Source: Prolixibacteraceae bacterium (GTDB lineage: Bacteria; Bacteroidota; Bacteroidia; Bacteroidales; Prolixibacteraceae). Taken from it: DNA of 64,000 nt. Location of the stretch: assembly GCA_018648265.1 (NCBI GenBank), contig JABGRN010000005.1:26352-90351 (forward strand). The letters run 5' to 3'. The notes below the pieces were generated by a model. That model was given only the letters and a program-made list of their open reading frames with translations, was not told where the DNA came from and made no database searches. Below, piece after piece: positions 1-64,000 of this stretch; within the stretch, counting starts at the first letter, position 1, and the number at the start of each line of letters is the position of its first letter. The position numbers and the translations under genes are program-made.

Positions 1-262
1 TAGGTTAGTAGGAAAGTAAATTAAGAAGGAAGTATGTTGAGTAGTTTAGTGGAAAGTAGGTTAGTAGGAAAGTAAATTAAGAAGGAAGTATGTTGAGTAG
101 TTTAGTGGAAAAGTAGGTTGAGTCGGACTAATAACCCAATTAACCATTTACCTTACCCACCTACTGACCTACTCACCCACTCAACATACTTCCTACTCAA
201 CTTACCCACCCACTCAACTTACCCACCTACTCAACTTACTCAACTACTCAACTACTTAACCA
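1..262. repeat. Purine-rich direct repeats followed by inverted pyrimidine-rich repeats
   Basis: Positions 1-56 and 57-113 are two almost identical 56-57 bp direct repeats made of variants of GTTAGTAGGAAAGT and GTTGAGTAG. From about 133 to 262 the same strand becomes pyrimidine-rich (ACTCAACTTACCCACCT-type units), the reverse complement of the same motif. A perfect 16-base inverted pair links 27-42 (and 83-98) with 179-194, so the tract could fold into a large imperfect stem-loop. No gene is seen in 1-383. A related tract lies at 4936-5359. Confidence 0.8.
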
Positions 263-289
263 TAATAAACAATAATGATGAATGAAACA

Positions 290-350
290 AAATAACACAA
301 ACAGAGTGAGTTAATGACAATAAAATAACAGCGCAGCAAATGACAAATAC
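290..350. repeat. Left copy of a dispersed repeat flanking the nuclease gene
   Basis: This stretch contains GAGTGAGTTAATGACAAT and AACAGCGCAGCAAATGACA. It is closely related to the two tandem units downstream of the nuclease gene at 1492-1583. The repeat is non-coding and stops about 35 bases before the nuclease start codon. Confidence 0.6.
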
Positions 351-383
351 TATTAATTTTATGTTTGCCTAAAAAATTTTCAT

Positions 384-1448
384 ATGCAATTGATTGAACA
401 TTCGGAAGAATATAAGTCGTGGATTGAAGAACTAAAAACTGAAATACGTAAATCTCAGATTAAGGCAGCAATCTCGGTAAATCAAGAACTTTTAAAATTG
501 TACTGGAAAATGGGTAAATCAATTTCTGAAAAAATAAAAGTTGCTAATTGGGGGACTTCAGTAGTTGATAATGTTTCAAAAGATTTAAGGGCTCATTTTC
601 AAAACCAACAAGGATTTTCGCGATCTAACCTGTTTTCGATGAGGAAATGGTATGAATTTTATATTAACCCAGGACTCGACATTGGAAAAATCCAACAACT
701 TGTTGGACAAATTCCCTGGGGGCAAAATATTTTGATTGTTTCAAAATCAAAAAGTTTAGAAGAGGCAATATTTTACATTAACAAAACAATAGAAAATAAT
801 TGGTCCCGGACAATATTGGCGCATCAAATAGATTTGGGATTTTATGAACGGGCAGGAAAAGCAATCACAAATTTCAAAGATACTCTCCCTGAACCTCAGT
901 CAGAATTGGCTGTTGAGATACTTAAAGACCCATATAAATTTGACTTTTTAACACTTAGTGAAAAAGCACTGGAAAAAGATATTGAAGAACAACTGGTGAA
1001 ACACTTAACTTCATTTTTACTTGAACTGGGAGGCGGGTTTTCTTTTGTCGGAAGACAAGTCCCCCTAAAAATAGACAACGAAGATTTTTATATCGATCTA
1101 CTTTTTTATCACATCAAACTTAAATATTACATTGTTATTGAATTAAAGTCGGTAAAATTTCGAGCTGAATATGCCGGAAAAATGAACTTTTATCTATCGG
1201 CCGTTGACGATTTAATTAAAACAAGACAAGAAAATCCAAGCATTGGGCTTTTACTTTGTAAGGCAAAATCAGGGGTAATTGCTGAATATGCATTACGAGG
1301 AACAACACAGCCTATTGGAGTTGCTGAATATGAAATTATAAAATCGATACCCAAAGAATTGAAAACAGAGTTGCCAACAATTGAGGCAATAGAAAAAGAA
1401 TTGGCTACAATAATAAATAAAAATAATAGTGGGGAAATGTATAATTAA
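384..1448 (+). CDS. DUF1016/YhcG-family PD-(D/E)XK nuclease domain protein
   Basis: This 354-residue cytoplasmic protein has the two-part architecture of the YhcG family. An N-terminal helical DUF1016 domain (about 10-165) includes the motif LKLYWKMGKSI and a conserved SRSNLFSMRKWYEFY segment. A C-terminal PD-(D/E)XK nuclease-like domain (about 180-340) has the Asp in FYIDLLFYH and the E-x-K pair in YIVIELKSVKF. The length is normal for the family. YhcG-like genes are often found in variable chromosomal regions near restriction or mobile genes, but no partner methylase or toxin is present here. Related short repeats lie on both sides of the gene (290-350 and 1492-1583), which suggests an exchangeable locus. 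The biological target is unknown. The family call is firm; a DNA-cleaving role is inference from the motif. Confidence 0.9.
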   Translation: MQLIEHSEEYKSWIEELKTEIRKSQIKAAISVNQELLKLYWKMGKSISEKIKVANWGTSVVDNVSKDLRAHFQNQQGFSRSNLFSMRKWYEFYINPGLDIGKIQQLVGQIPWGQNILIVSKSKSLEEAIFYINKTIENNWSRTILAHQIDLGFYERAGKAITNFKDTLPEPQSELAVEILKDPYKFDFLTLSEKALEKDIEEQLVKHLTSFLLELGGGFSFVGRQVPLKIDNEDFYIDLLFYHIKLKYYIVIELKSVKFRAEYAGKMNFYLSAVDDLIKTRQENPSIGLLLCKAKSGVIAEYALRGTTQPIGVAEYEIIKSIPKELKTELPTIEAIEKELATIINKNNSGEMYN

Positions 1449-1491
1449 GTTGTCATTCGATAGTCATTAAGTAGCCATTCAATTGTAGCAC

Positions 1492-1583
1492 AAAATGACA
1501 GCGCAGCGAAATGACACGAACGAAGTGAGTTAATGACAACAAAATGACAGCGAAGCAAATGACACAAACGAAGAGAGTAAATT
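1492..1583. repeat. Two tandem ~49-bp units of the dispersed repeat
   Basis: Unit 1 is 1492-1540 and unit 2 is about 1541-1583. Both follow the pattern AAAATGACAGCG(C/A)AGC, then AAATGACAC, then GAACGAAG(T/A)GAGT. The same motif occurs at 290-350 on the other side of the nuclease gene. It lies directly upstream of the PAS-only gene and leaves only about 14 bases for a leader. Confidence 0.7.
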
Positions 1584-1597
1584 AAAAAACAGGCAAT

Positions 1598-4500
1598 ATG
1601 AAAAATGAAGCCGACATCAAAAAACTGGTACACGACTTAAAGGTTCACCAGATAGAATTAGAAATGCAGAACGATGAACTGCGAAAAGCACATGAAACAA
1701 TCGAAACATCGAGACAAAAATATTTCGACCTTTTTGACCTTGCCCCGGTGGCGTTTATTCATTTTAATTCCAAAGGCGATATCATTGATTTAAACCTTGC
1801 CGCTGCCCGTTTATTCGACCAAAACAAAGAAACTTTTATTAATACCTCGTTTTACAAAAATATTGTAAAAAACGACAAGGACACATTTTACCTGCACCTA
1901 ACAAACGTGTTTAAAACAGAAAGCAGGCAATCGTGCGAATTAATATTACTAAAAAAAGACGGGACTGAATTTTGGGCAAGTTTTGAAAGTGTAATTGTAT
2001 TCGATGAAAAAAGAGAATTTAATACGTGTACAACTGCCGTTCATAACATTTCAGACAGGAAACAGGCTGAAAAAGCATTATTCGAAAGTGAAACCAAATA
2101 CCGAACGATTGCCGATTTTACATACGATTGGGAATATTGGGTTTCCCCCGATGAAAAAATTATTTATAGTTCACCCTCGTGCAAAAGGATAACAGGATAT
2201 TCTGCCAACGAGTTTATACAAAACGACAAATTGTTGACAGGCATCGTTCATCCAAACGATGCTGACCTTTTTAAAAACCACAAGCACAAAGTTTTAGAAA
2301 GCGGAGAAATCGAACCCATAGAATTTCGCATCGTCACCAAAAATAACGAGGAAAGATGGATCGGGCATGTCTGTCAGGCGGTTTACAATAACGATGGGCG
2401 TAATATTGGCTCCCGTGCCAGCAACCGCGACATCACCGAAAAAAAGAAGAATGAAAATTTAATCCGCGAAAGCGAAGCGAAATTTTATACTACTTTCAAT
2501 ACGAACCCCGATGGAATGGTTATAATCCGATTAAGCGATGGTGTTTACATCGATATCAACAAAGGGTTTACCAACATTACAGGTTATACCAGGGAAGAAT
2601 TTATTGGTAAATCGCACAAAGAAATTAATATATGGGAAAACCCCAACGACCGCCAGAAACTTATTGAAGGCTTAAAAAAAGATGGTAAAGTAAACGATCT
2701 TGAAGCCCGGTTTTTAAGAAAAGACGGGGTGATATTAACCGGCCTGTTTTCAGTTAGTATAATTTTGTTGAATAATGTGCAGCATACCTTATCGGTTTCG
2801 CGCGACATAACTCAACAAAAACTGGAAAAAGAAGCACTTCGCGCCAGCGAAAATCTTCTTAACATCTCACAACAGTTAACAAAAGTTGGTGGCTGGAATT
2901 ATAATATAAAAACCGGAAAAAATGTCTGGACAAAAGAAACCTATCGTATCCATGAAATCGACCCAACCGAAACAGGGCACGATAAAAGCGATTTTATCGA
3001 ACGTGGTATTAAATGTTACGATGAAAAAGATCGGCCCATAATTATGGCTGCGTTTAATAAATGTGTTAAAAAAGGAATAGCTTACGATTTGGAATTCCCC
3101 TTTACATCGGTAAAAGGTAAACGGATGTGGGTTCGTACATCTGCCCGGGCAGAAAAAGAAAACAACAAAATTGTAAATGTTACAGGAAGTATTGTTGATA
3201 TTTCGGAGCAGAAAACCATGCAAAAAGCAATGGCAGAAAAAACAGAACTGCTAAAAACAACCCTCGATAACTTTCCTAATTCCTACGTATCTGTTATAAA
3301 TAAAAATTGGACCATTGGGCTTTCCGGCGGTCAGGAATTTAAAAAGCTTAATATTGATCCGCAATCTTTTTTTGGGATGTCGGTGAAAGATATTTATGGC
3401 GAATTTGGTAGCGAAACCCTCGAAACAATTATCGATGCCTATTCTAAAACATTTAAAGGACAAGCCCAAACATTCGAATTAATTCTTGGCGACCAGTACC
3501 ATTATTACAAGACCACCCCACTAAAACAGGGCAAAAACGAAATTGAACAAATCCTTGTAGTTGTTGAAAATATTACCAGTCAAAAAAAAGCAGACCTGCA
3601 AATAAGAGAAACGTCAGCTAATTTAAAATCATTGATTGAAAACAGGGACGATTCGATTTGGTCCATCGACAAAAATTTCAATTTTATTATTTTCAACAGT
3701 TTTTTTGCCAAAGCATATTTAGCTGCCTACAACATTGAGCTTAAAAAAGGGATAAATGTCATCGACATACTAACACCCGAATTGTTAAAGTTCTGGAAAC
3801 CAAAGTACGAAGCTGTATTTGCAGGAGAAAATGTCGTCTTTCAATTTTCAGAAAACTTTGGGGGCAGCGACCATTTTTACCAGGTTTCTTTAAATCCTAT
3901 TGTCGAGGGCGATAATATTACCGGGGTGTCGGCAATTAGCATTGAAATTACCGACCGCGTTCTGGCAGAAAACAAAATATTTGAAAGTGAAGAAAAATTC
4001 AGGACCCTGGTTGGTAATCTCCAGGGTGCAGCTTACCGCTGCAATTATGACAAAAGTTGGACAATGCAATTTTTGAGCGGCCAAATTGAAAAACTAACAG
4101 GATACCCGGCCAATGAATTTATAAAAAACCGGGTGCGGGCTTACGCCAGTATTATCCACCCCGGCGACAGGAAAATGGTAGAAAGCAAAGTAAATGCCGC
4201 CATTGCCAAAAAAGAACATTTTAGTATTGAACACCGCATCATCAACGCAAATGGAAACATTCTCTGGGTAATTGAAAATGGACAAGGTGTTTTTGATGAA
4301 AAAAATAAAGTCATTTGTATAGATGGTGTTTTATTCGACATCACCGAACGCAAAAAAGCGGAAAATGCTTTACATGAAAACGAAAAAAAAATGCGGAGTT
4401 TATTAAATAACCTGAATGCGGGAATAGTTGTTCACGCCCCAAATACATCGATTACATTTAGTAATCCAAGAGCTTCAGAATTGCTTGGTTTAAGCGTTGA

Positions 4501-4945
4501 ACAAATGTTGGGAAAAAAAGCAATCGACCCGGATTGGAATTTTTTAGATGAAAAGAGCAATCCACTGCCTCCCGGAGAATATCCTGTAAATAAAATAATT
4601 AGTGCTAAAAAACCAATTAAAAATATGTCAGCCGGTGTTGTTCATTCAAAAACCGATGATATTAGCTGGTTATTGGTAAATGGGTTTCCGGTATTAAATG
4701 AAAATGGCGAAATAACAGAAATAATAATTAATTTTATCGATATCACCGAAGTTAAAATTGCCGAAGGGGAACTTAATAAATACCGTGAACATTTAGAAGA
4801 ACTGATAAAAAAACGGACACAGCAATTAGAAAATAAAAACGCAAAATTATTGCGGATAAACAAAGCTTTTGTGGGCCGCGAGTTAAGAATGGCTGAACTT
4901 AAAAAAGAGATAGAAAAATTAAAGGGAAATAGGGAAGTGGGTTAG
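1598..4945 (+). CDS. Multi-PAS sensory protein without a kinase domain
   Basis: This 1115-residue soluble protein starts with a coiled coil (about 1-40, KKLVHDLKVHQIELEMQNDEL). It then carries about eight consecutive PAS domains (roughly 42-155, 165-285, 290-405, 415-540, 550-665, 670-790, 800-925 and 930-1050), most ending in a DIT/DIS-E-(R/K)-K-x-A linker. It finishes with a coiled coil (about 1050-1110). No HisKA, HATPase, GGDEF or REC domain follows. The end FVGRELRMAELKKEIEKLK is, to my recollection, seen in other kinase-less PAS proteins, so this is probably the natural architecture. The last residues and the stop codon are already inside the downstream repeat tract. It probably acts as a signal-sensing partner of the kinases encoded downstream. 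No ligand can be named. Confidence 0.85.
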   Translation: MKNEADIKKLVHDLKVHQIELEMQNDELRKAHETIETSRQKYFDLFDLAPVAFIHFNSKGDIIDLNLAAARLFDQNKETFINTSFYKNIVKNDKDTFYLHLTNVFKTESRQSCELILLKKDGTEFWASFESVIVFDEKREFNTCTTAVHNISDRKQAEKALFESETKYRTIADFTYDWEYWVSPDEKIIYSSPSCKRITGYSANEFIQNDKLLTGIVHPNDADLFKNHKHKVLESGEIEPIEFRIVTKNNEERWIGHVCQAVYNNDGRNIGSRASNRDITEKKKNENLIRESEAKFYTTFNTNPDGMVIIRLSDGVYIDINKGFTNITGYTREEFIGKSHKEINIWENPNDRQKLIEGLKKDGKVNDLEARFLRKDGVILTGLFSVSIILLNNVQHTLSVSRDITQQKLEKEALRASENLLNISQQLTKVGGWNYNIKTGKNVWTKETYRIHEIDPTETGHDKSDFIERGIKCYDEKDRPIIMAAFNKCVKKGIAYDLEFPFTSVKGKRMWVRTSARAEKENNKIVNVTGSIVDISEQKTMQKAMAEKTELLKTTLDNFPNSYVSVINKNWTIGLSGGQEFKKLNIDPQSFFGMSVKDIYGEFGSETLETIIDAYSKTFKGQAQTFELILGDQYHYYKTTPLKQGKNEIEQILVVVENITSQKKADLQIRETSANLKSLIENRDDSIWSIDKNFNFIIFNSFFAKAYLAAYNIELKKGINVIDILTPELLKFWKPKYEAVFAGENVVFQFSENFGGSDHFYQVSLNPIVEGDNITGVSAISIEITDRVLAENKIFESEEKFRTLVGNLQGAAYRCNYDKSWTMQFLSGQIEKLTGYPANEFIKNRVRAYASIIHPGDRKMVESKVNAAIAKKEHFSIEHRIINANGNILWVIENGQGVFDEKNKVICIDGVLFDITERKKAENALHENEKKMRSLLNNLNAGIVVHAPNTSITFSNPRASELLGLSVEQMLGKKAIDPDWNFLDEKSNPLPPGEYPVNKIISAKKPIKNMSAGVVHSKTDDISWLLVNGFPVLNENGEITEIIINFIDITEVKIAEGELNKYREHLEELIKKRTQQLENKNAKLLRINKAFVGRELRMAELKKEIEKLKGNREVG

Positions 4946-5359
4946 TAAGGAAAGTGAGTTAAGTGGAAAGTGGGTTGAGTAGGTTAAGTAGGAAAATGGG
5001 TTGGGTAAGGAAAGTGAGTTAAGTAGGAAAGTGGGTTGAGTTAGGAAAGTGAGTTAAGTAGGAAAGTGGGTTGGGTAAGGAAAGTGAGTTAAGTGGAAAG
5101 TAGGTTGAGTAAGGAAAGTGAGTTAAGTAGGAAAATGGGTTGAGTAAGGAAAGTGAGTTAAGTAGGAAAGTGGGTTGAGTAGGTTAAGTGAGTTAAGTAG
5201 GAAAGTGGGTTAGTAAGGAAAGTGAGTTAAGTAGGAAAATGGGTTGGGTAAGGAAAGTGAGTTAAGTAGGAAAGTAGAAAGTAGGGTTAGTAAGTAAAGT
5301 GTAAAAATCACCAACTCACCAACTCACCTACTCACCCACTCACCCACTCACCCACTCAC
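4936..5359. repeat. Degenerate ~36-bp purine-rich tandem array with pyrimidine-rich end
   Basis: This fills the gap between two sensor genes. About ten degenerate copies of a unit like GTAAGGAAAGTGAGTTAAGT plus AGGAAAGTGGGTTG run from 4936 to about 5305. The strand then turns pyrimidine-rich (CACCAACTCACC and CCCACTCACC units, 5310-5359) until ten bases before the next start codon. The C-rich end is complementary to GTGAGTT/GGTGAGT-type words in the array, so the leader of the downstream kinase could pair with the repeats. It has no coding potential and is not CRISPR, because there are no unique spacers. Confidence 0.8.
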
Positions 5360-5369
5360 CAAAAAAAAA

Positions 5370-8300
5370 ATGACAATGAATTTTAATGAAAAAAGAGATA
5401 AACGTTTTTCTTCGTTGGGCACATTAATAATTGGCTTTTTATCACTCACTGTTATGGTCGTTTTGCTTTACCTTGGATACTCTTCACAAACGATGGCCAA
5501 CAGGCAATCGCCACAAATAAGGGTATTTAAGCAACTAAAAGTTGAGATGATTTCCAGCCATTTGGTCCTCGAAGAAGTTTTAAAGGGCCACCCCGACGAA
5601 AATATTCAAACAGTATTCGAACATTTTGAAAAAGCCGACAACTACGTTCGCCCCCTGCTTGATGGCGGGCAATTAGGGTCGGTTAAAATTTTTCCGGTTA
5701 AAGATTCGCTTGTAAGGGCAAAACTAACCAACCTGCTTTTAATAAAAGATACATTGTTCGAATTGTCGAATATACTTTATGCCGAATTCGATGGCACAAC
5801 AGGGTTATCACCCTCCGATCAGGTGTACGATGTTGTTTTCAAACGATTTATACAAAAATCAAACGATGCCGAAATAACTTTGGTCCGCTTACAGGAAAAA
5901 AACATTCAAACATATTATATTACCCAAATCGGCTTAATAGTTGGGGTGCTTACCCTGGGAATTTTTATGTTACTTGTTTTTATTTGGCTCCGGCATTTTA
6001 AAAATAATAAACAAAAACAGTTGCTGTTGTTAAATACCAATTTGGCAAAAAGCGAAAAACGTTTCCGGTTTATGACAGAAAACGCCAAAGATATGATTTA
6101 CCGGATGTCGCTGCCCGATGGTAAATATGAATATGTCAGCCCGGCTTCGCTTGCTGTTTTTGGTTACACACCAAACGAATTTTACGACACGCCAATTTTA
6201 ATTCAAAAAGCAATCCACCCCGATTGGCATAAATATTTCGAAGAACAATGGGGTAAACTAATAGCAGGCGAAATGCCACCGTTTTACGAATATCAGATTA
6301 TCCACAAATCGGGCGAAACAAGATGGTTGCACCAACGAAATACTTTGGTAAAAGATAAAAAAAACAAAGCAATTGCAATCGAGGGGATTGTTACCGACAT
6401 TTCGAAACGAAAGACTGCAGAAAAAGAATTGTTGGCAGAAAAAGAATTCTCAGAAAAAATAATAGAAACCAGCAATGCAATGATAGTAGGCCTCGACAAA
6501 GACCATGTTATTCGAATTTTCAATAATGGGGCAGAAAAAATTACCGGATATTTTAAAGAAGAAGTATTGGGGAAAGATTGGTTTACTATTTTTTTCTCAG
6601 ATGAAATACAAGATGAAATGAATGCCGTTTGGAAAGAAGCCTGGGGTGTTTTATCGCATTCTTATGAAAACATCATTTTAAACAAAAAAGGCGATAAAAG
6701 AATAATTTCATGGCAAACAACCGGTATTTACGATGGAAAAGATAGTAACAAACATTTAATGATTTCAATAGGAGAAGATATTACCACAAACAAACAGAAA
6801 GAGGCCTTGGTTCAAGAAAGCCTTGTAAAACTCAACGAAGCTCAGAATATTGCCCACACCGGAAACTGGGAGTTAGATTTAATTACACAAAAACTTTTAT
6901 GGTCCAACGAAGTTTACAGGATATTCGATTTAGAACCACAGCAATTTGAGGCTACAGAAGAGGCATTTCTAAATAATATTCACCCCGACGACAGGAAATT
7001 TGTTTACAATGCATTCACCGAATCGGTAAAAAATAAAACCCCGTACAATATTGTCCACCGCCTGTTGTTAAAAGACGGGACCGTAAAATATGTAAACGAA
7101 GTTTGTAAAACATATTATAATAAATCTGGTGAGCCAATTCGGTCTGTCGGAACGGTCCAGGATATTACTGAGCGCAAGCAAACTGAAGATGCATTGCAAG
7201 AAAGCCAAACATTTAACCAAACGCTGCTCGATACTTCGCCCGATTTAATTTACGTTTACGACATTATCGAGCGAAAAAACATTTACAGCAACCAGGGGAT
7301 TCAAAAAATATTAGGGTATTCGATTGAGGAGATACAAAAAATGGGCGAAAATATTTTATCCGATTTAATGCACCCCGATGATTTTAACAAGTATCTGAAA
7401 GAAATAATTCCACTTTACCAAACCACCAAAGATGGCGAGATTATCGATCACGAATACCGGATGAAATACAAAAATGGGAATTGGTGTTGGCTTAACTCCA
7501 AGGAATCGGTATTTGTACGACAAGATGATGGTTCGCCAAAACAGATATTTGGTATTTGTGCTGACGTTACTAAACGCAAAAATGTGGAGGAATCACTAAA
7601 TCATTCTCATAATCTGATGAGTTATGTTATCGAGTACAACAAAAGCGATGTTGCCATACACGATCGCGATTTAAAATATATGTATGTAAGCCAAAGTTAC
7701 CTCGAACATTATCAAGTTAAAGAAAAAAATGTAATAGGTAAACATCATTATGAAGTATTCCCCGATCTGCCCCAAAAGTGGAGGGATGTCCACCAGAAGG
7801 TACTTGCAGGTGAAATATTAAGCGCCGACGAGGATCCTTACGAAAGGGAAGATGGTACTGTGGAGTGGACCCGCTGGGAGTGCCGCCCCTGGCACGAAGC
7901 TGATGGCACGGTCGGGGGGATGATCGTTTACACCGAAATCATAACCGAACGGAAAGAAATAGAAATAGCGTTGCGAAATTCAGAAGAATATCTTACAAGA
8001 CTGATGCAAACGATTGCGGATCCCATATTTACGGTAAAAATGCCGGAGCGGGAAATTGAATACATGAACGAGGCTGTAGGCAAATTGTTTGGATATAAAC
8101 CTGATGAGGTAATTGGCAATTCAACAAAAATGTTTTATCAGGATGAGGCCAATTATGCGGCCTTTGGAAAAGTATTAAAAAATGCCCTGGAAAATAACAA
8201 ATCAAAAGTTCAGGCAGAACAACAATTAGTAACAAAAAATGGAAAATTAATCTGGACAGAAATAATTACAACTTTTCTTTTTTCAAATGGTCTGCTTATA

Positions 8301-9179
8301 AAAGTAATAAGTGTTGTGCGCGACATTACCGAGCGTAAAAAAACTGAAGAAGAACTTGAAAAACATCATGCCAGTTTAGAAGAGCTTGTTGATGAACGGA
8401 CGGCGGCACTGGAAGAAAGCCATGAGGCATTATTAAATATTGTTGACGACATAAACCAACAGTCGGCAAAATTAGAAAAATCAAACAAACAGTATGCTGT
8501 AATAAACCAGGAACTCGAAACATTCACTTATTCAGTATCGCACGATTTAAAAGCACCTTTGCGGGGTATCGACGGTTATAGCCAGCTATTATACGAAACG
8601 TATTTTAATGATTTAAATGAGGAAGCAAAAACGTTTTTAAAAAATATCAGAAAGAGTTCGCAACAAATGAATGTGCTTATTGAAGATTTACTGGCTTACT
8701 CGCGTATGGAACGACAAGATTATCGGTTTGAAAGAATTCCTTTTAAAGCATTAGTCGATAATCTGTTGTTGTATTATTCCAACATCATTAGTCAAAATAA
8801 GGTTGCGGTTAAATTGAATATTTCGGAAGCATTTATGCCATTAGGAGATAAAGACGGATTGAATTTAGCCTTGCGCAACCTGTTAGACAATGCAATTAAA
8901 TTTACCACTCACAAAAAAAAGGCTCAAATTGAAATCGGTACTAGCGAAAACGAAACTCAATGGCTTATATTTGTGAAAGATAATGGAATTGGGTTCGACA
9001 TGAAATACCACGACAGGATATTTAATATATTCCAGCGTTTGCACCTGCCGGAAGAATACGAAGGAACAGGAATTGGGCTGGCAATGGTACACAAAGCCAT
9101 GAACAGAATGAATGGAAAAATATGGGCAGAAAGTGAACCGGGAAAAGGAACTTGTTTTTATATTGAAATTGGGAAGTAA
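5370..9179 (+). CDS. Membrane-bound multi-PAS sensor histidine kinase
   Basis: This 1269-residue inner-membrane kinase has TM1 (about 17-37), a periplasmic sensor segment of about 145 residues, and TM2 (about 185-208). It then has about six PAS domains between 230 and 990, a coiled coil, a HisKA domain with phospho-acceptor His1058 in VSHDLKAPLRGIDGY, and a HATPase domain with N-box NLLDNAIKFT, DNGIGF and GTGIGLAMVHKAM motifs. The DLKAPLRGI type of H-box and the short response regulator encoded next resemble the Cph1/Rcp1 phytochrome-type pairing. No GAF/PHY chromophore domain is visible, so light sensing is not supported. The start follows a run of A directly after the pyrimidine repeats, and Met3 is an alternative start. 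The likely partner is the response regulator at 9477. Confidence 0.93.
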   Translation: MTMNFNEKRDKRFSSLGTLIIGFLSLTVMVVLLYLGYSSQTMANRQSPQIRVFKQLKVEMISSHLVLEEVLKGHPDENIQTVFEHFEKADNYVRPLLDGGQLGSVKIFPVKDSLVRAKLTNLLLIKDTLFELSNILYAEFDGTTGLSPSDQVYDVVFKRFIQKSNDAEITLVRLQEKNIQTYYITQIGLIVGVLTLGIFMLLVFIWLRHFKNNKQKQLLLLNTNLAKSEKRFRFMTENAKDMIYRMSLPDGKYEYVSPASLAVFGYTPNEFYDTPILIQKAIHPDWHKYFEEQWGKLIAGEMPPFYEYQIIHKSGETRWLHQRNTLVKDKKNKAIAIEGIVTDISKRKTAEKELLAEKEFSEKIIETSNAMIVGLDKDHVIRIFNNGAEKITGYFKEEVLGKDWFTIFFSDEIQDEMNAVWKEAWGVLSHSYENIILNKKGDKRIISWQTTGIYDGKDSNKHLMISIGEDITTNKQKEALVQESLVKLNEAQNIAHTGNWELDLITQKLLWSNEVYRIFDLEPQQFEATEEAFLNNIHPDDRKFVYNAFTESVKNKTPYNIVHRLLLKDGTVKYVNEVCKTYYNKSGEPIRSVGTVQDITERKQTEDALQESQTFNQTLLDTSPDLIYVYDIIERKNIYSNQGIQKILGYSIEEIQKMGENILSDLMHPDDFNKYLKEIIPLYQTTKDGEIIDHEYRMKYKNGNWCWLNSKESVFVRQDDGSPKQIFGICADVTKRKNVEESLNHSHNLMSYVIEYNKSDVAIHDRDLKYMYVSQSYLEHYQVKEKNVIGKHHYEVFPDLPQKWRDVHQKVLAGEILSADEDPYEREDGTVEWTRWECRPWHEADGTVGGMIVYTEIITERKEIEIALRNSEEYLTRLMQTIADPIFTVKMPEREIEYMNEAVGKLFGYKPDEVIGNSTKMFYQDEANYAAFGKVLKNALENNKSKVQAEQQLVTKNGKLIWTEIITTFLFSNGLLIKVISVVRDITERKKTEEELEKHHASLEELVDERTAALEESHEALLNIVDDINQQSAKLEKSNKQYAVINQELETFTYSVSHDLKAPLRGIDGYSQLLYETYFNDLNEEAKTFLKNIRKSSQQMNVLIEDLLAYSRMERQDYRFERIPFKALVDNLLLYYSNIISQNKVAVKLNISEAFMPLGDKDGLNLALRNLLDNAIKFTTHKKKAQIEIGTSENETQWLIFVKDNGIGFDMKYHDRIFNIFQRLHLPEEYEGTGIGLAMVHKAMNRMNGKIWAESEPGKGTCFYIEIGK

Positions 9180-9216
9180 AAATTTAAATGTTGAATAACG
9201 GTAAAATATTAATTCT

Positions 9217-9402
9217 TCTCCGTGCAACTCTGCGGCTTCTTTGTGGAATAGCTATTACACAAAGTACCACAAAGAAAACACAAAGTTTCACAAAGTAAAA
9301 ACGAAAAAAAAGATTGAAAGTAAATATAAAAATGAACGAAAATTTTCTTTTAAGTATTTCTCTGTGCAACTCCGTGAAAACTCAGTGCAACTCTGTGTCA
9401 CA
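9217..9402. repeat. Short complementary CACAAAG / CTCTGTG repeats between kinase and regulator genes
   Basis: Words such as CTCCGTGCAACTCTGCGG (9217 on) and CTCTGTGCAACTCCGTGAAA (9361 on) alternate with CACAAAGTACCACAAAG and ACACAAAGTTTCACAAAG (9257-9297), their approximate complement. The reading frames across it are low-complexity and not credible as proteins. No clear promoter is seen. Confidence 0.5.
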
Positions 9403-9476
9403 GCTTCCTCACAAAGTAAAAAATGATAAAACAAAAAAAGTTTTCGAAATAGTTAAATTATAAAAGACCAAAAAAT

Positions 9477-9908
9477 ATGTCAGCCAATTACAAAAACCCA
9501 CCAATCTTACTCGTAGAAGATAATCCCATGGATATTGATTTAACTCTGCGGGCTTTTAAGAAGCGAAATTTAATTAATGCTATTCAGGTAGATCGCGACG
9601 GCGCCGAAGCACTAGGACGTATCGATAAGTGGGATGCCGGAGAACAACAGCCAATAGTAATATTGCTCGATTTAAATATGCCGAAAGTAGATGGACTTGA
9701 GGTGCTTAAAATAATAAAAGAACATCCAAAATATTGTACAATTCCGATTGTTGTGCTCACATCTTCGTCTGATAGCACAGATATAGAAAAAGCTTATAAA
9801 CTTGGAGCAAATTCGTATATCGTGAAACCGGTAAATTTTGATAAATTTGTAGAAGTTGCCGCACAAATTGAATTGTATTGGAATGCTTTAAATAAGCCTA
9901 TAGATTAA
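9477..9908 (+). CDS. Single-domain response regulator (Rcp1-like)
   Basis: This 143-residue stand-alone receiver domain has the acidic pocket Glu14-Asp15 (LLVEDN), phospho-acceptor Asp65 in LLDLNMPKVDGLEVL, the Thr/Ser switch at VVLTSSSD, and Lys117-Pro in YIVKPVNF. The inserted loop (RIDKWDAGEQQP) before the acceptor strand is typical of the Rcp1 family that pairs with phytochrome-like kinases. There is no DNA-binding or enzymatic output domain, so it probably shuttles phosphate between the kinase upstream and the hybrid kinase downstream (starting 63 bases later). The role in a phosphorelay is inference from gene order. Confidence 0.93.
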   Translation: MSANYKNPPILLVEDNPMDIDLTLRAFKKRNLINAIQVDRDGAEALGRIDKWDAGEQQPIVILLDLNMPKVDGLEVLKIIKEHPKYCTIPIVVLTSSSDSTDIEKAYKLGANSYIVKPVNFDKFVEVAAQIELYWNALNKPID

Positions 9909-9971
9909 AAAAACGATCTCGAAAGCATAAATTCGACGAGAAAAATAAAGGCTGTAATAAAAGATAACAAA

Positions 9972-12900
9972 ATGCAAAAAATACTTTTACTCGAAGACAA
10001 TATTACGGATGCCGAACTGGTTAGTCACGAATTAAAAATTCGTTGGCCGGTAGCAGAACTAAAAGTTGTGGGTCGTGTAAGTGAAGCAAGAAATTTATTG
10101 CAAAACGAACCTTCTTTTAATGTGGCCATTTTCGATTTAAAGCTTCCCGATGGCAATGGGATGGACTTGCTGGTAGAATTAAGAAAACAAAATTATCAAA
10201 CCCCAATTATAATTTTAACCGGCGAAGGTTCTGAAGAAATAGCAACGGCAGCTTTAAAAGCAGGGGCCAACGATTACATCACCAAAAAATTCGGGTATTA
10301 TAAACTAATTCCCGATCAAATTGAATTTACGGTAAAACATGCTCTTGAAAGTAAGAAGCATCTTTCTGTTTTGTATGTCGAACACCATAAAAGCGACAAA
10401 GATTTAACCCAACATTATTTTAAAAATAATGCGCCACAAATTCATTTTACATTTGTTTCAACGGGTGAGGAGGCGCTAAACCTTTTGCCGGTAAACGATG
10501 ATATTAAATGCAATTTCGATGTGCTGTTACTGGATTATCAATTGCCCGGATTTAATGCGCTTGAAATAAGTAAAATTATACGCCACGAACGAAATTTGTC
10601 AATTGCAATTGTGATAGTTACCGGGCAGGGCGATGAAAAAATTGCTGTTGAAGCATTAAAAATTGGAGTTGACGATTATATTACAAAACGCGAAAATTAT
10701 TTGCTACGTATGCCATCGGTCGTAACCAGTGCATATAACCGCAAAGAGTTGGAACGGCAGAAACAGTTTTTAATCGAAAGCGAAAAACGGTTGATAAAAG
10801 CGCAAATAGTTTCACACATGGGCTTTATCGACTGGAACCTAAAAACTAATATTTTAGAGCTTTCAGATGAAGTTATCCGGCTTTATGGCTTAAACAAAAA
10901 CGAAAAGCACATTACTCCCGAACGATTAATTTCGCTATTGCCACCTGAAGATAAAGAAATAGTCCAAAAAAATTTGGAGGCTGCAATTAATGGAGAAAAA
11001 ACGTATTCTGTCGATCATCGTATTATCCGCCCCGACGGTAAAATAATTTGGGTACAAGCCCAGGCCAATTTAATAATTGTCGATGGGGTAAAAAAATCAT
11101 TGCTTGGAACAATAGTCGATATTACCGAGCGAAAAAAAATAGAAGAAAAACTAAGCGAAAGCGAAAGAAAATTCCGTCTGTTGGCCGATAATACTTACGA
11201 CTGGGAATATTGGATCAACCCGGAGAATAAATACATCTATTTATCGAAATCTGTTGAACGGATAACAGGTTACAGTCCCGAAGATTTTTATATTAATGAA
11301 GAAATAATATTTGATTTGATCCATCCCGATTTTAAAGAAATGGTCCATTACCATTATTATAACGAGGAAGGTAAACAAAAATCAAAAGACAATATCGAAT
11401 TTCTTATTTTAACCCGTAAAGGCGAAGAACGTTGGATCGAACATAATTGTTCGCCGGTATTTGACAACGAAGGTAATTTTTTGGGACGGCGGGGTAATAA
11501 CCGTGATATTACCGAGAGAAAAAAAGCCGAACACGATATCACAAAACTTTCAACAGCGGTAGAACAAAGCCCTGCGGTTATTGTAATTACCGATTTGACA
11601 GGAGCAATAGAATATGTAAACCCAAAATTTACCCAATTAACCGGATTTCAGCCCGAAGAAGTTATTGGTGAAAATACAAGGATTATGAGATCGGGGCTAC
11701 AAGCTAAAGAGTTTTATACAAAATTGTGGGAGGACATTAAATTAGGCAATGAATGGCGGGGTGAGTTTCATAATAAGAAAAAAAACGAGGAATTTTTCTG
11801 GGAGTCAGCTTCGGTTTCCCCAATTTTTAATAAAAAAGGCAAAATAACCAATTATCTTAAAGTTGCCGAAGATATCACCGAGCGCAAAATTGCCGAAGAG
11901 AAATTGGTAAATTCTGAAGAGCGGTTTAAACAAATTGTCGAAAATTCGGGGGAATGGGTTTGGGAAGTAGATTCAAACGGCTTATACACTTTTGGCAGCC
12001 ATGTTATTGAAACTCTGTTAGGATATAAAATTGAAGAAATAATTGGCAAAAAACATTTTTACGACTTCTTTCTTCCCCAAGAAAAAGAAGAATTTAAAAG
12101 CAGTGCATTAGAAATGTTTAATAACAAACAAGCCTTCCATGGTTTTATTAACCGTAACATAGCAAAAGATGGGAGTATTGTTTGGCTTTCAACAAGTGGT
12201 GTGCCCATCGTTGATAAAAAGGGTAATTTAATTGGTTACAGGGGGGCCGACACAAATATCACCGAAAGTAAACGATCCGAACAAATTCAGGATGTTATCT
12301 TGAATATCTCGAATGCTACACAAGAAGCAGACGATCTGTCGGAAACTATGCAAATCATCCAAAAACAATTAGGGAGGTTAATGGACACAACAAATTTTTT
12401 TGTTGCACTTTACAACAAAAAAACCGATCAAGTACATTTGCCATTTTATCAGGATGAAAAAGATGCTATCTGCGATTTTCCTGTAGGAAAAACACTTACC
12501 GAATTGGTAATAAAAAACGAGAAGCCTTTGTTAATCGATGTTGCCGAAGCTACCAAACTGGAAAACGAAGGTAAGATTGAAAAAGTAGGCTTCGACTCGT
12601 TAATTTGGCTGGGGGTACCCCTTAAAATAAAAGGAAAAATAACTGGTGCTTTTGTATTGCAAAGTTATACCGATCCAAAAGCTTTTAACGAAAAAGATAA
12701 AGAAGTACTTGAAATTATTTCACATCAAATCAGTATTTCAATTGAACGAAAAAGGGAAGAAGAAAAGTTACTTAACGCATTAGAATCTGCTAAAGAATCG
12801 GATCGTTTGAAATCGGCTTTCCTTGCCGCCATGTCGCACGAACTACGAACACCTCTCAACGCAATAATCGGGTTCTCAAGCCTGATTGACAAAGAATTAT

Positions 12901-13925
12901 CAATCGATTCAATTGTTGATTTTGCAAAAACTGTGAATTCAAGTGGGATACATTTACTAAGTATTGTTGAAGATCTTTTTGATATTACACTAATTGAAAC
13001 AGGGGAGATAAAAATCGTAAAAGAAAATATTGAATTAGAATCGATTATTGATAATGTTAAAAATATTATTGAATCTGAACAGCACAAATTAAACAAAGAT
13101 AACCTCAACCTTAACTTTAAAATCCCGGCAAAATGCCAGGACCTAACACTTATCACCGATCCATTGCGGCTTAAACAAGTTCTTTTAAACTTACTAAAAA
13201 ATGCGCTTAAATTTACCAACAAAGGATACATTAACTGTGGGTGTAGTTTAGAATTGATTAATGACAAATCAATGCTCAGGTTTTATGTCGAAGACTCAGG
13301 GATAGGTGTGCCAAAAGAAAAACAAGATATTATTTTTAATGTATTCCGGCAAGTTGAAGATTCTGATACCAGGACCTACGGCGGAACAGGATTGGGCTTG
13401 TCGATTTCAAAAAAACTGACCCAACTTTTAGGAGGGGATATCTGGATTGAATCGGATGGAAAAAGTGGTTCGGTATTTTATTTCACAATACCATACAACA
13501 AACCCCCAATTATTGAAAGCAAAGCTGAAACAAAAACGAAAAGCCTTACAAAAGAAACCACTAAAAACAAAACCATATTAATTGTTGAAGACGATAAAGA
13601 TAGTTTTGAATATTTAAATGTTATTCTTAAAAAAATGGCAATAAACACCTTATGGGCGATAAATGGCAAAATGGCCATAAAATATTGTAACGAACATCCC
13701 GAAATTGATTTGGTGCTTATGGATATCAATATGCCGGAAATGAACGGATACGAAGCTACAAAACAAATAAAAAAAATCAGGCCAGTTCTTCCAATCATTT
13801 CCCAAACAGCTTATGCAATTGCCGGCGACCAGAAAAAATCGATTGATGCAGGTTGCGACGATTATATTTCGAAACCTATAAACCGCAAAATACTTATCGA
13901 GAAGATTAAAAAATTAATTGGGTGA
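9972..13925 (+). CDS. Hybrid sensor kinase: REC-REC-PASx4-GAF-HisKA-HATPase-REC
   Basis: This 1317-residue soluble protein has no membrane segment. In order: REC1 (about 2-125, acceptor Asp55), REC2 (about 131-258, acceptor Asp188), four PAS domains (about 268-392, 395-518, 520-640, 643-768), a GAF domain (about 770-925), HisKA with His956 in MSHELRTPLNAIIGF, HATPase (N-box NLLKNALKFT, GTGLGLSISKKL), and a C-terminal REC3 (about 1195-1317, acceptor Asp1251, ISKPINR). REC2 reads VEHHKSD where an acidic pair is expected, so one pocket acid appears lost. The N-terminal receivers suggest it is itself a phosphorylation target, probably of the kinase and regulator just upstream. No dedicated output gene is adjacent. 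Confidence 0.93.
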   Translation: MQKILLLEDNITDAELVSHELKIRWPVAELKVVGRVSEARNLLQNEPSFNVAIFDLKLPDGNGMDLLVELRKQNYQTPIIILTGEGSEEIATAALKAGANDYITKKFGYYKLIPDQIEFTVKHALESKKHLSVLYVEHHKSDKDLTQHYFKNNAPQIHFTFVSTGEEALNLLPVNDDIKCNFDVLLLDYQLPGFNALEISKIIRHERNLSIAIVIVTGQGDEKIAVEALKIGVDDYITKRENYLLRMPSVVTSAYNRKELERQKQFLIESEKRLIKAQIVSHMGFIDWNLKTNILELSDEVIRLYGLNKNEKHITPERLISLLPPEDKEIVQKNLEAAINGEKTYSVDHRIIRPDGKIIWVQAQANLIIVDGVKKSLLGTIVDITERKKIEEKLSESERKFRLLADNTYDWEYWINPENKYIYLSKSVERITGYSPEDFYINEEIIFDLIHPDFKEMVHYHYYNEEGKQKSKDNIEFLILTRKGEERWIEHNCSPVFDNEGNFLGRRGNNRDITERKKAEHDITKLSTAVEQSPAVIVITDLTGAIEYVNPKFTQLTGFQPEEVIGENTRIMRSGLQAKEFYTKLWEDIKLGNEWRGEFHNKKKNEEFFWESASVSPIFNKKGKITNYLKVAEDITERKIAEEKLVNSEERFKQIVENSGEWVWEVDSNGLYTFGSHVIETLLGYKIEEIIGKKHFYDFFLPQEKEEFKSSALEMFNNKQAFHGFINRNIAKDGSIVWLSTSGVPIVDKKGNLIGYRGADTNITESKRSEQIQDVILNISNATQEADDLSETMQIIQKQLGRLMDTTNFFVALYNKKTDQVHLPFYQDEKDAICDFPVGKTLTELVIKNEKPLLIDVAEATKLENEGKIEKVGFDSLIWLGVPLKIKGKITGAFVLQSYTDPKAFNEKDKEVLEIISHQISISIERKREEEKLLNALESAKESDRLKSAFLAAMSHELRTPLNAIIGFSSLIDKELSIDSIVDFAKTVNSSGIHLLSIVEDLFDITLIETGEIKIVKENIELESIIDNVKNIIESEQHKLNKDNLNLNFKIPAKCQDLTLITDPLRLKQVLLNLLKNALKFTNKGYINCGCSLELINDKSMLRFYVEDSGIGVPKEKQDIIFNVFRQVEDSDTRTYGGTGLGLSISKKLTQLLGGDIWIESDGKSGSVFYFTIPYNKPPIIESKAETKTKSLTKETTKNKTILIVEDDKDSFEYLNVILKKMAINTLWAINGKMAIKYCNEHPEIDLVLMDINMPEMNGYEATKQIKKIRPVLPIISQTAYAIAGDQKKSIDAGCDDYISKPINRKILIEKIKKLIG

Positions 13926-14049
13926 AAAATTATGTGGCATGTTTTATTTACACACTTCGTGAACGTGTCAATATTATCTTGACTACAAAAGCTTAATAAT
14001 TTTGCTTGCATGGCATTCCATGTTTATATCAGATAAAAATGGGTCGGTT

Positions 14050-15207
14050 TCAAAATGTAAGAGTGCTATTTTTTGAAGGTTCATAATCCTCCGGTAATGA
14101 ATTAGTGAAATTTTCAGGAGACATTGCACCCTGGATTATAAAATTTACGTTGGGGCTGGTACCGTTTGGCCTAATTTGAAAACTTTCTTTTGAAGGATAA
14201 ATTATTGACTTTTTAGTATCGAAATAGTTTTGGTGTGAAAGGTTTTCGATGTTAATTGGAAATTTATTATCATCAAAAATATAAGTGATTTTTATTGAGT
14301 CTCCTGTGAAAAGACAATTTTTTACTTGATCTGATTCTGAACTCTTTATTCCTTTTTCAAATAATTTTATTGTACTTAAATCTGTATCATTTAGAAAAAA
14401 TTCCATTTCATAACCTTGTTGGCCGGGGTTTTCATCGTAAATAGATTTTAGGAAATGCCGATAAGAACCATAATAATTTAATCTCCTGTTCTTTTCAAAT
14501 AAATCCATTTTTTCGTGAGAACTGGTTTTTATGGGTTCATAGTAGTAATAACCCGATAGTTGAATAATATCACCCCCTTTTGTTGAATTCAGGGAGATCT
14601 TTGAACCATTTGGCTCATCTACACAATACACATGAAATTTTTCAATTATAGCTTTTATATTATAGCCCAGATAATTGTTTGAAATAATTAGTGGCTCTTT
14701 TGTTGAAGCCTTAAAATCCATTTTTGTCCTGTCGAAAATCAATACCGAGTCGTTTAATATCTTTACTTTATTTTTGTTCTCTTTTATAAAACGGGAATAG
14801 AAAAAGCGCAAATTTCTTTTTCTTTTGTTTTTGCCTGAAACACTGATTTCGTTTATGGAAAACAAAGAAGGGGAAAGTGCCATTTTAAATTTTTCTTTTT
14901 GTTTTTCAAGGGGCGTAATAAACGATTCGTATGCAACGTGGTCGGCAACCAATGTACAAGGGAAGAATGGAATTTTTAAGTTGAAATTACCTAAACTGTC
15001 TGTTATACATCCGCTGGTTGATCCTGAGATAAAAACTTCAACATGAGGTATTGGCTTTAGCGTTTCTGAGTCGATAACGTTACCTGAGAGAAATTGTTTT
15101 TTATTGTTGCTGGTATTTAATTCTTGTGCCTGTGTTTTAGGAATAAATATAATTTGAAATATAAAGATGAAAAGCAGACTTTTAATGAAAGAGAAAATAT
15201 GAATCAT
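14050..15207 (-). CDS. Secreted carboxypeptidase-like regulatory domain protein
   Basis: This 385-residue exported protein has a hydrophobic signal peptide (about 1-27, ending TQAQ). A carboxypeptidase-D regulatory-like beta-sandwich follows (about 38-115, SGNVIDSETLKPIPHVEVFI and GCITDSLGNFNLKIP). This domain is also found at the N-terminus of SusC-like transporters, but there is no TonB plug or barrel here. The C-terminal 260 residues (from about 125) look like the globular domain seen in other Bacteroidota members of this family (NYLGYNIKA and YGSYRHFLKS-type motifs). No enzymatic residues are recognised and the function is unknown. It is convergent with the hybrid kinase gene and separated from the respiratory genes by a terminator and a cluster of palindromes. 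Confidence 0.75.
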   Translation of the reverse strand: MIHIFSFIKSLLFIFIFQIIFIPKTQAQELNTSNNKKQFLSGNVIDSETLKPIPHVEVFISGSTSGCITDSLGNFNLKIPFFPCTLVADHVAYESFITPLEKQKEKFKMALSPSLFSINEISVSGKNKRKRNLRFFYSRFIKENKNKVKILNDSVLIFDRTKMDFKASTKEPLIISNNYLGYNIKAIIEKFHVYCVDEPNGSKISLNSTKGGDIIQLSGYYYYEPIKTSSHEKMDLFEKNRRLNYYGSYRHFLKSIYDENPGQQGYEMEFFLNDTDLSTIKLFEKGIKSSESDQVKNCLFTGDSIKITYIFDDNKFPINIENLSHQNYFDTKKSIIYPSKESFQIRPNGTSPNVNFIIQGAMSPENFTNSLPEDYEPSKNSTLTF

Positions 15208-15300
15208 TATCGGTTGTTTTTGAATTCGTCAATTTACGCAAAAATTGTTCCATTTTAATCAAAAGAACTCCTCGAGGTTTTTCCTCGGGGTTCCATATTT

Positions 15301-15443
15301 TCTCCCCTGAATTTCAGGGGAGATGTCATACGGCAACTGCCGGATGACAGTGGGGTGGAAATAATGAAAATTCGATTCCAGCTTTTTGACTGAAATAAAG
15401 TTGACGAAATACCCCTTGGCTCTGCCACAGGGATAGTCAACTT
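15301..15443. repeat. Cluster of three strong palindromes in the 15208-15531 gap
   Basis: The 324-bp gap holds three hairpins in a row. 15301-15311 pairs with 15313-15323 (TCTCCCCTGAA and its complement, 11 bp, one-base centre). TGTCAT at 15324 pairs with ATGACA at 15344, enclosing CGGCA/TGCCG. AAGTTGAC at 15398 pairs with GTCAACTT at 15436, enclosing a further GGC/GCC stem. A 61-codon open frame across it is not credible as a gene. This may be a REP-like palindromic element or a structured RNA. Confidence 0.6.
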
Positions 15444-15467
15444 TAAGAATTTTCTTTATTTAAAAAA

Positions 15468-15506
15468 TGCCCCGACATACTTTTTAAAAAAAAGTCTGCC
15501 GGGGCA
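15468..15506 (-). terminator. Intrinsic terminator of the respiratory operon
   Basis: TGCCCCG (15468-15474) pairs with CGGGGCA (15500-15506), with an inner A/T stem. Read on the minus strand, the stem is followed by a run of six T. It lies about 25 bases beyond the stop codon of the oxidoreductase subunit I gene, so it should end that transcript. Confidence 0.8.
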
Positions 15507-15531
15507 ATAAACCAACTAAAACTTATCTATT

Positions 15532-17154
15532 TTATGCTTCTGCAGGAACTAAATCTTTATTCTTTTTTGTAGGAGGAGTAAAAATTCCAATTACACCTTT
15601 TAATCCAACACTCATTGCAATGTTGAAGAAAAATGCAAGAAAAGAAATTAGAAGCAAGGCTCCACAAATTGCTGCTAAAATCATGTACAGGTTATATTCC
15701 CCGTCAAAATAAATAGTACGGCGTAACATTCCTTTTAATCCGGCCATTCCCATAAATGCCCCCATTCCGATTCCTCCAACGAGATGAGTCCAAAAGTGAA
15801 AATTGGTCAACTTGTTACTGTACAATTTTGCCCCGTTTGTAAGAATTGGGAACAGAAAGTAAATAGCAGAATAAAGTGTCATCGATAAACCAACCAATAT
15901 TGCAACATGAACGTGTGGCCCGATAATCCATTGAGTATTGTGTAGAATTCGGTTTAATCCAATATCGGCTTGCATAATTCCGGCAGGTACTGCCAATGCA
16001 AAACCAAGTAATCCACCCAATAAAAATTTAAGGGGAGCAGTCATTTTAAGTGGCCGTGCACTCCAAAGTGTAGCCAAAACAATAAAGAATGCAAGTCCTT
16101 GCGTTATCAGCTCAAAAGCAGTCACCAATTCACCTGAAACAATTTTTAAAATTGCTGGCTGTGCCTGGTCAGAAAGTAGGTGGTGTGACCAAACTGTCCA
16201 TGAAACTATCAATTCAACTAATAATGCAGCCCTTGCAATATTTTGCATAAACAGTTTTTTCCCAGTAATTAAAGTAGCCAGTAAATACCATGTTCCGGCA
16301 ACAAATATTAAAACAAGTCCGTCAGCAATTAAATCGAGTCCCCACCAAAACCAGTTTTTATAAAGTAAAGCATCCACGGCAGAATGTTCCAGACTGTGCC
16401 CGAAAATTGCGGCAACCATGTAAACTAAAATTAAAACTCCGGTAAATAAAATAATCCCTGCATTTAAAGCAACATCAACCGTTCCGCGTGCTATTGCTGC
16501 AACTGGTAACGAAACAAGGTGTTTCTTCTCTTTTTTTGCGAAAATATTATAAAATCCATCTATTCCCAGGGCAGATTTTATAAGTTTTTTCGAAGGTTGT
16601 TTGTCCCAACCTTCGGGAGTGTACATTATTGTTTTAAAAATATTGATTACAAAAAATACAGTCCCAACCATTACAAGTGCAATCCCGGTAATAAACACAG
16701 CTCCGCCAATTGGACTAAATTGGCTGAAGTCGGCAGGCAGTGGCCAGTATAAAGTGTAAAGTGGTGCATAATGAGAAACAAATCCTGCCGCCCAAAAAAC
16801 AAAGGTTCCGATGGCAATTAAAAGGAAGGTCCAGTTGGCAAGTTTAATACTCCAAATTGGCTTTTTCATTAAAAATGGTACCAGGAACAAAAATGCCCCA
16901 AATACAATTAAATAGGTCGATCCGAAAATCCCTACCAGCGGGTGGGCGGTTAAAATAGCAAAATACTGATCTGCTCCAATTGAGGCAATTACCTGAACCT
17001 GGTAAATCCGCATTATCATTCCTTCAATGACCACAAATCCGTAATAAACCAATCCCATAACCACAAAACGGAGTGTGATTTTTTGCATTTGTGTGAGGCT
17101 GTCAGACTTAAATAATTTCTGTTCGCCCGATATTAATGTTTGAATAAAACTCAT
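15532..17154 (-). CDS. Heme-copper oxidoreductase subunit I, non-canonical (nitric oxide reductase-like)
   Basis: This 540-residue integral membrane protein has about 12-14 TM helices and the heme-copper fold. His71 and His416 fit the low-spin heme ligands, His414 the high-spin heme ligand (GPHVHVAIL), and His324-His325 two of the three metal-B ligands (WSHHLLSD). The helix VI motif, GHPEVY in oxidases or HLWVE in cNOR, reads DLIAD here. Asp274 replaces the first CuB/FeB His and Asp278 sits where cNOR has its FeB Glu. The Tyr of the His-Tyr crosslink is absent. This argues against oxygen reduction by the usual mechanism and for an NO reductase-like enzyme. It is co-transcribed with a CuA-less subunit II and an Rrf2 regulator. 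Alternatives are an atypical oxidase or an NO-detoxifying branch of unknown specificity. Confidence 0.85.
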   Translation of the reverse strand: MSFIQTLISGEQKLFKSDSLTQMQKITLRFVVMGLVYYGFVVIEGMIMRIYQVQVIASIGADQYFAILTAHPLVGIFGSTYLIVFGAFLFLVPFLMKKPIWSIKLANWTFLLIAIGTFVFWAAGFVSHYAPLYTLYWPLPADFSQFSPIGGAVFITGIALVMVGTVFFVINIFKTIMYTPEGWDKQPSKKLIKSALGIDGFYNIFAKKEKKHLVSLPVAAIARGTVDVALNAGIILFTGVLILVYMVAAIFGHSLEHSAVDALLYKNWFWWGLDLIADGLVLIFVAGTWYLLATLITGKKLFMQNIARAALLVELIVSWTVWSHHLLSDQAQPAILKIVSGELVTAFELITQGLAFFIVLATLWSARPLKMTAPLKFLLGGLLGFALAVPAGIMQADIGLNRILHNTQWIIGPHVHVAILVGLSMTLYSAIYFLFPILTNGAKLYSNKLTNFHFWTHLVGGIGMGAFMGMAGLKGMLRRTIYFDGEYNLYMILAAICGALLLISFLAFFFNIAMSVGLKGVIGIFTPPTKKNKDLVPAEA

Positions 17155-17183
17155 GATTTTTCTTTTTTAGGTTTGCAAATAAA

Positions 17184-17738
17184 TTATAAACTCTCAACAA
17201 CTACTACCACATCTTTTTCAATCATAGCGATACCTTTCGGTCCCGAGTACTCGGTTGAACGGATACTGTAAACCCCCGGTTTGGTAAACTTCCAGAGAAT
17301 ATCGTTTTTGTGCCCAGGTACGACCTGCATTTGCATAACCATTGAATTGTCTTTTCTGAACAAGCCAAACCCATAAGTTAAATCGTTAGACGTAACGCTA
17401 AATTTTACGATTTCCCCAACTTCCATTTTTAACTTCTCTGATGGCAATTTGAATTCGTGGTTTTCAACTCCAATTTCAAAAGTGCGATCGGCAGTAATTG
17501 TTTTCATCTTTACATCAATAGGAGTCCACGGAATTGTGTTGTACGTAATAATGTGAAGGGAAACCCCCAGCACAGTTAGAAAGATTACAAAAGCGTAAAA
17601 CACACCCGGCTTTACTTTAGTACTTTTCCCTTTTGCAGTAACTTTTACCCCAAACCAAATCATCAATAAAATGATTACCGAGCAGTAAAAAGTGTACGCA
17701 AGTGTTTGTCCGGTTAGAACAATCGACGAATCAACCAT
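17184..17738 (-). CDS. Cytochrome oxidase subunit II-like cupredoxin lacking CuA ligands
   Basis: This 184-residue protein has two TM helices (about 8-30 and 45-66) followed by a periplasmic cupredoxin domain (about 75-184), as in oxidase subunit II. The CuA site is gone. The first His is Tyr122 (SNDLTYGFG), the two Cys are Ser161 and Ser165 (STEYSG), and the second His is Gly169. Only Glu163 and Met172 remain, and the sole Cys in the protein is in TM1. It therefore cannot carry CuA. The complex should take electrons another way, for example from quinol as quinol oxidases do, or through an unidentified cytochrome. It lies 29 bases upstream of the subunit I gene on the same strand and is preceded by an operator-like site at 17770-17795. 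Confidence 0.85.
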   Translation of the reverse strand: MVDSSIVLTGQTLAYTFYCSVIILLMIWFGVKVTAKGKSTKVKPGVFYAFVIFLTVLGVSLHIITYNTIPWTPIDVKMKTITADRTFEIGVENHEFKLPSEKLKMEVGEIVKFSVTSNDLTYGFGLFRKDNSMVMQMQVVPGHKNDILWKFTKPGVYSIRSTEYSGPKGIAMIEKDVVVVVESL

Positions 17739-17769
17739 AATTTTACTTTTTTAGTTAGATAAATAATTT

Positions 17770-17795
17770 AAATGCCACTAATTTGTAGTATTTTA
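17770..17795 (-). promoter_or_regulatory. Operator-like site upstream of the subunit II gene
   Basis: This is a 26-bp element with half-sites AAATGCCACT and GTAGTATTTTA (plus-strand reading), an imperfect dyad AATGCCAC/GTAGTATT. It lies 32-57 bases before the subunit II start codon. The same element, 22 of 26 bases identical with identical spacing, precedes the Rrf2 gene. It is most simply the binding site of that Rrf2 regulator. Confidence 0.75.
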
Positions 17796-17806
17796 TTTCA
17801 AAAAAT

Positions 17807-18217
17807 TTACAATTTCAACCCTGCATTTTGTATATCTTTTAACGAAGTTTTTGTCAACGTTTCAATAACTTTTCTTTTAGTTTCCTCCCAAATGTTGTGC
17901 ATGGGGCAAGCGTGATCGAAAGCACACGAATCATAACCTAAAATACATCCATCGATTGAATCCAGCCCGTCGATGGCAACCACAATTTCGATTAGAAATA
18001 TTTTCGAAATATCGCGTGCAAAAGCAAAACCACCCTGCCGCCCCTGAATACTTTTTATAAAACCGTATTTTGATAAATCGGTAAGCAAACGCCTTAAATA
18101 TCTTTCGGGCACATCAATTTCTTTATGTAGTTGCTGAGCCGAATACAATTCTTTTTCGTTTTTGGCCATTTGACCTAAAACTCGAAATGCGTACTTTGAT
18201 GTTTTACTTAGATTCAT
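17807..18217 (-). CDS. Rrf2-family transcriptional regulator, probable Fe-S NO/redox sensor
   Basis: This 136-residue winged-helix regulator has the Rrf2 signature: SKTSKYAFRVLGQMAK at the N-terminus, recognition-helix region VPERYLRRLLTDLSKYGFIKS, and wing GRQGGFAFA. A C-terminal Cys cluster, Cys91, Cys98 and Cys104 with His107, matches the cluster-ligand arrangement of IscR (three Cys and a His) and resembles NsrR, so a [2Fe-2S] or [4Fe-4S] cofactor is likely. It is divergent from the 18398 gene and lies 68 bases upstream of the heme-copper subunit genes. Its own start codon is directly preceded by the operator-like site at 18219-18244. This supports autoregulation and control of the downstream oxidoreductase, probably in response to NO. 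The ligand assignment is inference. Confidence 0.9.
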   Translation of the reverse strand: MNLSKTSKYAFRVLGQMAKNEKELYSAQQLHKEIDVPERYLRRLLTDLSKYGFIKSIQGRQGGFAFARDISKIFLIEIVVAIDGLDSIDGCILGYDSCAFDHACPMHNIWEETKRKVIETLTKTSLKDIQNAGLKL

Positions 18218-18218
18218 T

Positions 18219-18244
18219 AAATGCCACTTGCATGTAGTATTTTA
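18219..18244 (-). promoter_or_regulatory. Operator-like site directly upstream of the Rrf2 gene
   Basis: Half-sites AAATGCCACT and GTAGTATTTTA have the same spacing as at 17770-17795. The site begins one base upstream of the Rrf2 start codon, so a bound protein would also cover the ribosome-binding region. This supports negative autoregulation. Confidence 0.75.
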
Positions 18245-18367
18245 CAAAAGAAGGAAATTATTTAATACTGTGGACTTTATTTTTTATGTTTTAGAAAATA
18301 TTTTTTGTGATTTTGCAGATAAAATTTGTACAATTAAAAGACAGAATAAAACTTAGTGAATAAACCT

Positions 18368-18375
18368 TATCTTTG
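18368..18375 (+). promoter_or_regulatory. Bacteroidota-type -7 promoter element
   Basis: TATCTTTG matches the TAnnTTTG element of Bacteroidota housekeeping promoters. No good -33 TTTG is seen upstream. The position places the transcript start just before the ATG at 18398, which favours that start over an in-frame GTG at 18356. Confidence 0.45.
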
Positions 18376-18397
18376 CAAGCAAACGAATTTAGAAGTT

Positions 18398-18709
18398 ATG
18401 ATAGGAAAATTATTTCATACACCAGGAACAAAAAGGTTTCACATAAATCCGAGGTATTACGACCCGGACAAAGAAGAACGGGAAAACCGTGAACAAAGGA
18501 TTAAAGAAGAAATGGGGATTTTTGATAATAAAGTGGAAGATGGCAAACCATTTCGTCCGAATTTAAAAGGACAGTTTAGGAATTCGGATACCTGGCAGCC
18601 AAAATCTTCGGGTAGTGCCCGCAAATCACAGAATAAAAGATTAATTTTTTTAATCTTGATTTTGGCTTTGGTTTTTTACTTGTTTTTCTATTCTGATTTT
18701 ACTTTTTAG
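18398..18709 (+). CDS. Small membrane-anchored hypothetical protein upstream of mutL
   Basis: This 103-residue protein begins MIGKLFHTPGTKRFHINPRYYDP, followed by a highly charged segment (PDKEERENREQRIKEE). A single C-terminal TM helix (about 83-101) ends at the C-terminus. I recognise it as a small protein commonly placed before mutL in Bacteroidota, but no function is known to me. An in-frame GTG 42 bases upstream would add 14 residues with no family resemblance. The TATCTTTG element lies between the two starts, so the ATG is preferred. The mutL start codon is 44 bases after its stop, so co-transcription is likely. Confidence 0.75.
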   Translation: MIGKLFHTPGTKRFHINPRYYDPDKEERENREQRIKEEMGIFDNKVEDGKPFRPNLKGQFRNSDTWQPKSSGSARKSQNKRLIFLILILALVFYLFFYSDFTF

Positions 18710-18752
18710 TTTTTTTCTCACTTCTTATTCAATAAACAAATAATCAATTTAA

Positions 18753-20609
18753 GTGAGTGATATAATTCAGTTATTGCCCGACTCGGTTGCTAACCAAATT
18801 GCTGCCGGGGAAGTTATCCAGCGTCCTGCCTCGGTTGTAAAAGAACTGGTTGAAAATGCTTTGGATGCCGGTGCAACTGAAATTATCATTCATATAAAAG
18901 ATGCTGGTAAAACCCTTGTCCAGATAAGCGACAATGGCTGTGGCATGTCGCCTACCGATGCACGAATGGCTTTTGAAAGGCATGCCACTTCGAAAATAAG
19001 TTCTGCCAGCGATTTGTTTTGTATCCGAACAATGGGCTTCAGGGGTGAAGCACTTGCTTCGATTGCAGCTATCGCCGATGTTGAATTGCGAACTAAAAAA
19101 ACCGAAGATGAAGTTGGTACATTGTTTCATATAATTGGTTCTGAGGTAAAAACACAAGAACCGGTTGCGTGTAATAACGGTACAAGTTTTATGGTAAAAA
19201 ACCTTTTCTTTAATGTACCTGCCCGCCGAAAGTTTTTAAAAGCAAACACTACCGAACTAAAACATATTATTTACGAAATTCAGCGGATAGCAATCCCAAA
19301 TCCTGAAATTAAGTTTTCGCTTTTTCATAATAATTCACCATTATACGAATTGCCAAAATCCAATTACCGAAAACGTATAGTCGATGTTTTTGGGAAAAGC
19401 ATTAGCCAAAACCTGGTAACAGTTGAGGAACAAACAAGCTTGTTAAATATATTTGGTTTTGTGGGGCAACCTAAATACGCCCGTAAAACAATGGGCGAAC
19501 AATTCTTTTTTGTAAATGGCAGGTTTATGCGACACCACTATTTTCACAGGGCAGTAATGCAAGCTTACGAGAAATTATTGCCGCCAGAAACTTTTCCTTC
19601 CTATTTTTTGTTTATTGAGATCGATCCGGCAAATATCGACATTAATGTACACCCTACGAAAACTGAGATAAAATTTGAAAACGACCGTGCGATTTGGCAA
19701 ATTATCCATGCCTCGGTCAGGGAAAGCCTGGGAAAACACAATGTGGTTCCCTCTATCGATTTCGACCAAAGTGGGAATATAAACATTCCGGTTCCACAAA
19801 AGCAGGGCGATAATATTATTTTTCCCGATATTCAAATTAATCCTGAGTATAATCCGTTTAACGAACAAAAACCTGAAACCTTTGGTGGTTCATTTACAAA
19901 ACCTTCACCCTCTGAAAAAAAGAATTTGGAACGTTGGGAAGACCTGTATGAAGGTACTCAGTTAAAACTTAAACCCGAAGAACAAAACACAGGAGACTTT
20001 TACAGAAATGTAGATTTAGATACACAAAGCCCCGGACAGTTTTCGAGGAAAAAAGTGCTGCAACTTAAGCAGAGATATATTCTAACACCAGTTAAATCAG
20101 GTTTGATGGTTATCGACCAGAAAAGGGCACACGAGCGTATTCTATTTGAAAAATTTATGGAAGTGCTAAAATCAGAATCGGTGGCCAGCCAACAGCAGCT
20201 TTTTCCACAAACCATTGAATTAAACCCTGCAGATTCTGCTTTATTAGAAAATATCCTCCCTGATTTACTTTCGCTGGGATTCGATATTCGGGAGTTCGGG
20301 AAAAACACCTTTATTATTAATGGAACGCCTGGCGTTTTAGATGTTTCGTCGCCAGAATTAATTGTGGAAAAATTGCTCGAAGAATATAAAAATTCACCTG
20401 TTGATGCACGATCGAAAGCAAAAGAACAGGTTGCTATTTCGTTGGCAAAAGCTTCGGCCTTAGATTATGGATCTGAATTAAAACCAGAAGAAATTGACCA
20501 TTTAATCGATAACTTGTTTGCTTGTTCTACTCCCAACTTTTCGCCCGACGGAAAAAGGGTTTTGACCATAATTCCCCTGGGGGATATCGAAAAAAGTTTT
20601 TCAAAATGA
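18753..20609 (+). CDS. mutL: DNA mismatch repair protein MutL
   Basis: This 618-residue GHKL ATPase acts between MutS mismatch recognition and strand removal. N-terminal motifs are intact: NQIAAGEV, ELVENALDAGA with the Mg/ATP Glu-Asn, DNGCGM, and GFRGEALASIA. The transducer domain (FFVNGRFMRH, DINVHPTK) is followed by a linker (about 335-430) and a C-terminal dimerisation domain. The endonuclease motif, DQHA(X)2E(X)4E in nicking MutL proteins, reads DQKRAHERILFE at 455-466, and the CPHGRP motif near the end is FSPDGKR. The metal-binding set therefore looks incomplete. The start is GTG (gtgagtgatata), which gives the conserved MSDIIQLLPDSVANQIAAGEV beginning. It is followed after 209 bases by two rhomboid genes. 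Confidence 0.97.
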   Translation: MSDIIQLLPDSVANQIAAGEVIQRPASVVKELVENALDAGATEIIIHIKDAGKTLVQISDNGCGMSPTDARMAFERHATSKISSASDLFCIRTMGFRGEALASIAAIADVELRTKKTEDEVGTLFHIIGSEVKTQEPVACNNGTSFMVKNLFFNVPARRKFLKANTTELKHIIYEIQRIAIPNPEIKFSLFHNNSPLYELPKSNYRKRIVDVFGKSISQNLVTVEEQTSLLNIFGFVGQPKYARKTMGEQFFFVNGRFMRHHYFHRAVMQAYEKLLPPETFPSYFLFIEIDPANIDINVHPTKTEIKFENDRAIWQIIHASVRESLGKHNVVPSIDFDQSGNINIPVPQKQGDNIIFPDIQINPEYNPFNEQKPETFGGSFTKPSPSEKKNLERWEDLYEGTQLKLKPEEQNTGDFYRNVDLDTQSPGQFSRKKVLQLKQRYILTPVKSGLMVIDQKRAHERILFEKFMEVLKSESVASQQQLFPQTIELNPADSALLENILPDLLSLGFDIREFGKNTFIINGTPGVLDVSSPELIVEKLLEEYKNSPVDARSKAKEQVAISLAKASALDYGSELKPEEIDHLIDNLFACSTPNFSPDGKRVLTIIPLGDIEKSFSK

Positions 20610-20818
20610 CAATATGTCGTAATATTGAGCGCATTATAAAATGGTCTGGCAATTGTAGTAGCCCCTCCTAACCTCCCCAAAGGGAAGGAACAAGAGAAAA
20701 ATATTTTAAGATATTAGATAAAAATAAATAGTAATAACGAATGAGGACAGTTGGATATTGAGGAGGAAAACTTTTACTCCCGACTTCAGTCTCCGGTCTT
20801 CAGACTAATTGCAGATAT

Positions 20819-21631
20819 ATGAATTACAGGCCTGTATTAAATAATATCCCACCGGTTGTAAAAAACCTAATAATAATAAACGTACTCTTTTTGCTGGCGA
20901 CTTTTGGTCTCGAACAAGCCGGGGTCGATTTGGTTGAAATTCTGGGAATGCACTACCCGGCTTCCGAAAAATTCAAGTTACACCAAACAATTACACACAT
21001 GTTTATGCATGGCGGGTTGACACATATTTTCTTTAATATGTTTGCTCTCTGGATGTTTGGACGTGTGCTGGAAGGTGTTTGGGGGTCGCGCAGGTTTTTG
21101 GTCTATTATTTTGTAACCGGTTTGGGTGCTGTGGCGTTACATACTTTTGTAAATTTTCTTGAAATTTCATCCATCCAAAATACCATTGAAGCCTTTAGTA
21201 ATACGCCTTCGCCCGAATTATTAGATCAATTTGTAAATAAAAATTTACCCAATTCTTCTGCGCAAGTCCGCGATTTTATAAATATTTGGTATGACGATCC
21301 TACAAACACGGCATACGCAAGCGAAGGATTGAATTTAATGCAACGGATTTTACATCTGAAAATGGATATTCCAACAGTTGGCGCTTCTGGGGCAGTTTTT
21401 GGGGTCTTGCTCGCGTTTGGGGTTTTGTTTCCAAATACCCAGTTAATGTTACTTTTTCCACCCATTCCAATTAAAGCAAAATACTTTGTAATTGCATACG
21501 GATTAATCGAGTTGTATCTTGGATTTTCGAGGCCCGGAAGTAATGTTGCCCATTTTGCCCATCTCGGTGGAATGTTGTTTGGTTATATCTTAATAAAATA
21601 CTGGAATAAAACTTCAAATAAGTTCTATTGA
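20819..21631 (+). CDS. Rhomboid-family intramembrane serine protease
   Basis: This 270-residue multi-TM protein cleaves substrate TM helices within the membrane. The catalytic dyad is visible: Ser190 in GASGAVFG and His248 in FAHLGG. The oxyanion-region HGGLTHIFFNMFALWMFG motif is near residue 62. An unusually long loop (about 115-185) separates the early helices from the Ser helix. A second rhomboid gene lies 99 bases downstream on the same strand, an arrangement frequent next to mutL in Bacteroidota. The substrate is unknown. Confidence 0.93.
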   Translation: MNYRPVLNNIPPVVKNLIIINVLFLLATFGLEQAGVDLVEILGMHYPASEKFKLHQTITHMFMHGGLTHIFFNMFALWMFGRVLEGVWGSRRFLVYYFVTGLGAVALHTFVNFLEISSIQNTIEAFSNTPSPELLDQFVNKNLPNSSAQVRDFINIWYDDPTNTAYASEGLNLMQRILHLKMDIPTVGASGAVFGVLLAFGVLFPNTQLMLLFPPIPIKAKYFVIAYGLIELYLGFSRPGSNVAHFAHLGGMLFGYILIKYWNKTSNKFY

Positions 21632-21730
21632 ACAGACATTTAGATTATTGTACAAAGTACATAAGATAAGAATATTGAGGTTGATTTATTTTATTATTTT
21701 GAATTTTGATACTAGGGATTTGAGAAAGAA

Positions 21731-22600
21731 ATGGATATTGTTGAAGATATAAAACGTACATTTAAAGAAGGCTCGGTTTTAACCCGGTTAATTTATATTA
21801 ACCTGGGTGTTTTTCTATTGGTGAAAATTATCGGTGTATTTTTTTATTTGGCAGGACAAGCATTTTTTATGGATGAATGGCTTTCCCTTCCATCTAATTT
21901 TTATGAGTTGCGTTTAAAGCCCTGGACACCGCTTACTTATATGTTTTTGCATACCGGGTTTATGCATTTGTTATTTAATATTTTAGGATTGTATTGGTTT
22001 GGCAAATTATTTTTATATCATTTCGAAGGCTCCAAACTACTGAGTGTATATTTGTTAGGAGGAATTGCCGGTGCCGTATTATATATTATTTCATATAATG
22101 TTTTTCCAATATTTGCATCTATAAACGGATTACTGCTTGGTGCATCAGCATCAGTTTTTGCAATTTTGGTTGCAACAGCTTTTTACGAGCCCGACCGTCA
22201 AATAGTTTTACCTTTCATAGGAAGTTTCCCCTTAAAATACCTTGCAGCGTTTTATGTGGTTCTTTCAATTATCGGAATTTCAACATCCAATCCGGGAGGG
22301 AATATTGCACATTTAGGAGGTGCTGCCTGGGGTTGGTTTTATATTTACCAATTGCGCCGGGGAAAAGATCTGGGAGCCGGGTTGGTAAAATTTATTGACA
22401 AAATTGCAGAATCCTTAAAAACCAAAAGTAATTTAACAGTTTCACATAAACAGGCCCCGCGCGACGATTACGAGTACAATCGCCAAAAAAAGGTTCAGCA
22501 AGACGATTTAAACAAAATTCTCGATAAAATTGCCAAGTCGGGTTACGACAGCCTTTCGAAAAAAGAGAAGGAATTATTGTTTAAACAGGGGAAGAAGTAG
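21731..22600 (+). CDS. Rhomboid-family intramembrane serine protease with C-terminal extension
   Basis: This 289-residue multi-TM protein has catalytic Ser139 (GASASVFAIL) and His194 (IAHLGGAAWGW), plus the HTGFMHLLFNILGLYWFG motif. The C-terminal 60 residues are cytoplasmic and charged (DDLNKILDKIAKSGYDSLS followed by KKEKELL), an extension seen in Bacteroidota rhomboids (DUF6576-like). It is distinct from its neighbour in having no long loop before the Ser helix. The stop codon (TAG, 22598-22600) is shared with the first base pairs of the tandem repeat that fills the next gap. Confidence 0.93.
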   Translation: MDIVEDIKRTFKEGSVLTRLIYINLGVFLLVKIIGVFFYLAGQAFFMDEWLSLPSNFYELRLKPWTPLTYMFLHTGFMHLLFNILGLYWFGKLFLYHFEGSKLLSVYLLGGIAGAVLYIISYNVFPIFASINGLLLGASASVFAILVATAFYEPDRQIVLPFIGSFPLKYLAAFYVVLSIIGISTSNPGGNIAHLGGAAWGWFYIYQLRRGKDLGAGLVKFIDKIAESLKTKSNLTVSHKQAPRDDYEYNRQKKVQQDDLNKILDKIAKSGYDSLSKKEKELLFKQGKK

Positions 22601-23213
22601 GCAGTTTTCAGTTACAGTTTTCAGTAGTGGCATACTGTTGTGTTTAGAGGAACAAGAAAAAGTTTTGTTCATCCTTCATTCCTGTTTTCCGGGAAAGACA
22701 CCCAAATAAAAAATTAGGCGTAATAGACAAAAAGTAGGCTATTTTTCTGTGAAATTTACTCGTAAAACAGTAGGCAGTTTTCAGTTTCAGTTTTAGTAAT
22801 GGCATACTGTTGTGTTTAGAGGAACAAGAAAAAGTTTTGTTCATCCTTCATTCCTGTTTTCCGGGAAAGACACCCAAATAAAAAATTATGCAACCACAAT
22901 CATAATTTGAGGTATAATAGACAAAATGCTTGCTATTTTTCTGTGAAATTTACTCATAAAACAGTAGGCAGATTTCAGTTTCAGTTTTCAGTAGTGGCAT
23001 ACTGTTGTGTTTAGAGGAACAAGAAAAAGTTTTGTTCATCCTTCATTCCTGTTTTCCGGGAAAGACACCCAAATAAAAAATTAGGCGTAATAGACAAAAA
23101 GTAGGCTATTTTTCTGTGAAATTTACTCGTAAAACAGTAGGCAGTTTTCAGTTACAGTTTACAGAAGTGGCGAATTGTTGCGTTTAAAGGAACAAGAAAA
23201 AGTTTTATTCTTC
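22597..23213. repeat. Tandem repeat of 173-194 bp units between convergent genes
   Basis: Units start at 22597 (GTAGGCAGTTTTCAGTTACA), about 22770, 22964 and 23137, giving periods of 173, 194 and 173 bp. The second unit carries about 21 extra bases (CAACCACAATCATAATTTGA region), and the fourth is partial. Each contains AGGAACAAGAAAAAGTTTT followed by (G/A)TTC. The last partial copy runs into the final codons and stop of the minus-strand yihY-like gene, and the first overlaps the stop of the rhomboid gene. A 66-codon minus-strand frame inside is repeat-derived. Confidence 0.85.
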
Positions 23214-24134
23214 CTTCATCGAGTGTGCCTGATAAATGCTGGCATTTAACTCAAATCCGACAAGCAAAATCAGCGACATTACATACATCAATAAAAGAAC
23301 AATTAACAAGGTGCCAATTGAGCCGTAAAGTTTATTGTACTGGCTAAAATTATTTATGTAATAAGTAAACCCGGCTAAAGTAAGAATACTTAGTACCGTT
23401 GCTAAGGTACCTCCGGCCGATATAAAACGCCACTTCGTTTTTTTTGCCGGCGCCATGTAATATAAAAACGAGTATGCAAAGAAAAACATCGATATAATTG
23501 TTATCCATTTACCAAAAGTTAAAATATAAACAGTAAACGAATCGCGTAAAAATTCCTCTTTTTTCAGAAAATTAATTAAATCTTGTCCTCCGGTCAACAA
23601 AGCAACAGCAACTGTGAGCAAAACCAACAAAATAAAAAGAAGGATTGTGGCCGCTAACCGCTGGCTTAACCAGGTTCTTCGATAAATGCTATGGATTGTC
23701 GCGTCAAAAGCACTCATCATCGAAGCGAGCCCGTTTGTTGAAAAAACCAGTGCCAGAAAAAATCCAATGGATAGTAAACCTCCACGGGGTTGCATAATAA
23801 TATCTGTTAACGTTTCTTCGATAGTAACAAATGTGCTTTCAGGCACCAATTGTTGGATAATTATAAAAAGTTCATTTTGAAAATTTTCAATTGGAATATA
23901 TGGGATTAAAGTAAACAGAAAAATAATTCCAGGGAAAAAAGCAATAAAAAACGAAAATGCAATTGCCGAAGCCCGCGTTGTAATTGACCCGTCAACAATA
24001 CTTCTCCAGAAAAAAAGAGCAACATCATAAAGCGGGACCCCATCGAAAAACGGGAGAGAAATTTTTTTTGCACGTTCAACTATTTTCTCTCCTAACTTTC
24101 TACATTGGTTGAAATTGAGTAAACCAAAACTCAT
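23205..24134 (-). CDS. YihY/BrkB-family inner membrane protein
   Basis: This 309-residue protein has a cytoplasmic N-terminal segment of about 45 residues and six or so TM helices. It shows the family motifs TRASAIAFSFFIAFFPGIIFL, YRRTWLSQR and a late APAKKTKWRFISAGGTLATV. YihY/BrkB proteins were once called RNase BN in error; their true function is unsettled. The gene is the second of a minus-strand pair with the DUF4783 gene, which ends 7 bases before its start. Its 3-prime end (codons for KEE and stop) has been incorporated into the neighbouring tandem repeats. Confidence 0.92.
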   Translation of the reverse strand: MSFGLLNFNQCRKLGEKIVERAKKISLPFFDGVPLYDVALFFWRSIVDGSITTRASAIAFSFFIAFFPGIIFLFTLIPYIPIENFQNELFIIIQQLVPESTFVTIEETLTDIIMQPRGGLLSIGFFLALVFSTNGLASMMSAFDATIHSIYRRTWLSQRLAATILLFILLVLLTVAVALLTGGQDLINFLKKEEFLRDSFTVYILTFGKWITIISMFFFAYSFLYYMAPAKKTKWRFISAGGTLATVLSILTLAGFTYYINNFSQYNKLYGSIGTLLIVLLLMYVMSLILLVGFELNASIYQAHSMKEE

Positions 24135-24141
24135 CGGGGTA

Positions 24142-24540
24142 TTATTGTTTTTCTATTCTTAATTGATGAATGTAATCTTTCCCGTCATTTTGTTTCAGCA
24201 AAAAATAAACCCTGAACTTTCCGTTTTTTGTATTGAGGTTCCCGATTAAATATTTAGCGCCCTCTTTTCCCGACTGGTGAATTACGTTAAAACTTTCAGG
24301 GTTATAATTGTTGAAAAAATTACTTACAATTTGTTGTGCCTGGGCTTTACTGTACACATTGTCGTTGTCTAGCACCACCAGTTCTACATTTTGGTTGAAG
24401 TAGCTGGAAAGAACTTTTGAGTTGCCCGATTTTAAGCTCAAAATAATTTCGTCCGGGATTTGAGCCTGACTGCCCGCCGACAAAATCATCAAACCGCTTA
24501 AAAGTAAAAATGAAAAAATTATTTTTTTTATCGATGGCAT
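24142..24540 (-). CDS. DUF4783-family exported protein
   Basis: This 132-residue protein has a signal peptide (about 1-26, ending GSQAQ) and one NTF2-like alpha/beta domain (FNQNVELVVLDNDNVYSK, then FFNNYNPESFNVIHQSG). This matches the Bacteroidota family DUF4783. It is upstream of and probably co-transcribed with the yihY-like gene, and divergent from rlmH. A periplasmic binding or scaffold role is possible from the fold, but nothing more specific is visible. Confidence 0.88.
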   Translation of the reverse strand: MPSIKKIIFSFLLLSGLMILSAGSQAQIPDEIILSLKSGNSKVLSSYFNQNVELVVLDNDNVYSKAQAQQIVSNFFNNYNPESFNVIHQSGKEGAKYLIGNLNTKNGKFRVYFLLKQNDGKDYIHQLRIEKQ

Positions 24541-24650
24541 ATTTTTCTTTTTTATTTATAGAGCGAAAATCATTTGTCAAAAACTGTGCAAAACACTTTC
24601 ATACCCTTAATTTTAGTGTAAATTTATAAAATTATAATTCAATAAACAGC

Positions 24651-25124
24651 ATGAAGGTTACTTTATTGGTTATTGGAAAAACAGATGCTCCATTTTTAAA
24701 AGAAGGAATGGGAGAATATATTAAACGACTAAATCATTATATAAATTTTGAAATTGTTGTAATCCCTGACATTAAGAAGACCAAAAATGTAAGTACCGAA
24801 CTTCAAAAAGCCCGCGAAGGTGAACTAATAATTTCGAAAGATTCACCCGGCAAGGAATTTCATTTGTTCGATGAAAAAGGTAAAATGTATTCTTCGAGAG
24901 AGTTTGCAGGTTTTTTGGAAAAGAAAATGGCCAGCGGCTTAAAAGAATTGGTTTTTGTTATTGGCGGTCCTTATGGATTTTCGCCAAAAGTTTATGAAAT
25001 GGCAAGCTCGAAAATATCTTTGTCGCGATTTACTTTTTCCCATCAAATGGCGCGACTTTTGTGCACCGAACAAATTTACCGTGCATTTACGATCTTAAAA
25101 AACGAACCATATCATCACGATTAA
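24651..25124 (+). CDS. rlmH: 23S rRNA (pseudouridine-1915-N3)-methyltransferase RlmH
   Basis: This 157-residue SPOUT-class methyltransferase uses SAM to methylate pseudouridine 1915 in helix 69 of 23S rRNA. The SAM-binding trefoil knot motifs FVIGGPYGFSPKVYE and SLSRFTFSHQMARLLCTEQI are intact, ending in the usual YHHD C-terminus. Length and start are standard. The next gene, a large histidine kinase, starts one base after the stop codon, so the two are co-transcribed and perhaps translationally coupled. Confidence 0.97.
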   Translation: MKVTLLVIGKTDAPFLKEGMGEYIKRLNHYINFEIVVIPDIKKTKNVSTELQKAREGELIISKDSPGKEFHLFDEKGKMYSSREFAGFLEKKMASGLKELVFVIGGPYGFSPKVYEMASSKISLSRFTFSHQMARLLCTEQIYRAFTILKNEPYHHD

Positions 25125-25125
25125 T

Positions 25126-28100
25126 ATGTTTCTGAAATTCAATAAATACAGCTACCTGGTTTTGGCAATTTGCTTTTTTGTGGCTGCCGCAATCATCGAA
25201 AACTACTTGTTAAAAGAACATCCTGAAAACCACTTAATTGAAGAGATTCAGGAAAAATTAATTGCAAATGAAAAAGAACTTTTATTTCATCTCGAAAAAA
25301 TTGCCGAATTAATTTCATCAAACGATTTCGATGGGGATTTTAATTCATATTTAAATGAAAATAACCTTTTGCTGGAAGAAAATGGAACCGGGTTTTTAGT
25401 GTTTAAATCGGGGGATCTCCAATACTGGTCCGACCGTTCAATTTCGTTTTTTCATACAATCGGGGAAATGGGAGATGCAAACGGGCTAATTCAATTGCCT
25501 AACGGTTATTACCTTGCCCATACTTTCACAAAAAATGAATTCGATATTGTGGGCCTCCTTTTAATTAAGAACAGCTATCAATACGAAAACAAATACCTAA
25601 AGAATTCTTATTTTAAAAATTTAAAAATACCTGATGAATTCGAATTATCGGATTTAAAACTTGATAGTGCTTACCCGATTATTAATACCGATGGCGATTT
25701 TTTATTTTCAATTATTCCAGGCGGGCTATATTTATGTACAACCAAACAGTTGTACATGCCCGGTATAATTTATTTATTAGGATTGCTTGTTTTATTGTTA
25801 TATTTCCGGCGAGAATTTGTTGAATCCGGAGCTGCATTTTTCTTAAAACTTTTTAGCCTCGGAACGGCACTTTTTATAGTTTACTGGTTGCACCTTATTT
25901 TTCAAGTCCCCAAAGTATTTTTTCATCTTCGTTTTTTTAGCCCCGAATTTTTTGCCCTGAGCAACTGGCTGCCGTCGCTTGGCGATTTTTTTCTGCTGAC
26001 CCTGTTTTTCTTTTTCTGGTTATACAATTTTGGTGTCGATGTTAATATCCAAAAACTGCATGAAGACTCGAAATTAAATCGAAAAACTATTGCAGGATTA
26101 TTGCTTTTATTTAGCGCCAGTTTGTTTCTTTTTACCAATTTCTTTATCGAACAACTAATTTATAATTCAACCATTTCTTTTTCGTTAAATAAAATTATTG
26201 AAATTTCGGTGCAAAGTGCATTGGGGATTTTTTCAGTTGGTTTGTTCCTTTTTGCTAATTTATTTTTCAACATTAAAATTATCGAAAAATCGAGAAACGA
26301 TTTAAAATTGATTGAACTGGCCGGGCTGATTTTGGTAATTGTTATTTTTTTAATGGGTACTCAGTTTATTTCAATTGGCCGGATTACTTTAATCCCTTTA
26401 TCTTTTTTCATAGTTGCAACAATTCTGGCTTCACTTCTGAGTAAAAATTATCTTCATAAATTCACTTTAAGCTATTTAATAATTTTTGTGTCGGTGGCAT
26501 CTGTTTATTCTTTGGCGGTTTTTTATCAAACTACCTCGGCAAAAGAACGCGAAATACAAAAACTAATGGCAGTAACCCTTTTGGCCGACAACGATCCGGC
26601 TGCCGAAGTTTTTCTGGCCGAAATCCAACAGCGAATTATTGTCGATTCAACAATACCAAACCTGTTAATCGAGGAAGAAGGTTTAAAGGAATATCTTATT
26701 CAAACTTATTATAGCAGTTATTTTAGAAAGTACGAAGTGGATATTTATGTATGCAACGGAACAGACAGTTTGTATATTGAAATGGAAGAGAGAATGGCCC
26801 ACTGCTTCCCGTTTTTCGAAGAAATGATTGAAGCGCAAGGGGAACAAATTCCTGGCACTAATTTTTATTTCATGGACAACATGAATGGCCGCATTTCTTA
26901 CACTGGAAAGTTACATTACCCACATGCATTCGAAAGTAGTGGAGTATCGGTTTTTATTGAGTTAAACTCTGATTTGCTTTTTGAAGGAATTGGTTTCCCT
27001 GAATTATTGATCGATAAATCGATTAGCCAGCCAGAAAACTACAATAAATTTGATTATGCAAAATATTATGGCGGAGAACTAACCGATAAACAGGGCGAGT
27101 ACAACTACAATTTCCATGTCGATTCATATATTTTTTCGGATGAAGAATATGTTTACAATAAATGGGATGGTTTAGAACATTTGATTTACCACACCCGAAA
27201 CGATAATTACGTGATTGTATCGAGAGATGTATTTACAATTATTGATTATCTGATTTCGTTTCCCTACTTATTTGTGTTTTATTTTTTGTCGGTATTAGTT
27301 TTGCTTTTTATTGGTAATCAAAATATCCGGAACCGGCGAATTATGTTCGATCTGAAGTTTAAAATCCAGGCGGCAATTATTTCTATTGTGTTCATTTCGT
27401 TGTTGTTAGTAGCATTGGCTACCATCTTTTATAATGTGAATGAATACAAATTGAAACACCAAAACGACCTGAACGAGAAAATGAAATCGATTGCCGAAGA
27501 AATAGACATGCGCCTTGAAGATGTTAGCGAAATAACGATTGAGCTGGAAGATTGGCTACACCGCGAGTTGGCAAAACTTTCAAATATTTTCCGTACCGAT
27601 ATTAACATTTATGGAACCGATGGGAATTTAATAGCTTCTTCGAGGGCCGAAATATTTATGCGGGGGCTGGTTTCAACTAGAATTAATGCACAGGCCTACT
27701 ACGAGATTTTTCACAATTTCCAGATTAATTATTTCCAACCCGAAAAAATCGGCGAATTGTCGTACTTGTCTGCTTACCGCCCAATTATTAATAACCGGGG
27801 CGATTATCTCGGATTTATTAACCTCCCGTATTTTATAAAACAGGATAATTACAGACAAGAAATTTCAACTTTTATTGTGGCATTTATAAATTTATATGTT
27901 TTGCTTTTTTTGGCAAGTATTATTATTGCAATTTTTATTGCCAATCAAATAACCCGGCCACTGGTTGTTATTCAGGAAAACCTGCAAAAAATGCAACTGG
28001 GAAAACATAACGAGCCTATTCATTATTCTCGAAAAGATGAAATAGGAAGCCTTGTAAAAGAATACAATAAAAAAGTGGATGAATTGGCCGTGAGTGCTGA

Positions 28101-28803
28101 TTTACTTGCCCGGTCGGAACGCGAATCGGCATGGCGCGAAATGGCAAAACAAATTGCCCACGAGATAAAAAACCCCCTTACCCCGATGAAACTAAATATT
28201 CAATATTTGCAAAGGGCAAAATTGGAAGGAAAAGAATATAATAAATATATTAAACGAGTAACTGCAACATTAATCGAACAAATCGACAACCTGTCGGATA
28301 TTGCTACCGAATTCTCGAATTTTGCCAAAATACCGACAGCACGAAACCAGGTATTTAATTTAGCTTCTCAGGTGCAAAAGTTAATCGATTTGTTTGAAAC
28401 ACACGACCGTGCCGAAATTATTTTTGATGTAAACAGTTTTGAAAATATTGAAGTAAATGCCGACCGCGAGCAATTATCGCGGGCAATTATTAACCTTATA
28501 AAAAATGGGATACAGGCAATTCCCGAAAATGAAATCGGAATAATAAAGATTACCTTAAACCGTCGCGAACACATGGCCGTAATTGCAGTATCCGATAATG
28601 GAACAGGAATTCCTGTTGAACTTCGCGATAAGCTTTTTAGTCCTAGTTTTACCACAAAAACCAGCGGAATGGGGCTTGGCTTGGCCATTGTAAAAAACAT
28701 AGTTGAAAATTTTTCAGGGAAAATTTGGTTTGAGACTGAACTGGGAAAAGGCTCAATTTTTTTCCTCGAAATACCAGTTTACATTGAAACTGAAATTCAA
28801 TAA
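25126..28803 (+). CDS. Very large NtrY-like sensor histidine kinase
   Basis: This 1225-residue membrane kinase has an N-terminal TM (about 9-28), an extracytoplasmic segment (about 30-210) and a block of about eight TM helices (about 213-475). A second extracytoplasmic segment follows (about 480-700), then two TM helices near 705-770, a Cache-like segment (about 780-915), another TM (about 925-950) and HAMP (about 950-1000). HisKA has His1012 in AKQIAHEIKNPLTPMKLNIQYL. HATPase has NLIKNGIQAI, DNGTGI and SGMGLGLAIVKNIVE. The HEIKNPLTPMK type of H-box is that of NtrY kinases. No response regulator is encoded nearby, so it is an orphan here. The signal is unknown. Confidence 0.92.
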   Translation: MFLKFNKYSYLVLAICFFVAAAIIENYLLKEHPENHLIEEIQEKLIANEKELLFHLEKIAELISSNDFDGDFNSYLNENNLLLEENGTGFLVFKSGDLQYWSDRSISFFHTIGEMGDANGLIQLPNGYYLAHTFTKNEFDIVGLLLIKNSYQYENKYLKNSYFKNLKIPDEFELSDLKLDSAYPIINTDGDFLFSIIPGGLYLCTTKQLYMPGIIYLLGLLVLLLYFRREFVESGAAFFLKLFSLGTALFIVYWLHLIFQVPKVFFHLRFFSPEFFALSNWLPSLGDFFLLTLFFFFWLYNFGVDVNIQKLHEDSKLNRKTIAGLLLLFSASLFLFTNFFIEQLIYNSTISFSLNKIIEISVQSALGIFSVGLFLFANLFFNIKIIEKSRNDLKLIELAGLILVIVIFLMGTQFISIGRITLIPLSFFIVATILASLLSKNYLHKFTLSYLIIFVSVASVYSLAVFYQTTSAKEREIQKLMAVTLLADNDPAAEVFLAEIQQRIIVDSTIPNLLIEEEGLKEYLIQTYYSSYFRKYEVDIYVCNGTDSLYIEMEERMAHCFPFFEEMIEAQGEQIPGTNFYFMDNMNGRISYTGKLHYPHAFESSGVSVFIELNSDLLFEGIGFPELLIDKSISQPENYNKFDYAKYYGGELTDKQGEYNYNFHVDSYIFSDEEYVYNKWDGLEHLIYHTRNDNYVIVSRDVFTIIDYLISFPYLFVFYFLSVLVLLFIGNQNIRNRRIMFDLKFKIQAAIISIVFISLLLVALATIFYNVNEYKLKHQNDLNEKMKSIAEEIDMRLEDVSEITIELEDWLHRELAKLSNIFRTDINIYGTDGNLIASSRAEIFMRGLVSTRINAQAYYEIFHNFQINYFQPEKIGELSYLSAYRPIINNRGDYLGFINLPYFIKQDNYRQEISTFIVAFINLYVLLFLASIIIAIFIANQITRPLVVIQENLQKMQLGKHNEPIHYSRKDEIGSLVKEYNKKVDELAVSADLLARSERESAWREMAKQIAHEIKNPLTPMKLNIQYLQRAKLEGKEYNKYIKRVTATLIEQIDNLSDIATEFSNFAKIPTARNQVFNLASQVQKLIDLFETHDRAEIIFDVNSFENIEVNADREQLSRAIINLIKNGIQAIPENEIGIIKITLNRREHMAVIAVSDNGTGIPVELRDKLFSPSFTTKTSGMGLGLAIVKNIVENFSGKIWFETELGKGSIFFLEIPVYIETEIQ

Positions 28804-28875
28804 TGTTCGACTTGCACAGATTTCAAAATTCTGTTATCCTTGTACGTTATATTTCTATTATCTTAATCTTCTGCT

Positions 28876-29274
28876 ATGGTCCCACTTTCTTTTATTGAAA
28901 TTTCAGAACGACTTAAAAAAACTGTTTTACCGGAAATAGACCTGGTAATTGGAATTGGCACAGGAGGGGTTCCTGCGGCTACATTTGTTGCATTTCATTT
29001 AAATGCCGAGTTGAAAGTAATGGTTTTAAATTACCGCGACGAGCAAAATAACCCTCGATACGATTCACCCAAAATAATACAAAAAGCGGATTGGGATTTG
29101 GATGGGAAAAAAATTCTGCTTGTCGATGATGTCTCGGTTTCAGGGAAAACGATGAATGCTGCGCTGGAACAATTAAAAGGGCAAAACGTAAAAACAATGG
29201 CAATGAAAGGGAAAGCCGATTTTGTGCTTTTCCCCGAAATTAAAGATTGTGTAAAATGGCCGTGGAAACCTTGA
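28876..29274 (+). CDS. Type I phosphoribosyltransferase domain protein
   Basis: This 132-residue cytoplasmic protein has a PRTase fold. The PRPP-binding loop is ILLVDDVSVSGKTMNAAL (about 88-105), and the PPi loop region is GIGTGGVPAA (about 26-35). The C-terminus FPEIKDCVKWPWKP resembles that of xanthine/hypoxanthine PRTase-like proteins, but the hood region is too short to name a base specificity. It follows the large kinase gene by 72 bases on the same strand. An alternative is a regulatory PRTase without salvage activity. Confidence 0.85.
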   Translation: MVPLSFIEISERLKKTVLPEIDLVIGIGTGGVPAATFVAFHLNAELKVMVLNYRDEQNNPRYDSPKIIQKADWDLDGKKILLVDDVSVSGKTMNAALEQLKGQNVKTMAMKGKADFVLFPEIKDCVKWPWKP

Positions 29275-29280
29275 GGAGTT

Positions 29281-29331
29281 TCGGGTTCAAAGTTTAGAGT
29301 TCAAAGTTTAGAGTTCAAAGTTTCGGGTTTA
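29281..29331. repeat. Short direct repeats of GTTCAAAGTTT
   Basis: The word GTTCAAAGTTT occurs three times with spacers TAGA or CGGG between the phosphoribosyltransferase stop and the lipoprotein start. It has no coding or obvious promoter content and may be a decayed dispersed repeat. Confidence 0.5.
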
Positions 29332-29832
29332 ATGATTCAAAGTATGGCGCAAAAAACGAAGTTGGTTACAAAACTGCTTATAATTTTCGGTTTGGTAGTT
29401 TTTGTTGTATCGTGTTTGACTCCGGCAACAAAGGAATCGTATTTGGGAAAATTTGAAAATTTTGTTGAAAGGGTTGAGCAAAATCATAAAAGCTACAATA
29501 AAAAAGATTGGCTTTGGGCCGATTCTCAATTTGAAAAGTACAGCAAAATATGGTATTCTAAATTTAAGGGAGAATATACAATAAAAGATCAGCTAAAAAT
29601 AAAAAGCTTAATTCTCGAGTATAATTCTTTAAAAGATGATAAGGATTTTGGTGAAGCTCTTCGTGAACTTTTTAACGACGATGTGAAAGATATTCACGAA
29701 AAAATTGAAGAGTACATCGAAAAAGAAATGGACGAAGATCTCGAAAAACTATTTGAGGGAGCAGAAGAAATTGGCGATTCGGCAGTTAAAGTTTTAGAAG
29801 ATATTATCGATAAAATCGAAAGGAAATTGTAG
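29332..29832 (+). CDS. Small helical lipoprotein (DUF6565-like)
   Basis: This 166-residue protein has a lipoprotein signal (KLLIIFGLVVFVVSC, Cys28) followed by a short acid-rich all-helical domain. The region after Cys (TPATKESYLGKFENFVERV) resembles Bacteroidota lipoproteins annotated DUF6565. The C-terminal half (KIEEYIEKEMDEDLEKLFEG) is predicted to be amphipathic coiled coil. Met5 is an equally possible start. Function is unknown. It is upstream of the HTCS regulator but separated by 79 bases. Confidence 0.75.
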   Translation: MIQSMAQKTKLVTKLLIIFGLVVFVVSCLTPATKESYLGKFENFVERVEQNHKSYNKKDWLWADSQFEKYSKIWYSKFKGEYTIKDQLKIKSLILEYNSLKDDKDFGEALRELFNDDVKDIHEKIEEYIEKEMDEDLEKLFEGAEEIGDSAVKVLEDIIDKIERKL

Positions 29833-29911
29833 GATTTATTTTATTCCATTTGGTTTAATCTAAAAACCACCATTGATTTAAATTTCCTATTTTTACGGTG
29901 AAGCAAAAAAA

Positions 29912-32900
29912 ATGGGGAGATTTTCAAAGTACATATTTTTATTTCAATTTACTTTTATTTCATTTTGCCTGTTTGGGCAAAATGAAACTATGCTTAAACA
30001 TTTTTTAACCGTCGAAGAAGGGCTTTCGCATAACGAAGTTACTTCTATTGTTCAGGACAAAGATGGTTTTATCTGGATTGGTACACGCGGTGGTTTAAAT
30101 CGATACGATGGCTACGGGTTTAAAGTGTTTAACCAAATTCCGGGTGACTCAAACAGTTTAGTAAATCCTTCAATCGAAAAATTATTTATTGATAAGAAAG
30201 GAAATATCTGGATTGGAACAAAGTCGGGAGGTGTTAGTAAATACAATCCACTAACCGGTGTTTTCAAAAATATTGAAATTAATTACAAGAAAACCAGCGA
30301 AATATTACCCGATAATCGAATTCTGTCGTTTCACGAAGACCAAAAAGGAAGGATTTGGTTTGGAACCTGGGAGGGTGGTCTTAGTATTTATGATGAAGAA
30401 AATAATACTTCGCAGAAAATTCTGGATATAACTTTGATAAATACGATAACAGAAACCTCATCGGGAAAGATATGGGTGGGGGCAAATAGCGGATTGTATG
30501 AATATATTGAAGAAGAAAATAGATTTGAGAATCAGACGGATGGTTCTTGTCAGGAGATTGTTTACGACGATAAAAGAAATGTAATTTGGTTGGTTGGTGG
30601 AGGTGACTTTGGATTACGAAAATTCGATTTGAGAAACTATAAAGTTAGGCAGTATCAAATAAATGATTCAACTTCAGCAAATGCTTATCATACATACGAA
30701 TCGATTCTTATTGACAAACAAGATCGAATTTGGGTAGGAACGTGGGGAACTGGATTTTATCTATTCAACCCGGAAACGGAAAAATTTAACCGATACCTAA
30801 TTTATCCTGAAAACAGGCAAACACTAAACAAAGATTACGACGCTGTATTAGATATTTTTCAGGATCACGATAAGAATATTTGGGTGGGTACAAACGGCGG
30901 AGGAGTTTGTGTATTAACTCCCAAACTTAAATTCAATTCAGTAGGTTTTCATCCCGAACCAGGAAAAGGTTTGCCAAACACACGCTTAATGTCGGTACTC
31001 GAAGACAGATCTGGTAATTTGTGGCTGGGTACAATCGGGAGTGGTTTGTTTTGGTCGCCCGACCGTGAAAATTTTTATAAGGTTGAAAATCAATTTGTAC
31101 ACGAGTCACGGTTTTTTACCATAAAATATATTTATCAGGATATTGAAAATAATGTTTGGGTTGGAACAAACAGCGGCACATTTTTTATCGAATTTAGTAA
31201 TGGTGTACCACAAATGGTTCGGCTTCAATCAAGATTTCCAATTCAGAATTTTGGCAGCCAGGTAGTTTCGTTTATCGACGATGAAAATTTACTCTTTTTA
31301 GGAACACTTTCGAGGGGCCTTTTTCTAATAGACAAGAAAAATGACTACAAATTTGTAAAACGTTTAATCAAGCAAAATATAGAATCGGGAGATTTACGAA
31401 GCGACCGGATAAGTTATTTATTAAAAGACTCAAAAGAACGTATTTGGATTGGTACGTACAACGGGCTACATATTTTTAATAATGTTGATACCACAATTCA
31501 GGTAGCCGAGAACTTTTTTAATATTACCGGAGAATTTACAGGGAATATAATTACCTGCATAGCTGAAGACCAAAAAGGGAATATTTGGATTGGCACGCCT
31601 AACGGTTTAAATAGATTGGTGACAACGGGAGAAAATAATTTTGAAGTTGATTATTTTACTGAAAAAGACGGACTTGCCAGTAATTTTATAAAAGGTATCT
31701 CGTATGATTTAAATGGAAATATTTGGATGAGTACAAATGCAGGTATTTCAAAATTTCTCGCTAAAGAAAATTTGTTTGTTAATTTCGATGAAAACGATGG
31801 AGTAAAAGGGAGAAACTTTACTGAAGCATCAGTTTGCAAGAATAGTAAAGGAGAGATTTTTTTTGGAGGTAATTTTGGTTTAACTTACTTTCTACCCGAC
31901 AAAATTAAAGAAAAACCTCCCGCATCGAAACCTGTTTTTACAGGATTAAGTATATTAAACCGACCCATTGAAACCGCCCAAAAATTAGGTTCCAAAACAA
32001 TTCTGACAAAATCAATAACAGATACAAAAGAGATTGAGCTTTCTTTTCGCCAGAATAATTTTGAAATTGAATTTTCAGCTTTGGATTTTCAGTCGATGGG
32101 TGGAAATAAATATAAATATTTTCTCGAAAACCACGACGAGAAATGGAACTTTATCGGACATCGGCACTTCATAAATTTCAACAACTTAAAACCTGGAGAA
32201 TATCTTCTAAAAGTAAAAAGCTCGAATAGCCACAATGTTTGGAACGAAAATCCGGCTGAATTAATAATTCGAATTAAACCACCATTTTGGCAAACCTGGT
32301 ACGCGCTTGTTTTTTATATTTTAGCTGTTGTTGGAATCGTTTCAATTATTCGCTGGAATGCAGTTAAACAAGTTCGTTTGGCAAACAGCCTCGAAATGGA
32401 GAAAATGCAACACAGTCAAGACCAAAAGCTAAGCGAGTTAAAATTTCAGTTTTTCACCAATATTTCACACGAATTTAGAACCCCGCTAACATTAATTTTA
32501 GCACCGTTAAAAGATTTAATTGAAGGTCGCAAAAAACAACAAATACCTGTTGAAGCACAACATAAAATTCAGTTGATTCAGAAGAATTCACTTCGTTTAA
32601 TGCGTTTGGTAAACCAGTTGCTCGACTTTCGAAAAGTAGAAACAGGAAATGAAAAACTGCTTGCCCGTTTAAACAACATCGAAGAATTTGTAAACGAAGT
32701 TTGCCATCCCTTTAGCGAACTGGCACAAATAAACGAAATTAGGTTTAAGATTCATGCTTCAATAAAAGCAAAAAATATTTGGTTCGATCAGTATAAACTT
32801 GAAATTGTTTTGAATAACCTCATTTCAAATGCTTTTAAATTTACGAAAGAGAACGGCAAAATTGAAGTTGCTCTTTACGAAGAAGAAGATGTGGTTTTGT

Positions 32901-33985
32901 TAAGCGTTTCAGACAATGGTTGCGGCATCGCTCAAACCGAGCTTAAATATATTTTTGATAGGTTTTACAGGGTTGACAAGGGTGATGGAGAAGGAAGTTC
33001 GGGAATCGGTTTGGCACTTGTTAAACGTTTTGTCGAAATGCACAAAGGAACCATTTCTGTGTCGAGCCAACCAGACATTCACACCGAATTTATTATTTCG
33101 TTACCAAAAGGAACTTCGCATTTAGAAGAGAACGAAATGATTCGATCAACAGAAACTACATCTAATTTTGTAACCACTGAGACGATGCTCCCTGGTTTTT
33201 TCCCAAGCCGTGAAAAAATAAAAGATAAAGCAAGTGAGTGTATTTTGATTGTTGAGGATAATCGTGAAATAAACGAATACCTGACAAGTTTATTGGAACC
33301 TTTGTATTGTGTAGAAACTGCTTTCGACGGGATGGAAGGTTATAATAAAGTAATTGAACGAAAACCCGATTTAATAATTTCGGATGTAATGATGCCAAAA
33401 GTTGATGGTTTTGAATTGTGCCGTAGAATTAAAGACAATGAAGAAACATCAACACTCCCAATTATCTTATTAACAGCTAAAAATGCCAATCAGTTTAAAT
33501 TACTTGGAGCGCAGTCTGGTGCCGATGAATACATATCAAAACCCTTCGATCCCAATTATTTACTTCAAAAAATCAGAAGCCTGCTCGATATCCGGGCAAT
33601 GCTAAAAAAGCAGTTTGGTAAATCGGTACGGTTGGAACCTTCTGATATTGAGATTACATCGTCGGAAGAAATTTTTATTAAAAAAACTATTTCAATAATC
33701 GAAGAAAATCTTCAGGTTTCCGGTTTTTCATCCGAGGTTTTAGCTTCAAACCTAAATATGAGCAACTCTTCGTTATATCGTAAATTGAAAGCCCTAACAA
33801 ATTCGTCAACGGCAGAATTTATCCGATCAATTAGGATTAAAAGAGCAGGTCAAATGCTTGCAAACAAAGAATTAACTATTACCGAAATTGCATACGATGT
33901 TGGCTTTAACGACGTTAAACATTTCCGCACTGTATTCCAGAAATATTTTGGCTGTTCGCCTTCTGAATACCGCGATAAATTATAA
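29912..33985 (+). CDS. HTCS: hybrid two-component regulator of the polysaccharide locus
   Basis: This 1357-residue one-protein sensor-regulator spans the inner membrane. A signal peptide (about 1-23) is followed by a periplasmic two-blade-type propeller made of reg_prop repeats (about 30-690, many GNIWIGT-type motifs) and a Y_Y_Y domain (about 700-785). One TM follows (about 797-815), then HisKA with His853 (NISHEFRTPLTLILAPL), HATPase (about 965-1085, SSGIGLALVKRF), REC with Asp1158 (IISDVMMPKVDGFELC) and a C-terminal AraC HTH (about 1255-1357). In this family the periplasmic part binds an oligosaccharide released from the target polysaccharide and the AraC domain activates the adjacent susC. 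All catalytic residues are present. It sits 387 bases upstream of susC and is almost certainly its activator. Confidence 0.97.
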   Translation: MGRFSKYIFLFQFTFISFCLFGQNETMLKHFLTVEEGLSHNEVTSIVQDKDGFIWIGTRGGLNRYDGYGFKVFNQIPGDSNSLVNPSIEKLFIDKKGNIWIGTKSGGVSKYNPLTGVFKNIEINYKKTSEILPDNRILSFHEDQKGRIWFGTWEGGLSIYDEENNTSQKILDITLINTITETSSGKIWVGANSGLYEYIEEENRFENQTDGSCQEIVYDDKRNVIWLVGGGDFGLRKFDLRNYKVRQYQINDSTSANAYHTYESILIDKQDRIWVGTWGTGFYLFNPETEKFNRYLIYPENRQTLNKDYDAVLDIFQDHDKNIWVGTNGGGVCVLTPKLKFNSVGFHPEPGKGLPNTRLMSVLEDRSGNLWLGTIGSGLFWSPDRENFYKVENQFVHESRFFTIKYIYQDIENNVWVGTNSGTFFIEFSNGVPQMVRLQSRFPIQNFGSQVVSFIDDENLLFLGTLSRGLFLIDKKNDYKFVKRLIKQNIESGDLRSDRISYLLKDSKERIWIGTYNGLHIFNNVDTTIQVAENFFNITGEFTGNIITCIAEDQKGNIWIGTPNGLNRLVTTGENNFEVDYFTEKDGLASNFIKGISYDLNGNIWMSTNAGISKFLAKENLFVNFDENDGVKGRNFTEASVCKNSKGEIFFGGNFGLTYFLPDKIKEKPPASKPVFTGLSILNRPIETAQKLGSKTILTKSITDTKEIELSFRQNNFEIEFSALDFQSMGGNKYKYFLENHDEKWNFIGHRHFINFNNLKPGEYLLKVKSSNSHNVWNENPAELIIRIKPPFWQTWYALVFYILAVVGIVSIIRWNAVKQVRLANSLEMEKMQHSQDQKLSELKFQFFTNISHEFRTPLTLILAPLKDLIEGRKKQQIPVEAQHKIQLIQKNSLRLMRLVNQLLDFRKVETGNEKLLARLNNIEEFVNEVCHPFSELAQINEIRFKIHASIKAKNIWFDQYKLEIVLNNLISNAFKFTKENGKIEVALYEEEDVVLLSVSDNGCGIAQTELKYIFDRFYRVDKGDGEGSSGIGLALVKRFVEMHKGTISVSSQPDIHTEFIISLPKGTSHLEENEMIRSTETTSNFVTTETMLPGFFPSREKIKDKASECILIVEDNREINEYLTSLLEPLYCVETAFDGMEGYNKVIERKPDLIISDVMMPKVDGFELCRRIKDNEETSTLPIILLTAKNANQFKLLGAQSGADEYISKPFDPNYLLQKIRSLLDIRAMLKKQFGKSVRLEPSDIEITSSEEIFIKKTISIIEENLQVSGFSSEVLASNLNMSNSSLYRKLKALTNSSTAEFIRSIRIKRAGQMLANKELTITEIAYDVGFNDVKHFRTVFQKYFGCSPSEYRDKL

Positions 33986-34015
33986 TTTGATTTTTTAATA
34001 AATAATTATCCTTTG

Positions 34016-34035
34016 CCGTCAGTTTCAACTGACGG
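34016..34035 (+). terminator. Perfect 9-bp hairpin downstream of the HTCS gene
   Basis: CCGTCAGTT pairs with AACTGACGG around a two-base loop, 31 bases after the HTCS stop codon. No T-run follows, so it is either a weak or Rho-assisted terminator or a regulatory palindrome of the susC upstream region. Confidence 0.45.
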
Positions 34036-34235
34036 TTGAGAATATTAGAAGCTGCAACCATTAAAGTGACAGGTATTTAAATCAATCTTTGACCCATTTA
34101 CCCCCTTATTGTGAAAAATCCTTAAAGTGTCGAATGAAACATCCCTCACCCATTCTTTCACAAATTGACAACTATTGTTCTTTAAGATATTGTCGAAATT
34201 TACACTGAAACTGAACTAAGACAAAGTCTGAACTT

Positions 34236-34346
34236 ATGACTCAAGGAAAATCTTTCTTTAAACGCATATTTACTTTCCGAACAATTAACTTCCTTTTGTA
34301 CATTTTACTCATAGCAATTATTGTAATCCTATTTATATACCTATAA
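34236..34346 (+). CDS. Candidate 36-residue single-span membrane peptide upstream of susC
   Basis: This short frame lies in the 387-base gap between the HTCS and susC. It encodes a basic N-terminus (MTQGKSFFKRIFTFRTINF) followed by a continuous hydrophobic helix (LLYILLIAIIVILFIYL) to the stop. The stop is 26 bases before the susC start. Composition is typical of bacterial small membrane proteins, but there is no strong ribosome-binding site and chance cannot be excluded. The rest of the gap (33986-34235) holds the hairpin at 34016 and otherwise nothing recognisable. It should contain the HTCS binding site. Confidence 0.35.
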   Translation: MTQGKSFFKRIFTFRTINFLLYILLIAIIVILFIYL

Positions 34347-34372
34347 TTATATTATTAACTAAGTGAAATCTT

Positions 34373-37300
34373 ATGAAAAAATCACATCAAATTTTTTTAC
34401 GAAAACTGAGCCTTTTGATTGCGGCCATTTTTATGGTTACCGCAGTTTGGGCACAGGAAAAAACTATCACTGGTGCTGTTACCGATGAAAGTGGGCAACC
34501 GCTGCCGGGAGTAACCGTGATTATTGAAGGTACTGTTACGGGAGCCGTCACAAATATCGATGGTAACTACTCGTTGTCAGTGCCGGCAGATGCAGCAAAT
34601 TTGGCCTTTTCATTTGTGGGAATGAAGACTGTTATCGTCCCAATTGAAAATAAAACGGTTATTGATTTGGTAATGGAAGCTGAAACCATTGGGCTTGAAG
34701 AGATTGTGACGGTAGGTTATGGAACACAAAAGAAAGTAAACCTAACCGGTTCTGTAACCTCAGTTCAGGCCGAGGATTTGGTAAAAGCACCAGTTGCTAA
34801 TGTCTCAGAAATTCTGAATGGTCGTTCTCCTGGTCTTTTTACAAAAACACCCGATGCAGTTCCCGGTGCCGATGGAACAACTTTAAGTATTCGTGGATTT
34901 GGTTCGCCGCTTGTATTGGTTGACGGAATTGAAATGTCATTTAACCGTTTAGACCCGAACGACATTGAATCAATTTCGGTTTTGAAAGATGCAGCAGCAG
35001 CAATTTACGGTTCGCGTGCTGGTAACGGTGTTATTCTTGTAACTACAAAACGTGGTAAAACAGGTAAACCAACAATTAATTATCATGGAAATGTAAGTTT
35101 TCAACAACCAACGCGACTTCCGCAATGGGTAGATTCATGGGAATTTGCCGAATTAATGCGCGAAGGTGAATTTAATCGTGAACTTCCTTATACCTGGACC
35201 GAAGATGATATTCAGAAGTTTAAAGATGGCACAGATCCAAATTATCCAAATCAGGATTGGTATGGAGCTTTGTTTGTCGAGTGGGCACAAATGCAGCAAC
35301 ATAACATGACTATGCGGGGTGGTTCCGAAAAAGTAAAATATTTCATGTCGTTGGGAATGCAGGATCAGGCGAGTTTATTTGCTTCAGGCGACTGGGATTT
35401 TAAACGTTACAATGCACGTGCAAATGTAGATGCTCAAATTACAGATGATTTATCAATCCAATTCGATATGTCGTACCGGATGGAAATTCGTGATGAACCA
35501 ACTGCCGATTTAGGGGGAACATGGACTGACTTACGTACAGCTCAGCCAGTTTGGCCTGCTGAATTACCAGATCCCCAATACGGAGCTTATTCAGGTTTTA
35601 GTCAGCGAAGTCCTTTGGCTCAAATGACACAGGATATCTCAGGTTCTCGTTACGATGAAAGACAATATTTTGATGGAAAAATCAGCATAAAATACGAGGC
35701 TCCTTGGGTTGAAGGATTATCTGCAACAGGAGCTTTTAGCTACAGGACTTACAATGAATACCAAAAAGTGTTGAATCGTCCGTTCGATGTAATGAGCTAT
35801 GATAACGATACTCAAATTTATTCATACAAAGGTACAAATGGTAATAATACGCTGGACGAACGTTTTAGAAAATATCAAAAACTATATCCTTCGGTTCGTA
35901 TCGATTTCAATCGTACTTTTGGCGATCATGCTGTTAATGCCTTTTTATTAGGTGAAACTATTGATACAGATTATTTGCAGATTCAAGCCGGAAGGCGGGA
36001 TCTCTTATCAATGGATATTCCTTATTTATTCGCAGGATCATCCGAAAATATTACTAATAATGGTACTGCCAGTGAAACAGGACGTGCTTCGTTGGTTGGT
36101 CGTGCAAATTATGCATTCAAAGGAAAATATTTATTAGAAGGTACTTTCCGTTATGATGCTTCTCATAAATTTCCGGAAGATGGACAATGGGGATTTTTCC
36201 CAAGTGTTTCATTAGGATGGCGTATTTCTGAAGAAACTTTTATGGAAGATGCAACATGGTTAGATAATTTAAAGTTGCGCGCTTCTTTTAGTCAGGCTGG
36301 ATACGACCAGGGAGTAGATCCTTTTAAATATTTAACTGGCTATGAAATCCGGACCGGAACAACAACAAAATATCAATTGGGAAATGCCTTGGAACGTATT
36401 ATTACAACAACAGGGTTGCCCAATCTTGTAATTACCTGGGAGCAAATGACTTCGTATAACGTTGGTGTAGATGGAATTTTGTGGGAAGGTTTGTTAGGAT
36501 TTGAATTAGATGTTTTCTATCGTATGCGAGAAGGTATTTTTGGAACACCAATTGAGTCGTACCCTTCAACTTTTGGAGCATCACTTCCACAAGTTAATAT
36601 TAACTCTCGCGACGACCGCGGATTTGAATTAACATTAACACATCACAACAAAATTGGAAATGTAACTTATTCTGTTTCACCAAATATTGCTTTGGCTCGT
36701 GAGAAATATGTAGAGCTTCAGGAAGATATTGATTTGGAAGATATTGACGATGTTAGAATAAATCAAAAAGAAGGACAGTGGACAAACCGTTGGATTGGAT
36801 ATGTATCTGATGGAATGTTTATGAGTCAGGCTCAAATCGATAGTCATCCAGTTGATCAGGATCAGAATGGAAATACCTCTCTTCGACCGGGGGATATTAT
36901 TTATAAAGACATTAGTGGTGCTGATGGAGAACCCGATGGAATTATTGATTGGCGCGACCAGGATGAAGTGGGTTATGGAACTTTCCCTGATTTATATTAT
37001 GGAATGGATGTAAATGTGAAGTGGAAAAGTTTTAGCGTCACAGCACTTTTTCAGGGAGCTGGGATGTTTAATATGAACCCAAGCAATGCAATGAAATTTT
37101 CATTCTCTAACTGGACAACTCCTTTGGATTATCATTACGATTACCGCGCTATTTTAAGCGAAGACCGAAGTACGGTTACTAATCCGGAATCAGCTAAGCT
37201 TCCACCGATTGATGGCTCGGGTGCAGGATTTACAGCAAATAACCAAAAAACTTCAGATTTCTATCTTCAGGATAATACCTATTTGAGGTTAAAAACTTTA

Positions 37301-37492
37301 AACCTCAGTTATAACTTACCAAAGAAAATTATAAGTTCTGCTGGATTTCAGGGTGTTCAGGTATATCTTGCAGGTACCAACTTGCTCACATTTAGTGGAC
37401 TGGGTATTTTCAATGATTCTTTCGACCCGGAAGGTGGTTATAACTACCCTCCTGTAAAAACTATCACTTTAGGTGTAAACATCACATTGTAA
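34373..37492 (+). CDS. SusC/RagA-family TonB-dependent outer membrane transporter
   Basis: This 1039-residue outer membrane transporter imports oligosaccharides with its SusD lid, powered by TonB. A signal peptide (about 1-27, ending AVWAQ) precedes a carboxypeptidase-regulatory-like domain (about 30-110, ITGAVTDESGQPLPGVTVII). A TonB box/plug follows (about 112-235, EEIVTVGYGTQKK, LVLVDGIEM, VLKDAAAAIYGSRAGNGVIL) and then a 22-strand barrel ending in a C-terminal beta strand (GVNITL). It is the first full-length gene of the SusCD pair. The SusD gene starts 12 bases after its stop. Confidence 0.97.
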   Translation: MKKSHQIFLRKLSLLIAAIFMVTAVWAQEKTITGAVTDESGQPLPGVTVIIEGTVTGAVTNIDGNYSLSVPADAANLAFSFVGMKTVIVPIENKTVIDLVMEAETIGLEEIVTVGYGTQKKVNLTGSVTSVQAEDLVKAPVANVSEILNGRSPGLFTKTPDAVPGADGTTLSIRGFGSPLVLVDGIEMSFNRLDPNDIESISVLKDAAAAIYGSRAGNGVILVTTKRGKTGKPTINYHGNVSFQQPTRLPQWVDSWEFAELMREGEFNRELPYTWTEDDIQKFKDGTDPNYPNQDWYGALFVEWAQMQQHNMTMRGGSEKVKYFMSLGMQDQASLFASGDWDFKRYNARANVDAQITDDLSIQFDMSYRMEIRDEPTADLGGTWTDLRTAQPVWPAELPDPQYGAYSGFSQRSPLAQMTQDISGSRYDERQYFDGKISIKYEAPWVEGLSATGAFSYRTYNEYQKVLNRPFDVMSYDNDTQIYSYKGTNGNNTLDERFRKYQKLYPSVRIDFNRTFGDHAVNAFLLGETIDTDYLQIQAGRRDLLSMDIPYLFAGSSENITNNGTASETGRASLVGRANYAFKGKYLLEGTFRYDASHKFPEDGQWGFFPSVSLGWRISEETFMEDATWLDNLKLRASFSQAGYDQGVDPFKYLTGYEIRTGTTTKYQLGNALERIITTTGLPNLVITWEQMTSYNVGVDGILWEGLLGFELDVFYRMREGIFGTPIESYPSTFGASLPQVNINSRDDRGFELTLTHHNKIGNVTYSVSPNIALAREKYVELQEDIDLEDIDDVRINQKEGQWTNRWIGYVSDGMFMSQAQIDSHPVDQDQNGNTSLRPGDIIYKDISGADGEPDGIIDWRDQDEVGYGTFPDLYYGMDVNVKWKSFSVTALFQGAGMFNMNPSNAMKFSFSNWTTPLDYHYDYRAILSEDRSTVTNPESAKLPPIDGSGAGFTANNQKTSDFYLQDNTYLRLKTLNLSYNLPKKIISSAGFQGVQVYLAGTNLLTFSGLGIFNDSFDPEGGYNYPPVKTITLGVNITL

Positions 37493-37504
37493 ACTATAAA
37501 AAAT

Positions 37505-39277
37505 ATGACAATGAAAAAAATAAAATATTTAGCCATATTAATAACAACAGTTGTATTTACAAGCTGTTTAGATGTTTTGGACAAACAACCTTTGGATGTA
37601 ATTTCTGATGCTGTTGTTTGGAGTGACCCGGCCTTAGCAGATTCTTACTTGAATGATATTTATTATCGGGCAGATTTTATGTATGGAGGTCCTGGGAACA
37701 ATGACGTGGACTTAGGAATGATTGCTTCCATGGGCGGCGAAAGTAGAAACTATGGTGCATGGCAACGTCCTTATGCAGCTTCAACATCTATCATCACTGA
37801 AACGGGTGCTCACAGTGGACTTGAGTATTGGAAGTACAGCGCTATTCGCGATGTAAACTATTTTATAGAACAAATGGGTTTAACAGTAGATTTAGATGCC
37901 GATTATGTTTCTGTTCGTGTTGCAGAGGCTCGTTTTTTAAGAGCTTACATGTATTTCAGACAGACAATTTTGTACGGGGGAGTGCCAATTATTACTGTGC
38001 CGCAAAGCCCTGATGCACCGGCAGAAGAACTATTTGTTGTAAGGAATTCTGAAAAAGAATGTTATGATTTTATTATTTCAGAATGTGATGCAATTATAGA
38101 TCAGTTAATCACCGATCCCGATGCAACTTCGGAACTCGGAAGAGCAACAAAATGGACTGCTTTGGCTTTAAAAAGCCGTGCAGCACTTTATGCAGCCAGT
38201 ATTGCAAAATACGGAACTCAGCAGTTAAACGGATTACTTGGTTTCCCATCGGGCGATGTTTCTGTATATGCACAGAAATCGTATGACGCCTCAATGGATA
38301 TTCTCAATAATAGCAGTCATGCTCTTTATCAGGGGAATGGCGATGCCGTAGAGAATTTCCAAAAAATATTTTACGATGAAAGCGGAGCAAATACAGAAGT
38401 GATTTTTGCTGAAAGATATGACTTTGCCTTGGGAATGGGACACTCCTTTAGCAACAAAGCAATGCCCGATGGATTTGCCAAAGGTTGGGGATCCAATTGG
38501 AATGTTTTCTATGAAACAGTTGAATTGTTTGAATGGCAGGACGGTAGCCCGGGGAACTCAATATCAAGAGATGAATTAAAATATGCAACTTCAGGGATTG
38601 AATATTCTGCAGAGGAACTGTTTCATACCAGAGATCCTCGTTTCAGAGCATCTGTTTTTTATCCTGAAACGCCTTGGCAAGGAAGTCAGGTATTGTTCCA
38701 CTCTGCAACTTTAGTTGATGGAGTATCATATAACAAAGGAAATGCACCAGATGGTTGGCCAAATAAAGCACCCAACAGGAATACTGTTAAAACTGGTGCT
38801 CATGTTAAGAAAAGAGTTGACGAAGGTATTGTTGGTCCTTTAGGTGGTGAAGACAATGCAGATTATATCGTTTTCCGTTTAGGCGAAATTTACCTGAACC
38901 TTGCCGAAGCTGCATTTTATTTGGGTAAAGACGGAGAAGCATTAGATGCGATTAATATAATTCGCACACGTGCTGAAATGCCTGCAAAAACTGAGGTTAA
39001 CGAAGATATTATTCGTAACGAACGCCGGGTCGAATTATTCTGGGAAGACCATAGTTGGTTTGATCTTCGACGTTGGAGAATTGCTGAGGAAACTTTGAAT
39101 GATGTACGATTCCAATCATTAAAATATACTTATAATTACGACACTAAAAAATACAGGATTGGTTATGCAAATGCTGAAGGAGTATCGCGTGTATTCCAGG
39201 ACAGGCATTATTATCTTCCATTAAGTATTAGTAGAATTAGTGATAATCCCAACTTGATTGAAAATCCGGGTTATTAG
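37505..39277 (+). CDS. SusD/RagB-family glycan-binding lipoprotein
   Basis: This 590-residue surface lipoprotein has signal peptide II (Cys21 in VVFTSCLDVLDKQPLD) and the helical TPR-like SusD fold. Visible motifs are RFLRAYMYFRQTILYGGVPII and the C-terminal FWEDHSWFDLRRWRIAEETL plus HYYLPLSISRISDNPNLIENPGY. It caps the SusC barrel and binds the oligosaccharide. Met3 is an alternative start. A strong terminator lies 214 bases downstream, which separates SusCD from the enzyme genes. Confidence 0.96.
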   Translation: MTMKKIKYLAILITTVVFTSCLDVLDKQPLDVISDAVVWSDPALADSYLNDIYYRADFMYGGPGNNDVDLGMIASMGGESRNYGAWQRPYAASTSIITETGAHSGLEYWKYSAIRDVNYFIEQMGLTVDLDADYVSVRVAEARFLRAYMYFRQTILYGGVPIITVPQSPDAPAEELFVVRNSEKECYDFIISECDAIIDQLITDPDATSELGRATKWTALALKSRAALYAASIAKYGTQQLNGLLGFPSGDVSVYAQKSYDASMDILNNSSHALYQGNGDAVENFQKIFYDESGANTEVIFAERYDFALGMGHSFSNKAMPDGFAKGWGSNWNVFYETVELFEWQDGSPGNSISRDELKYATSGIEYSAEELFHTRDPRFRASVFYPETPWQGSQVLFHSATLVDGVSYNKGNAPDGWPNKAPNRNTVKTGAHVKKRVDEGIVGPLGGEDNADYIVFRLGEIYLNLAEAAFYLGKDGEALDAINIIRTRAEMPAKTEVNEDIIRNERRVELFWEDHSWFDLRRWRIAEETLNDVRFQSLKYTYNYDTKKYRIGYANAEGVSRVFQDRHYYLPLSISRISDNPNLIENPGY

Positions 39278-39490
39278 CCTGATTTATTCATGAGTTTTTC
39301 GTTATGAGAATTCAAAATGCACAGAATAAAGGGAAGCACAGAGTTGAGCCTCGCAGAAATAGCCTTAGCTATTTTGAGAATCGAGAATCGAGCATTCTCT
39401 TTATTCAAAGCAGTTTGATTTCGGAATAGATAAATTCATGAATAGTTCAGGTTAGGTTTTTTTCATAGATAAAGTTAGATTTAGTTAATT

Positions 39491-39536
39491 AAAGGGGCCG
39501 TTCTCCAATTTGAAGATGGTCCCTTTATTTCTTTTT
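39491..39536 (+). terminator. Intrinsic terminator after susD
   Basis: AAAGGGGCC (39491-39499) pairs with GGTCCCTTT (39518-39526), with one G-T pair, and is followed by ATTTCTTTTT. It lies between susD and the first sulfatase gene. It should end most SusCD transcripts, with possible read-through into the enzymes. The rest of the 282-base gap contains no gene. Confidence 0.75.
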
Positions 39537-39625
39537 GAGTTCGTTTTTAACAGAAAATAATGAAAACTTTGAGGGGCTTTGTTACATCTTTAAGTTCCAT
39601 CGTGGTTAAACTTAAACAAACTAAA

Positions 39626-41107
39626 ATGTTACAATTAAACTTTATTAAAATTTTAATGCTTCTTTCTTTGTTTCAATGTTCCGAAAAAGAAATTGAAAAG
39701 AATGATGCGAGTGAATTCAAACCCAATCTCCTTATTATCCAAACCGATGAACACAATTTTAGAACTTTGGGTTGTTATCGGGAACAATTAAGCCAAGAAC
39801 AAGCTTTTATTTGGGGAGATGGTAATAATGTGGAAACACCAAACATCGATTATCTGGCAAAAAACGGAGTGCTGTTTACTAAATATTATGCAGCCACTCC
39901 GGTTTGTTCACCTTCGCGCGGAACATTAATTTCAGGAATGTACCCACAACATACCGGAGTTCCTAAAAACGATTTGCCTTTGAATGACAATATTGTTTCG
40001 TATTCAGAAGTGTTAAAAAATCAGGGGTATAAAACCGGGTTTATTGGAAAGTGGCATTTAGATGGTACAGGAAAACCGCAGTGGGAACCAGAACGAAAGT
40101 TTGGGTTTGCCGACAATCGGTATATGTACAACCGCGGGCACTGGAAAAAAATGGAAGATACTTCTGAAGGACCAATTGTAGCGGCAACCAACGAAAACGG
40201 AACTCCAAATTATGATTTAGACGGTGCCGATGAAACAACATTTACAACCGATTTTCTCACCGACAAAACCATAGCTTATATTGAAGAAAACAAAGAACAT
40301 CCTTTTAGTATGTATTTGAGTTATCCCGATCCACATGGTCCCGATAAAGTTCGTCCGCCTTACGATGTTATGTACACACACATGAATTTTGAAAAGCCAC
40401 GAACTTTTAATCTTGATGCTTCAATTGTACCTTCTTGGGCGAAACCCGAGAAAAATCCGAAGTTGACACACGACCAATATTTTGGAATGGTAAAGTGTAT
40501 CGACGATAATGTGGGAAAACTAATTACATATTTAAGAGACAATAAACTTTTAGATAAAACCATTATTGTTTTTACTTCCGACCATGGCGATTTACGCGCA
40601 GAGCATGGAAAACACAATAAAGGGAATCCCTTGGAAGCTTCAGCAAAAATTCCGTTTGTAGTTTATTATCCGGCAAAAATTCCGGCAGGTACGGTAGTGA
40701 AAAATGCGTTTAATACAGTCGATTTTGCCCCCACTTTCTTGACTTTTATGAATCAGGAAGTTCCTGCCCAAATGGAAGGCCGCGATTTTTCCGAATTATT
40801 GACAAATCCGGGGAATCAGGAGAATTGGGAGGACATTACTTTTATGCGGAGTACCGGTTTACCAGGAGAAGGAAATTGGGTTGCAGCAGTAACTTCGCGT
40901 TATAAATTAATTCTCTCAAAATCTGACGAACCCTGGTTAATCGACATGGAAACCGACCCGGATGAATTAATCAATTTTATTGATGAAACTTCGAAAGTTG
41001 CGGTAATAAAAGAATTGGCAAACAAATTAAACGGATACGCTGAAATGCATTCCGACCCATTTTTACAGGGAACGAAAATGGCCGACGACTTAAATAAACT
41101 TTTGTAG
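39626..41107 (+). CDS. S1 formylglycine sulfatase, lipoprotein (1)
   Basis: This is a type I sulfatase that removes sulfate esters from carbohydrate. The Cys-Ser-Pro-Ser-Arg signature (TPVCSPSRGTLISG; Cys94 from this start) is the site converted to formylglycine. Metal ligands are visible at QTDEHN and in TSDHGDLRAEHG. The chosen start (MLQLNFIKILMLLSLFQC) gives a lipoprotein-type leader with Cys18. An in-frame ATG at 39560 would add 22 residues that do not look like a leader. The DEHN opening and DHGDLRAEHGK motif resemble arylsulfatase/choline-sulfatase-like members. The exact sugar position is not predictable. It is separated from the next sulfatase gene by palindromes. Confidence 0.93.
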   Translation: MLQLNFIKILMLLSLFQCSEKEIEKNDASEFKPNLLIIQTDEHNFRTLGCYREQLSQEQAFIWGDGNNVETPNIDYLAKNGVLFTKYYAATPVCSPSRGTLISGMYPQHTGVPKNDLPLNDNIVSYSEVLKNQGYKTGFIGKWHLDGTGKPQWEPERKFGFADNRYMYNRGHWKKMEDTSEGPIVAATNENGTPNYDLDGADETTFTTDFLTDKTIAYIEENKEHPFSMYLSYPDPHGPDKVRPPYDVMYTHMNFEKPRTFNLDASIVPSWAKPEKNPKLTHDQYFGMVKCIDDNVGKLITYLRDNKLLDKTIIVFTSDHGDLRAEHGKHNKGNPLEASAKIPFVVYYPAKIPAGTVVKNAFNTVDFAPTFLTFMNQEVPAQMEGRDFSELLTNPGNQENWEDITFMRSTGLPGEGNWVAAVTSRYKLILSKSDEPWLIDMETDPDELINFIDETSKVAVIKELANKLNGYAEMHSDPFLQGTKMADDLNKLL

Positions 41108-41131
41108 CAGTAATTCATTCTGCTGTCCGTC

Positions 41132-41190
41132 ATGCTGAATTTATTTCAGCATCTTTTACCAATGGATGGATTCCGAATCAAGTTCGGAAT
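41132..41190. repeat. Double palindrome between two sulfatase genes
   Basis: ATGCTGAA (41132-41139) pairs with TTCAGCAT (41145-41152), and ATTCCGAA (41170-41177) pairs with TTCGGAAT (41183-41190). The layout GTCATGCTGAA, spacer, ATTCCGAA with TTCGGAATGAC, is itself flanked by GTCAT/ATGAC. It looks like a dispersed bacterial palindromic element that could act as a processing or partial termination site inside the operon. Confidence 0.6.
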
Positions 41191-41233
41191 GACCAGCAAT
41201 TGAAATGAGGAAAAAAAGATAAAACATCAAATT

Positions 41234-42847
41234 ATGAAACCAATCTTTGTTGAGCTTAAAAACAGGGTTTTATTCTTCTTTATTACGGGATTAATGCTAT
41301 CCAATTTTGGCATTTGCGCCCAAAATGAGGAAATTGAAAAAACCCAACCCAACGTAGTATTTATAATTGTCGACGATTTAAACGATTATGAAGGTGCTTT
41401 CGGAGGCCATCCACAGATAAAAACTCCAAACATCGATAAGCTGGCAATGTCAGGGGTTACTTTTACAAATGCACATACAAATTGCCCGGTTTGTTCACCT
41501 TCTCGTAACAGTTTGTTTACGGGTGTTTATCCACACGAATCAAAAGACTTTGGCTGGACAAAACATTTCCAGCAACCCGTTTTAAAACATAATAAAACGC
41601 TGTTTGAGTACTTTGGTGAAAATGGCTATCATGTTATGGGAAGCGGAAAATTACTTCATGTAAATAAAAAGGAATATTGGGATGAATGGGGTGTTGACAT
41701 TAATAATTACGGACCCTTGGCATTTAACGGAATTGAACCAGTTGGTCATCCATCGGTTCCTGAACCATACCGTAGTATTGGTCCGATAGATGGTTCTTTT
41801 GCACCGCTTTCTGATGTGCCAACTTTCCATGATTCCATTTCAAAAGGAAATAAAACCGGCTGGTTGTACACCCGAAATAAAACTGATTTCTTAGAATATA
41901 CCGATGAAAATAACCGCGATTTAATGCCCGACGAAATGCACGCGCAATGGGCAGCCAAGCGAATTAAGGAAATGGAAACGAATGATTCCGATCAACCTTT
42001 TTTTATGGGAATCGGATTTGTTCGCCCGCACACTCCACTTTACGCACCCAAACGATTCTTCGATATGTTTCCCATTGAGAAAATAGAACTGTCGGAAATA
42101 AAAGAAGGAGACGCTGATGATACACATTATAAAGATATTTACCCAGCTAAAAATAAGGGGCCTCGATTTTACAGAACGTTGAAAGAGTCGTACGGAGGTG
42201 AAGCAGAATTGGGATTAAAACATTTTTTACAAGCTTACCTTGCATGTATCGCTTTTGTAGATGAACAGATTGGAACTGTTGTTGACGCTGTAAATAATAG
42301 CGAGTTTAAAGACAATACAATAATTGTTTTGGTTAGCGATCATGGCTGGCAAATGGGAGAAAAAGAATATTTGTTTAAAAATTCTCCCTGGGAAGAAAGT
42401 ACACGAATTCCATATATTATAAAAACTCCTGAATGCAAATCGGGTGAAAAAGTAAATCATCCTGTTTCTTTAATTGATATTTTTCCAACCTTAACCGATT
42501 TGTGCGGCTTAACCGGCGACAATCGAAAAAATGAAGTGGGTGGAAATATCGGTGGTTTTAGTTTAAAACCATTTCTGAAAAATACAAAAACTAAAAATTG
42601 GGACGGTCCAAATGGTGCTTTAACAATAGTGGGAAATGGTTTAAATCAAAAAGAGGTGCTGAAACAAACCTATTCGTACAGAACAAAAGACTGGCGATAC
42701 ATTTTGTATTTGGATGGAAGCGAAGAACTGTATCACAATAAAGTGGATCCATTCGAATGGGAAAATCTTGCTGGAGACGAAAAATACTTTTCAGAAAAAG
42801 GTGAACTTAAAAATGAACTGATGAAGTTAATAAACACACATAAATAG
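41234..42847 (+). CDS. S1 sulfatase, iduronate-2-sulfatase-like (2)
   Basis: This 537-residue exported sulfatase has a signal peptide (about 1-29, FGICAQ). The formylglycine site is Cys87 in CPVCSPSRNSLFTG. Metal-binding residues are in FIIVDDLNDYEGAFGG and VSDHGWQMGEKEYLFKNSPW. The DDLN opening, the GHPQIKTPNIDKLA segment and the HGWQLGEH-like motif are those of the iduronate-2-sulfatase-like group. That group in marine PULs includes enzymes acting on uronic acid or rhamnose sulfates, so the true substrate is open. The next sulfatase gene begins 6 bases after its stop, so the two are co-translated. Confidence 0.93.
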   Translation: MKPIFVELKNRVLFFFITGLMLSNFGICAQNEEIEKTQPNVVFIIVDDLNDYEGAFGGHPQIKTPNIDKLAMSGVTFTNAHTNCPVCSPSRNSLFTGVYPHESKDFGWTKHFQQPVLKHNKTLFEYFGENGYHVMGSGKLLHVNKKEYWDEWGVDINNYGPLAFNGIEPVGHPSVPEPYRSIGPIDGSFAPLSDVPTFHDSISKGNKTGWLYTRNKTDFLEYTDENNRDLMPDEMHAQWAAKRIKEMETNDSDQPFFMGIGFVRPHTPLYAPKRFFDMFPIEKIELSEIKEGDADDTHYKDIYPAKNKGPRFYRTLKESYGGEAELGLKHFLQAYLACIAFVDEQIGTVVDAVNNSEFKDNTIIVLVSDHGWQMGEKEYLFKNSPWEESTRIPYIIKTPECKSGEKVNHPVSLIDIFPTLTDLCGLTGDNRKNEVGGNIGGFSLKPFLKNTKTKNWDGPNGALTIVGNGLNQKEVLKQTYSYRTKDWRYILYLDGSEELYHNKVDPFEWENLAGDEKYFSEKGELKNELMKLINTHK

Positions 42848-42853
42848 TCGCAG

Positions 42854-44338
42854 ATGAACCAAATGTTAAAACAATTTCTGCTAGCAGCTTTACTCGTATA
42901 TATTTCGGGATGTACACAAATAAAAACAACAGAAACTGAGAAACCAAATATTCTGCTTATTGTGGTTGACGATCAAGGTTATGCAGATTTTGAACCTTTT
43001 AAAAACCACCGGCCTGAGATCTCAACACCAAATATGAACAGGCTGGCAGAAACCGGAATGATTTTTACACAAGCCTACACTTCTGCGCCAGTTTGTAGTC
43101 CGTCGCGAGCTGGGCTAAACACCGGAAAATTCCAATTTCGCTGGGATGCAAAAGCCAGTTGGAACCCCGGATTGCCTGATGAAACCAAAACGATTGCCGA
43201 ATATTTGAAAGAAGCAGGTTACACAACTGCCCGCATTGGGAAAGCTGATTTTGGAACAAACTACCATAAATTTGACGTACGGGAGCATCCGCTAAATCAC
43301 GGTTACGATTATTTTTTAGGATTTAGTGCACATGCTCACGATTACTGGTTATTGTCTGATGAAATGGCAAAACGAACTCCAGACCCAAACGGACACAGTG
43401 CGCACCTCGGTCCCTTAATGGAAAACAAAGGCTACAAAAGTTATGAAGATGGATACATCACAAATATTTTTACCGATGAGGCAATTCAGTATTTAAAAAC
43501 GGAAAAGGGCGAACCATTTTTTCTCACATTAAGTTATAACTCCGTTCATCATGTAATTCACGAAGTTCCTCAAAAATATCTCAACAAATTCGATGTTGCC
43601 CCGATTCATAATTACGAGCCGGATAGCATGGAAACTTTTGGTAATCGTAAACCGGGTTCGTATTCTGCTTATTACGAAAAATATACGCGTCTGGGTGCAA
43701 TTAACGATGAGGATATGCGAAAATTTTATTTGGCAAATCTAAATTGTCTGGATGATAATATCGGTCGGGTTTTAGATGCTTTAAAAGAGGAAGGATTAAA
43801 TGAGAATACTTTAATAGTTTTTGTTTCAGATAACGGGGGCTCACCTTTAACTGCAGCAAACAACAGTCCTTTAACTGCTGGCAAATATTCTTTATGGGAA
43901 GGTGGAATTCGTGTGCCAATGGCAATTAGCTGGCCGGGTAAAATTCAAGCTGGCACGGTTCAAAATGAATACGTTTCAGCTTTGGATATTTTGCCAACAT
44001 TGGTTGAAGCGGCGGGTGTTGAAATATCTGATTCAATTATGGATGGAACTAGCTTGCTTCAGCCGGACCAAAATCGATTACTTGTTTGGCGTTGGATGGA
44101 TTCATGGGCAGTTCGAAAGGGTGAGTTTAAACTTACCAATATGTACTACGAACATGGGAAAGGTCGTGTATCAAATCAAATTATTCCTCCAATTCATGAT
44201 GATAATTCACTTAAATTATTTAATGTGAATAACGATCCTGGCGAGAGAATTAATCTTGCTGAAAGTATGCCTGAGAAATTGAAAGAATTACAAAATGAAT
44301 ATGAAAACTGGTTAATTGAAAACTCAGGAAAGTATTAA
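42854..44338 (+). CDS. S1 formylglycine sulfatase, lipoprotein (3)
   Basis: This 494-residue lipoprotein sulfatase has lipobox YISGC (Cys20). The formylglycine site is Cys81 in SAPVCSPSRAGLNTG. Metal-site motifs are IVVDDQGYADFEPF and FVSDNGGSPLTAANN, followed by the GGIRVPMAISWPGKI segment typical of arylsulfatase A-like enzymes. It is part of the long enzyme operon. The GH2 gene begins 23 bases downstream. The cleaved position is not predictable without subfamily assignment. Confidence 0.94.
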   Translation: MNQMLKQFLLAALLVYISGCTQIKTTETEKPNILLIVVDDQGYADFEPFKNHRPEISTPNMNRLAETGMIFTQAYTSAPVCSPSRAGLNTGKFQFRWDAKASWNPGLPDETKTIAEYLKEAGYTTARIGKADFGTNYHKFDVREHPLNHGYDYFLGFSAHAHDYWLLSDEMAKRTPDPNGHSAHLGPLMENKGYKSYEDGYITNIFTDEAIQYLKTEKGEPFFLTLSYNSVHHVIHEVPQKYLNKFDVAPIHNYEPDSMETFGNRKPGSYSAYYEKYTRLGAINDEDMRKFYLANLNCLDDNIGRVLDALKEEGLNENTLIVFVSDNGGSPLTAANNSPLTAGKYSLWEGGIRVPMAISWPGKIQAGTVQNEYVSALDILPTLVEAAGVEISDSIMDGTSLLQPDQNRLLVWRWMDSWAVRKGEFKLTNMYYEHGKGRVSNQIIPPIHDDNSLKLFNVNNDPGERINLAESMPEKLKELQNEYENWLIENSGKY

Positions 44339-44361
44339 TAAAAATACTTAAGACATGAAAA

Positions 44362-47310
44362 ATGAGAAGTAAAGAATTAAAGTTAATCACCTTATTTTAT
44401 TCACTTCTATTTATTTCTGGTTTGTCGGTAGCTCAGAATAGTTTTAATAATAACAAGCTTTCTCTCGATGGAAATTGGGAGATTATTTTCGATGATAATA
44501 ATGAAGGAGTTGAGAAAGCATGGCATCTGGATAAAAATTACAGTCATCATCCCGGAATACGCAAAATTAAAGTCCCAAGCTGTTGGGAAGAGTTTGAAAA
44601 GGATTACGAAGGCGTGGCTTTTTATCGTAAAAAGTTTGATGTTCCTGAATCGTGGAAAGGCAAAATTCTAGAACTAAAATTCGACGCGTCGAATTACATG
44701 ACTCAGGTTTGGTTAAACGAACAGGTAGTTGGATTTCATGAAGGCGGCTACACACCCTTCAGTTTTCGCATCGATAAACTTACCAAAACCGGTGAAGAAA
44801 ACACGCTTACCGTTCGTGTTATCAGCCCGATCATTCTTACTAATAAACGAATTGATGGACTTGGCCGTCAGGAAGTACCCATGTGGCGTGGTGCAATTAC
44901 AGGTGGAATCTGGCAATCGGTAAATATCAAAGCATCAGGAGAAACACGTTTTACTGATGTTTTTCTGGAACCAAACATTCATGATAACTCCACAACTTTT
45001 AACCTCGAAATTGAAAATACCGAAACAATAATCAGCAGTTCCGAAGTAAGAATTAATATTCTTTCAAAAGATGGAAAACAAGTTGCCAATCACAAGCAAA
45101 AAATTGAGGTTTTCCCGGGCAAAAATCAGGTGAAATATAAATTGGATATTCCCAATGCGGAGTATTGGTCGATGAGCAATCCTTATTTATACTCAGCTAA
45201 GATTGAAATTTTAATAAAAGGAAAAGTTTCAGATAATTGGTCTGCAAAATTTGGGATGCGTGAATTTAATGCACAGGATAACAAATTTGTTCTGAATGGA
45301 AAACCAATGTATTTAAAAGCCTGCTTTTTTGAGGGACTTTATCCGGTAAAATTGGCCTACCCCGACAGTCGCGAAATGGCGATTAAAGAAATTACTCTGG
45401 CAAAACAGGCTGGTTTTAATATGATTCGCCCCTGGCGTAAACCTGCACCACCAATGTGGCTGGATTTATGCGATTCGTTGGGGGTTTTAACGGTTGGTAG
45501 TTTGGTCACCGAATGTATGCATCGACCAATTTCTACACCTCGTTTACCTTTTATGGTTGAAAATGAAGTTCGAAAAACCATTCTTGCAAACCGTAATCGC
45601 ACCTGTATTGTACAGTGGGAATTATTTAACGAAATTAACCGCCCAATATTAGCACAAATGTTGAATTCTACGTCGGTATTAGCTCGTGAATTAGACCCAA
45701 CCCGAATGATTTTAGACGAATCGGGTGGCTGGGGAGAAGGGGCAAATGTATATCTTCCTCACCAGCGGACACCCATAAAATTTAACGATATTCACCATTA
45801 CAGCGGTTCTCAGGTTCACGAAAAAGAGTATAATGGTTACCTCGCTATTGCCAAAACTGAAAAACAGATAAAGGAGATGGAACTAGGAAATGTGAAGGGT
45901 TATGGACGAAATGTAGTCAGCGGAATTATGTCGTATGTTTCCGAACTGGGCTACGGAAGTACGCCCGACCTGACCATCAATAATCCTCTTTTCGAAAGCA
46001 AAGGAAATCCAATAGTTGCACCAACTGTGTATCATAAAAAAATGGAGGAGGAAGCTGAGTTTGCAATGAGAAAAGCAGGTTTCGACAAAATTTATCCAAA
46101 TATGAAGGACTTTTATTTGGAACAGCAAAAAATGCACGGGATTGCCAATAAACGAATGATTGAAGCAATCCGCAGTAATTCAAGCATTGCCGGATATTGT
46201 GTTCATGCGTTGGTTGGTGGCGATTGGGTAATTGGTGCAGGATTACTCGACTTGTGGCGCAACCCAAAAACAAGGGTTTATGACCTCACCAAAGCAGCAA
46301 GTCAGGAACAAATTGTTGCCATTCGTATTCTTCCCCGAAATGTTTATGCAGAAAAAGGGGCAAAACTTGAAATTACCGGAATTAGCGAATTGGAAAGTGA
46401 GGCAGCCAACATTTCAATAAAAATTAAATCGGAAAAAGGGAAAACGGTTTTCAATAAAACATTGAAAAAAGATTTTGAATATGGAGTTTCAAACTTATTC
46501 GCGGATGAACTAAATACCGAAAAACTAAAAGGAAATTATTCGGTAAATGTGGAGGTGACTAACAAGTCAGGAAAGCTGATTACTTCAAATTCGCAACCAT
46601 TTGATGTGTTTACAGCAAAACAATTACAAGCACCAAAAACAAAAGTAGCGGTGGTTGACCCATCAAATGCTTTGCAAAAATTCCTTCAGAGTAAAAATAT
46701 TGAAGTCGTGCCTTTCGATACTTCAATCGATAAAAACACCTTGGTTGTTGTTGGAAAAGCAAACAAAAAAAATGCAAAATACATGGAGCAGGCCGAGGCG
46801 GTAAAAGAATCCGTAAAAGCAGGTGCATATGCCATTTTTCTGGAAGTTCCCGGAAATCCAATTAAACGCCTGCACATAGGTGGCGAGCTAAACGAAATTG
46901 AAACCGATGTTTTACCTTTTGGTGCTGAATTACATCCGCCATGGGTTACGCTTGGTGGCTGGGCAGGCAAGCCACATATTGTTACCAAGCATCCGGTTTT
47001 TAAAGGTTTGCCGACCGAATTAATCATGCATGGTGTTTATGAAAATGTACATCCTAAAGTTTCTATGTCGAAACAAAAAGGAAAATACATTGCCGGAATG
47101 ATTGGCTATGAGCATTTTCCAAAAATGGATATTATGATTCGCCATTACAACGGCCCCGGCGAAACCTGGTGGGCTGCCGATGTTTTGGAAGCTGAAATTG
47201 GTGAGGGTAAAATGTTGCTTTCAACAATGGATATTCTTACTCATTTGGGAACAGACCCTGTGGCAGAAAAGATTCTTTTTAATATGATTGATTTTGCGGG
47301 AAAGAAATAA
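44362..47310 (+). CDS. Glycoside hydrolase family 2 enzyme (beta-galactosidase/glucuronidase type)
   Basis: This 982-residue exported retaining exo-glycosidase has a signal peptide (about 1-24, SGLSVAQ). The GH2 jelly-roll sugar-binding domain (about 33-195, LDGNWEIIFDD and VPSCWEEF) is followed by an Ig-like domain and a TIM barrel. The acid/base is Glu424 in QWELFNEINRP and the probable nucleophile is Glu528 in YVSELGYGS. The last 220 residues (from about 760, KVAVVDPSNALQKFL) form an extra alpha/beta domain resembling a class I amidotransferase-like fold, also seen attached to some GH2/GH42 enzymes. Sugar specificity cannot be decided between galactose, glucuronate and others. It precedes the rhamnosidase gene by 19 bases. 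Confidence 0.92.
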   Translation: MRSKELKLITLFYSLLFISGLSVAQNSFNNNKLSLDGNWEIIFDDNNEGVEKAWHLDKNYSHHPGIRKIKVPSCWEEFEKDYEGVAFYRKKFDVPESWKGKILELKFDASNYMTQVWLNEQVVGFHEGGYTPFSFRIDKLTKTGEENTLTVRVISPIILTNKRIDGLGRQEVPMWRGAITGGIWQSVNIKASGETRFTDVFLEPNIHDNSTTFNLEIENTETIISSSEVRINILSKDGKQVANHKQKIEVFPGKNQVKYKLDIPNAEYWSMSNPYLYSAKIEILIKGKVSDNWSAKFGMREFNAQDNKFVLNGKPMYLKACFFEGLYPVKLAYPDSREMAIKEITLAKQAGFNMIRPWRKPAPPMWLDLCDSLGVLTVGSLVTECMHRPISTPRLPFMVENEVRKTILANRNRTCIVQWELFNEINRPILAQMLNSTSVLARELDPTRMILDESGGWGEGANVYLPHQRTPIKFNDIHHYSGSQVHEKEYNGYLAIAKTEKQIKEMELGNVKGYGRNVVSGIMSYVSELGYGSTPDLTINNPLFESKGNPIVAPTVYHKKMEEEAEFAMRKAGFDKIYPNMKDFYLEQQKMHGIANKRMIEAIRSNSSIAGYCVHALVGGDWVIGAGLLDLWRNPKTRVYDLTKAASQEQIVAIRILPRNVYAEKGAKLEITGISELESEAANISIKIKSEKGKTVFNKTLKKDFEYGVSNLFADELNTEKLKGNYSVNVEVTNKSGKLITSNSQPFDVFTAKQLQAPKTKVAVVDPSNALQKFLQSKNIEVVPFDTSIDKNTLVVVGKANKKNAKYMEQAEAVKESVKAGAYAIFLEVPGNPIKRLHIGGELNEIETDVLPFGAELHPPWVTLGGWAGKPHIVTKHPVFKGLPTELIMHGVYENVHPKVSMSKQKGKYIAGMIGYEHFPKMDIMIRHYNGPGETWWAADVLEAEIGEGKMLLSTMDILTHLGTDPVAEKILFNMIDFAGKK

Positions 47311-47329
47311 ATTTCCTCCCTTCAAAAAA

Positions 47330-49933
47330 ATGGAAAAAGTGAAAATAAAATACTACCTGAAAAATAGAATATTTCAATCGATTCAAAGAGCTGCAATTAT
47401 TATTGTAATGACAATTGTTCCATGTGCTTTTGTTTTTTCAAGTGAAACAATAATACGCGATGGAGTAAAAGGAATTTGGTTTGGGCCGAACGAACATGAT
47501 ATTGGGTTTCATCGATTAAATGCATCCTGGATTTGGGCAGATGAGAAATTGGACGCGAAAGCCATACTTACTAGGCGAACTTTTACTCTCGGAAATGGAT
47601 TTGAAGGGGTACTTCTTAGAATAACAGCATCATCACAATATCAACTTTACGTTAATGGCGAATATGTGTGTCGGGGACCAGCACGTTGTGCTCCTCATCA
47701 TCAGTCATACGATATTCTTGATATTACAGAAATGCTAAAAGTCGGAGAAAATCTAATTGCAGTTCGTGTACATCACCAGGACGGAAAACATTCTTATCAA
47801 TACAAAGGAAGATCAGGATTACAAGCTCAAATATCCTTTGAGCAGGGTAATGTCATGGGTTTTATTTTTAGCGATACAAACTGGAAAGTAATACCTGACC
47901 CATCGTGGGACAACAATGCCCCAAAAATAAGTCGTTTTCAACAAGTGGTAAATGATAGAGTAGATTTTAGAAAGTACTTAAAAGGATGGACTACCTTAGA
48001 TTTTAATGATAGTAATTGGAGTGATGCTACTGAATTAATGCGCAAAAATGGTTGGCCTGCTCCTCAAAAAAATGCCAAAGCACAATCTTTAATTCCTCCG
48101 TGGACTTCGCTTGTTGCACGAGACATTCCGTATTTAATTGAAAGGGATTTAACAGCAGAAAAGCTAATTGAAGCTGTTCAGATAAAAGCCTCAATTGTAG
48201 AGAAAACACATACTCTTTCCGAAGAAATTAGAATAAAACAAAACAATGAAAAACCATTGGAAATACCCGCTTCTTCAGATTCAAAATCATGGCTTCTGAT
48301 TTACGATTTTGGTGAAGTAATAAATGGAATGCCAAAGCTCGATATTCAGGGAAAAGAAGGCACTGAAGTTGAAATTGTTACAGCACCTTTTATGGTTGAT
48401 AAGCAGTTCACTCACAAAACTGTTGATTCTGAATTTCGGGATAAAATTATTTTGTCGGGAGAGAGAGACAAATGGGAAGCAACTTATTTTAAACCTACGC
48501 GGTATTTGGGAATTATTGTAAAAAACAAAGAGACATTAAAATTATTCTCGGCAGGAATTCATCAAATTAAATATCCATTTGAAAGGCGTGGACATATGAG
48601 TTCGACAGATGCACCCTGGATTAAAGATTACTTTGAAGCTTCAGCAAAAACAATAAATGTATGCACCACCGATGCATACACTGATAATTATCGCGAACGC
48701 CGCCAGTATGCGCAAACCAATTACTACGCAGCTCTTGGCAATTATTATGTTTTCGGGGATTTGGCATTGCAACGTCGTTACTTAATTCAGGTGGCGCAAG
48801 AGCAATTAGCGAATGGAATAATGCCTGCTTATGCACCTGCTGCTACCGATGATTTTATGATTATTTTAGACTCAAATTGCCTTTGGATAAGGGGACTTCA
48901 TAATTATTATATGTATTCGGGTGATGAAAAAACTGTTCGTGAATTACTCCCGGCTGCTAAAAAATTAATGGACTTACTTCATAGTTTTACTTATGACCTT
49001 TATTTTATCGATAATCCTCCGTATGCTTATTGGCTCGACCACAGTATAAATGATAGAAGAGGCACAAATTTATGTTTGAATGGTCATTATTTTGGAGCCT
49101 TAAAAGATTATGCAGAAATTCTCGGTTTCCTGAATATTGACAACACTGAAGTAGAATACCAAAAAGAAGCAGCTCATCTCTCTTTCGGGCATTTTTGGAA
49201 CGAGGAAAAACAGTTGTTTGCCGATGCCATAATTGATGGGAAACGTTCGCAAATGTTTAGTGAGCATGGAAATGCAATGGCACTTGCAATGAAAGGAGCA
49301 CGGATAAAAGAAGCCGAGCAGGTTGCCAAACAATTGCTCGCCGATGATAAACACGATTATATGAAACGCGAATCGGGAATAACTATGGTAACTCCTGCAA
49401 TGTCGTATTTCTTACACAAAGGACTTTGTGAATATGGTTTTGTTGATGAATCGTTTGAACTTTTCCGCCGGCGTTTTGATAAGATGCTGGATGAAAACAC
49501 CAACCAAACTTTATGGGAAGAATGGTGGTTGGATGGAACCGGTAGAACCGGGAAATTTCAAGGAGGTCGTACACGCAGCGATGCACAAACAGAAAGTGCT
49601 TTCCCGCCAGCTTTGTTTGCTGAATATCTTATAGGTATTCAAATAACAAAACCTGGCATGAAAGAAATACTGATTAAAAAGACACAAGCAAGTTTAAAAA
49701 ATATAGAAAGTATTATTCCAACACCTGAAGGTGATTTACATGTAAAATGGAATTTTAGCGGAGGAGAATTGGAATTGGTAATCCCGGCAGAAATGGTTGT
49801 AAAACTGGATTTAGAATCATTGGATATTTCGGATACAACGGGAGTAAAATTGGATGGGAAAGTGTTGGATTCAAAATCTGTTTCTCAACAATTTGTAAGC
49901 TTGTTAAAAGGTAAACATAAAATAGAATTTTAA
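47330..49933 (+). CDS. Alpha-L-rhamnosidase (GH78 type)
   Basis: This protein of about 867 residues has a hydrophobic leader (RAAIIIVMTIVPCAFVFS). An N-terminal beta-sandwich (LYVNGEYVCRGPARCAPHHQSYDILDIT), a second beta domain, an (alpha/alpha)6 barrel and a C-terminal beta domain follow. Rhamnosidase landmarks are DNYRERRQYAQ (general-acid region), the QTLWEEWW motif and the closing LIGIQITKPGMKEILIKK. It should release terminal alpha-linked L-rhamnose, which points to a rhamnose-bearing polysaccharide. The usual SHA-like stretch after the E-x-W motif reads RSDAQTESA, so this is a divergent member. An upstream ATG at 47288 would overlap the GH2 gene and gives no leader, so the start at 47330 is preferred. 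Confidence 0.88.
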   Translation: MEKVKIKYYLKNRIFQSIQRAAIIIVMTIVPCAFVFSSETIIRDGVKGIWFGPNEHDIGFHRLNASWIWADEKLDAKAILTRRTFTLGNGFEGVLLRITASSQYQLYVNGEYVCRGPARCAPHHQSYDILDITEMLKVGENLIAVRVHHQDGKHSYQYKGRSGLQAQISFEQGNVMGFIFSDTNWKVIPDPSWDNNAPKISRFQQVVNDRVDFRKYLKGWTTLDFNDSNWSDATELMRKNGWPAPQKNAKAQSLIPPWTSLVARDIPYLIERDLTAEKLIEAVQIKASIVEKTHTLSEEIRIKQNNEKPLEIPASSDSKSWLLIYDFGEVINGMPKLDIQGKEGTEVEIVTAPFMVDKQFTHKTVDSEFRDKIILSGERDKWEATYFKPTRYLGIIVKNKETLKLFSAGIHQIKYPFERRGHMSSTDAPWIKDYFEASAKTINVCTTDAYTDNYRERRQYAQTNYYAALGNYYVFGDLALQRRYLIQVAQEQLANGIMPAYAPAATDDFMIILDSNCLWIRGLHNYYMYSGDEKTVRELLPAAKKLMDLLHSFTYDLYFIDNPPYAYWLDHSINDRRGTNLCLNGHYFGALKDYAEILGFLNIDNTEVEYQKEAAHLSFGHFWNEEKQLFADAIIDGKRSQMFSEHGNAMALAMKGARIKEAEQVAKQLLADDKHDYMKRESGITMVTPAMSYFLHKGLCEYGFVDESFELFRRRFDKMLDENTNQTLWEEWWLDGTGRTGKFQGGRTRSDAQTESAFPPALFAEYLIGIQITKPGMKEILIKKTQASLKNIESIIPTPEGDLHVKWNFSGGELELVIPAEMVVKLDLESLDISDTTGVKLDGKVLDSKSVSQQFVSLLKGKHKIEF

Positions 49934-49937
49934 AGTT

Positions 49938-52223
49938 ATGAGTGTAACTACTCGTTATATAAATCGAATCTGGTCTATTTTTGTTTTGTGTTTGGCAATG
50001 GTTAACATTACGTCAGCCCAAATTAGCCAAAATCTGGAAGCGGAAGCAGCAACATTAAAAGGAACCGCTGAAATTGTTACTTGTAATAATGCTTCCGGTG
50101 GGCAAATGGTTAAAGGACTTGACAATGGCGCTGCAAATTCATTAACATTTCAAAAAGTGAATATTCCAAAAGCTGGCGATTATTTTATTTCTGTTAGTTA
50201 TTACTCGGTGAATGAAAGAAGTATGACCTATCAGATAAATGATCAGCCTGCGCAATCAACAACAGTTTCAACAACCGGTTCGTGGTGTTATCAGGGAGGT
50301 ATTCCGGGGGCTTTTATTTTCAAAATAAATTTTGCTGAAGGAGACAACGATTTGCAGTTTTATGATTCTCCGATTATCGATAAAATAGTGATCTTAACAG
50401 ATACAACAGCCCGAAAAGCTTCAGCCATTTACATTAGTTCTTTAAAGGGCAACGACAGTAATGATGGATTAACTCCTGAAACGGCATTTCAATCACTTGC
50501 AAAAGTTAATTCCCTGGATTTGTTGCCGGGAGATTCACTGTTTTTTAAATCGGGTGAAACTTTTGTTGGAGAGTTGGCGATTATTAACGAAAGTGGTTCT
50601 TCTGAAAAACCGATTCTAATAAGTAATTACGGTGAAGGAAATCTGCCCGTTTTAGATGGCGATGGTTATTTGTCAACGGTTCATGTGGTAAACAGCGGCT
50701 ACCTACATTTTTCAAATATTGAAATAAAAAACGATGGTGGTCCCTCGAAACAAGGTGTATCGGAGGATTTGCGTTACGGTATGTTTTTGGAAAATACCTT
50801 TACCGACGGGACTTTTTTTGAAAATTACCGCCTTCGTAATTTGACTTTTAATAATATTTTTCCAACCACAGAAGTAACCGACGACGATAACACCGGAGTT
50901 AATGCGCATGCTATAATTACAAGTGGTTCGTGGGGCGACGATGTGCATCCTACCCGTTTTAGGGATATACTGATTGAAAACTGTTTTTTTACCCGAACAG
51001 CAAGGCACGCAGCGGTTTTTAAAGCCATCGACAGTTTGAAAATAAGGAATAACTTATTTGAACATGTAGGTGGTGCTGGAATGGTAATCAGTAATAATTG
51101 TACAAATATTCTGGTTGAAAGAAATGTGACCAATTTCACCGGTTCAAAAATAGATCCCCGAATGGCTGGCCGGGGAAGCGGAATCTGGTGTTACAGAAGT
51201 AAAAACCTGACCGTTCAACACAATAAATTTATGCATGCCCGGGGAATTCACGATTCGTATGGAATGCACATTGATATTGGAAACCGGAATGTAGTTTATC
51301 AGTACAATTACAGCGAAGACAACGAAGGTGGTTTTGTAGAAATTTTAGGAGAAAATGTAAATGTTGGCTACCGCTATAATTTGAGTGTTGGCGATGGTTG
51401 GCGAAAAAGAGGCAACCGGTTTGGGCAAATTTTCTGGCTTGCAGGTTGGTCGGGCGACTGGCAAAATCCGATTGGGTCAGATAGTATATTTATATACAAC
51501 AATTCAATTTATGTTCGCGATACAATTGCCCCCGGAATCTGGATTGAAGAGGTTTCTAAAAATGCCAGGATTTACAACAATATCATTAAAGTATCTAATG
51601 AATTTGGATCGGTAGTTATTAAAAACAGTGCCAGTTTAAACGACTTCGATAACAACATTTGGTTTGGAAATATCCCAATTATAGATGAGGATGGCCAATC
51701 GTACAGAGGTGCAAATGCAATGACTTCAGATCCAATGTTTGTCGATGAAATCGTAATTGACTCTTCAGGATTTGTATTGCAAGATGAAAGTCCCGCAATT
51801 ATTTCGGGTAAACTTATTTATAATTCTGAATTTTCCTCATCGAGTGATTTTTTTCATAATAATGGAGGGTTGGATTATTTTGGAAATGCAGTTTCCTTTT
51901 CGCAAAGACCAAATATCGGTGCATTCAATACGAAACCTCTTGATACAGGTATTATTAAAGATTTTGATCTGGAACAGTCTCTAAACATCTATCCAAATCC
52001 TTTGCAAAATAAACAACTTCTTTATATTGAATTTTCACCACATATTAATGTTCAGAACCTGACAATTCAAATAGTTGATATTATCGGGAAATTGAGGTCT
52101 GAAAAATCGTTTCAGCAACAAAACAGAATCAGATTAGAAACAGGTTATTTAACACGCGGAATGTATTTTATTAGATTAAAAACAAGTGATTTCTGTTGGT
52201 CTAAACAATTATTGGTACTTTAA
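49938..52223 (+). CDS. Secreted right-handed beta-helix protein with CBM-like and T9SS sorting domains
   Basis: This 761-residue protein has a signal peptide (about 1-27, ITSAQ), a CBM6/35-like beta-sandwich (about 30-155, EAEAATLKGTAEIV) and a parallel beta-helix (about 160-640) that begins YISSLKGNDSNDG. It ends in a type IX secretion sorting domain (about 680-761, LNIYPNPLQNK to QLLVL). The sorting domain means export and surface attachment by T9SS. It shares GRGSGIW, MHID, DN-GGFVEIL and the YRYN-S-DG region with the two other beta-helix proteins of the operon (53616 and 60241). Such folds include many polysaccharide lyases and hydrolases, but I cannot place it in a known family. It is a candidate backbone-cleaving enzyme. 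Confidence 0.85.
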   Translation: MSVTTRYINRIWSIFVLCLAMVNITSAQISQNLEAEAATLKGTAEIVTCNNASGGQMVKGLDNGAANSLTFQKVNIPKAGDYFISVSYYSVNERSMTYQINDQPAQSTTVSTTGSWCYQGGIPGAFIFKINFAEGDNDLQFYDSPIIDKIVILTDTTARKASAIYISSLKGNDSNDGLTPETAFQSLAKVNSLDLLPGDSLFFKSGETFVGELAIINESGSSEKPILISNYGEGNLPVLDGDGYLSTVHVVNSGYLHFSNIEIKNDGGPSKQGVSEDLRYGMFLENTFTDGTFFENYRLRNLTFNNIFPTTEVTDDDNTGVNAHAIITSGSWGDDVHPTRFRDILIENCFFTRTARHAAVFKAIDSLKIRNNLFEHVGGAGMVISNNCTNILVERNVTNFTGSKIDPRMAGRGSGIWCYRSKNLTVQHNKFMHARGIHDSYGMHIDIGNRNVVYQYNYSEDNEGGFVEILGENVNVGYRYNLSVGDGWRKRGNRFGQIFWLAGWSGDWQNPIGSDSIFIYNNSIYVRDTIAPGIWIEEVSKNARIYNNIIKVSNEFGSVVIKNSASLNDFDNNIWFGNIPIIDEDGQSYRGANAMTSDPMFVDEIVIDSSGFVLQDESPAIISGKLIYNSEFSSSSDFFHNNGGLDYFGNAVSFSQRPNIGAFNTKPLDTGIIKDFDLEQSLNIYPNPLQNKQLLYIEFSPHINVQNLTIQIVDIIGKLRSEKSFQQQNRIRLETGYLTRGMYFIRLKTSDFCWSKQLLVL

Positions 52224-52249
52224 ATAATTAGATTTTAAAATTATAATAA

Positions 52250-53611
52250 ATGATAAAAACACTATTAACATCAATTGGCATTTTGGTTGCACTTGTTTCT
52301 TGTTCAAAACCTGAAACGATTATTGAACGATCAAAAAAACCAAACATCATCTATATTCTTGCTGATGACATGGGAGTTAAAGATTTGGGTTGTTACGGAC
52401 AGCAATTGATTAAAACTCCCAACATTGATAAAATGGCTTCCGAAGGAATGCGTTTTACACAATATTACGCCGGAAGTACTGTTTGTGCACCATCGCGAGG
52501 CACTTTAATGACCGGAATGCACACAGGGAATGGCTATGTAAAAGGTAATTTTGCCATGGAAAACGAAGGTAATTTACCACTACCCGAAAAAACCGTAACA
52601 GTTGCAGAATTGCTAAAATCGTCAGCTTACAAAACCGGTGTTATGGGAAAATGGGGATTGGGTGGCCCAAACGACCACGGGCATCCTAATAATCAGGGAT
52701 TTGATTATTCTTATTGTTATCTCGACCAACGTTTAGCCCACGAGTATTATCCCGATCATTTGTGGAATAATTTTGAAAAAGTTGTTTTGAATAATCAATA
52801 CACTCATGATATTTTTGCTGAGGAAGCATTGAAATTTATCTCTGATAGTAAAGACATTCCATTCTTTTTGTATTTGCCTTTTACTATTCCCCATGGGAAA
52901 TTTCAGATTCCGGATGATTCGCCTTATTCAAACGAATCGTGGACAAGCAATCAAAAAAATTATGCAGCAATGATAACTCGAATGGACAAAGATATTGGCC
53001 GGATTTTTTCTTTGCTCGATTCTCTGGAATTGGATGAAAATACAGTTGTTTTTTTTGCCAGCGACAACGGGGGAGTAAAAGGAATGAGTGATTTTTTTGG
53101 AAGTAACGAATCATTCAGGGGTTATAAAACTGATCTTTACGAAGGAGGAATTCGGGCACCATTAATTGCACGATGGCCGGGAAAAATTACGGGAGGTACT
53201 ATCTCCGAACACGTTTCGGCATTTTGGGATGTGTTACCCACGTTTTGCGAGATTGCCGGAATTCATTCACCTGAAAATATTGATGGGATTTCATTTCTGC
53301 CAGCACTTTTAAATCAGAATCAAAATGAACATGATTTTCTGGTTTGGGAATATTTCCATTATAACTACAGTTGGAAACCAGGGTCTGAAAATGCGCGTAA
53401 TTATTTGTTAAGTCAGGCTGTGAGAATGGGAAACTGGAAAGGTGTTCGAAATAACATTAAGGATAATCAGAATGAATCAATTGAATTATTCGATCTCATT
53501 AAAGATGGAGGAGAACAAAATAATGTAGCTGAACAATTTCCCGAAATTGTGCTTAAAATTCAACAAATTATGGAAAGCGAACACAAAGATTCAGAGTACT
53601 TTAAAAAATAA
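52250..53611 (+). CDS. S1 formylglycine sulfatase, lipoprotein (4)
   Basis: This 453-residue lipoprotein sulfatase has lipobox LVSC (Cys18). The formylglycine site is Cys79 in STVCAPSRGTLMTG. Metal-site motifs are ILADDMGVKDLGCYG and FASDNGGVKG, and YEGGIRAPLIARWPGKI is arylsulfatase-like. The CAPSR variant and the MHTGNGYVKGN stretch separate it from the three CSPSR enzymes earlier in the operon. It is followed after 4 bases by a beta-helix lipoprotein gene, so the pair is translationally close. Confidence 0.94.
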   Translation: MIKTLLTSIGILVALVSCSKPETIIERSKKPNIIYILADDMGVKDLGCYGQQLIKTPNIDKMASEGMRFTQYYAGSTVCAPSRGTLMTGMHTGNGYVKGNFAMENEGNLPLPEKTVTVAELLKSSAYKTGVMGKWGLGGPNDHGHPNNQGFDYSYCYLDQRLAHEYYPDHLWNNFEKVVLNNQYTHDIFAEEALKFISDSKDIPFFLYLPFTIPHGKFQIPDDSPYSNESWTSNQKNYAAMITRMDKDIGRIFSLLDSLELDENTVVFFASDNGGVKGMSDFFGSNESFRGYKTDLYEGGIRAPLIARWPGKITGGTISEHVSAFWDVLPTFCEIAGIHSPENIDGISFLPALLNQNQNEHDFLVWEYFHYNYSWKPGSENARNYLLSQAVRMGNWKGVRNNIKDNQNESIELFDLIKDGGEQNNVAEQFPEIVLKIQQIMESEHKDSEYFKK

Positions 53612-53615
53612 GATA

Positions 53616-55157
53616 ATGCGACAAATAGTATTTTTGACAATAATTATTTCATTTTTTTCGTGTTCAAATAAAAACATTTTTTACATCGATGCAGAAACCG
53701 GGAACGATTCTAATTCCGGACATTTACAAAAATCTGCCTGGGCAAGTCTTGAAAAAGTAAATCAAACACTTTTTCGACCCGGAGATAAAATTCTGTTTAA
53801 GGCAGGCAACTCTTGGAATGGACAACTTGAGTTACAGGGATGTGGAACCGCTGAATTACCCATTTCAATCAACAAATACGGAGAAGGGAAAAATCCTGCA
53901 ATTCATGGAAATGGCAAAAAACTCCACACTGTACTTTTACACAATGTTGAATACATGGAAGTGCGCAATCTGGAAATCACAAACACCGGAAAAGAACAAG
54001 TTGCAAAGCGCCGAGGAGTGATTATTTCGGCCGAAAATTTTGGCGATTGCAATCACATTGTTTTAGATAGTTTGGAAATTCATCATGTAAATGGCAGCCT
54101 TGTAAAAAGCGATGGCGGTGGAAGTGCAATTATTTGGCAGAACCGTGGCGATTCAATAAAAACCCGGTTTATTGATTTACAAATTACAAATTGTCATCTC
54201 CATCACTGCGGGCGAAATGGAATTAACTCGCGTGGTTACACCAATCGAAAAGAGTGGCATCCAAGTTTAAATGTAGTCATTAGAAATAATTTATTGGAGC
54301 AAATTCCAGGCGATGGAATTGTTCCAATCGGAACAGACGGAGCATTAATCGAACACAATGTTATGCGCGATTGCCCCGATGTTTTGTCGCATAAAGAGGC
54401 CGCTGCCGGAATCTGGCCTTGGAGTGCTGACAATACTATCATTCAATTTAACGAAGTTACGGGTCATAAAGCAAAATGGGACGGGCAAGGTTTTGATTCG
54501 GATTGGAATTGCCAAAATACAATCATTCAATATAATTACAGCCACGATAATTATGGCGGGTTTCTGCTGGTTTGCAACAACGGCAGCAACGTGAACACCG
54601 AGCGAAATATTGGCACCACAAATACTATCATTCGCTACAATGTAAGTATTAACGACGGGATTCGTCCGTACAAAACTACCCGCCGCGATTGGTTTGCACC
54701 AACCATGCATATTTCAGGGCCAGTTGAAAACACCCAGATTTATAACAACGTTTTTGTTATTCCTGAAAAACAAATAGCTGAAAACGACCGTACAATTGTT
54801 GAAATGGATAATTGGGGTGGGCCGTGGCCAAAAAACACCTTGTTTGCCAACAACATTTTTTATATTGATGAAAAAGCTGATTTTTATTTTGAAGGAGATA
54901 TTGGTACAAAATTTACAAATAACTGTTTTTATGGTGAATTTGAAAACCTGCCTGAAGATCCGGCTGCCATTTTTGAAGACCCACAGTTTGAAAATGTTAC
55001 AGCTTATGGAGAAGGCTTTGAAGTTTTAAAAAATTTTATGCTAACAAAATCCTCACCTTTAAAAGATAAAGGAATACCATTATTCAATAAACAAGGAAAG
55101 GATTTGTTTGGAAATTCACTGGATAGTAAAATAAGTATTGGAGTTCACGAATTCTAA
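53616..55157 (+). CDS. Right-handed beta-helix lipoprotein (A)
   Basis: From the chosen start (MRQIVFLTIIISFFSC, Cys16) this is a 513-residue lipoprotein. Directly after Cys comes the shared opening FYIDAETGNDSNSG and then FRPGDKILFKAGNSW, followed by a parallel beta-helix to the end. It has GIWPW, QGFDSD, DN-YGGF, and RYNVSINDG corresponding to the motifs of the two sister proteins, but is the most divergent of the three. An ATG at 53547 lies inside the preceding sulfatase gene and gives no leader. The enzymatic family is not recognised. The operon context suggests action on the same sulfated glycan. Confidence 0.85.
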   Translation: MRQIVFLTIIISFFSCSNKNIFYIDAETGNDSNSGHLQKSAWASLEKVNQTLFRPGDKILFKAGNSWNGQLELQGCGTAELPISINKYGEGKNPAIHGNGKKLHTVLLHNVEYMEVRNLEITNTGKEQVAKRRGVIISAENFGDCNHIVLDSLEIHHVNGSLVKSDGGGSAIIWQNRGDSIKTRFIDLQITNCHLHHCGRNGINSRGYTNRKEWHPSLNVVIRNNLLEQIPGDGIVPIGTDGALIEHNVMRDCPDVLSHKEAAAGIWPWSADNTIIQFNEVTGHKAKWDGQGFDSDWNCQNTIIQYNYSHDNYGGFLLVCNNGSNVNTERNIGTTNTIIRYNVSINDGIRPYKTTRRDWFAPTMHISGPVENTQIYNNVFVIPEKQIAENDRTIVEMDNWGGPWPKNTLFANNIFYIDEKADFYFEGDIGTKFTNNCFYGEFENLPEDPAAIFEDPQFENVTAYGEGFEVLKNFMLTKSSPLKDKGIPLFNKQGKDLFGNSLDSKISIGVHEF

Positions 55158-55161
55158 AAAA

Positions 55162-56835
55162 ATGAACATAAAAATTATTCTGCTACATGTTATTCTTTTT
55201 CTGACTTCATGTTCAATTTCTAATAATAAGAAGACAGAAAAACCCAATGTTATTTTTATAATGTTAGATGATTTTGGGTATTCACAAATTGCGTATAACA
55301 GTGAAGAGATAAATGAAGGTGATTACGATCCACTATTTCTAAAATATACTCTAGAAAATGGAGATTATCAACCAGAACAAGCTCTGGAATTTTCAAGGCA
55401 AGCAACACCCACACTTTCACGAATGGCAAAAGATGGTGTAATTTTTACGAATGCTTTTGCTTCATCTAATTTGTGTGCTCCATCAAGAATTGGAATTGCT
55501 ACTGGCGTGCAACAAAACCGCTGGGGTATTTACCGGAATATCGATTGCGAAGCACACGGTCCGAAACCGGGAAGTCTGTTGGTTGAAAAACTTCACGATG
55601 CCGGTTATGCAACTGCACACATTGGTAAATGGCACATTGGTAGCCGCGACCAAAGAATGATTCCAAAGTTTATGGAAAAACATGGAATAAAAGATTCAGC
55701 AGATATTTATCCTCCACTCGGTAAATTTCCTGAAGTTCGTAAAGATTTAAACAAAAACGGTTACATGGGATCCTGCATTCCAGAACATCATGCATTAAAT
55801 AACGGTTTCGATTATTATTACGGTTATAACACTTGGGAAAGCCCTTTTTACAATGCTACAAACGTTTGGAATGGTTTTGAATTTGCAGGTAAAAATCCAA
55901 AATACAACACTGATTTATTTACTGATTTAGCTATTAATTTTATTGATGAAAATATTGAAAAGGAAAAACCCTTTTATGTGCAACTTCATTTTCATGCGGT
56001 TCATTCACCCCTTGAACCAAAAGCTCCTGAAGAATATTTCAACAAATTCGATTCTGAATCATTCATTTTGAATAATTTTTATGCCCATGTTTTAGCTGTT
56101 GATGAAAATATTCGGCGGCTCGAAAATTATTTAAAAGAAAAAGGATTGGCAGAAAATACAATCATTGTATTTACGTCAGATAACGGTGGTTCAATTGGCG
56201 GTCGGTCAACAATGCCAGGCAATGCCCCTTTTCGTGGTCACAAGGGAATGCATTTATTGGGTGGCATAAAAGTTCCACTTTTTTTCTATTGGCCGGAAGG
56301 AATTTCAAATCCTGAAAAAAATAATCAATTGGTTTCAGCTTTAGATATTTTACCCACTATTTTAGATGCGTCTGGAATAAATTCCCCGGAAAAGATTGAT
56401 GGGAAAAGTCTGTTGCCCTTTTTGAAAGACTCTTCAAATAAACCTGTTCACGATTATTTGATTTGGTCAGGAATTCATGCACGTACCTGGGGATTTATGA
56501 GGCAGAATAACGTTTACCCGGAAGTGGTTTCCCGCAACATGGCTCCACATGCCTGGGTGATTGTAAAAGATAATTATGCCTTGCGATATGTTGGTGAAAC
56601 CAGAAAGGGACTTTACAAAGATACCCCGAAAGGAAAATCGGCGTATTACGAAATGTACGATATAAAATCAGATCCGGGAGAAAGGAATGACTTACTAAAT
56701 ACGAAACCAGAAATGTTTCAGGAATTGAAACAAATTTGGGAGAAAGAAGCAAAACAGTATCCGCCACCATTTAAAATAGGAAAAGATAAGTGGGAACAAA
56801 TTATTCCTCAAAATAATAAGTACTTGAAAAATTAA
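55162..56835 (+). CDS. S1 formylglycine sulfatase, lipoprotein (5)
   Basis: This 557-residue lipoprotein sulfatase starts at the ATG 4 bases after the beta-helix gene (lipobox LTSC, Cys17). The formylglycine site is Cys105 in SNLCAPSRIGIATG. Metal-site motifs are IMLDDFGYSQIAYN and FTSDNGGSIGGRS. An insertion of about 45 residues (NEGDYDPLFLKYTLENGDYQ region) separates the DD motif from the Cys signature, longer than in the other four enzymes. It therefore probably attacks a different sulfate position or residue. The next gene begins 51 bases downstream. Confidence 0.93.
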   Translation: MNIKIILLHVILFLTSCSISNNKKTEKPNVIFIMLDDFGYSQIAYNSEEINEGDYDPLFLKYTLENGDYQPEQALEFSRQATPTLSRMAKDGVIFTNAFASSNLCAPSRIGIATGVQQNRWGIYRNIDCEAHGPKPGSLLVEKLHDAGYATAHIGKWHIGSRDQRMIPKFMEKHGIKDSADIYPPLGKFPEVRKDLNKNGYMGSCIPEHHALNNGFDYYYGYNTWESPFYNATNVWNGFEFAGKNPKYNTDLFTDLAINFIDENIEKEKPFYVQLHFHAVHSPLEPKAPEEYFNKFDSESFILNNFYAHVLAVDENIRRLENYLKEKGLAENTIIVFTSDNGGSIGGRSTMPGNAPFRGHKGMHLLGGIKVPLFFYWPEGISNPEKNNQLVSALDILPTILDASGINSPEKIDGKSLLPFLKDSSNKPVHDYLIWSGIHARTWGFMRQNNVYPEVVSRNMAPHAWVIVKDNYALRYVGETRKGLYKDTPKGKSAYYEMYDIKSDPGERNDLLNTKPEMFQELKQIWEKEAKQYPPPFKIGKDKWEQIIPQNNKYLKN

Positions 56836-56886
56836 TAGTCGTAATCCAATTTCGATAAAAGTCAAAAACATTCAAAAAAAACAACA

Positions 56887-59800
56887 ATGAAAACAACTTT
56901 TCAAAAAGAAATAAAGCTCATTATTCTTTTCATTTTGTTAACTGGTGGAAATCTTTTTGCACAAGTGAAAATGTATGAAGAGTCATGGATATTGCCAACT
57001 TATAAGGTGGAGCCAGCGGAAAAAGCACCTATGTTTTACACCGGAGAAAGTTTTCAGGGAGCGAGAAAAGTTATTTACCCTTATGCACTAAACGACGTAA
57101 TTTCGAATGAAAAGGAGGAGCAAGCATGGAAAGCTTTGTTGCTTGAAAATGAGTATATTAAATTATGTATTACTCCAGAGATTGGAGGAAAATTGTATTA
57201 TGCAACGGATAAATCAAACGATTATAATTTTATATATAAAAACAATGAGGTAAAACCTTCGAACATTGGAATGACCGGCGCCTGGGTATCAGGAGGGATT
57301 GAATGGTGCGTTTTACATCATCACCGGGCATCTACAATGCTGCCGATGGATTACAGTTTAGCTGAAAATGAAGATGGCAGCAAAACAATTTTTATTGGTG
57401 AAACTGAACCTCGTCACAGAATGAGATGGACTGTTGGAGTTACCGTTCATCCGGGCAAATCGTACTTCGAAGCAGAATTGTCGATTTACAATCCTACGCC
57501 TTATACCAACACATTTTTATATTGGGCCAATGTCGCAACGCATACCAATGAAAACTATCAGACCATTTTCCCACCCAGTGTTGATTTTGCAACCTTTCAT
57601 GCAAAAAATGAATTTACGCACTGGCCTATCTCGACAGAAGTATATAGAAATCAAGATTTCACCGAAGGAGTTGATATTAGCTGGTGGAAAAATGTAAAAC
57701 AATCAGCATCTTTTTTTGCACACGATTTGAAAGAGGATTTTATGGGTGGATACGATCATGGAACAAACAGCGGAACGGTTCATATCGGAGATCATAATAT
57801 TGTAAAAGGAGCTAAACTTTGGGAATGGGGATCAGGTCCTCGTGGACAAGCAACCGAGGGAAGATTAACAGAAACAAGCGGTCCGTATGTGGAAATAATG
57901 GTTGGAGCTTTCTCCGATAATCAGCCAGATTACACATGGATTAGACCGTACGAAGTGAAAACCTGGAAACAATATTGGTATCCGGTTAAAGATATTGAAG
58001 GATTTAAAAATGCAAATCTTGACGCGGCTGTTAATCTCGAACAGAGAAAGGATAATAAAGTTTTCCTTGGTTATCATTCAACTCAAAAAGTAGATAAAGC
58101 ACACATTATTCTTAAAAACGGGAAGAATATAATTTTTCAGAAAGATTTGCAGATTTCTCCGGAAAAAGCTTTTACCAAATTAATCGAAGTGGAGGGCTCT
58201 TACAATTTTACAGAACTTTACACCGAAATGATAGATACTGAAACCAACGAAGTGCTAATTTCATTTCAGCCGGTTGAAAAGAAACGAGCAGAAAAATTGC
58301 CCGAAGTTGTTGACAGACCTCCATTAACCGAAGATATTCCTACCGTTGAAGAACTTTACTTAACAGGTAGCAGAATGGAACAGTTTTATAAACCTTCAAT
58401 GAATTATTATGAAGAAGCCTTAAAACGTGATCCCACTAATATTCGATCTAATACAGCCGTTGGAAACCAGTTTCTTAAAAATGGCGATTTCAAAAAAGCA
58501 AGAAGTTATTTTACAACGGCAGCAAAACGAATAACACACGATTATACCAGGCCTTCTAATTGTGAGGCACTTTACTTGCAAGGATTAACACTTAAGGCAT
58601 TGGAACTTTATGATGAAGCTATCGATACTTTGTACCGGGCTACCTGGGACTACGCGTATCATTCAGCAGCTTATTTCGAATTGGCTCAGATTTCATGTAT
58701 AAAAGGAGATTTTGAAAAAGCACTTCATCAAATAAATGAATCGCTTTCGACCAATATGAAAAATACTCGTGCTATTGGTCTGAAATCTTCAATCCAAAGA
58801 AAGTTGGGTGATTTTGAAGGAGCTGCTCAAACCTTAGTAAATATTCTCAAAACCGACCCACTTAATTTTAGAATAGGAAATGAAGTTTATTTAATTGCAA
58901 AAGAATCAGGGAATGTACAGGAAGCAGAAAAAAAGTTGGTTTCGTTATCTAAGAAAATGAGGGATTTTGATCAGAATTACCTCGAATTAGCGGTTGGATA
59001 TTTAAACGAAGGAATGTTGGCTGAAGCTGAAGATATTTTGCTTCGTTATAATGGAAATAATCCAATTGTAAATTATTATCTGGGATATATTCAAGACAAA
59101 AGCGGCAACAACGAACGGGCTAAAAAATACTTCCAAATTGCACAAGGAATTTCGGAAGACTATTGTTTTCCATTTCGTTTAGAGACAATAAAAGTGTTGA
59201 AAAAAGCACTTGAATATAATAAGAATGATGGGAAAGCTAATTACTACCTTGGTAACATTTTGTACAACAAACAACCAGAAGTAGCCATCGAATATTGGGA
59301 AAATGCAGTAAAGAATGAGCCGGACTTGGCAATGGCATATCGAAATTTGGGATGGGGATATTATCGTCATTATAAAAATTTTGAAAAAGCGATTCCTTTT
59401 TATGAAACGGCAATTTCGTTAGATAATAGTAATGCAATCTTATTCACCGAACTAGACAGGTTATATGAATTAAATAATAGTCCGATTGAAACCAGATTAA
59501 AAACATTTGAAGGAAACGAACTTGTTGTTAATAAACGTGATGATGCATTTGTACGTCAAATATCTGTCCTGACTCTTGCCGGTAAACCTGATAAATCTGT
59601 AGAATATTTGAAGGACAAAGTATTTAGTTATCGCGAGGGGAATTCAAGAGTTCGTGAGGTAATTATTGATGCACAATTATCTTTGGGAAGACAGTATTTA
59701 GCCGATAAGAATTATCAAAAAGCATTGGATCATTTTCTATTGGCTCAGGTACCAGACGAAGAAGCGGGTAGTGCAAGATCTGGTAACAGGGATATACAGG

Positions 59801-60213
59801 TGAATTATTTTATTGGTCAAGCTTACGAGGCGTTAAATAAAATGAGAAAAGCAAAAGACTTCTATAAATTGGCAACAGTTGCCGAAGCTTTAAATAGACC
59901 TGGAATAATGAGTTATTATCAAGGATTAAGTTTTCTGGAATTAGATAATAAAACAAAAGCCAAAGAGATTTTTGAAGCCTTAATTGAAAATGGAGATAAG
60001 ATAATCAACAAAAATATTGAAAATGAAGGTGACTTTTTTGCAATTTTTGGCGAGCGGGAGGATGAAAACACAAGGAATTCGCAAGCTTATACTTTAAGAG
60101 GACTGGGAAATAAAGGGCTTGGCAAAACGGTTCAGGCCAAAGAAGATTTGAAAAAAGCAGTTGAATTGTCGGTGAGTAATTTGTGGGCGAATACAGAATT
60201 AACGGAATTATAA
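56887..60213 (+). CDS. DUF5107-TPR exported protein
   Basis: This 1108-residue protein has a signal peptide (about 1-25, GGNLFAQ). The N-terminal DUF5107 domain is a beta-rich, mutarotase-like sandwich (about 60-370) with the conserved stretch ITPEIGGKLYYATDK and VSGGIEWCVLHHHR. A long array of TPR repeats runs from about 480 to the C-terminus, ending AKEDLKKAVELSVSN-type helices. Proteins of this make-up are recurrent in Bacteroidota glycan loci. The sandwich with His/Glu/Trp-rich surface is compatible with sugar binding or catalysis. The TPR part suggests a scaffold for other locus enzymes. No established activity is known to me. Confidence 0.88.
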   Translation: MKTTFQKEIKLIILFILLTGGNLFAQVKMYEESWILPTYKVEPAEKAPMFYTGESFQGARKVIYPYALNDVISNEKEEQAWKALLLENEYIKLCITPEIGGKLYYATDKSNDYNFIYKNNEVKPSNIGMTGAWVSGGIEWCVLHHHRASTMLPMDYSLAENEDGSKTIFIGETEPRHRMRWTVGVTVHPGKSYFEAELSIYNPTPYTNTFLYWANVATHTNENYQTIFPPSVDFATFHAKNEFTHWPISTEVYRNQDFTEGVDISWWKNVKQSASFFAHDLKEDFMGGYDHGTNSGTVHIGDHNIVKGAKLWEWGSGPRGQATEGRLTETSGPYVEIMVGAFSDNQPDYTWIRPYEVKTWKQYWYPVKDIEGFKNANLDAAVNLEQRKDNKVFLGYHSTQKVDKAHIILKNGKNIIFQKDLQISPEKAFTKLIEVEGSYNFTELYTEMIDTETNEVLISFQPVEKKRAEKLPEVVDRPPLTEDIPTVEELYLTGSRMEQFYKPSMNYYEEALKRDPTNIRSNTAVGNQFLKNGDFKKARSYFTTAAKRITHDYTRPSNCEALYLQGLTLKALELYDEAIDTLYRATWDYAYHSAAYFELAQISCIKGDFEKALHQINESLSTNMKNTRAIGLKSSIQRKLGDFEGAAQTLVNILKTDPLNFRIGNEVYLIAKESGNVQEAEKKLVSLSKKMRDFDQNYLELAVGYLNEGMLAEAEDILLRYNGNNPIVNYYLGYIQDKSGNNERAKKYFQIAQGISEDYCFPFRLETIKVLKKALEYNKNDGKANYYLGNILYNKQPEVAIEYWENAVKNEPDLAMAYRNLGWGYYRHYKNFEKAIPFYETAISLDNSNAILFTELDRLYELNNSPIETRLKTFEGNELVVNKRDDAFVRQISVLTLAGKPDKSVEYLKDKVFSYREGNSRVREVIIDAQLSLGRQYLADKNYQKALDHFLLAQVPDEEAGSARSGNRDIQVNYFIGQAYEALNKMRKAKDFYKLATVAEALNRPGIMSYYQGLSFLELDNKTKAKEIFEALIENGDKIINKNIENEGDFFAIFGEREDENTRNSQAYTLRGLGNKGLGKTVQAKEDLKKAVELSVSNLWANTELTEL

Positions 60214-60240
60214 TTTTTAAAAATGATTAAAGTAACAAGT

Positions 60241-61887
60241 ATGAAACATCAATCTAAAGTACTTCTAATTGTATTTATTGGAGTATTAATTTTTTCAGCA
60301 TGTTCGAACAAAGAACCGAACTTAAAGACTTTCTATGTAAACAGCATTTCGGGGAACGACGTTAACGATGGTACAAACCATGAAACAGCATGGAAAAGCC
60401 TGGAGCGTGCCAGTGAAAATATTTATAAACCGGGAGAAAAGCTATTCCTTTCAAATGGCGTAACTTTTAAAGGAAAGCTAAATCTTAAAGGAGGTGGGAG
60501 CAAAGAATCTCCGGTAATTGTTTCAGGTTATGATTCGGGTGATGGGAATAAATCATTCCCTGTAATAAATGCAAAAGGTTATGTTGCAGGAATTCAAATT
60601 CAGAATGGCAGACATTTTATTATTGGCAAACTTGAAATTACTGCCGATGCCGGAGATTTGGCAGAACCTGAAGCTCAAAACAAAAGATACGGCGTTTATA
60701 TTAGTGCGAACGAACCCGGAGAATATTCAAACATTCATCTGCACGATTTGCACATTCATCATATTTTTGCAAGCGAAAATATTCAAAAAGATGGGGCGAA
60801 AGCAACATCAAATATAGGCTACGGAATTTATGTGCAGATGCAAAATAAAGAGGCTAAAATAAAAAACATTAAAATCGATTATTGCAACATTGAAATGACC
60901 GGGCACACTGGAATTCGCTTAAATGGTGCTGGCGACGAAACTGGCCGCGTTTATTTAGACAGTATTACCATTGAAAACAATTACCTGAAAAATATTGGCG
61001 GGCCGGGAATGGTTCCCGGAACATGCGAAAATGTTGTTGTTCGTGGAAATGTTACCGACCACACCGGTTCTTCAATCGACGCAAGAATGCATGCCCGCGG
61101 GAGTGGAATCTGGACATGGACATGTAATAATGTACTTATTGAAAAAAATAAATTTATGCATGCTCATGGGAAAGCCGACTCGCATGGTGCACACATCGAT
61201 TTTAACTGTAAAAATGTAGTGGTTCAGCACAATTTAAGTTTAGATAATGCAGGTGGTTTTGTTGAAATTTTAGGCAATAATCATAATTGTTGTTATCGCT
61301 ACAATATTAGTATTAACGATGGATTCAGGGTAAAAGGAGAAAATGGTGCAAGCCAGGAGGGCAAAGTTTTATGGACAAGCGGTTACGTTGGTCGTGGGAA
61401 TAAAAAAAATGGGCCTTATAATTCTTACATCTACAATAATACTGTTTTTGTAAAAGAAGGAAGTCGTTCTTGTTTCTCATTTACCCGAACTACTGAAGGA
61501 ATTTTAATTGCCAATAATATTTTTTATATCCAGGGAAAAACGGTTGATGTTTCTGGCGATCAGGATACGCAGGTGGAGGATAAAAATCGCACTATTGAAA
61601 ATGCAATATTCAAAAACAACCTGTTTCAGAAATCGAATATTCTTCCGGGGTCACTTATTATAAAAGATTCTGAGCCTCTGATTGGAAATCCAATGTTTAC
61701 AAATCCGGGTGGTTTAATTGCGGAAGATTATATTCCCCAAAACATGGATTTGATAAAAGACAAAGGAATAAAAATCGAAAAAATACCCGGCGATGAAATT
61801 GGGTTAACCATTGGGTTGGAAGTTGAATCAGACTATTTTGGAAACGCTATTTCAGGATTGCCGGATATTGGGGCAATTGAATTGTAG
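60241..61887 (+). CDS. Right-handed beta-helix lipoprotein (B)
   Basis: This 548-residue lipoprotein (MKHQSKVLLIVFIGVLIFSAC, then SNKEPNLKTFYVN) carries the opening GNDVNDG and a parallel beta-helix to the end. It is the closest relative of the T9SS protein at 49938. Both contain TGS-ID-RM-RGSGIW, NKFMHA-G, HID, DN-GGFVEILG and CYRYN/GYRYN-S-DG in the same order. A Met six codons upstream (60223) is possible but gives a weaker leader. One version is a lipoprotein and the other is exported by T9SS, so they may act at different sides of the outer membrane or at different steps. The family is not recognised. Confidence 0.85.
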   Translation: MKHQSKVLLIVFIGVLIFSACSNKEPNLKTFYVNSISGNDVNDGTNHETAWKSLERASENIYKPGEKLFLSNGVTFKGKLNLKGGGSKESPVIVSGYDSGDGNKSFPVINAKGYVAGIQIQNGRHFIIGKLEITADAGDLAEPEAQNKRYGVYISANEPGEYSNIHLHDLHIHHIFASENIQKDGAKATSNIGYGIYVQMQNKEAKIKNIKIDYCNIEMTGHTGIRLNGAGDETGRVYLDSITIENNYLKNIGGPGMVPGTCENVVVRGNVTDHTGSSIDARMHARGSGIWTWTCNNVLIEKNKFMHAHGKADSHGAHIDFNCKNVVVQHNLSLDNAGGFVEILGNNHNCCYRYNISINDGFRVKGENGASQEGKVLWTSGYVGRGNKKNGPYNSYIYNNTVFVKEGSRSCFSFTRTTEGILIANNIFYIQGKTVDVSGDQDTQVEDKNRTIENAIFKNNLFQKSNILPGSLIIKDSEPLIGNPMFTNPGGLIAEDYIPQNMDLIKDKGIKIEKIPGDEIGLTIGLEVESDYFGNAISGLPDIGAIEL

Positions 61888-61921
61888 TATTTTTATGAAT
61901 TGAATTTAATACAATCTAAAT

Positions 61922-63061
61922 ATGGAATTTGTGAAATTACTATTTAAGGTTTCTTTTGTTGTATTATTAATTTCATGCAAACAAGAATCAAAAACCATAA
62001 AATCCGACGAAATTTGGCTTGATAATAATGGCGTTCATATTAATGCACACGGTGGTGGAATGCTTTTTTACGACGGTAAATATTATTGGTTTGGCGAGCA
62101 CAAAATTGAAGGGGAAAAGGGAAATAAAGCGTGGGTTGGAGTTCACTGTTATTCATCGAAAAATCTGGTTGACTGGAAAGATGAGGGAATTGCACTTGAG
62201 GTGATTACAAACAATCCGGAACATGAAATTACAGAAGGTTGTGTTTTGGAGCGCCCAAAAGTGATTTACAATTCGGCAAGTAAAAAATTTGTAATGTGGT
62301 TTCATCTTGAATTAAAGGGGCAAGGTTACGATGCTGCACGTTCGGGAGTTGCCGTTAGCGACAAAGTTACCGGGCCATTTGAGTTTGTAAAAAGCTTTCG
62401 GCCAAATGCCGGTCGCTGGCCGTTGAACGTAAAAGAAATTCACAAACAACCTATTGCCGACGACGTTTTAGAAAAGTATTGCGGGGGAAAGGGTTGTTTG
62501 CCGGGACATCCCGATTCGGTTAATATTTTGGGGCGCGATTTTGAAGGCGGGCAAATGGCACGCGACCAAAACTTATTTGTTGACGATGATGGAACAGCTT
62601 ACCACATTTATTCTTCTGAGGAAAATAGTACACTTCATATTTCAAAATTAACAGATGATTATTTGTCTGACTCGGGAGATTTTATTCGGGTTTTTTCGGA
62701 TCGTTACATGGAAGCACCTGCAATATTTAAGAATAAAAATAAATATTTTTTGATTGCATCCGACTGTACCGGCTGGGCTCCAAATGCTGCACGAATGGCC
62801 TGGGCTCCAACAATTTTTGGCCCCTGGGAAGAGTTGGGGAATCCATGTTTTGGCGATGAGTCGAATCTTACTTTTCGCTCGCAAAGTACTTATGTTTTGA
62901 CTGTTTCAGGAAAAGAAAATGCGTTTATTTATATGGGAGATCGCTGGAACCCGGAAAACGCAATCGATGGTCGCTACATCTGGTTACCTTTTCAGTTTAG
63001 CGAAAATGGAATTCCAAAATTAGAGTGGATGGACGAGTGGAGTCTTGATTATTTTGATTAA
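61922..63061 (+). CDS. GH43 enzyme lacking the canonical base (exo-beta-1,3-galactanase-like)
   Basis: This 379-residue lipoprotein (LLISC, Cys19) has a five-bladed propeller. The first blade reads INAHGGGMLFYDGKYYWFGEHK instead of the usual catalytic-Asp blade. Glu110 (LERPKV), Glu264 (MEAPAIF) and Gln321 (RSQSTY) are placed like the Glu/Glu/Gln set described for GH43_24 exo-beta-1,3-galactanases, which lack the canonical base Asp. This suggests a galactan side- or main-chain exo-activity, but the subfamily is from motif memory only. GH43_34 or another base-less subfamily remains possible. It is the last glycan enzyme of the operon and lies 34 bases after the beta-helix gene. Confidence 0.82.
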   Translation: MEFVKLLFKVSFVVLLISCKQESKTIKSDEIWLDNNGVHINAHGGGMLFYDGKYYWFGEHKIEGEKGNKAWVGVHCYSSKNLVDWKDEGIALEVITNNPEHEITEGCVLERPKVIYNSASKKFVMWFHLELKGQGYDAARSGVAVSDKVTGPFEFVKSFRPNAGRWPLNVKEIHKQPIADDVLEKYCGGKGCLPGHPDSVNILGRDFEGGQMARDQNLFVDDDGTAYHIYSSEENSTLHISKLTDDYLSDSGDFIRVFSDRYMEAPAIFKNKNKYFLIASDCTGWAPNAARMAWAPTIFGPWEELGNPCFGDESNLTFRSQSTYVLTVSGKENAFIYMGDRWNPENAIDGRYIWLPFQFSENGIPKLEWMDEWSLDYFD

Positions 63062-63122
63062 TCTGTTTTTGTATTGACCCCTTATTTTTATAACTTAGTT
63101 TTCAATTTAAAAATCGAGTACT

Positions 63123-63692
63123 ATGAAAAGGTCTTACTTTTACCTGTTCGCCGGAATAATTCTATTGGTATCTTGTAATCAAAACTCCTCTAAAATTGAT
63201 TTAGAATCGTATGTTGAATTTCAAAAAAAGGGAACAGAAATTTCGCAAATTGCACAATCAACACTACTTGTTAATGTTGGAAAAGCTATTCAAAAAGGTG
63301 GCCCGGAACATGCTGTTGAGTTTTGTAATTTACAGGCATCCTCAATTGTCGATAGTTTGAATAATGCAAATAACTGTGTTATATCCCGTGTTTCAATAAA
63401 GAACAGAAATCCGGAAAATGGATTAAAAGACAAACAGGATAAAGAACTTTGGACTTTATTTCAGAACAATCTTTTGTCAGATACTTTGGTTCATGTTAAA
63501 CAAAAACTGGTTTATTACAAGCCAATTAAAATTGGGATGCCCGCTTGTTTAAAATGTCATGGAAATCCTGAGACAGAAATAAATTCAGCAAGCTCCGAGA
63601 AACTAAAAACTTTGTATCCGAATGATTTAGCTGTCGGCTATAAACTAAACGATTTCAGGGGATTGTGGAAAATCGAATTTGAAATCAAATAA
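63123..63692 (+). CDS. DUF3365 (Tll0287-like) c-type heme lipoprotein
   Basis: This 189-residue lipoprotein (ILLVSC, Cys18) has a sensor-like DUF3365 domain and one CxxCH heme c motif (Cys-Leu-Lys-Cys-His in MPACLKCHGNP, about residues 140-150). The family is thought to sense redox or small molecules, or to act in electron transfer at the cell surface. It follows the GH43 gene by 61 bases. It has no obvious role in glycan breakdown and may be separately transcribed. The heme attachment needs a cytochrome c maturation system outside the window. Confidence 0.9.
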   Translation: MKRSYFYLFAGIILLVSCNQNSSKIDLESYVEFQKKGTEISQIAQSTLLVNVGKAIQKGGPEHAVEFCNLQASSIVDSLNNANNCVISRVSIKNRNPENGLKDKQDKELWTLFQNNLLSDTLVHVKQKLVYYKPIKIGMPACLKCHGNPETEINSASSEKLKTLYPNDLAVGYKLNDFRGLWKIEFEIK

Positions 63693-63761
63693 TAAAGCAC
63701 TACCTCAAAAACTGTGTAAGTTTAAAATCCGGGGGTTTAGTTTTTTATAGTAGAACCCATT

Positions 63762-64000
63762 TTATTTCTGCCTGAAATAAACCTGGATTGGCACTCCTGT
63801 AAAATTAAAATTGTCGCGGATTTGGTTCTCAATATACCTGCGGTAAGGTTCTTTTACATACTGCGGCAAATTGGCAAACAATGCAATCGATGGGGTTTGC
63901 GACGGCAATTGTGTTACATATTTTATTTTTATGTATTTCCCTTTTACCGATGGTGGCGGATATTTTTCAATTGCTTCTAAAAGAACTTCATTTAATTCGG
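63762..64000 (-). CDS. der: GTPase Der (EngA), C-terminal fragment cut by window edge
   Basis: Only the last 78 residues are in the window; the gene continues beyond 64000. They match the C-terminal KH-like domain of Der: [39 protein letters not shown], and the closing [15 protein letters not shown]. Der is an essential tandem-GTPase needed for 50S subunit assembly. The fragment is convergent with the DUF3365 gene, and the 69-base gap between them holds no gene. Confidence 0.93.

Follow-up and report, generated by a model that had tools for sequence, protein, structure and literature searches.

Among the proposed heme-copper NO reductases (NORs), gNOR is said to have been put forward for Sulfurimonas, Sulfurovum, and Persephonella by Hemp and Gennis in 2008 and by Sievert in 2008, and the nNOR and sNOR families reportedly go back to Murali and colleagues (2024, in PNAS). 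The bo3 and aa3 quinol oxidases have an A-type subunit I with a complete His3-Tyr active site. Only cNOR, qNOR, bNOR, and eNOR are listed as biochemically characterized NORs, with nNOR and sNOR described as proposed NORs related to the B-type oxygen reductases (PMC11388526). In NORs, Glu, Gln, Asp, or Asn replaces the oxidase tyrosine (PMC3475470), and the passage of that paper citing Hemp and Gennis (2008) and Sievert (2008) adds that in some NOR types a metal-B histidine is replaced by Asp. gNOR carries Asp at the active-site Tyr position, has a cupredoxin second subunit, and is listed with "no proton channel", and in sNOR this Tyr is replaced by Asn (PMC8756737, Table A4). Helix VI of qNOR follows the spacing W-x3-H-x3-E (PMC10256718).

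The DNA analyzed here, hereafter the window, comprises 64,000 nucleotides from a Prolixibacteraceae bacterium (assembly GCA_018648265.1, contig JABGRN010000005.1, positions 26,352 to 90,351) and encodes a heme-copper enzyme together with a second subunit and a regulator:

15532..17154, minus strand: catalytic subunit I of the heme-copper superfamily, 540 aa (COX1 Pfam match)
16942..16944, minus strand: codon of His71, which together with His416 ligates the low-spin heme (conservation, whole-length alignment)
16333..16335, minus strand: codon of Asp274, corresponding to ba3 His233, the first metal-B His (HMM alignment, spacing, ungapped scan; 80/80)
16321..16323, minus strand: codon of Asp278, at the position of the oxidase Tyr and of qNOR Glu490 (alignments, ungapped scan, qNOR spacing from PMC10256718)
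16180..16185, minus strand: codons of His324-His325, the metal-B His pair that is left (conservation, spacing to D274)
15907..15915, minus strand: codons of His414-Val-His416, with His414 as the proximal high-spin heme ligand and His416 as a low-spin heme ligand (conservation, ba3 HMM alignment)
17184..17738, minus strand: subunit II (184 aa), with two TM helices at the N-terminus followed by a CuA-free cupredoxin domain (CoxB E=7.5e-8)
17807..18217, minus strand: Rrf2-family regulator, 136 aa, with the Fe-S-type ligands Cys91, Cys98, Cys104, and His107 (PF02082 E=4e-28)
18218..18242, minus strand: imperfect inverted repeat AAATACTAC-N6-GTGGCATTT, candidate Rrf2 operator directly upstream of the regulator start

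A GTDB-scale scan covering about 85,000 species yielded 410 loci, 80 of which were kept for analysis. Subunit I matches COX1 (PF00115, E=1.9e-53, residues 25-499), and its helix VI, NWFWWGLDLIADGLVLIF, contains D274 and D278. The first-pass annotation had placed one aspartate at the first metal-B position and the other at the Tyr/Glu position, with the remaining ligands intact; both statements hold in all 80 aligned sequences, window included, where D274, D278, H71, H324, H325, H405, H414, H416, W270, and E348 are each conserved 80/80. The heme-copper fold and the ligands of both hemes are thus present, and of the three metal-B histidines typical of the superfamily the first is an aspartate throughout. 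Chloroflexota relatives at 43% identity (helix VI GLDMVADG) keep both aspartates and the rest of the active site, and the invariance of D274 and D278 across species excludes a sequencing error or chance. Whatever the register, helix VI holds no histidine: residues 258-323 of subunit I are His-free, which leaves no substitute metal-B histidine there, and the nearest upstream ones, H253 and H257, are not conserved. A cross-linking tyrosine is likewise missing from residues 270-289 of the window protein and from the cross-link position in 80/80 sequences, and the ba3 K-path tyrosines Y244 and Y248 correspond to V285 and W289.

The register of D274, as judged from alignments and spacing, is well supported rather than proven. 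In ungapped scans, D274 fell on the metal-B His of the A-type, B-type, and qNOR references, in each case as the best of 45 positions, and against the C-type reference the best position was off by one; for the Chloroflexota protein, the qNOR and C references selected the corresponding Asp, and the A and B references the residue after it. D274 lies 50 residues from the His-His pair; the corresponding distance is 49 in the A and B references, 50 in C, and 51 in qNOR. When the protein is aligned by HMM to ba3 structures, FWWGLDLIAD falls opposite FWWTGHPIxY with no gap. Full-length comparisons by MAFFT and hhalign opened a gap within helix VI, and the register therefore falls short of proof; the absence of a helix VI histidine is independent of it. 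D278 was ruled out as the metal-B ligand position by its spacing (46 to the His-His pair versus 49-51) and by the ungapped scan. Further along, in residues 405-416 (15907-15942; HNTQWIIGPHVH), His405 and His414 lie 9 apart versus 8 in the measurable A, B, and C references, and the extra residue before the heme ligand also occurs in the Chloroflexota clade. An AF2 model of subunit I gave TM scores of about 0.73-0.75 to cytochrome oxidases, with low confidence in the active-site region and pLDDT below 50 at 323-331 and 396-411.

Subunit II has the ba3 CuA domains as its closest solved relatives (AF2 model, mean pLDDT 87). In place of the CuA ligand set (H, CxxxC, H, M), the window protein has Tyr122, Ser161, Ser165, and Gly169, with Met172 kept; the two cysteines are replaced by Ser,Ser in 78/78 subunit II sequences, and Met172 is mostly retained. 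The loss of CuA makes cytochrome c an unlikely donor. In the Chloroflexota sister clade, an NDH-2-like flavoprotein, whose C-terminal domain is of the NDH2 type, is encoded upstream; this reading covers L134/L132 and L145, where it is clear, and at L144 the position is overlapped by an antisense ORF. Taken together, CuA loss and this neighbor make quinol the likely electron donor, the neighbor itself indicating nearby quinone reduction and not quinol use by the enzyme. The same clade carries a 440-460 aa membrane protein after subunit I (L134 4825-6204, L145 4102-5421), of which the L132 copy had no Pfam or NCBIfam match.

The Rrf2 gene heads the operon and adjoins the subunit pair, before subunit II, in 51/78 loci. 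Its presence had been taken in the first-pass annotation as support for NO reduction. The regulator does have the ligands of a Fe-S Rrf2 protein (Cys91, Cys98, Cys104, and His107, conserved among relatives), but the support is weak, as its score with the NsrR model is 43 bits (cut-off 182); the Cys/His set indicates a Fe-S Rrf2 protein and not NsrR in particular. About a dozen relatives carry the palindrome ATAATACCTNNAGGTATNAT upstream of the regulator start at a constant distance, in perfect form in L046; the imperfect repeat of the window, taken alone, is no better than chance, and 18218..18242 is a possible Rrf2 operator. Other copies of the pair are linked to CRP-type regulators. At the Ignavibacteria-type loci L101, L108, L090, and L069, the place of Rrf2 ahead of the pair is taken by varying combinations of three proteins: a DUF6448 protein, one of 99 aa that matches no Pfam family, and a membrane protein of 154 aa that looks like part of a COX1. 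At L057, a truncated-hemoglobin-type (bacterial globin) gene (PF01152, E=1.5e-17) lies upstream of subunit II on the opposite strand. In a Bacteroidales subgroup (L049, L052, L056, L063, L082, L086), subunit I is recurrently followed by small membrane proteins of clusters c10 and c15 (YeeE/YedE-like by eye) and by a rhodanese-like protein (c26).

In a maximum-likelihood tree of 31 proteins, A, B, C, and qNOR references included, the proteins with both aspartates (D-D proteins) formed a single clade (support 100/99) apart from all of these; the deeper branching order is uncertain because the tree program flagged long branches. Profile comparison by hhalign ranked the B-type first (4e-18) and the A-type second (7e-11), with an internal-repeat match only to the C-type and no similarity to qNOR (E=0.1), and the PDB matches of subunit I included no NOR chain. 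Tree and profiles therefore agree with the earlier view that the active site is neither of A/B/C type nor that of cNOR/qNOR, and by sequence the D-D proteins are a separate deep clade nearest to the B-type (ba3). Membership among the A/B/C oxygen reductases was rejected on Asp278 at the A/B Tyr position and on the tree, membership in cNOR/qNOR on DxxxD instead of HxxxE, the profiles, and the tree, and membership in sNOR on Asp278 versus the sNOR Asn (PMC8756737, Table A4). A plasmid tblastn search for gNOR/nNOR-type sequences returned only oxidases (23-32% identity), and viral contigs gave no match.

The gene is present in 12/61 close-relative genomes (two with fragments only) and in 11/395 genomes of the phylum; carriers are mostly Bacteroidales, Prolixibacteraceae, and Ignavibacteria MAGs, and the subunit pair is intact in 78/80 loci. 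Copies about 77-81% identical to that of the window occur in MAGs titled Anaerolineae, Patescibacteria, Acidobacteriota, and Spirochaetes (L075, L091, L107, L122), through either horizontal transfer or binning error. The source genome has separate A-type and C-type oxidases and NrfA (E=7e-178), and neither NosZ nor NirK was found in it. A denitrification operon was not seen at the locus; NosZ occurs in 9/33 carriers searched, among which two pairs appear to be one genome each, NirK in 2/25, and NrfA fell below the threshold used in about half of the carriers tested. In four genomes (G043, G468, G660, G867), the D-D enzyme is the sole COX1-family protein found. In the neighborhood survey, most loci showed no neighboring nir, nos, or norDQ genes, and gene context thus leaves the substrate unfixed.

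We propose, with a probability of roughly two in three (0.68), that the D-D enzyme is a quinol-dependent NO reductase catalyzing 2 NO + QH2 -> N2O + H2O + Q. This reading is favored by the absence of the tyrosine in all 80 proteins, set beside the published NOR marks (Tyr to Glu/Gln/Asp/Asn, and metal-B His to Asp; PMC3475470), by the invariance of both aspartates along with all heme ligands, and by the loss of CuA in 78/78 partners with an NDH-2-like flavoprotein in one clade. It also draws on the source genome, which has NrfA without NosZ or NirK and other oxidases for O2, on the four genomes with no other COX1-family protein, and on linked Fe-S Rrf2 or CRP-type regulators and the globin gene beside one copy. 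The carriers without NrfA and the loci without nir, nos, or norDQ speak against it. The ligand set, CuA loss, conservation, operon, and separate clade are read from the sequences, and from them we infer substrate, metal, quinol site, and regulation. Quinol would reduce the low-spin heme (His71/His416) directly, as suggested by a subunit II that kept the cupredoxin fold and lost CuA. Electrons would then pass to the high-spin heme (His414), opposite a non-heme metal on His324, His325, and Asp274, and two NO would be coupled to N2O at this His2Asp-ligated metal, with protons handled by Asp278, which stands where oxidases have Tyr and NORs have Glu, and possibly by Glu348. In the source organism, the enzyme would most likely remove NO that NrfA yields as a by-product of nitrite ammonification or that comes from outside, probably under control of the Fe-S Rrf2 regulator, and N2O would be released, since NosZ was not found.

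A high-affinity quinol oxidase, reducing O2 at an unusual active site for oxygen scavenging in anaerobes, would account for the B-type and then A-type oxygen reductases being the closest profiles, for a modeled fold resembling A-type oxidases, and for genomes with no other COX1-family protein; moreover, an oxidase function has been argued for sNOR, which is likewise a proposed NOR (PMC6967387). We nevertheless consider it improbable, as the cross-link tyrosine, the distinguishing oxidase mark according to PMC3475470, is present in no member, metal B is one histidine short, and A- and C-type oxidases are already present in the source genome. Turnover of another small substrate (nitrite, hydroxylamine, or a sulfur species), or a role as redox sensor, involving neither NO nor O2, appears slightly less probable again: the active site is unlike that of every solved member, most copies have no adjacent nitrogen-oxide genes, and few carriers have NosZ, yet published precedent ties both Tyr-to-Asp and His-to-Asp to NORs (PMC8756737, PMC3475470), and complete heme ligands with a conserved membrane core favor a turnover enzyme. 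That the protein is a degenerate or non-catalytic homolog, its losses of a metal ligand, Tyr, and CuA reflecting decay, is very hard to reconcile with ligands and core near-invariant over many species, two aspartates kept at 43% identity, and the intact subunit pairs.

If the D-D enzymes reduce NO, they would add an N2O-making step to many Bacteroidota of sediments and groundwater that, going by their genomes, seem to have cytochrome oxidases only. The site would also show, as a natural experiment, what metal B requires, combining His2Asp ligation with neither Tyr nor Glu, and with its partner lacking CuA the enzyme is a further B-type-like case in which quinol use is likely.

The first-pass annotation had pointed to proposed NOR families with altered metal-B ligands, and such families are indeed described (PMC3475470; PMC8756737, Table A4). 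Because these sources report the His-to-Asp exchange and the gNOR Asp, respectively, the D-D site is a published signature and not categorically new, although apparently no enzyme carrying it has been assayed to date, going by the characterized types in PMC11388526. The D-D proteins probably belong to gNOR or to one of the other families in Murali 2024. It is possible, if rather unlikely, that the Bacteroidota/Ignavibacteria/Chloroflexota clade is instead a family distinct from gNOR and nNOR, an NO reductase with a His2Asp metal B and a CuA-free, quinol-fed subunit II serving N2O-producing NO respiration or detoxification in anaerobes and going under the annotation "cytochrome c oxidase". Compared by description only, gNOR shares Asp278 (PMC8756737, Table A4), Asp274, as far as the Sievert 2008 citation in PMC3475470 conveys it, and a cupredoxin second subunit, and V285/W289 fit its "no proton channel"; it differs in phyla and may differ in CuA, which the window enzyme lacks. 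nNOR and sNOR, likewise compared by description, share the kinship to B-type oxygen reductases, sNOR differing in Asn versus Asp. Thermus ba3, of the B-type, gives the best profile match for both subunits and shares the HNTxW motif ahead of the heme ligands, but the D-D enzyme departs from it in His233 to Asp, Tyr237 to Asp, CuA loss, Y244/Y248 to V285/W289, and one more residue before H414. With qNOR and cNOR it shares the helix VI pattern W-x3-[H/D]-x3-[E/D]-G and, as in qNOR, a presumed quinol donor, whereas profiles, clade, and second domain differ. The bo3/aa3 quinol oxidases resemble it in their CuA-less cupredoxin subunit II and in taking electrons from quinol, as the D-D enzyme likely does, and differ in their A-type subunit I with an intact His3-Tyr site.

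Follow-up and report, generated by a model that had tools for sequence, protein, structure and literature searches.

The closest described counterparts of the system reported here mostly belong to the Rrf2 family. NsrR of E. coli, Neisseria, Bacillus and Streptomyces shares with it the Rrf2 fold, three clustered cysteines and a dyad (here a candidate operator) at promoters, and likewise adjoins NO-reductase, Hcp and denitrification genes. The NsrR operator consensus is given as gATGyAT-N5-ATrCATc (Rodionov 2005, PMC1274295), which differs from the pattern AAATRCYAC-N6-GTRGYATTT of the lineage studied here, and the fourth ligand of NsrR is listed as Asp8 (PMC13404960). The NsrR of the Thermus nic cluster is also an Rrf2 NO regulator that lies beside NO-reductase genes and controls them, but it is described with the operator CTTGACCNNGGTCATGG and with a dual role as activator and repressor (PMC5748679). 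For Bacteroidota the nitrosative-stress regulator on record in the literature consulted is HcpR, which in Bacteroides, members of the same phylum as our organism, also governs Hcp and nitrosative defence (PMC13370916). HcpR, however, is of the CRP/FNR type and unrelated to Rrf2. In the open-licence literature we recognised no description of an Rrf2/NsrR-type NO regulator in Bacteroidota or in Sulfurimonas.

The locus lies in a window of 64,000 nucleotides from a Prolixibacteraceae bacterium (GCA_018648265.1, contig JABGRN010000005.1). All its elements are on the minus strand, where they follow each other in the order dyad 1, rrf2, dyad 2, subunit II and subunit I:

18245..18252, minus strand: putative -7-like box of the Bacteroidota type, TTCTTTTG, 2 nt ahead of dyad 1 (from the sequence).
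18219..18242, minus strand: candidate operator dyad 1 (AAATACTACATGCAAGTGGCATTT when read along the genes); 74 of 81 lineage loci keep a dyad ahead of rrf2.
17807..18217, minus strand: Rrf2-family regulator, 136 aa, with Cys91-Cys98-Cys104-His107 (PF02082, 98.6 bits).
17799..17802, minus strand: TTTG 5 nt upstream of dyad 2, a possible second promoter (weak; from the sequence).
17770..17793, minus strand: candidate operator dyad 2 (AAATACTACAAATTAGTGGCATTT when read along the genes), in the gap that separates rrf2 from subunit II (from the sequence; counterparts in relatives).
17184..17738, minus strand: small cupredoxin-type subunit II, 184 aa, probable NO-reductase subunit (weak CoxB match, TIGR02866 32 bits, under the cut-off).
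15532..17154, minus strand: heme-copper subunit I, 540 aa, probable non-canonical NO reductase (PF00115, 182 bits).

An initial annotation of the window had reported a shared 26-bp repeat in front of rrf2 and of the heme-copper genes, and this repeat proved to be real at 17770-17795 and 18219-18244. Both 26-mers contain AAATGCCACT-N5-GTAGTATTTTA exactly and are identical at 22 of 26 bases, since all four differences fall within the spacer. The symmetric unit is the 24-bp dyad AAATRCYAC-N6-GTRGYATTT at 18219-18242 and 17770-17793, which reads AAATACTAC-N6-GTGGCATTT on the minus (gene) strand in both copies. Dyad 1 is separated from the Rrf2 ATG (18217) by one base; dyad 2 begins 13 nt past the Rrf2 stop codon and lies 31 bases ahead of the subunit II ATG (17738). 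When up to three mismatches were allowed, the 26-mer pattern matched twice in the window and in none of 100 dinucleotide shuffles. Throughout the 5.58-Mb genome only two places match the dyad without mismatch, both at the Rrf2/heme-copper locus, while at up to three mismatches there are 61 places, a number near that of a backwards-pattern control (51). The genome has one place with a single mismatch, on contig C89, which we ruled out as an operator because it is a terminator-like stem with a T run. Dyad-like palindromes were seen upstream of a small membrane-protein gene (CD225-like by eye) on G000:C89 (L106, 2264-2293) and G042:C26 (L097); of the two, the one in L106 is scored as a terminator when the minus strand is read.

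We then considered the conservation of the dyad upstream of rrf2. Among 140 family genomes, the relatives of this Rrf2 stand apart from other Rrf2 proteins at E values of about 1e-27 or lower and were taken as the lineage. All of the first 22 lineage loci (L018-L039) carry a form of the dyad (up to 4 mismatches) upstream of rrf2; L035 (-76) and L036 (-78) have it further out, the other 20 between -24 and -29. It is found upstream of none of the next 8 Rrf2 genes (L040-L047), which are outside the lineage. A fixed dyad score of 18 arm positions was applied to the window and 80 named loci (81 in total). Upstream of rrf2, 74 of these 81 loci score at least 14 and 68 at least 15; many of the 80 named loci are closely related among themselves, and the counts therefore do not equal independent events. 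Of the 81 loci 21 had already been seen when the dyad was defined. Among the 60 that took no part in its definition, 53 score at least 14 and 50 at least 15, against 6.9% and 1.0% of first-order Markov resamples. No member of a set of 20 order-level Rrf2 genes outside the lineage reaches 14 (maximum 13). A dyad scoring at least 14 is missing upstream of rrf2 in seven loci (L151, L154, L157, L167, L188, L202, L204). L154 and L151 have one scoring at least 15 downstream of rrf2 instead, and L157 has one scoring 14 there. L206 was counted as a match at 14, probably by chance (shuffle p about 0.1).

Conservation is concentrated in the arms. In the window and six close relatives the arms are 94% and 90% identical and the spacer 55%; identity is 69% in the 12 bases before the dyad and 34–47% at 13–100 nt upstream. 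With all 74 sites included, arm identity is 79% and 75% and flank identity 35–42%. Most Campylobacterota loci (L212-L216) have the dyad as TAATTCTACC-TTTN-GGTAGTATTT or near it, without a -7-like box; L218 has a dyad of another form and L206 none that is convincing. Absence of the motif upstream of orthologs had been named as an observation that would speak against a binding site. The motif is instead kept in the lineage, with conserved arms and diverged flanks, and it does not extend to the sampled Rrf2 genes outside of it. The proposal that the dyad is a candidate binding site of the encoded Rrf2 protein is supported by this lineage-linked conservation. At one locus (L072/L249, G024:C327) two dyads scoring 16 and 15 are located about 48 nt apart upstream of rrf2, possibly a tandem operator.

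The -7 box of Bacteroidota promoters has the consensus TAnnTTTG, of which TTTG is the end. The dyad begins 22–32 nt before the rrf2 ATG in 63 of the 81 loci, and for these abutting sites a TTTG starting 6–12 nt upstream of the dyad is present in 38 of 63, compared with 21 of 189 background windows. TTTG or TTGA is found 5–12 nt upstream in 11 of 29 second sites. In L168, L174 and L186 the dyad is located 46–76 nt from the ATG with a TTG(CA) element directly abutting it, which indicates that in these loci it tracks the promoter and not the start codon. With a -7-like box just upstream, the dyad would cover the predicted transcription start. This arrangement favours repression: the dyad appears to be placed as a repressor operator would be.

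The initial annotation had further described one copy in front of subunit II. This copy is real in the window, but a second dyad is not typical of such loci. Past the rrf2 stop codon a second dyad (score at least 15) is present in 28 of the 80 named loci, starting 12–16 nt past the stop in 25 of the 28. It is found in 17 of 26 qNOR loci compared with 5 of 25 heme-copper loci (4 of 24 named loci and the window). Of the six loci most closely related to the window, four lack it (L139, L141, L142, L143), and their operons must consequently be read from the rrf2 promoter or from an unseen one. The two-site layout is a recurrent architecture that is kept here and no general rule for the heme-copper operon.

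Which genes neighbor the regulator was assessed in 71 of the 80 named loci, namely those with a downstream ORF; identities come from a family search for representatives and from BLAST clusters for the remainder. Directly downstream of rrf2 we found qNOR in 26 loci, the heme-copper pair in 24, a NarG operon in 3 (with a nitrate/anion transporter plus NarG) and, more rarely, NorC-NorB and Hcp (2 each), altogether 57 of 71. Among the representatives, the qNOR of L182 has PF22085 plus COX1, the Hcp of L155 scores 809.8 bits (cut-off 367) and the NarG of L148 scores 2029.7 bits (cut-off 1084). In four Campylobacterota loci (L212, L215, L216, L218) norB is divergent. These neighbors make NO the likely signal, and the hint at NO in the initial annotation gains support from the NO-related genes adjoining one and the same regulator lineage.

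In a tree of the regulators (140 columns, bootstrap not settled) the regulators encoded next to the heme-copper pair, NarG and Hcp fall into a single group with three unassigned rows (support 99/96). Within this group near-identical regulators stand next to different modules, as for L159 with the heme-copper pair next to L148, L152 and L153 with NarG. The paralogs are separate in the tree (98/71), and E. coli NsrR and IscR are located on very long branches (6.2 and 4.1). Judged from the sequences, the putatively controlled module changes while regulator and candidate operator stay. G055 has two lineage Rrf2 genes (L051, L067), one by a heme-copper pair and one by qNOR, each with its own dyad.

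The regulator itself is a clear member of the Rrf2 superfamily (PF02082, 98.6 bits against a cut-off of 30; TIGR00738, 104.6 against 73.3), but it scores far below the cut-offs of the NsrR model NF008240 (43.1 against 182 bits) and the IscR model TIGR02010 (54.9 against 207.6 bits). The NCBIfam scan gave a Suf regulator model at 70.9 bits, under its cut-off, and assigned the protein to no curated equivalog. Its structural model (pLDDT 89.9) has the Rrf2 fold and matches CymR (Z 17.0), IscR (15.7–14.9), RsrR (14.4–13.6) and NsrR (13.5–11.4, with 7b0c at 13.5). Cys91, Cys98, Cys104 and His107 are present as had been described; all 78 aligned rows have C91, C98 and H107, and 77 have C104. A single copy in G015 (L060, G015:C33) has Trp in place of Cys104 while the other G015 copies keep Cys, and may be a decaying or altered sensor. 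At position 8, where NsrR has Asp, the window regulator has Lys, and among the 78 rows Glu is commonest (57), with Lys in 11 and Asp in a single row; His107 of the lineage is in turn absent from E. coli NsrR. IscR likewise has three cysteines and His107, a fold matching at a Z of about 15 and a dyad ahead of its own gene. In contrast to IscR, no isc genes adjoin the lineage regulator, and IscR Glu43 is replaced by Arg or Lys in 69 of 78 rows. The operator of the lineage is also unlike the consensus sequences of the IscR boxes. The recognition helix reads YLRRLMTxLSK in the lineage and FLGKILQxLAK in the paralogs, a difference that fits a separate operator. As far as its sequence tells, the system appears to be NsrR-like by role, has an operator of its own, resembles IscR in its ligand set and is no NsrR member by the tests made.

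Subunit II is the regulator's neighbor at 24 of the 80 named loci; inspection by eye shows no CuA motif in it. In subunit I the His-His in TM7 and the His residues of TM10 are kept, and Asp274 and Asp278 are located in TM6, in 21 of 21 relatives. By hand alignment of TM6, which in subunit I and its relatives has the sequence NWFWWGLDLIADG, the two Asp take the places of the CuB His and the Tyr of oxidases. For gNOR an Asp is listed at the position of the active-site Tyr (PMC8756737, Table A4); D278 (21/21) fits this Asp by hand alignment of TM6 alone and with gNOR known from the table entry. A search for gNOR in seven Campylobacterota genomes gave no hit and carries no weight either way. The family of subunit I may therefore be an undescribed or a gNOR-like NO-reductase family. 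The AlphaFold2 model of subunit I (pLDDT 70) is too weak for an active-site reading. Hcp, qNOR-type NorB and NosZ gave no hit above cut-off in the genome itself. We counted this against an NO switch. On the whole of these data the heme-copper pair is likely a non-canonical NO reductase.

Subunit I was found at E 1e-100 or better in 21 of the 140 family genomes, and we inspected five copies without an adjacent Rrf2 gene, with the contig fragments L262 and L263 left out. In G006 (L255) and G004 (L257) the pair has neither an adjacent Rrf2 gene nor a dyad, and an ORF divergent from the pair is CRP/FNR-like (named by reading, without a family search), an apparent replacement of the regulator. The second heme-copper copy of G013 has no adjacent Rrf2 gene and no dyad, and the G049 copy is cut by the contig end. 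In G096 (L261) a 16/18 dyad is located 59 nt before subunit II, and a lineage Rrf2 was not found in this possibly incomplete genome. At up to one mismatch the dyad in 21 related genomes is mainly rrf2-linked, and no site of a wider regulon was found beyond the local operon: of 13 other sites (L093-L105) 9 are inside ORFs and the remaining 4 precede no recognisable NO gene.

Several other readings of the repeat have to be weighed against these data. Located by the start codon, it could form an RNA hairpin in the 5' leader and act through it on translation or stability. The dyad does end a few nucleotides before the ATG in most loci, and the perfect dyads of two relatives give stable RNA folds (z about -3.5). 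For the window copies, however, shuffled sequences fold equally well (z -0.14 and -1.09), and the pairs of the dyad are often mismatched (pair 5 in 37 and pair 2 in 28 of 74 sites), and on these grounds the hairpin was rejected. In L144 and L140 the second site moreover has its asymmetric half-sites flipped, and in the three relatives mentioned above the dyad stays by the promoter-like box and not by the ATG, so that we give this reading very little credence. An equally slim chance remains for binding of the dyad by another regulator of the locus, e.g. a nitrogen-oxide regulator of the CRP/FNR type. Such a regulator would suit G096, where the dyad precedes the heme-copper pair and no lineage Rrf2 was detected, but the dyad goes along with the Rrf2 lineage in different genera and phyla, and G004 and G006 have the divergent CRP/FNR-like ORF and lack the dyad.

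More weight, though still that of an unlikely alternative, falls to a different signal for the Rrf2 protein. In that case the dyad would be its operator, with the protein sensing O2, redox or the status of iron/Fe-S, like IscR or RsrR, and the neighbors would be genes of anaerobic respiration generally. The Cys-Cys-Cys-His107 ligand set is indeed that of IscR and not that of E. coli NsrR, and the models of IscR and the Suf regulator outscore that of NsrR (54.9 and 70.9 against 43.1 bits, all under cut-off). NarGH, the putative target in 3 loci, is not specific to NO, which we also counted against the NO reading. The commonest neighbors, on the other hand, are NO reductases (26 qNOR, 2 NorCB) and Hcp and not genes of Fe-S assembly or oxygen metabolism.

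By comparison the dyad is well supported as a candidate operator. That it is the operator of the adjacent Fe-S Rrf2 protein, an NO-released repressor of rrf2, subunit II and subunit I, is the explanation we consider probable. G004 and G006, with neither an adjacent Rrf2 gene nor the dyad, speak for it; the seven lineage loci that have no dyad upstream of rrf2, the scarcity of dyad 2 among heme-copper loci, the missing wider regulon and the dyad of G096 speak against it. The regulator would keep the operon that it heads (rrf2-subunit II-subunit I) repressed, and in this genome would act likewise on an internal promoter ahead of subunit II. As long as the cluster at Cys91, Cys98, Cys104 and His107 is intact, a dimer would occupy AAATRCYAC-N6-GTRGYATTT downstream of the -7-like box and block RNA polymerase. 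NO or related nitrosative stress would damage or nitrosylate the cluster, the protein would come off its site, and the cell would make the heme-copper pair, in our reading a non-canonical NO reductase. Binding, repression, the cluster, NO as the effector and the NO-reductase activity are parts of this scheme that we infer.

The recurrence of the dyad beside NO and nitrate genes points to an unstudied NO switch. Somewhat short of an even chance, we think, is the broader reading that an unnamed Cys3-His Rrf2 subfamily of Bacteroidota, Chlorobiota-labelled MAGs and Campylobacterota is an NO switch with the fixed operator AAATACTAC-N6-GTAGTATTT, whose modules are swapped among qNOR, cNOR, Hcp, NarGH and a two-Asp heme-copper NO reductase. 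Binding, cluster and NO response are addressable with one protein and one 40-bp DNA. If true, an Rrf2 switch that is widespread and whose operator is readable would offer a direct route to NO-controlled genes in common sediment lineages, and an unassigned heme-copper pair would be marked as an NO reductase and hence as a possible source of N2O.

Follow-up and report, generated by a model that had tools for sequence, protein, structure and literature searches.

How does a PUL in which no endo-acting enzyme is recognised take its polysaccharide apart, and what part do three related beta-helix proteins play in it? The locus lies in a window of 64,000 nucleotides (the whole stretch of DNA analysed) from a Prolixibacteraceae bacterium that is probably marine. 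Its three beta-helix genes, BH1, BH2 and BH3, are all present as open reading frames where the first-pass annotation had them, at 49938, 53616 and 60241. At the Pfam level the rest of the PUL holds five sulfatases, GH2, GH78-like and GH43 glycosidases, a DUF5107-TPR protein and SusCD. The five S1 sulfatases bear out the sulfated-polysaccharide setting initially ascribed to the beta-helix genes, and the remark that no endo-acting enzyme is recognised holds at the Pfam level; a GH43 is present, from a family that can include endo enzymes. The locus reads as follows.

29912..33985, forward strand: hybrid two-component regulator, HTCS (Reg_prop, HisKA, HATPase, Response_reg, HTH_18)
34373..39277, forward strand: SusC/SusD-like uptake pair (Plug, SusC-like TonB receptor; SusD_RagB)
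39560..44338, forward strand: three S1-type sulfatases, S1a, S1b and S1c, each with CSPSR (PF00884, motif)
44362..47310, forward strand: GH2 glycosidase, beta-galactosidase-like (domain match; best PDB match 5t98, E 1e-30)
47288..49933, forward strand: GH78-like alpha-L-rhamnosidase, weak domain matches (PF17389, 3e-15)
49938..52223, forward strand: BH1, T9SS-exported GH136-like beta-helix protein with CBM35-like N-terminus, 761 aa (ORF, Pfam, phmmer, Foldseek)
50025..50396, forward strand: CBM35-like domain of BH1, about residues 30-153 (Foldseek and phmmer, 2wz8)
51987..52220, forward strand: T9SS type A sorting domain of BH1 (PF18962, 4e-10; TIGR04183, 5e-9)
52250..53611, forward strand: S1-type sulfatase S1d, between BH1 and BH2, CAPSR (PF00884, 3e-55)
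53616..55157, forward strand: BH2, GH136-like lipoprotein, 513 aa (7v6m and 6kqs matches)
55138..56835, forward strand: S1-type sulfatase S1e, between BH2 and the DUF5107 gene, CAPSR (PF00884, 1.9e-57)
56887..60213, forward strand: DUF5107-TPR protein (PF17128, 8e-56)
60241..61887, forward strand: BH3, GH136-like lipoprotein, 548 aa (AF2 model, 7v6m match)
61922..63061, forward strand: GH43 glycosidase (PF04616, 1.7e-16)

Pairwise BLASTP alignments identify the three proteins as homologous along the beta-helix, with a similarity far above chance. The whole helix is covered in each comparison: BH1 with BH3 (31% identity, E 4e-70), BH2 with BH3 (28%, E 7e-48) and BH1 with BH2 (28%, E 6e-37). Every motif originally listed for them was found, and GND-N-G, PGD/PGE, GIW, D-x-x-G...(H-I-)D, DN-GGF and RYN-S-(x)DG vary little or not at all and keep one order in the alignment of the three, and they are mostly retained in wider sets of 17-19 sequences. 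Pfam returned a generic Beta_helix match or nothing for these proteins, and a PHROGs search nothing useful. Right-handed beta-helices, the fold first proposed, are predicted for BH1 and BH3, the two of the three that were modelled (BH3: AF2 pLDDT 89, pTM 0.89). The N-terminus of BH1 resembles CBM35/CBM6, its match to the CBM35 2wz8 having TMt 0.81, rmsd 2.0 and 31% identity by Foldseek and E 1e-4 by phmmer. Together with its sorting domain this agrees with the claim of one T9SS-exported protein carrying a CBM-like domain. The two proteins called lipoproteins, BH2 (FFSC) and BH3 (FSAC), have N-termini that look lipobox-like by eye; earlier starts are possible at TTG 53547 and ATG 60223, respectively.

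Do these proteins form an undescribed family, as was suggested at first? By sequence, all three match the solved GH136 structures 7v6m, 6kqs and 5gqc (phmmer, PDB). BH2 is the closest to characterised GH136, matching the catalytic domain with a best E of 1.6e-38 to 7v6m and 1.3e-27 to 6kqs; BH3 matches 7v6m at E 7.9e-25 and the best E for BH1 is 3.1e-21. GH136 enzymes are the top solved structures for BH1 and BH3, by fold as well as by sequence: the BH3 model aligns with 7v6m over 454 residues (VIA Z 34.7, rmsd 2.6) and the BH1 helix, residues 160-664, over 448 (Z 33.0, rmsd 2.7). Other beta-helix families reach Z values up to 30-32 over about 330-350 residues, and absence of a family from such structural match lists does not exclude that family. 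The best curated model is the NCBIfam LnbX model NF047897, which scores 40.5, 70.4 and 43.4 bits on the three proteins (BH2, E 7.8e-20), far under its cut-off of 2500. As GH136 tops both sequence and structure matches, we place BH1-3 with GH136, on sequence for all three and on models for BH1 and BH3, and abandon the new fold or family. The refutation named at the outset, a strong match to a characterised family, thus applies at the level of the family but not of the substrate. To our knowledge, GH136 has been characterised only as lacto-N-biosidases of gut bacteria, with substrates of the milk-oligosaccharide type. A characterised GH136 acting on sulfated polysaccharide was not found in the open-licence literature.

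The active site gives this kinship a sharper outline. In ErLnb136 the acid/base is D568 and the nucleophile D575 (PMC7335108). The residues aligned to them fall within the ‘HID’ or ‘D-x2-G’ segment, which had rightly been singled out and holds the catalytic pair.

51252..51275, forward strand: BH1, D439 (predicted acid/base) and D446 (predicted nucleophile), HDSYGMHID
54480..54503, forward strand: BH2, D289 (predicted acid/base) and D296 (predicted nucleophile), WDGQGFDSD
61177..61200, forward strand: BH3, D313 (predicted acid/base) and D320 (predicted nucleophile), ADSHGAHID

Two Asp residues seven apart are present in 57 of 57 homologs and, with the two solved GH136 that complete the alignment, in 59 of 59 rows at constant spacing. 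ErLnb136 W548, which stacks on Gal, corresponds to W in BH2 and BH3 and to Y in BH1. Loop 1 (ErLnb136 330-341) walls the GH136 pocket. The insert containing it is 25 residues long in 7v6m and 6kqs and 3-4 in BH1-3, so the site should, as judged from the alignment, be more open to larger substrates. In known GH136 enzymes the active site is complete, and activity possible, only with GH136I, as a domain or as a separate subunit (PMC7335108). Neither this domain nor an LnbY-like partner is seen in the PUL, where BH2 and BH3 have no room for it and every larger ORF belongs to another family; the catalytic cleft may therefore have another architecture, or the proteins may lack hydrolytic activity.

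What is new here is the branch: GH136-type clades without Loop 1, in sulfatase-rich PULs. The clades of BH1 (7 rows, support 100/100), BH3 (13 rows, 100/100) and BH2 with its kin (9 rows, 99/98) are separate from GH136, and all are without the 25-residue insert. Sulfatases lie within about 13 kb at 16 of the 22 BH1-3 loci outside the window as against 6 of 27 loci of other homologs, counts made over loci that are not independent, several coming from one genus, a dependence that Fisher p values leave out of account. BH-type loci without sulfatases include L008, L016, L100 and L125. Two related PULs, ordered HTCS-SusC-SusD-S1a-S1c-BH1-S1d-BH3-S1 (G046) and HTCS-SusC-SusD-S1-S1-BH3 (G116), contain no recognised glycosidase besides the BH proteins. 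A plasmid search gave distant matches only, the best at 30% in Flammeovirga.

How might BH1-3 work? Given the sulfatase neighbours and the trimmed active site, they probably break down sulfated polysaccharide, and we consider it likely that they are retaining GH136-type glycosidases that depolymerise it in concert with S1a-S1e, BH1 at the surface and BH2 and BH3 downstream. We infer the activity itself, the retention of configuration, the endo or exo mode of attack, the division of labour at the surface and the substrate. The two-step retaining mechanism would be that of LnbX and ErLnb136, in which, of the two Asp in D-x6-D, the first would protonate the leaving sugar and the second attack the anomeric carbon. 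BH1, with its CBM35 and type IX export, would make the initial cuts, either extracellularly or at the cell surface; the lipoproteins BH2 and BH3 would cut its products before or after SusCD uptake, alternating with the sulfatases and with three exo-acting glycosidases, the GH2, the GH78-like and the GH43. A division of labour across the outer membrane, as first suggested, is plausible. More tentatively, BH1-3 could be new stand-alone GH136-type specificities for sulfated, galactan-type polysaccharide, working without GH136I in an open cleft and replacing the usual endo-enzyme. If this is true, SusCD, sulfatases and GH136-like enzymes alone would suffice to depolymerise the glycan of such a locus.

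Which polysaccharide is cut? The best match of S1c is the carrageenan 4S sulfatase 6prm (E 2.5e-58). In the sister PUL of G001, DauA (6pnu, E 2e-148), a RhaT/DMT transporter, DauB (E 3e-171 to 5olc, the DauB of the Zobellia carrageenan system) and a DauC-like KDG-kinase adjoin GH2-GH78-BH1; rhamnose catabolism, read at first from RhaT, MR/MLE and ALDH, gave way to an anhydrogalactose operon after the DauA and DauB matches. A DauB-type gene (56-59%) also lies near BH1 in the Saprospiraceae loci L005-L007; S1b and GH2 come after it in L005 and L006. In the window genome DauB is absent at E 1e-60 and the nearest thing to DauA is an ALDH at only 32% identity, which makes use of D-anhydrogalactose unlikely; a carrageenan locus was accordingly rejected for the window PUL, though the sister has both genes. 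As this operon is missing, sulfated galactan is only a lead, our leading guess, and the substrate is perhaps algal. The same evidence bears on a variant of the GH136-type reading, which we rate as rather unlikely: that BH1-3 are exo enzymes freeing a saccharide or disaccharide from a carrageenan-family galactan, in place of GH127/GH129 and GH16/GH82. The Dau genes beside BH1, the resemblance of S1c to kappa-carrageenan 4S sulfatases and the existence of CarPULs without GH127/GH129, whose replacement enzyme is still sought, speak for it. However, G012 and G047 carry DauB too and yielded no BH, and the GH78-like and GH106 neighbours suggest rhamnose. The window genome's contig C44 gave no match to GH16 or GH127, yet GH127 genes occur elsewhere in nearly all genomes compared; per-genome counts of GH127 and GH16 are uninformative as a marker because both are present nearly everywhere.

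Beta-helices also serve as binding spikes, and with no GH136I seen BH1-3 might be non-catalytic glycan-binding proteins; this is improbable, as both catalytic Asp residues are conserved in all 57 homologs and in some PULs the BH proteins are the sole glycosidase candidates. PL6/AlgE-type lyases or epimerases on a uronic-acid-containing polymer are very improbable: in structure GH136 is followed by AlgE epimerases, with Z 30-32, and by PL6 lyases, with Z 24-28, but these alignments span about 330-400 residues with 10-18% identity, whereas the best GH136 entries reach about 450 residues and 26-31%; phmmer finds GH136 and no lyase of note save 6kfn (E 0.0015), and the conserved pair is Asp-Asp with GH136 spacing. 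That BH1-3 are true lacto-N-biosidases or host-glycan GH136 of the mucin or milk type is hardly credible, since the kept catalytic pair and LnbX as best curated model are set against 40-70 bits for a cut-off of 2500, the missing Loop 1, the lack of a visible GH136I partner, and a neighbourhood of sulfatases, GH2 and GH78-like in place of GH112 and LNB transporters.

Retaining GH136-type depolymerases of sulfated polysaccharide, the reading we prefer, invite comparison with several known systems. With the lacto-N-biosidases LnbX of B. longum (5gqc), BsaX (7v6i), TnX (7v6m) and ErLnb136 (6kqs/6kqt), BH1-3 share a beta-helix over about 450 residues, the Asp acid/base and nucleophile seven apart, GIW with an aromatic residue at +2 and the order of motifs, at 19-31% identity by structure alignment. 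They differ in the missing Loop 1 insert, in a Loop 2 shorter than that of ErLnb136, in the CBM35 and T9SS tail of BH1, and in belonging to a Bacteroidota sulfatase PUL instead of a milk-oligosaccharide locus. The evolutionary origin of LnbX has been termed enigmatic (PMC8106489). PL6 lyases, AlgE epimerases, phage tailspikes and GH28 have the right-handed beta-helix too, but with shorter alignments, 8-18% identity and different catalytic residues. The carrageenan system of Zobellia galactanivorans and Pseudoalteromonas (PMC5698469, PMC6923384) resembles the window PUL in its S1_19-like sulfatase and GH2, and shares DauA, transporter, DauB and kinase with the sister G001; in contrast, the window contig gave no GH16 or GH127 match and its genome is without Dau genes, with GH136-like genes instead. 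BH1-3 could possibly be a missing depolymerase for sulfated galactans. Alike by description is a PUL of the marine Bacteroidota Winogradskyella forsetii, called ‘enigmatic’ and combining GH136 CAZymes with sulfatases (PMC9723794). Our analysis suggests that in Bacteroidota the relatives of GH136 act on sulfated polysaccharides, that their site is more open and that they have no helper domain in sight, and offers BH1-3 as concrete enzyme candidates for PULs of unnamed substrate such as that of W. forsetii.

Based on alignments, predicted structures and genomic context, we propose that three beta-helix proteins, BH1, BH2 and BH3, are most likely GH136-type enzymes adapted to sulfated polysaccharides. 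The window, part of contig C44 in a Bacteroidota genome of 5.6 Mb, encodes them in one polysaccharide utilisation locus (PUL):

29912 to 63061, whole PUL, one locus
49938..52223 (+), BH1
53616..55157 (+), BH2
60241..61887 (+), BH3

The gene order is hybrid two-component regulator, SusC/SusD, S1-type sulfatases S1a, S1b and S1c, GH2, GH78-like, BH1, sulfatase S1d, BH2, sulfatase S1e, DUF5107-TPR, BH3 and GH43. The C-x-P-S-R formylglycine motif is intact in each of the five sulfatases, and a BH1-3 profile finds exactly three matches in the genome, all inside the PUL. The DUF5107-TPR protein (56887-60213, 1108 aa) also occurs beside BH2 in the sister genome, G001; a literature search limited to open-licence text found no enzymology for it. 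In G001, S1e (L094:13434-15103) is broken into two frames, by a frameshift or an assembly error.

The first-pass annotation had recognised three related proteins with shared motifs, and this holds across the entire helix: pairwise identity is 28-31% (E-values 4e-70 to 6e-37) and the named motifs belong to the invariant columns. Across 17-19 aligned sequences the residues that never vary include the W of GIW, a pair of Asp seven positions apart, GGF and R-x-N-x-S-x-x-D. The expected fold is borne out by AlphaFold2 models of BH3 (mean pLDDT 89, pTM 0.89) and BH1 (mean pLDDT 81, pTM 0.71), both right-handed beta-helices; the N-terminal domain of BH1 is predicted to be a CBM35 by fold (2wz8, TM 0.81, rmsd 2.0). 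The idea of an undescribed family has to be abandoned. The lacto-N-biosidase LnbX entry of NCBIfam is the only curated family to match BH1-3 specifically, with a score far under the cut-off, and GH136 enzymes rank first for all three in phmmer searches against solved structures. Foldseek and VIA-align place the GH136 structure 7v6m (TnX) on top for the models of BH3 (Z 34.7, rmsd 2.6, 454 residues) and BH1 (Z 33.0, rmsd 2.7, 448 residues), whereas the next structural matches, AlgE, PL6, tailspikes and GH28, align over ~270-400 residues at lower identity. ErLnb136 uses D568 as acid/base and D575 as nucleophile, and its W548 stacks on galactose (PMC7335108). The phmmer alignments map the two Asp to D439/D446 in BH1, D289/D296 in BH2 and D313/D320 in BH3, and the pair is present with constant spacing in 59/59 alignment rows (two are solved GH136 taken from the phmmer alignments, the other 57 are homologs, BH1-3 among them). 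The W548 position holds W in BH2 and BH3, and Y or F in BH1 orthologs. It is quite probable that BH1-3 are catalysts; as they keep the catalytic pair of GH136, a retaining family (PMC8106489), our best guess from sequence is that they would also use a retaining mechanism.

BH1 orthologs (7 rows, support 100/100) and BH3 relatives (13 rows, 100/100) nest in a clade of 27 rows (100/99) marked by H instead of D at +5 ('HID'). BH2 and its kin form a separate clade (9 rows, 99/98) that groups with solved GH136 at weaker support (90/84). The three are therefore old paralogs and did not arise by recent duplication. A sister clade of BH1 (L010-L014, L099, L111), partly from uncultured Bacteroidota assemblies and mostly without sulfatases nearby, carries AVWNW or AIWNY and DSHGIHVD or DSYGIHID. 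BH1-type genes are found also in Lewinella and Saprospiraceae, BH3-type genes in several Bacteroidota families, and BH2-type genes in Proteiniphilum, Prolixibacteraceae and Flavobacteriales, with more distant ones in KSB1 and Planctomycetota; BH2 and BH3 co-occur repeatedly (L001, L002, L003). A SusCD-linked homolog from a gut bacterium, Phocaeicola plebeius DSM 17135 (L020:9998-11350), keeps the catalytic pair but has no sulfatase nearby. Two Lachnospiraceae proteins of ~1560-1570 aa (L018:9788-14470, L019:9773-14491) contain a GH136-like domain; the former has additional DNRLRE and choline-binding-like domains and by score is not a lacto-N-biosidase.

What is the substrate of BH1-3? Genomic context gives good support for a sulfated one. 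Sulfatases lie near 16/22 non-window BH1-3 loci, compared with 6/27 loci of other homologs (Fisher p 0.0006) and 0/11 in the DGGGFDLD clade (p 0.0001), kinship of loci being ignored in both values. Genomes G046 and G116 each have a SusCD-sulfatase PUL in which no glycosidase candidate other than the BH genes was recognised. Our working guess is a sulfated galactan: S1c is similar to carrageenan 4-O-sulfatases and GH2 to beta-galactosidases, and the sister genome has DauA, a DMT transporter and DauB beside GH2-GH78-BH1:

L093:7784-11494 (G001:C586), DauA-RhaT/DMT-DauB operon, carrageenan type, inside the sister PUL

In the carrageenan system of Zobellia, these are the genes for anhydro-D-galactose (PMC5698469). 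In Saprospiraceae a DauB-type gene lies near BH1 (L005-L007), with S1b and GH2 alongside in L005 and L006; the trio, or DauB, recurs in G047, G012, G049 and these Saprospiraceae loci. A fucan, a rhamnan or another sulfated glycan is possible, and the GH78-like protein of the window PUL and a GH106 in genome G399 would fit a rhamnose side chain. Carrageenan itself is unlikely in the window, as neither DauB nor a close DauA was found in its genome. We put forward the galactan substrate of BH1-3, an endo mode and a division of labour at the surface as conjecture. A PF11790 (Glyco_hydro_cc) protein, absent from the window, adjoins BH2/BH3 genes in four loci (L002:4547-5908, L003:5617-6957, L009:7374-8243, L097:1889-2755) and is a candidate endo-enzyme of those PULs. 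A 546-aa protein adjoining BH3 in genome G002 (L098:8231-9868, -) has no Pfam or NCBIfam match.

In the open-licence literature GH136 is characterised on milk and mucin type glycans only, and no report of activity on any sulfated polysaccharide was found there; the probable adaptation of GH136-type enzymes to sulfated polysaccharides is therefore what is new. One study describes a PUL with GH136 and sulfatases in Winogradskyella forsetii, its substrate not identifiable (PMC9723794). GH136 enzymes known so far need a GH136I domain or subunit (PMC7335108); judged from ORF size and family, such a domain would not fit in BH2 or BH3, and the larger PUL ORFs all belong to other families. Loop 1 (330-341 in ErLnb136) is one of two loops whose shortening has been linked to a more open site in one fucose-tolerant GH136 (PMC7335108). 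The insert that holds it has 25 residues in 7v6m and 6kqs (ErLnb136) but shrinks to 3-4 in BH1-3 and to 0-9 in every other homolog, while the Loop 2 region has 28 residues in 6kqs (the 7v6m row is gapped there and left out) and 18-20 in BH1-3.
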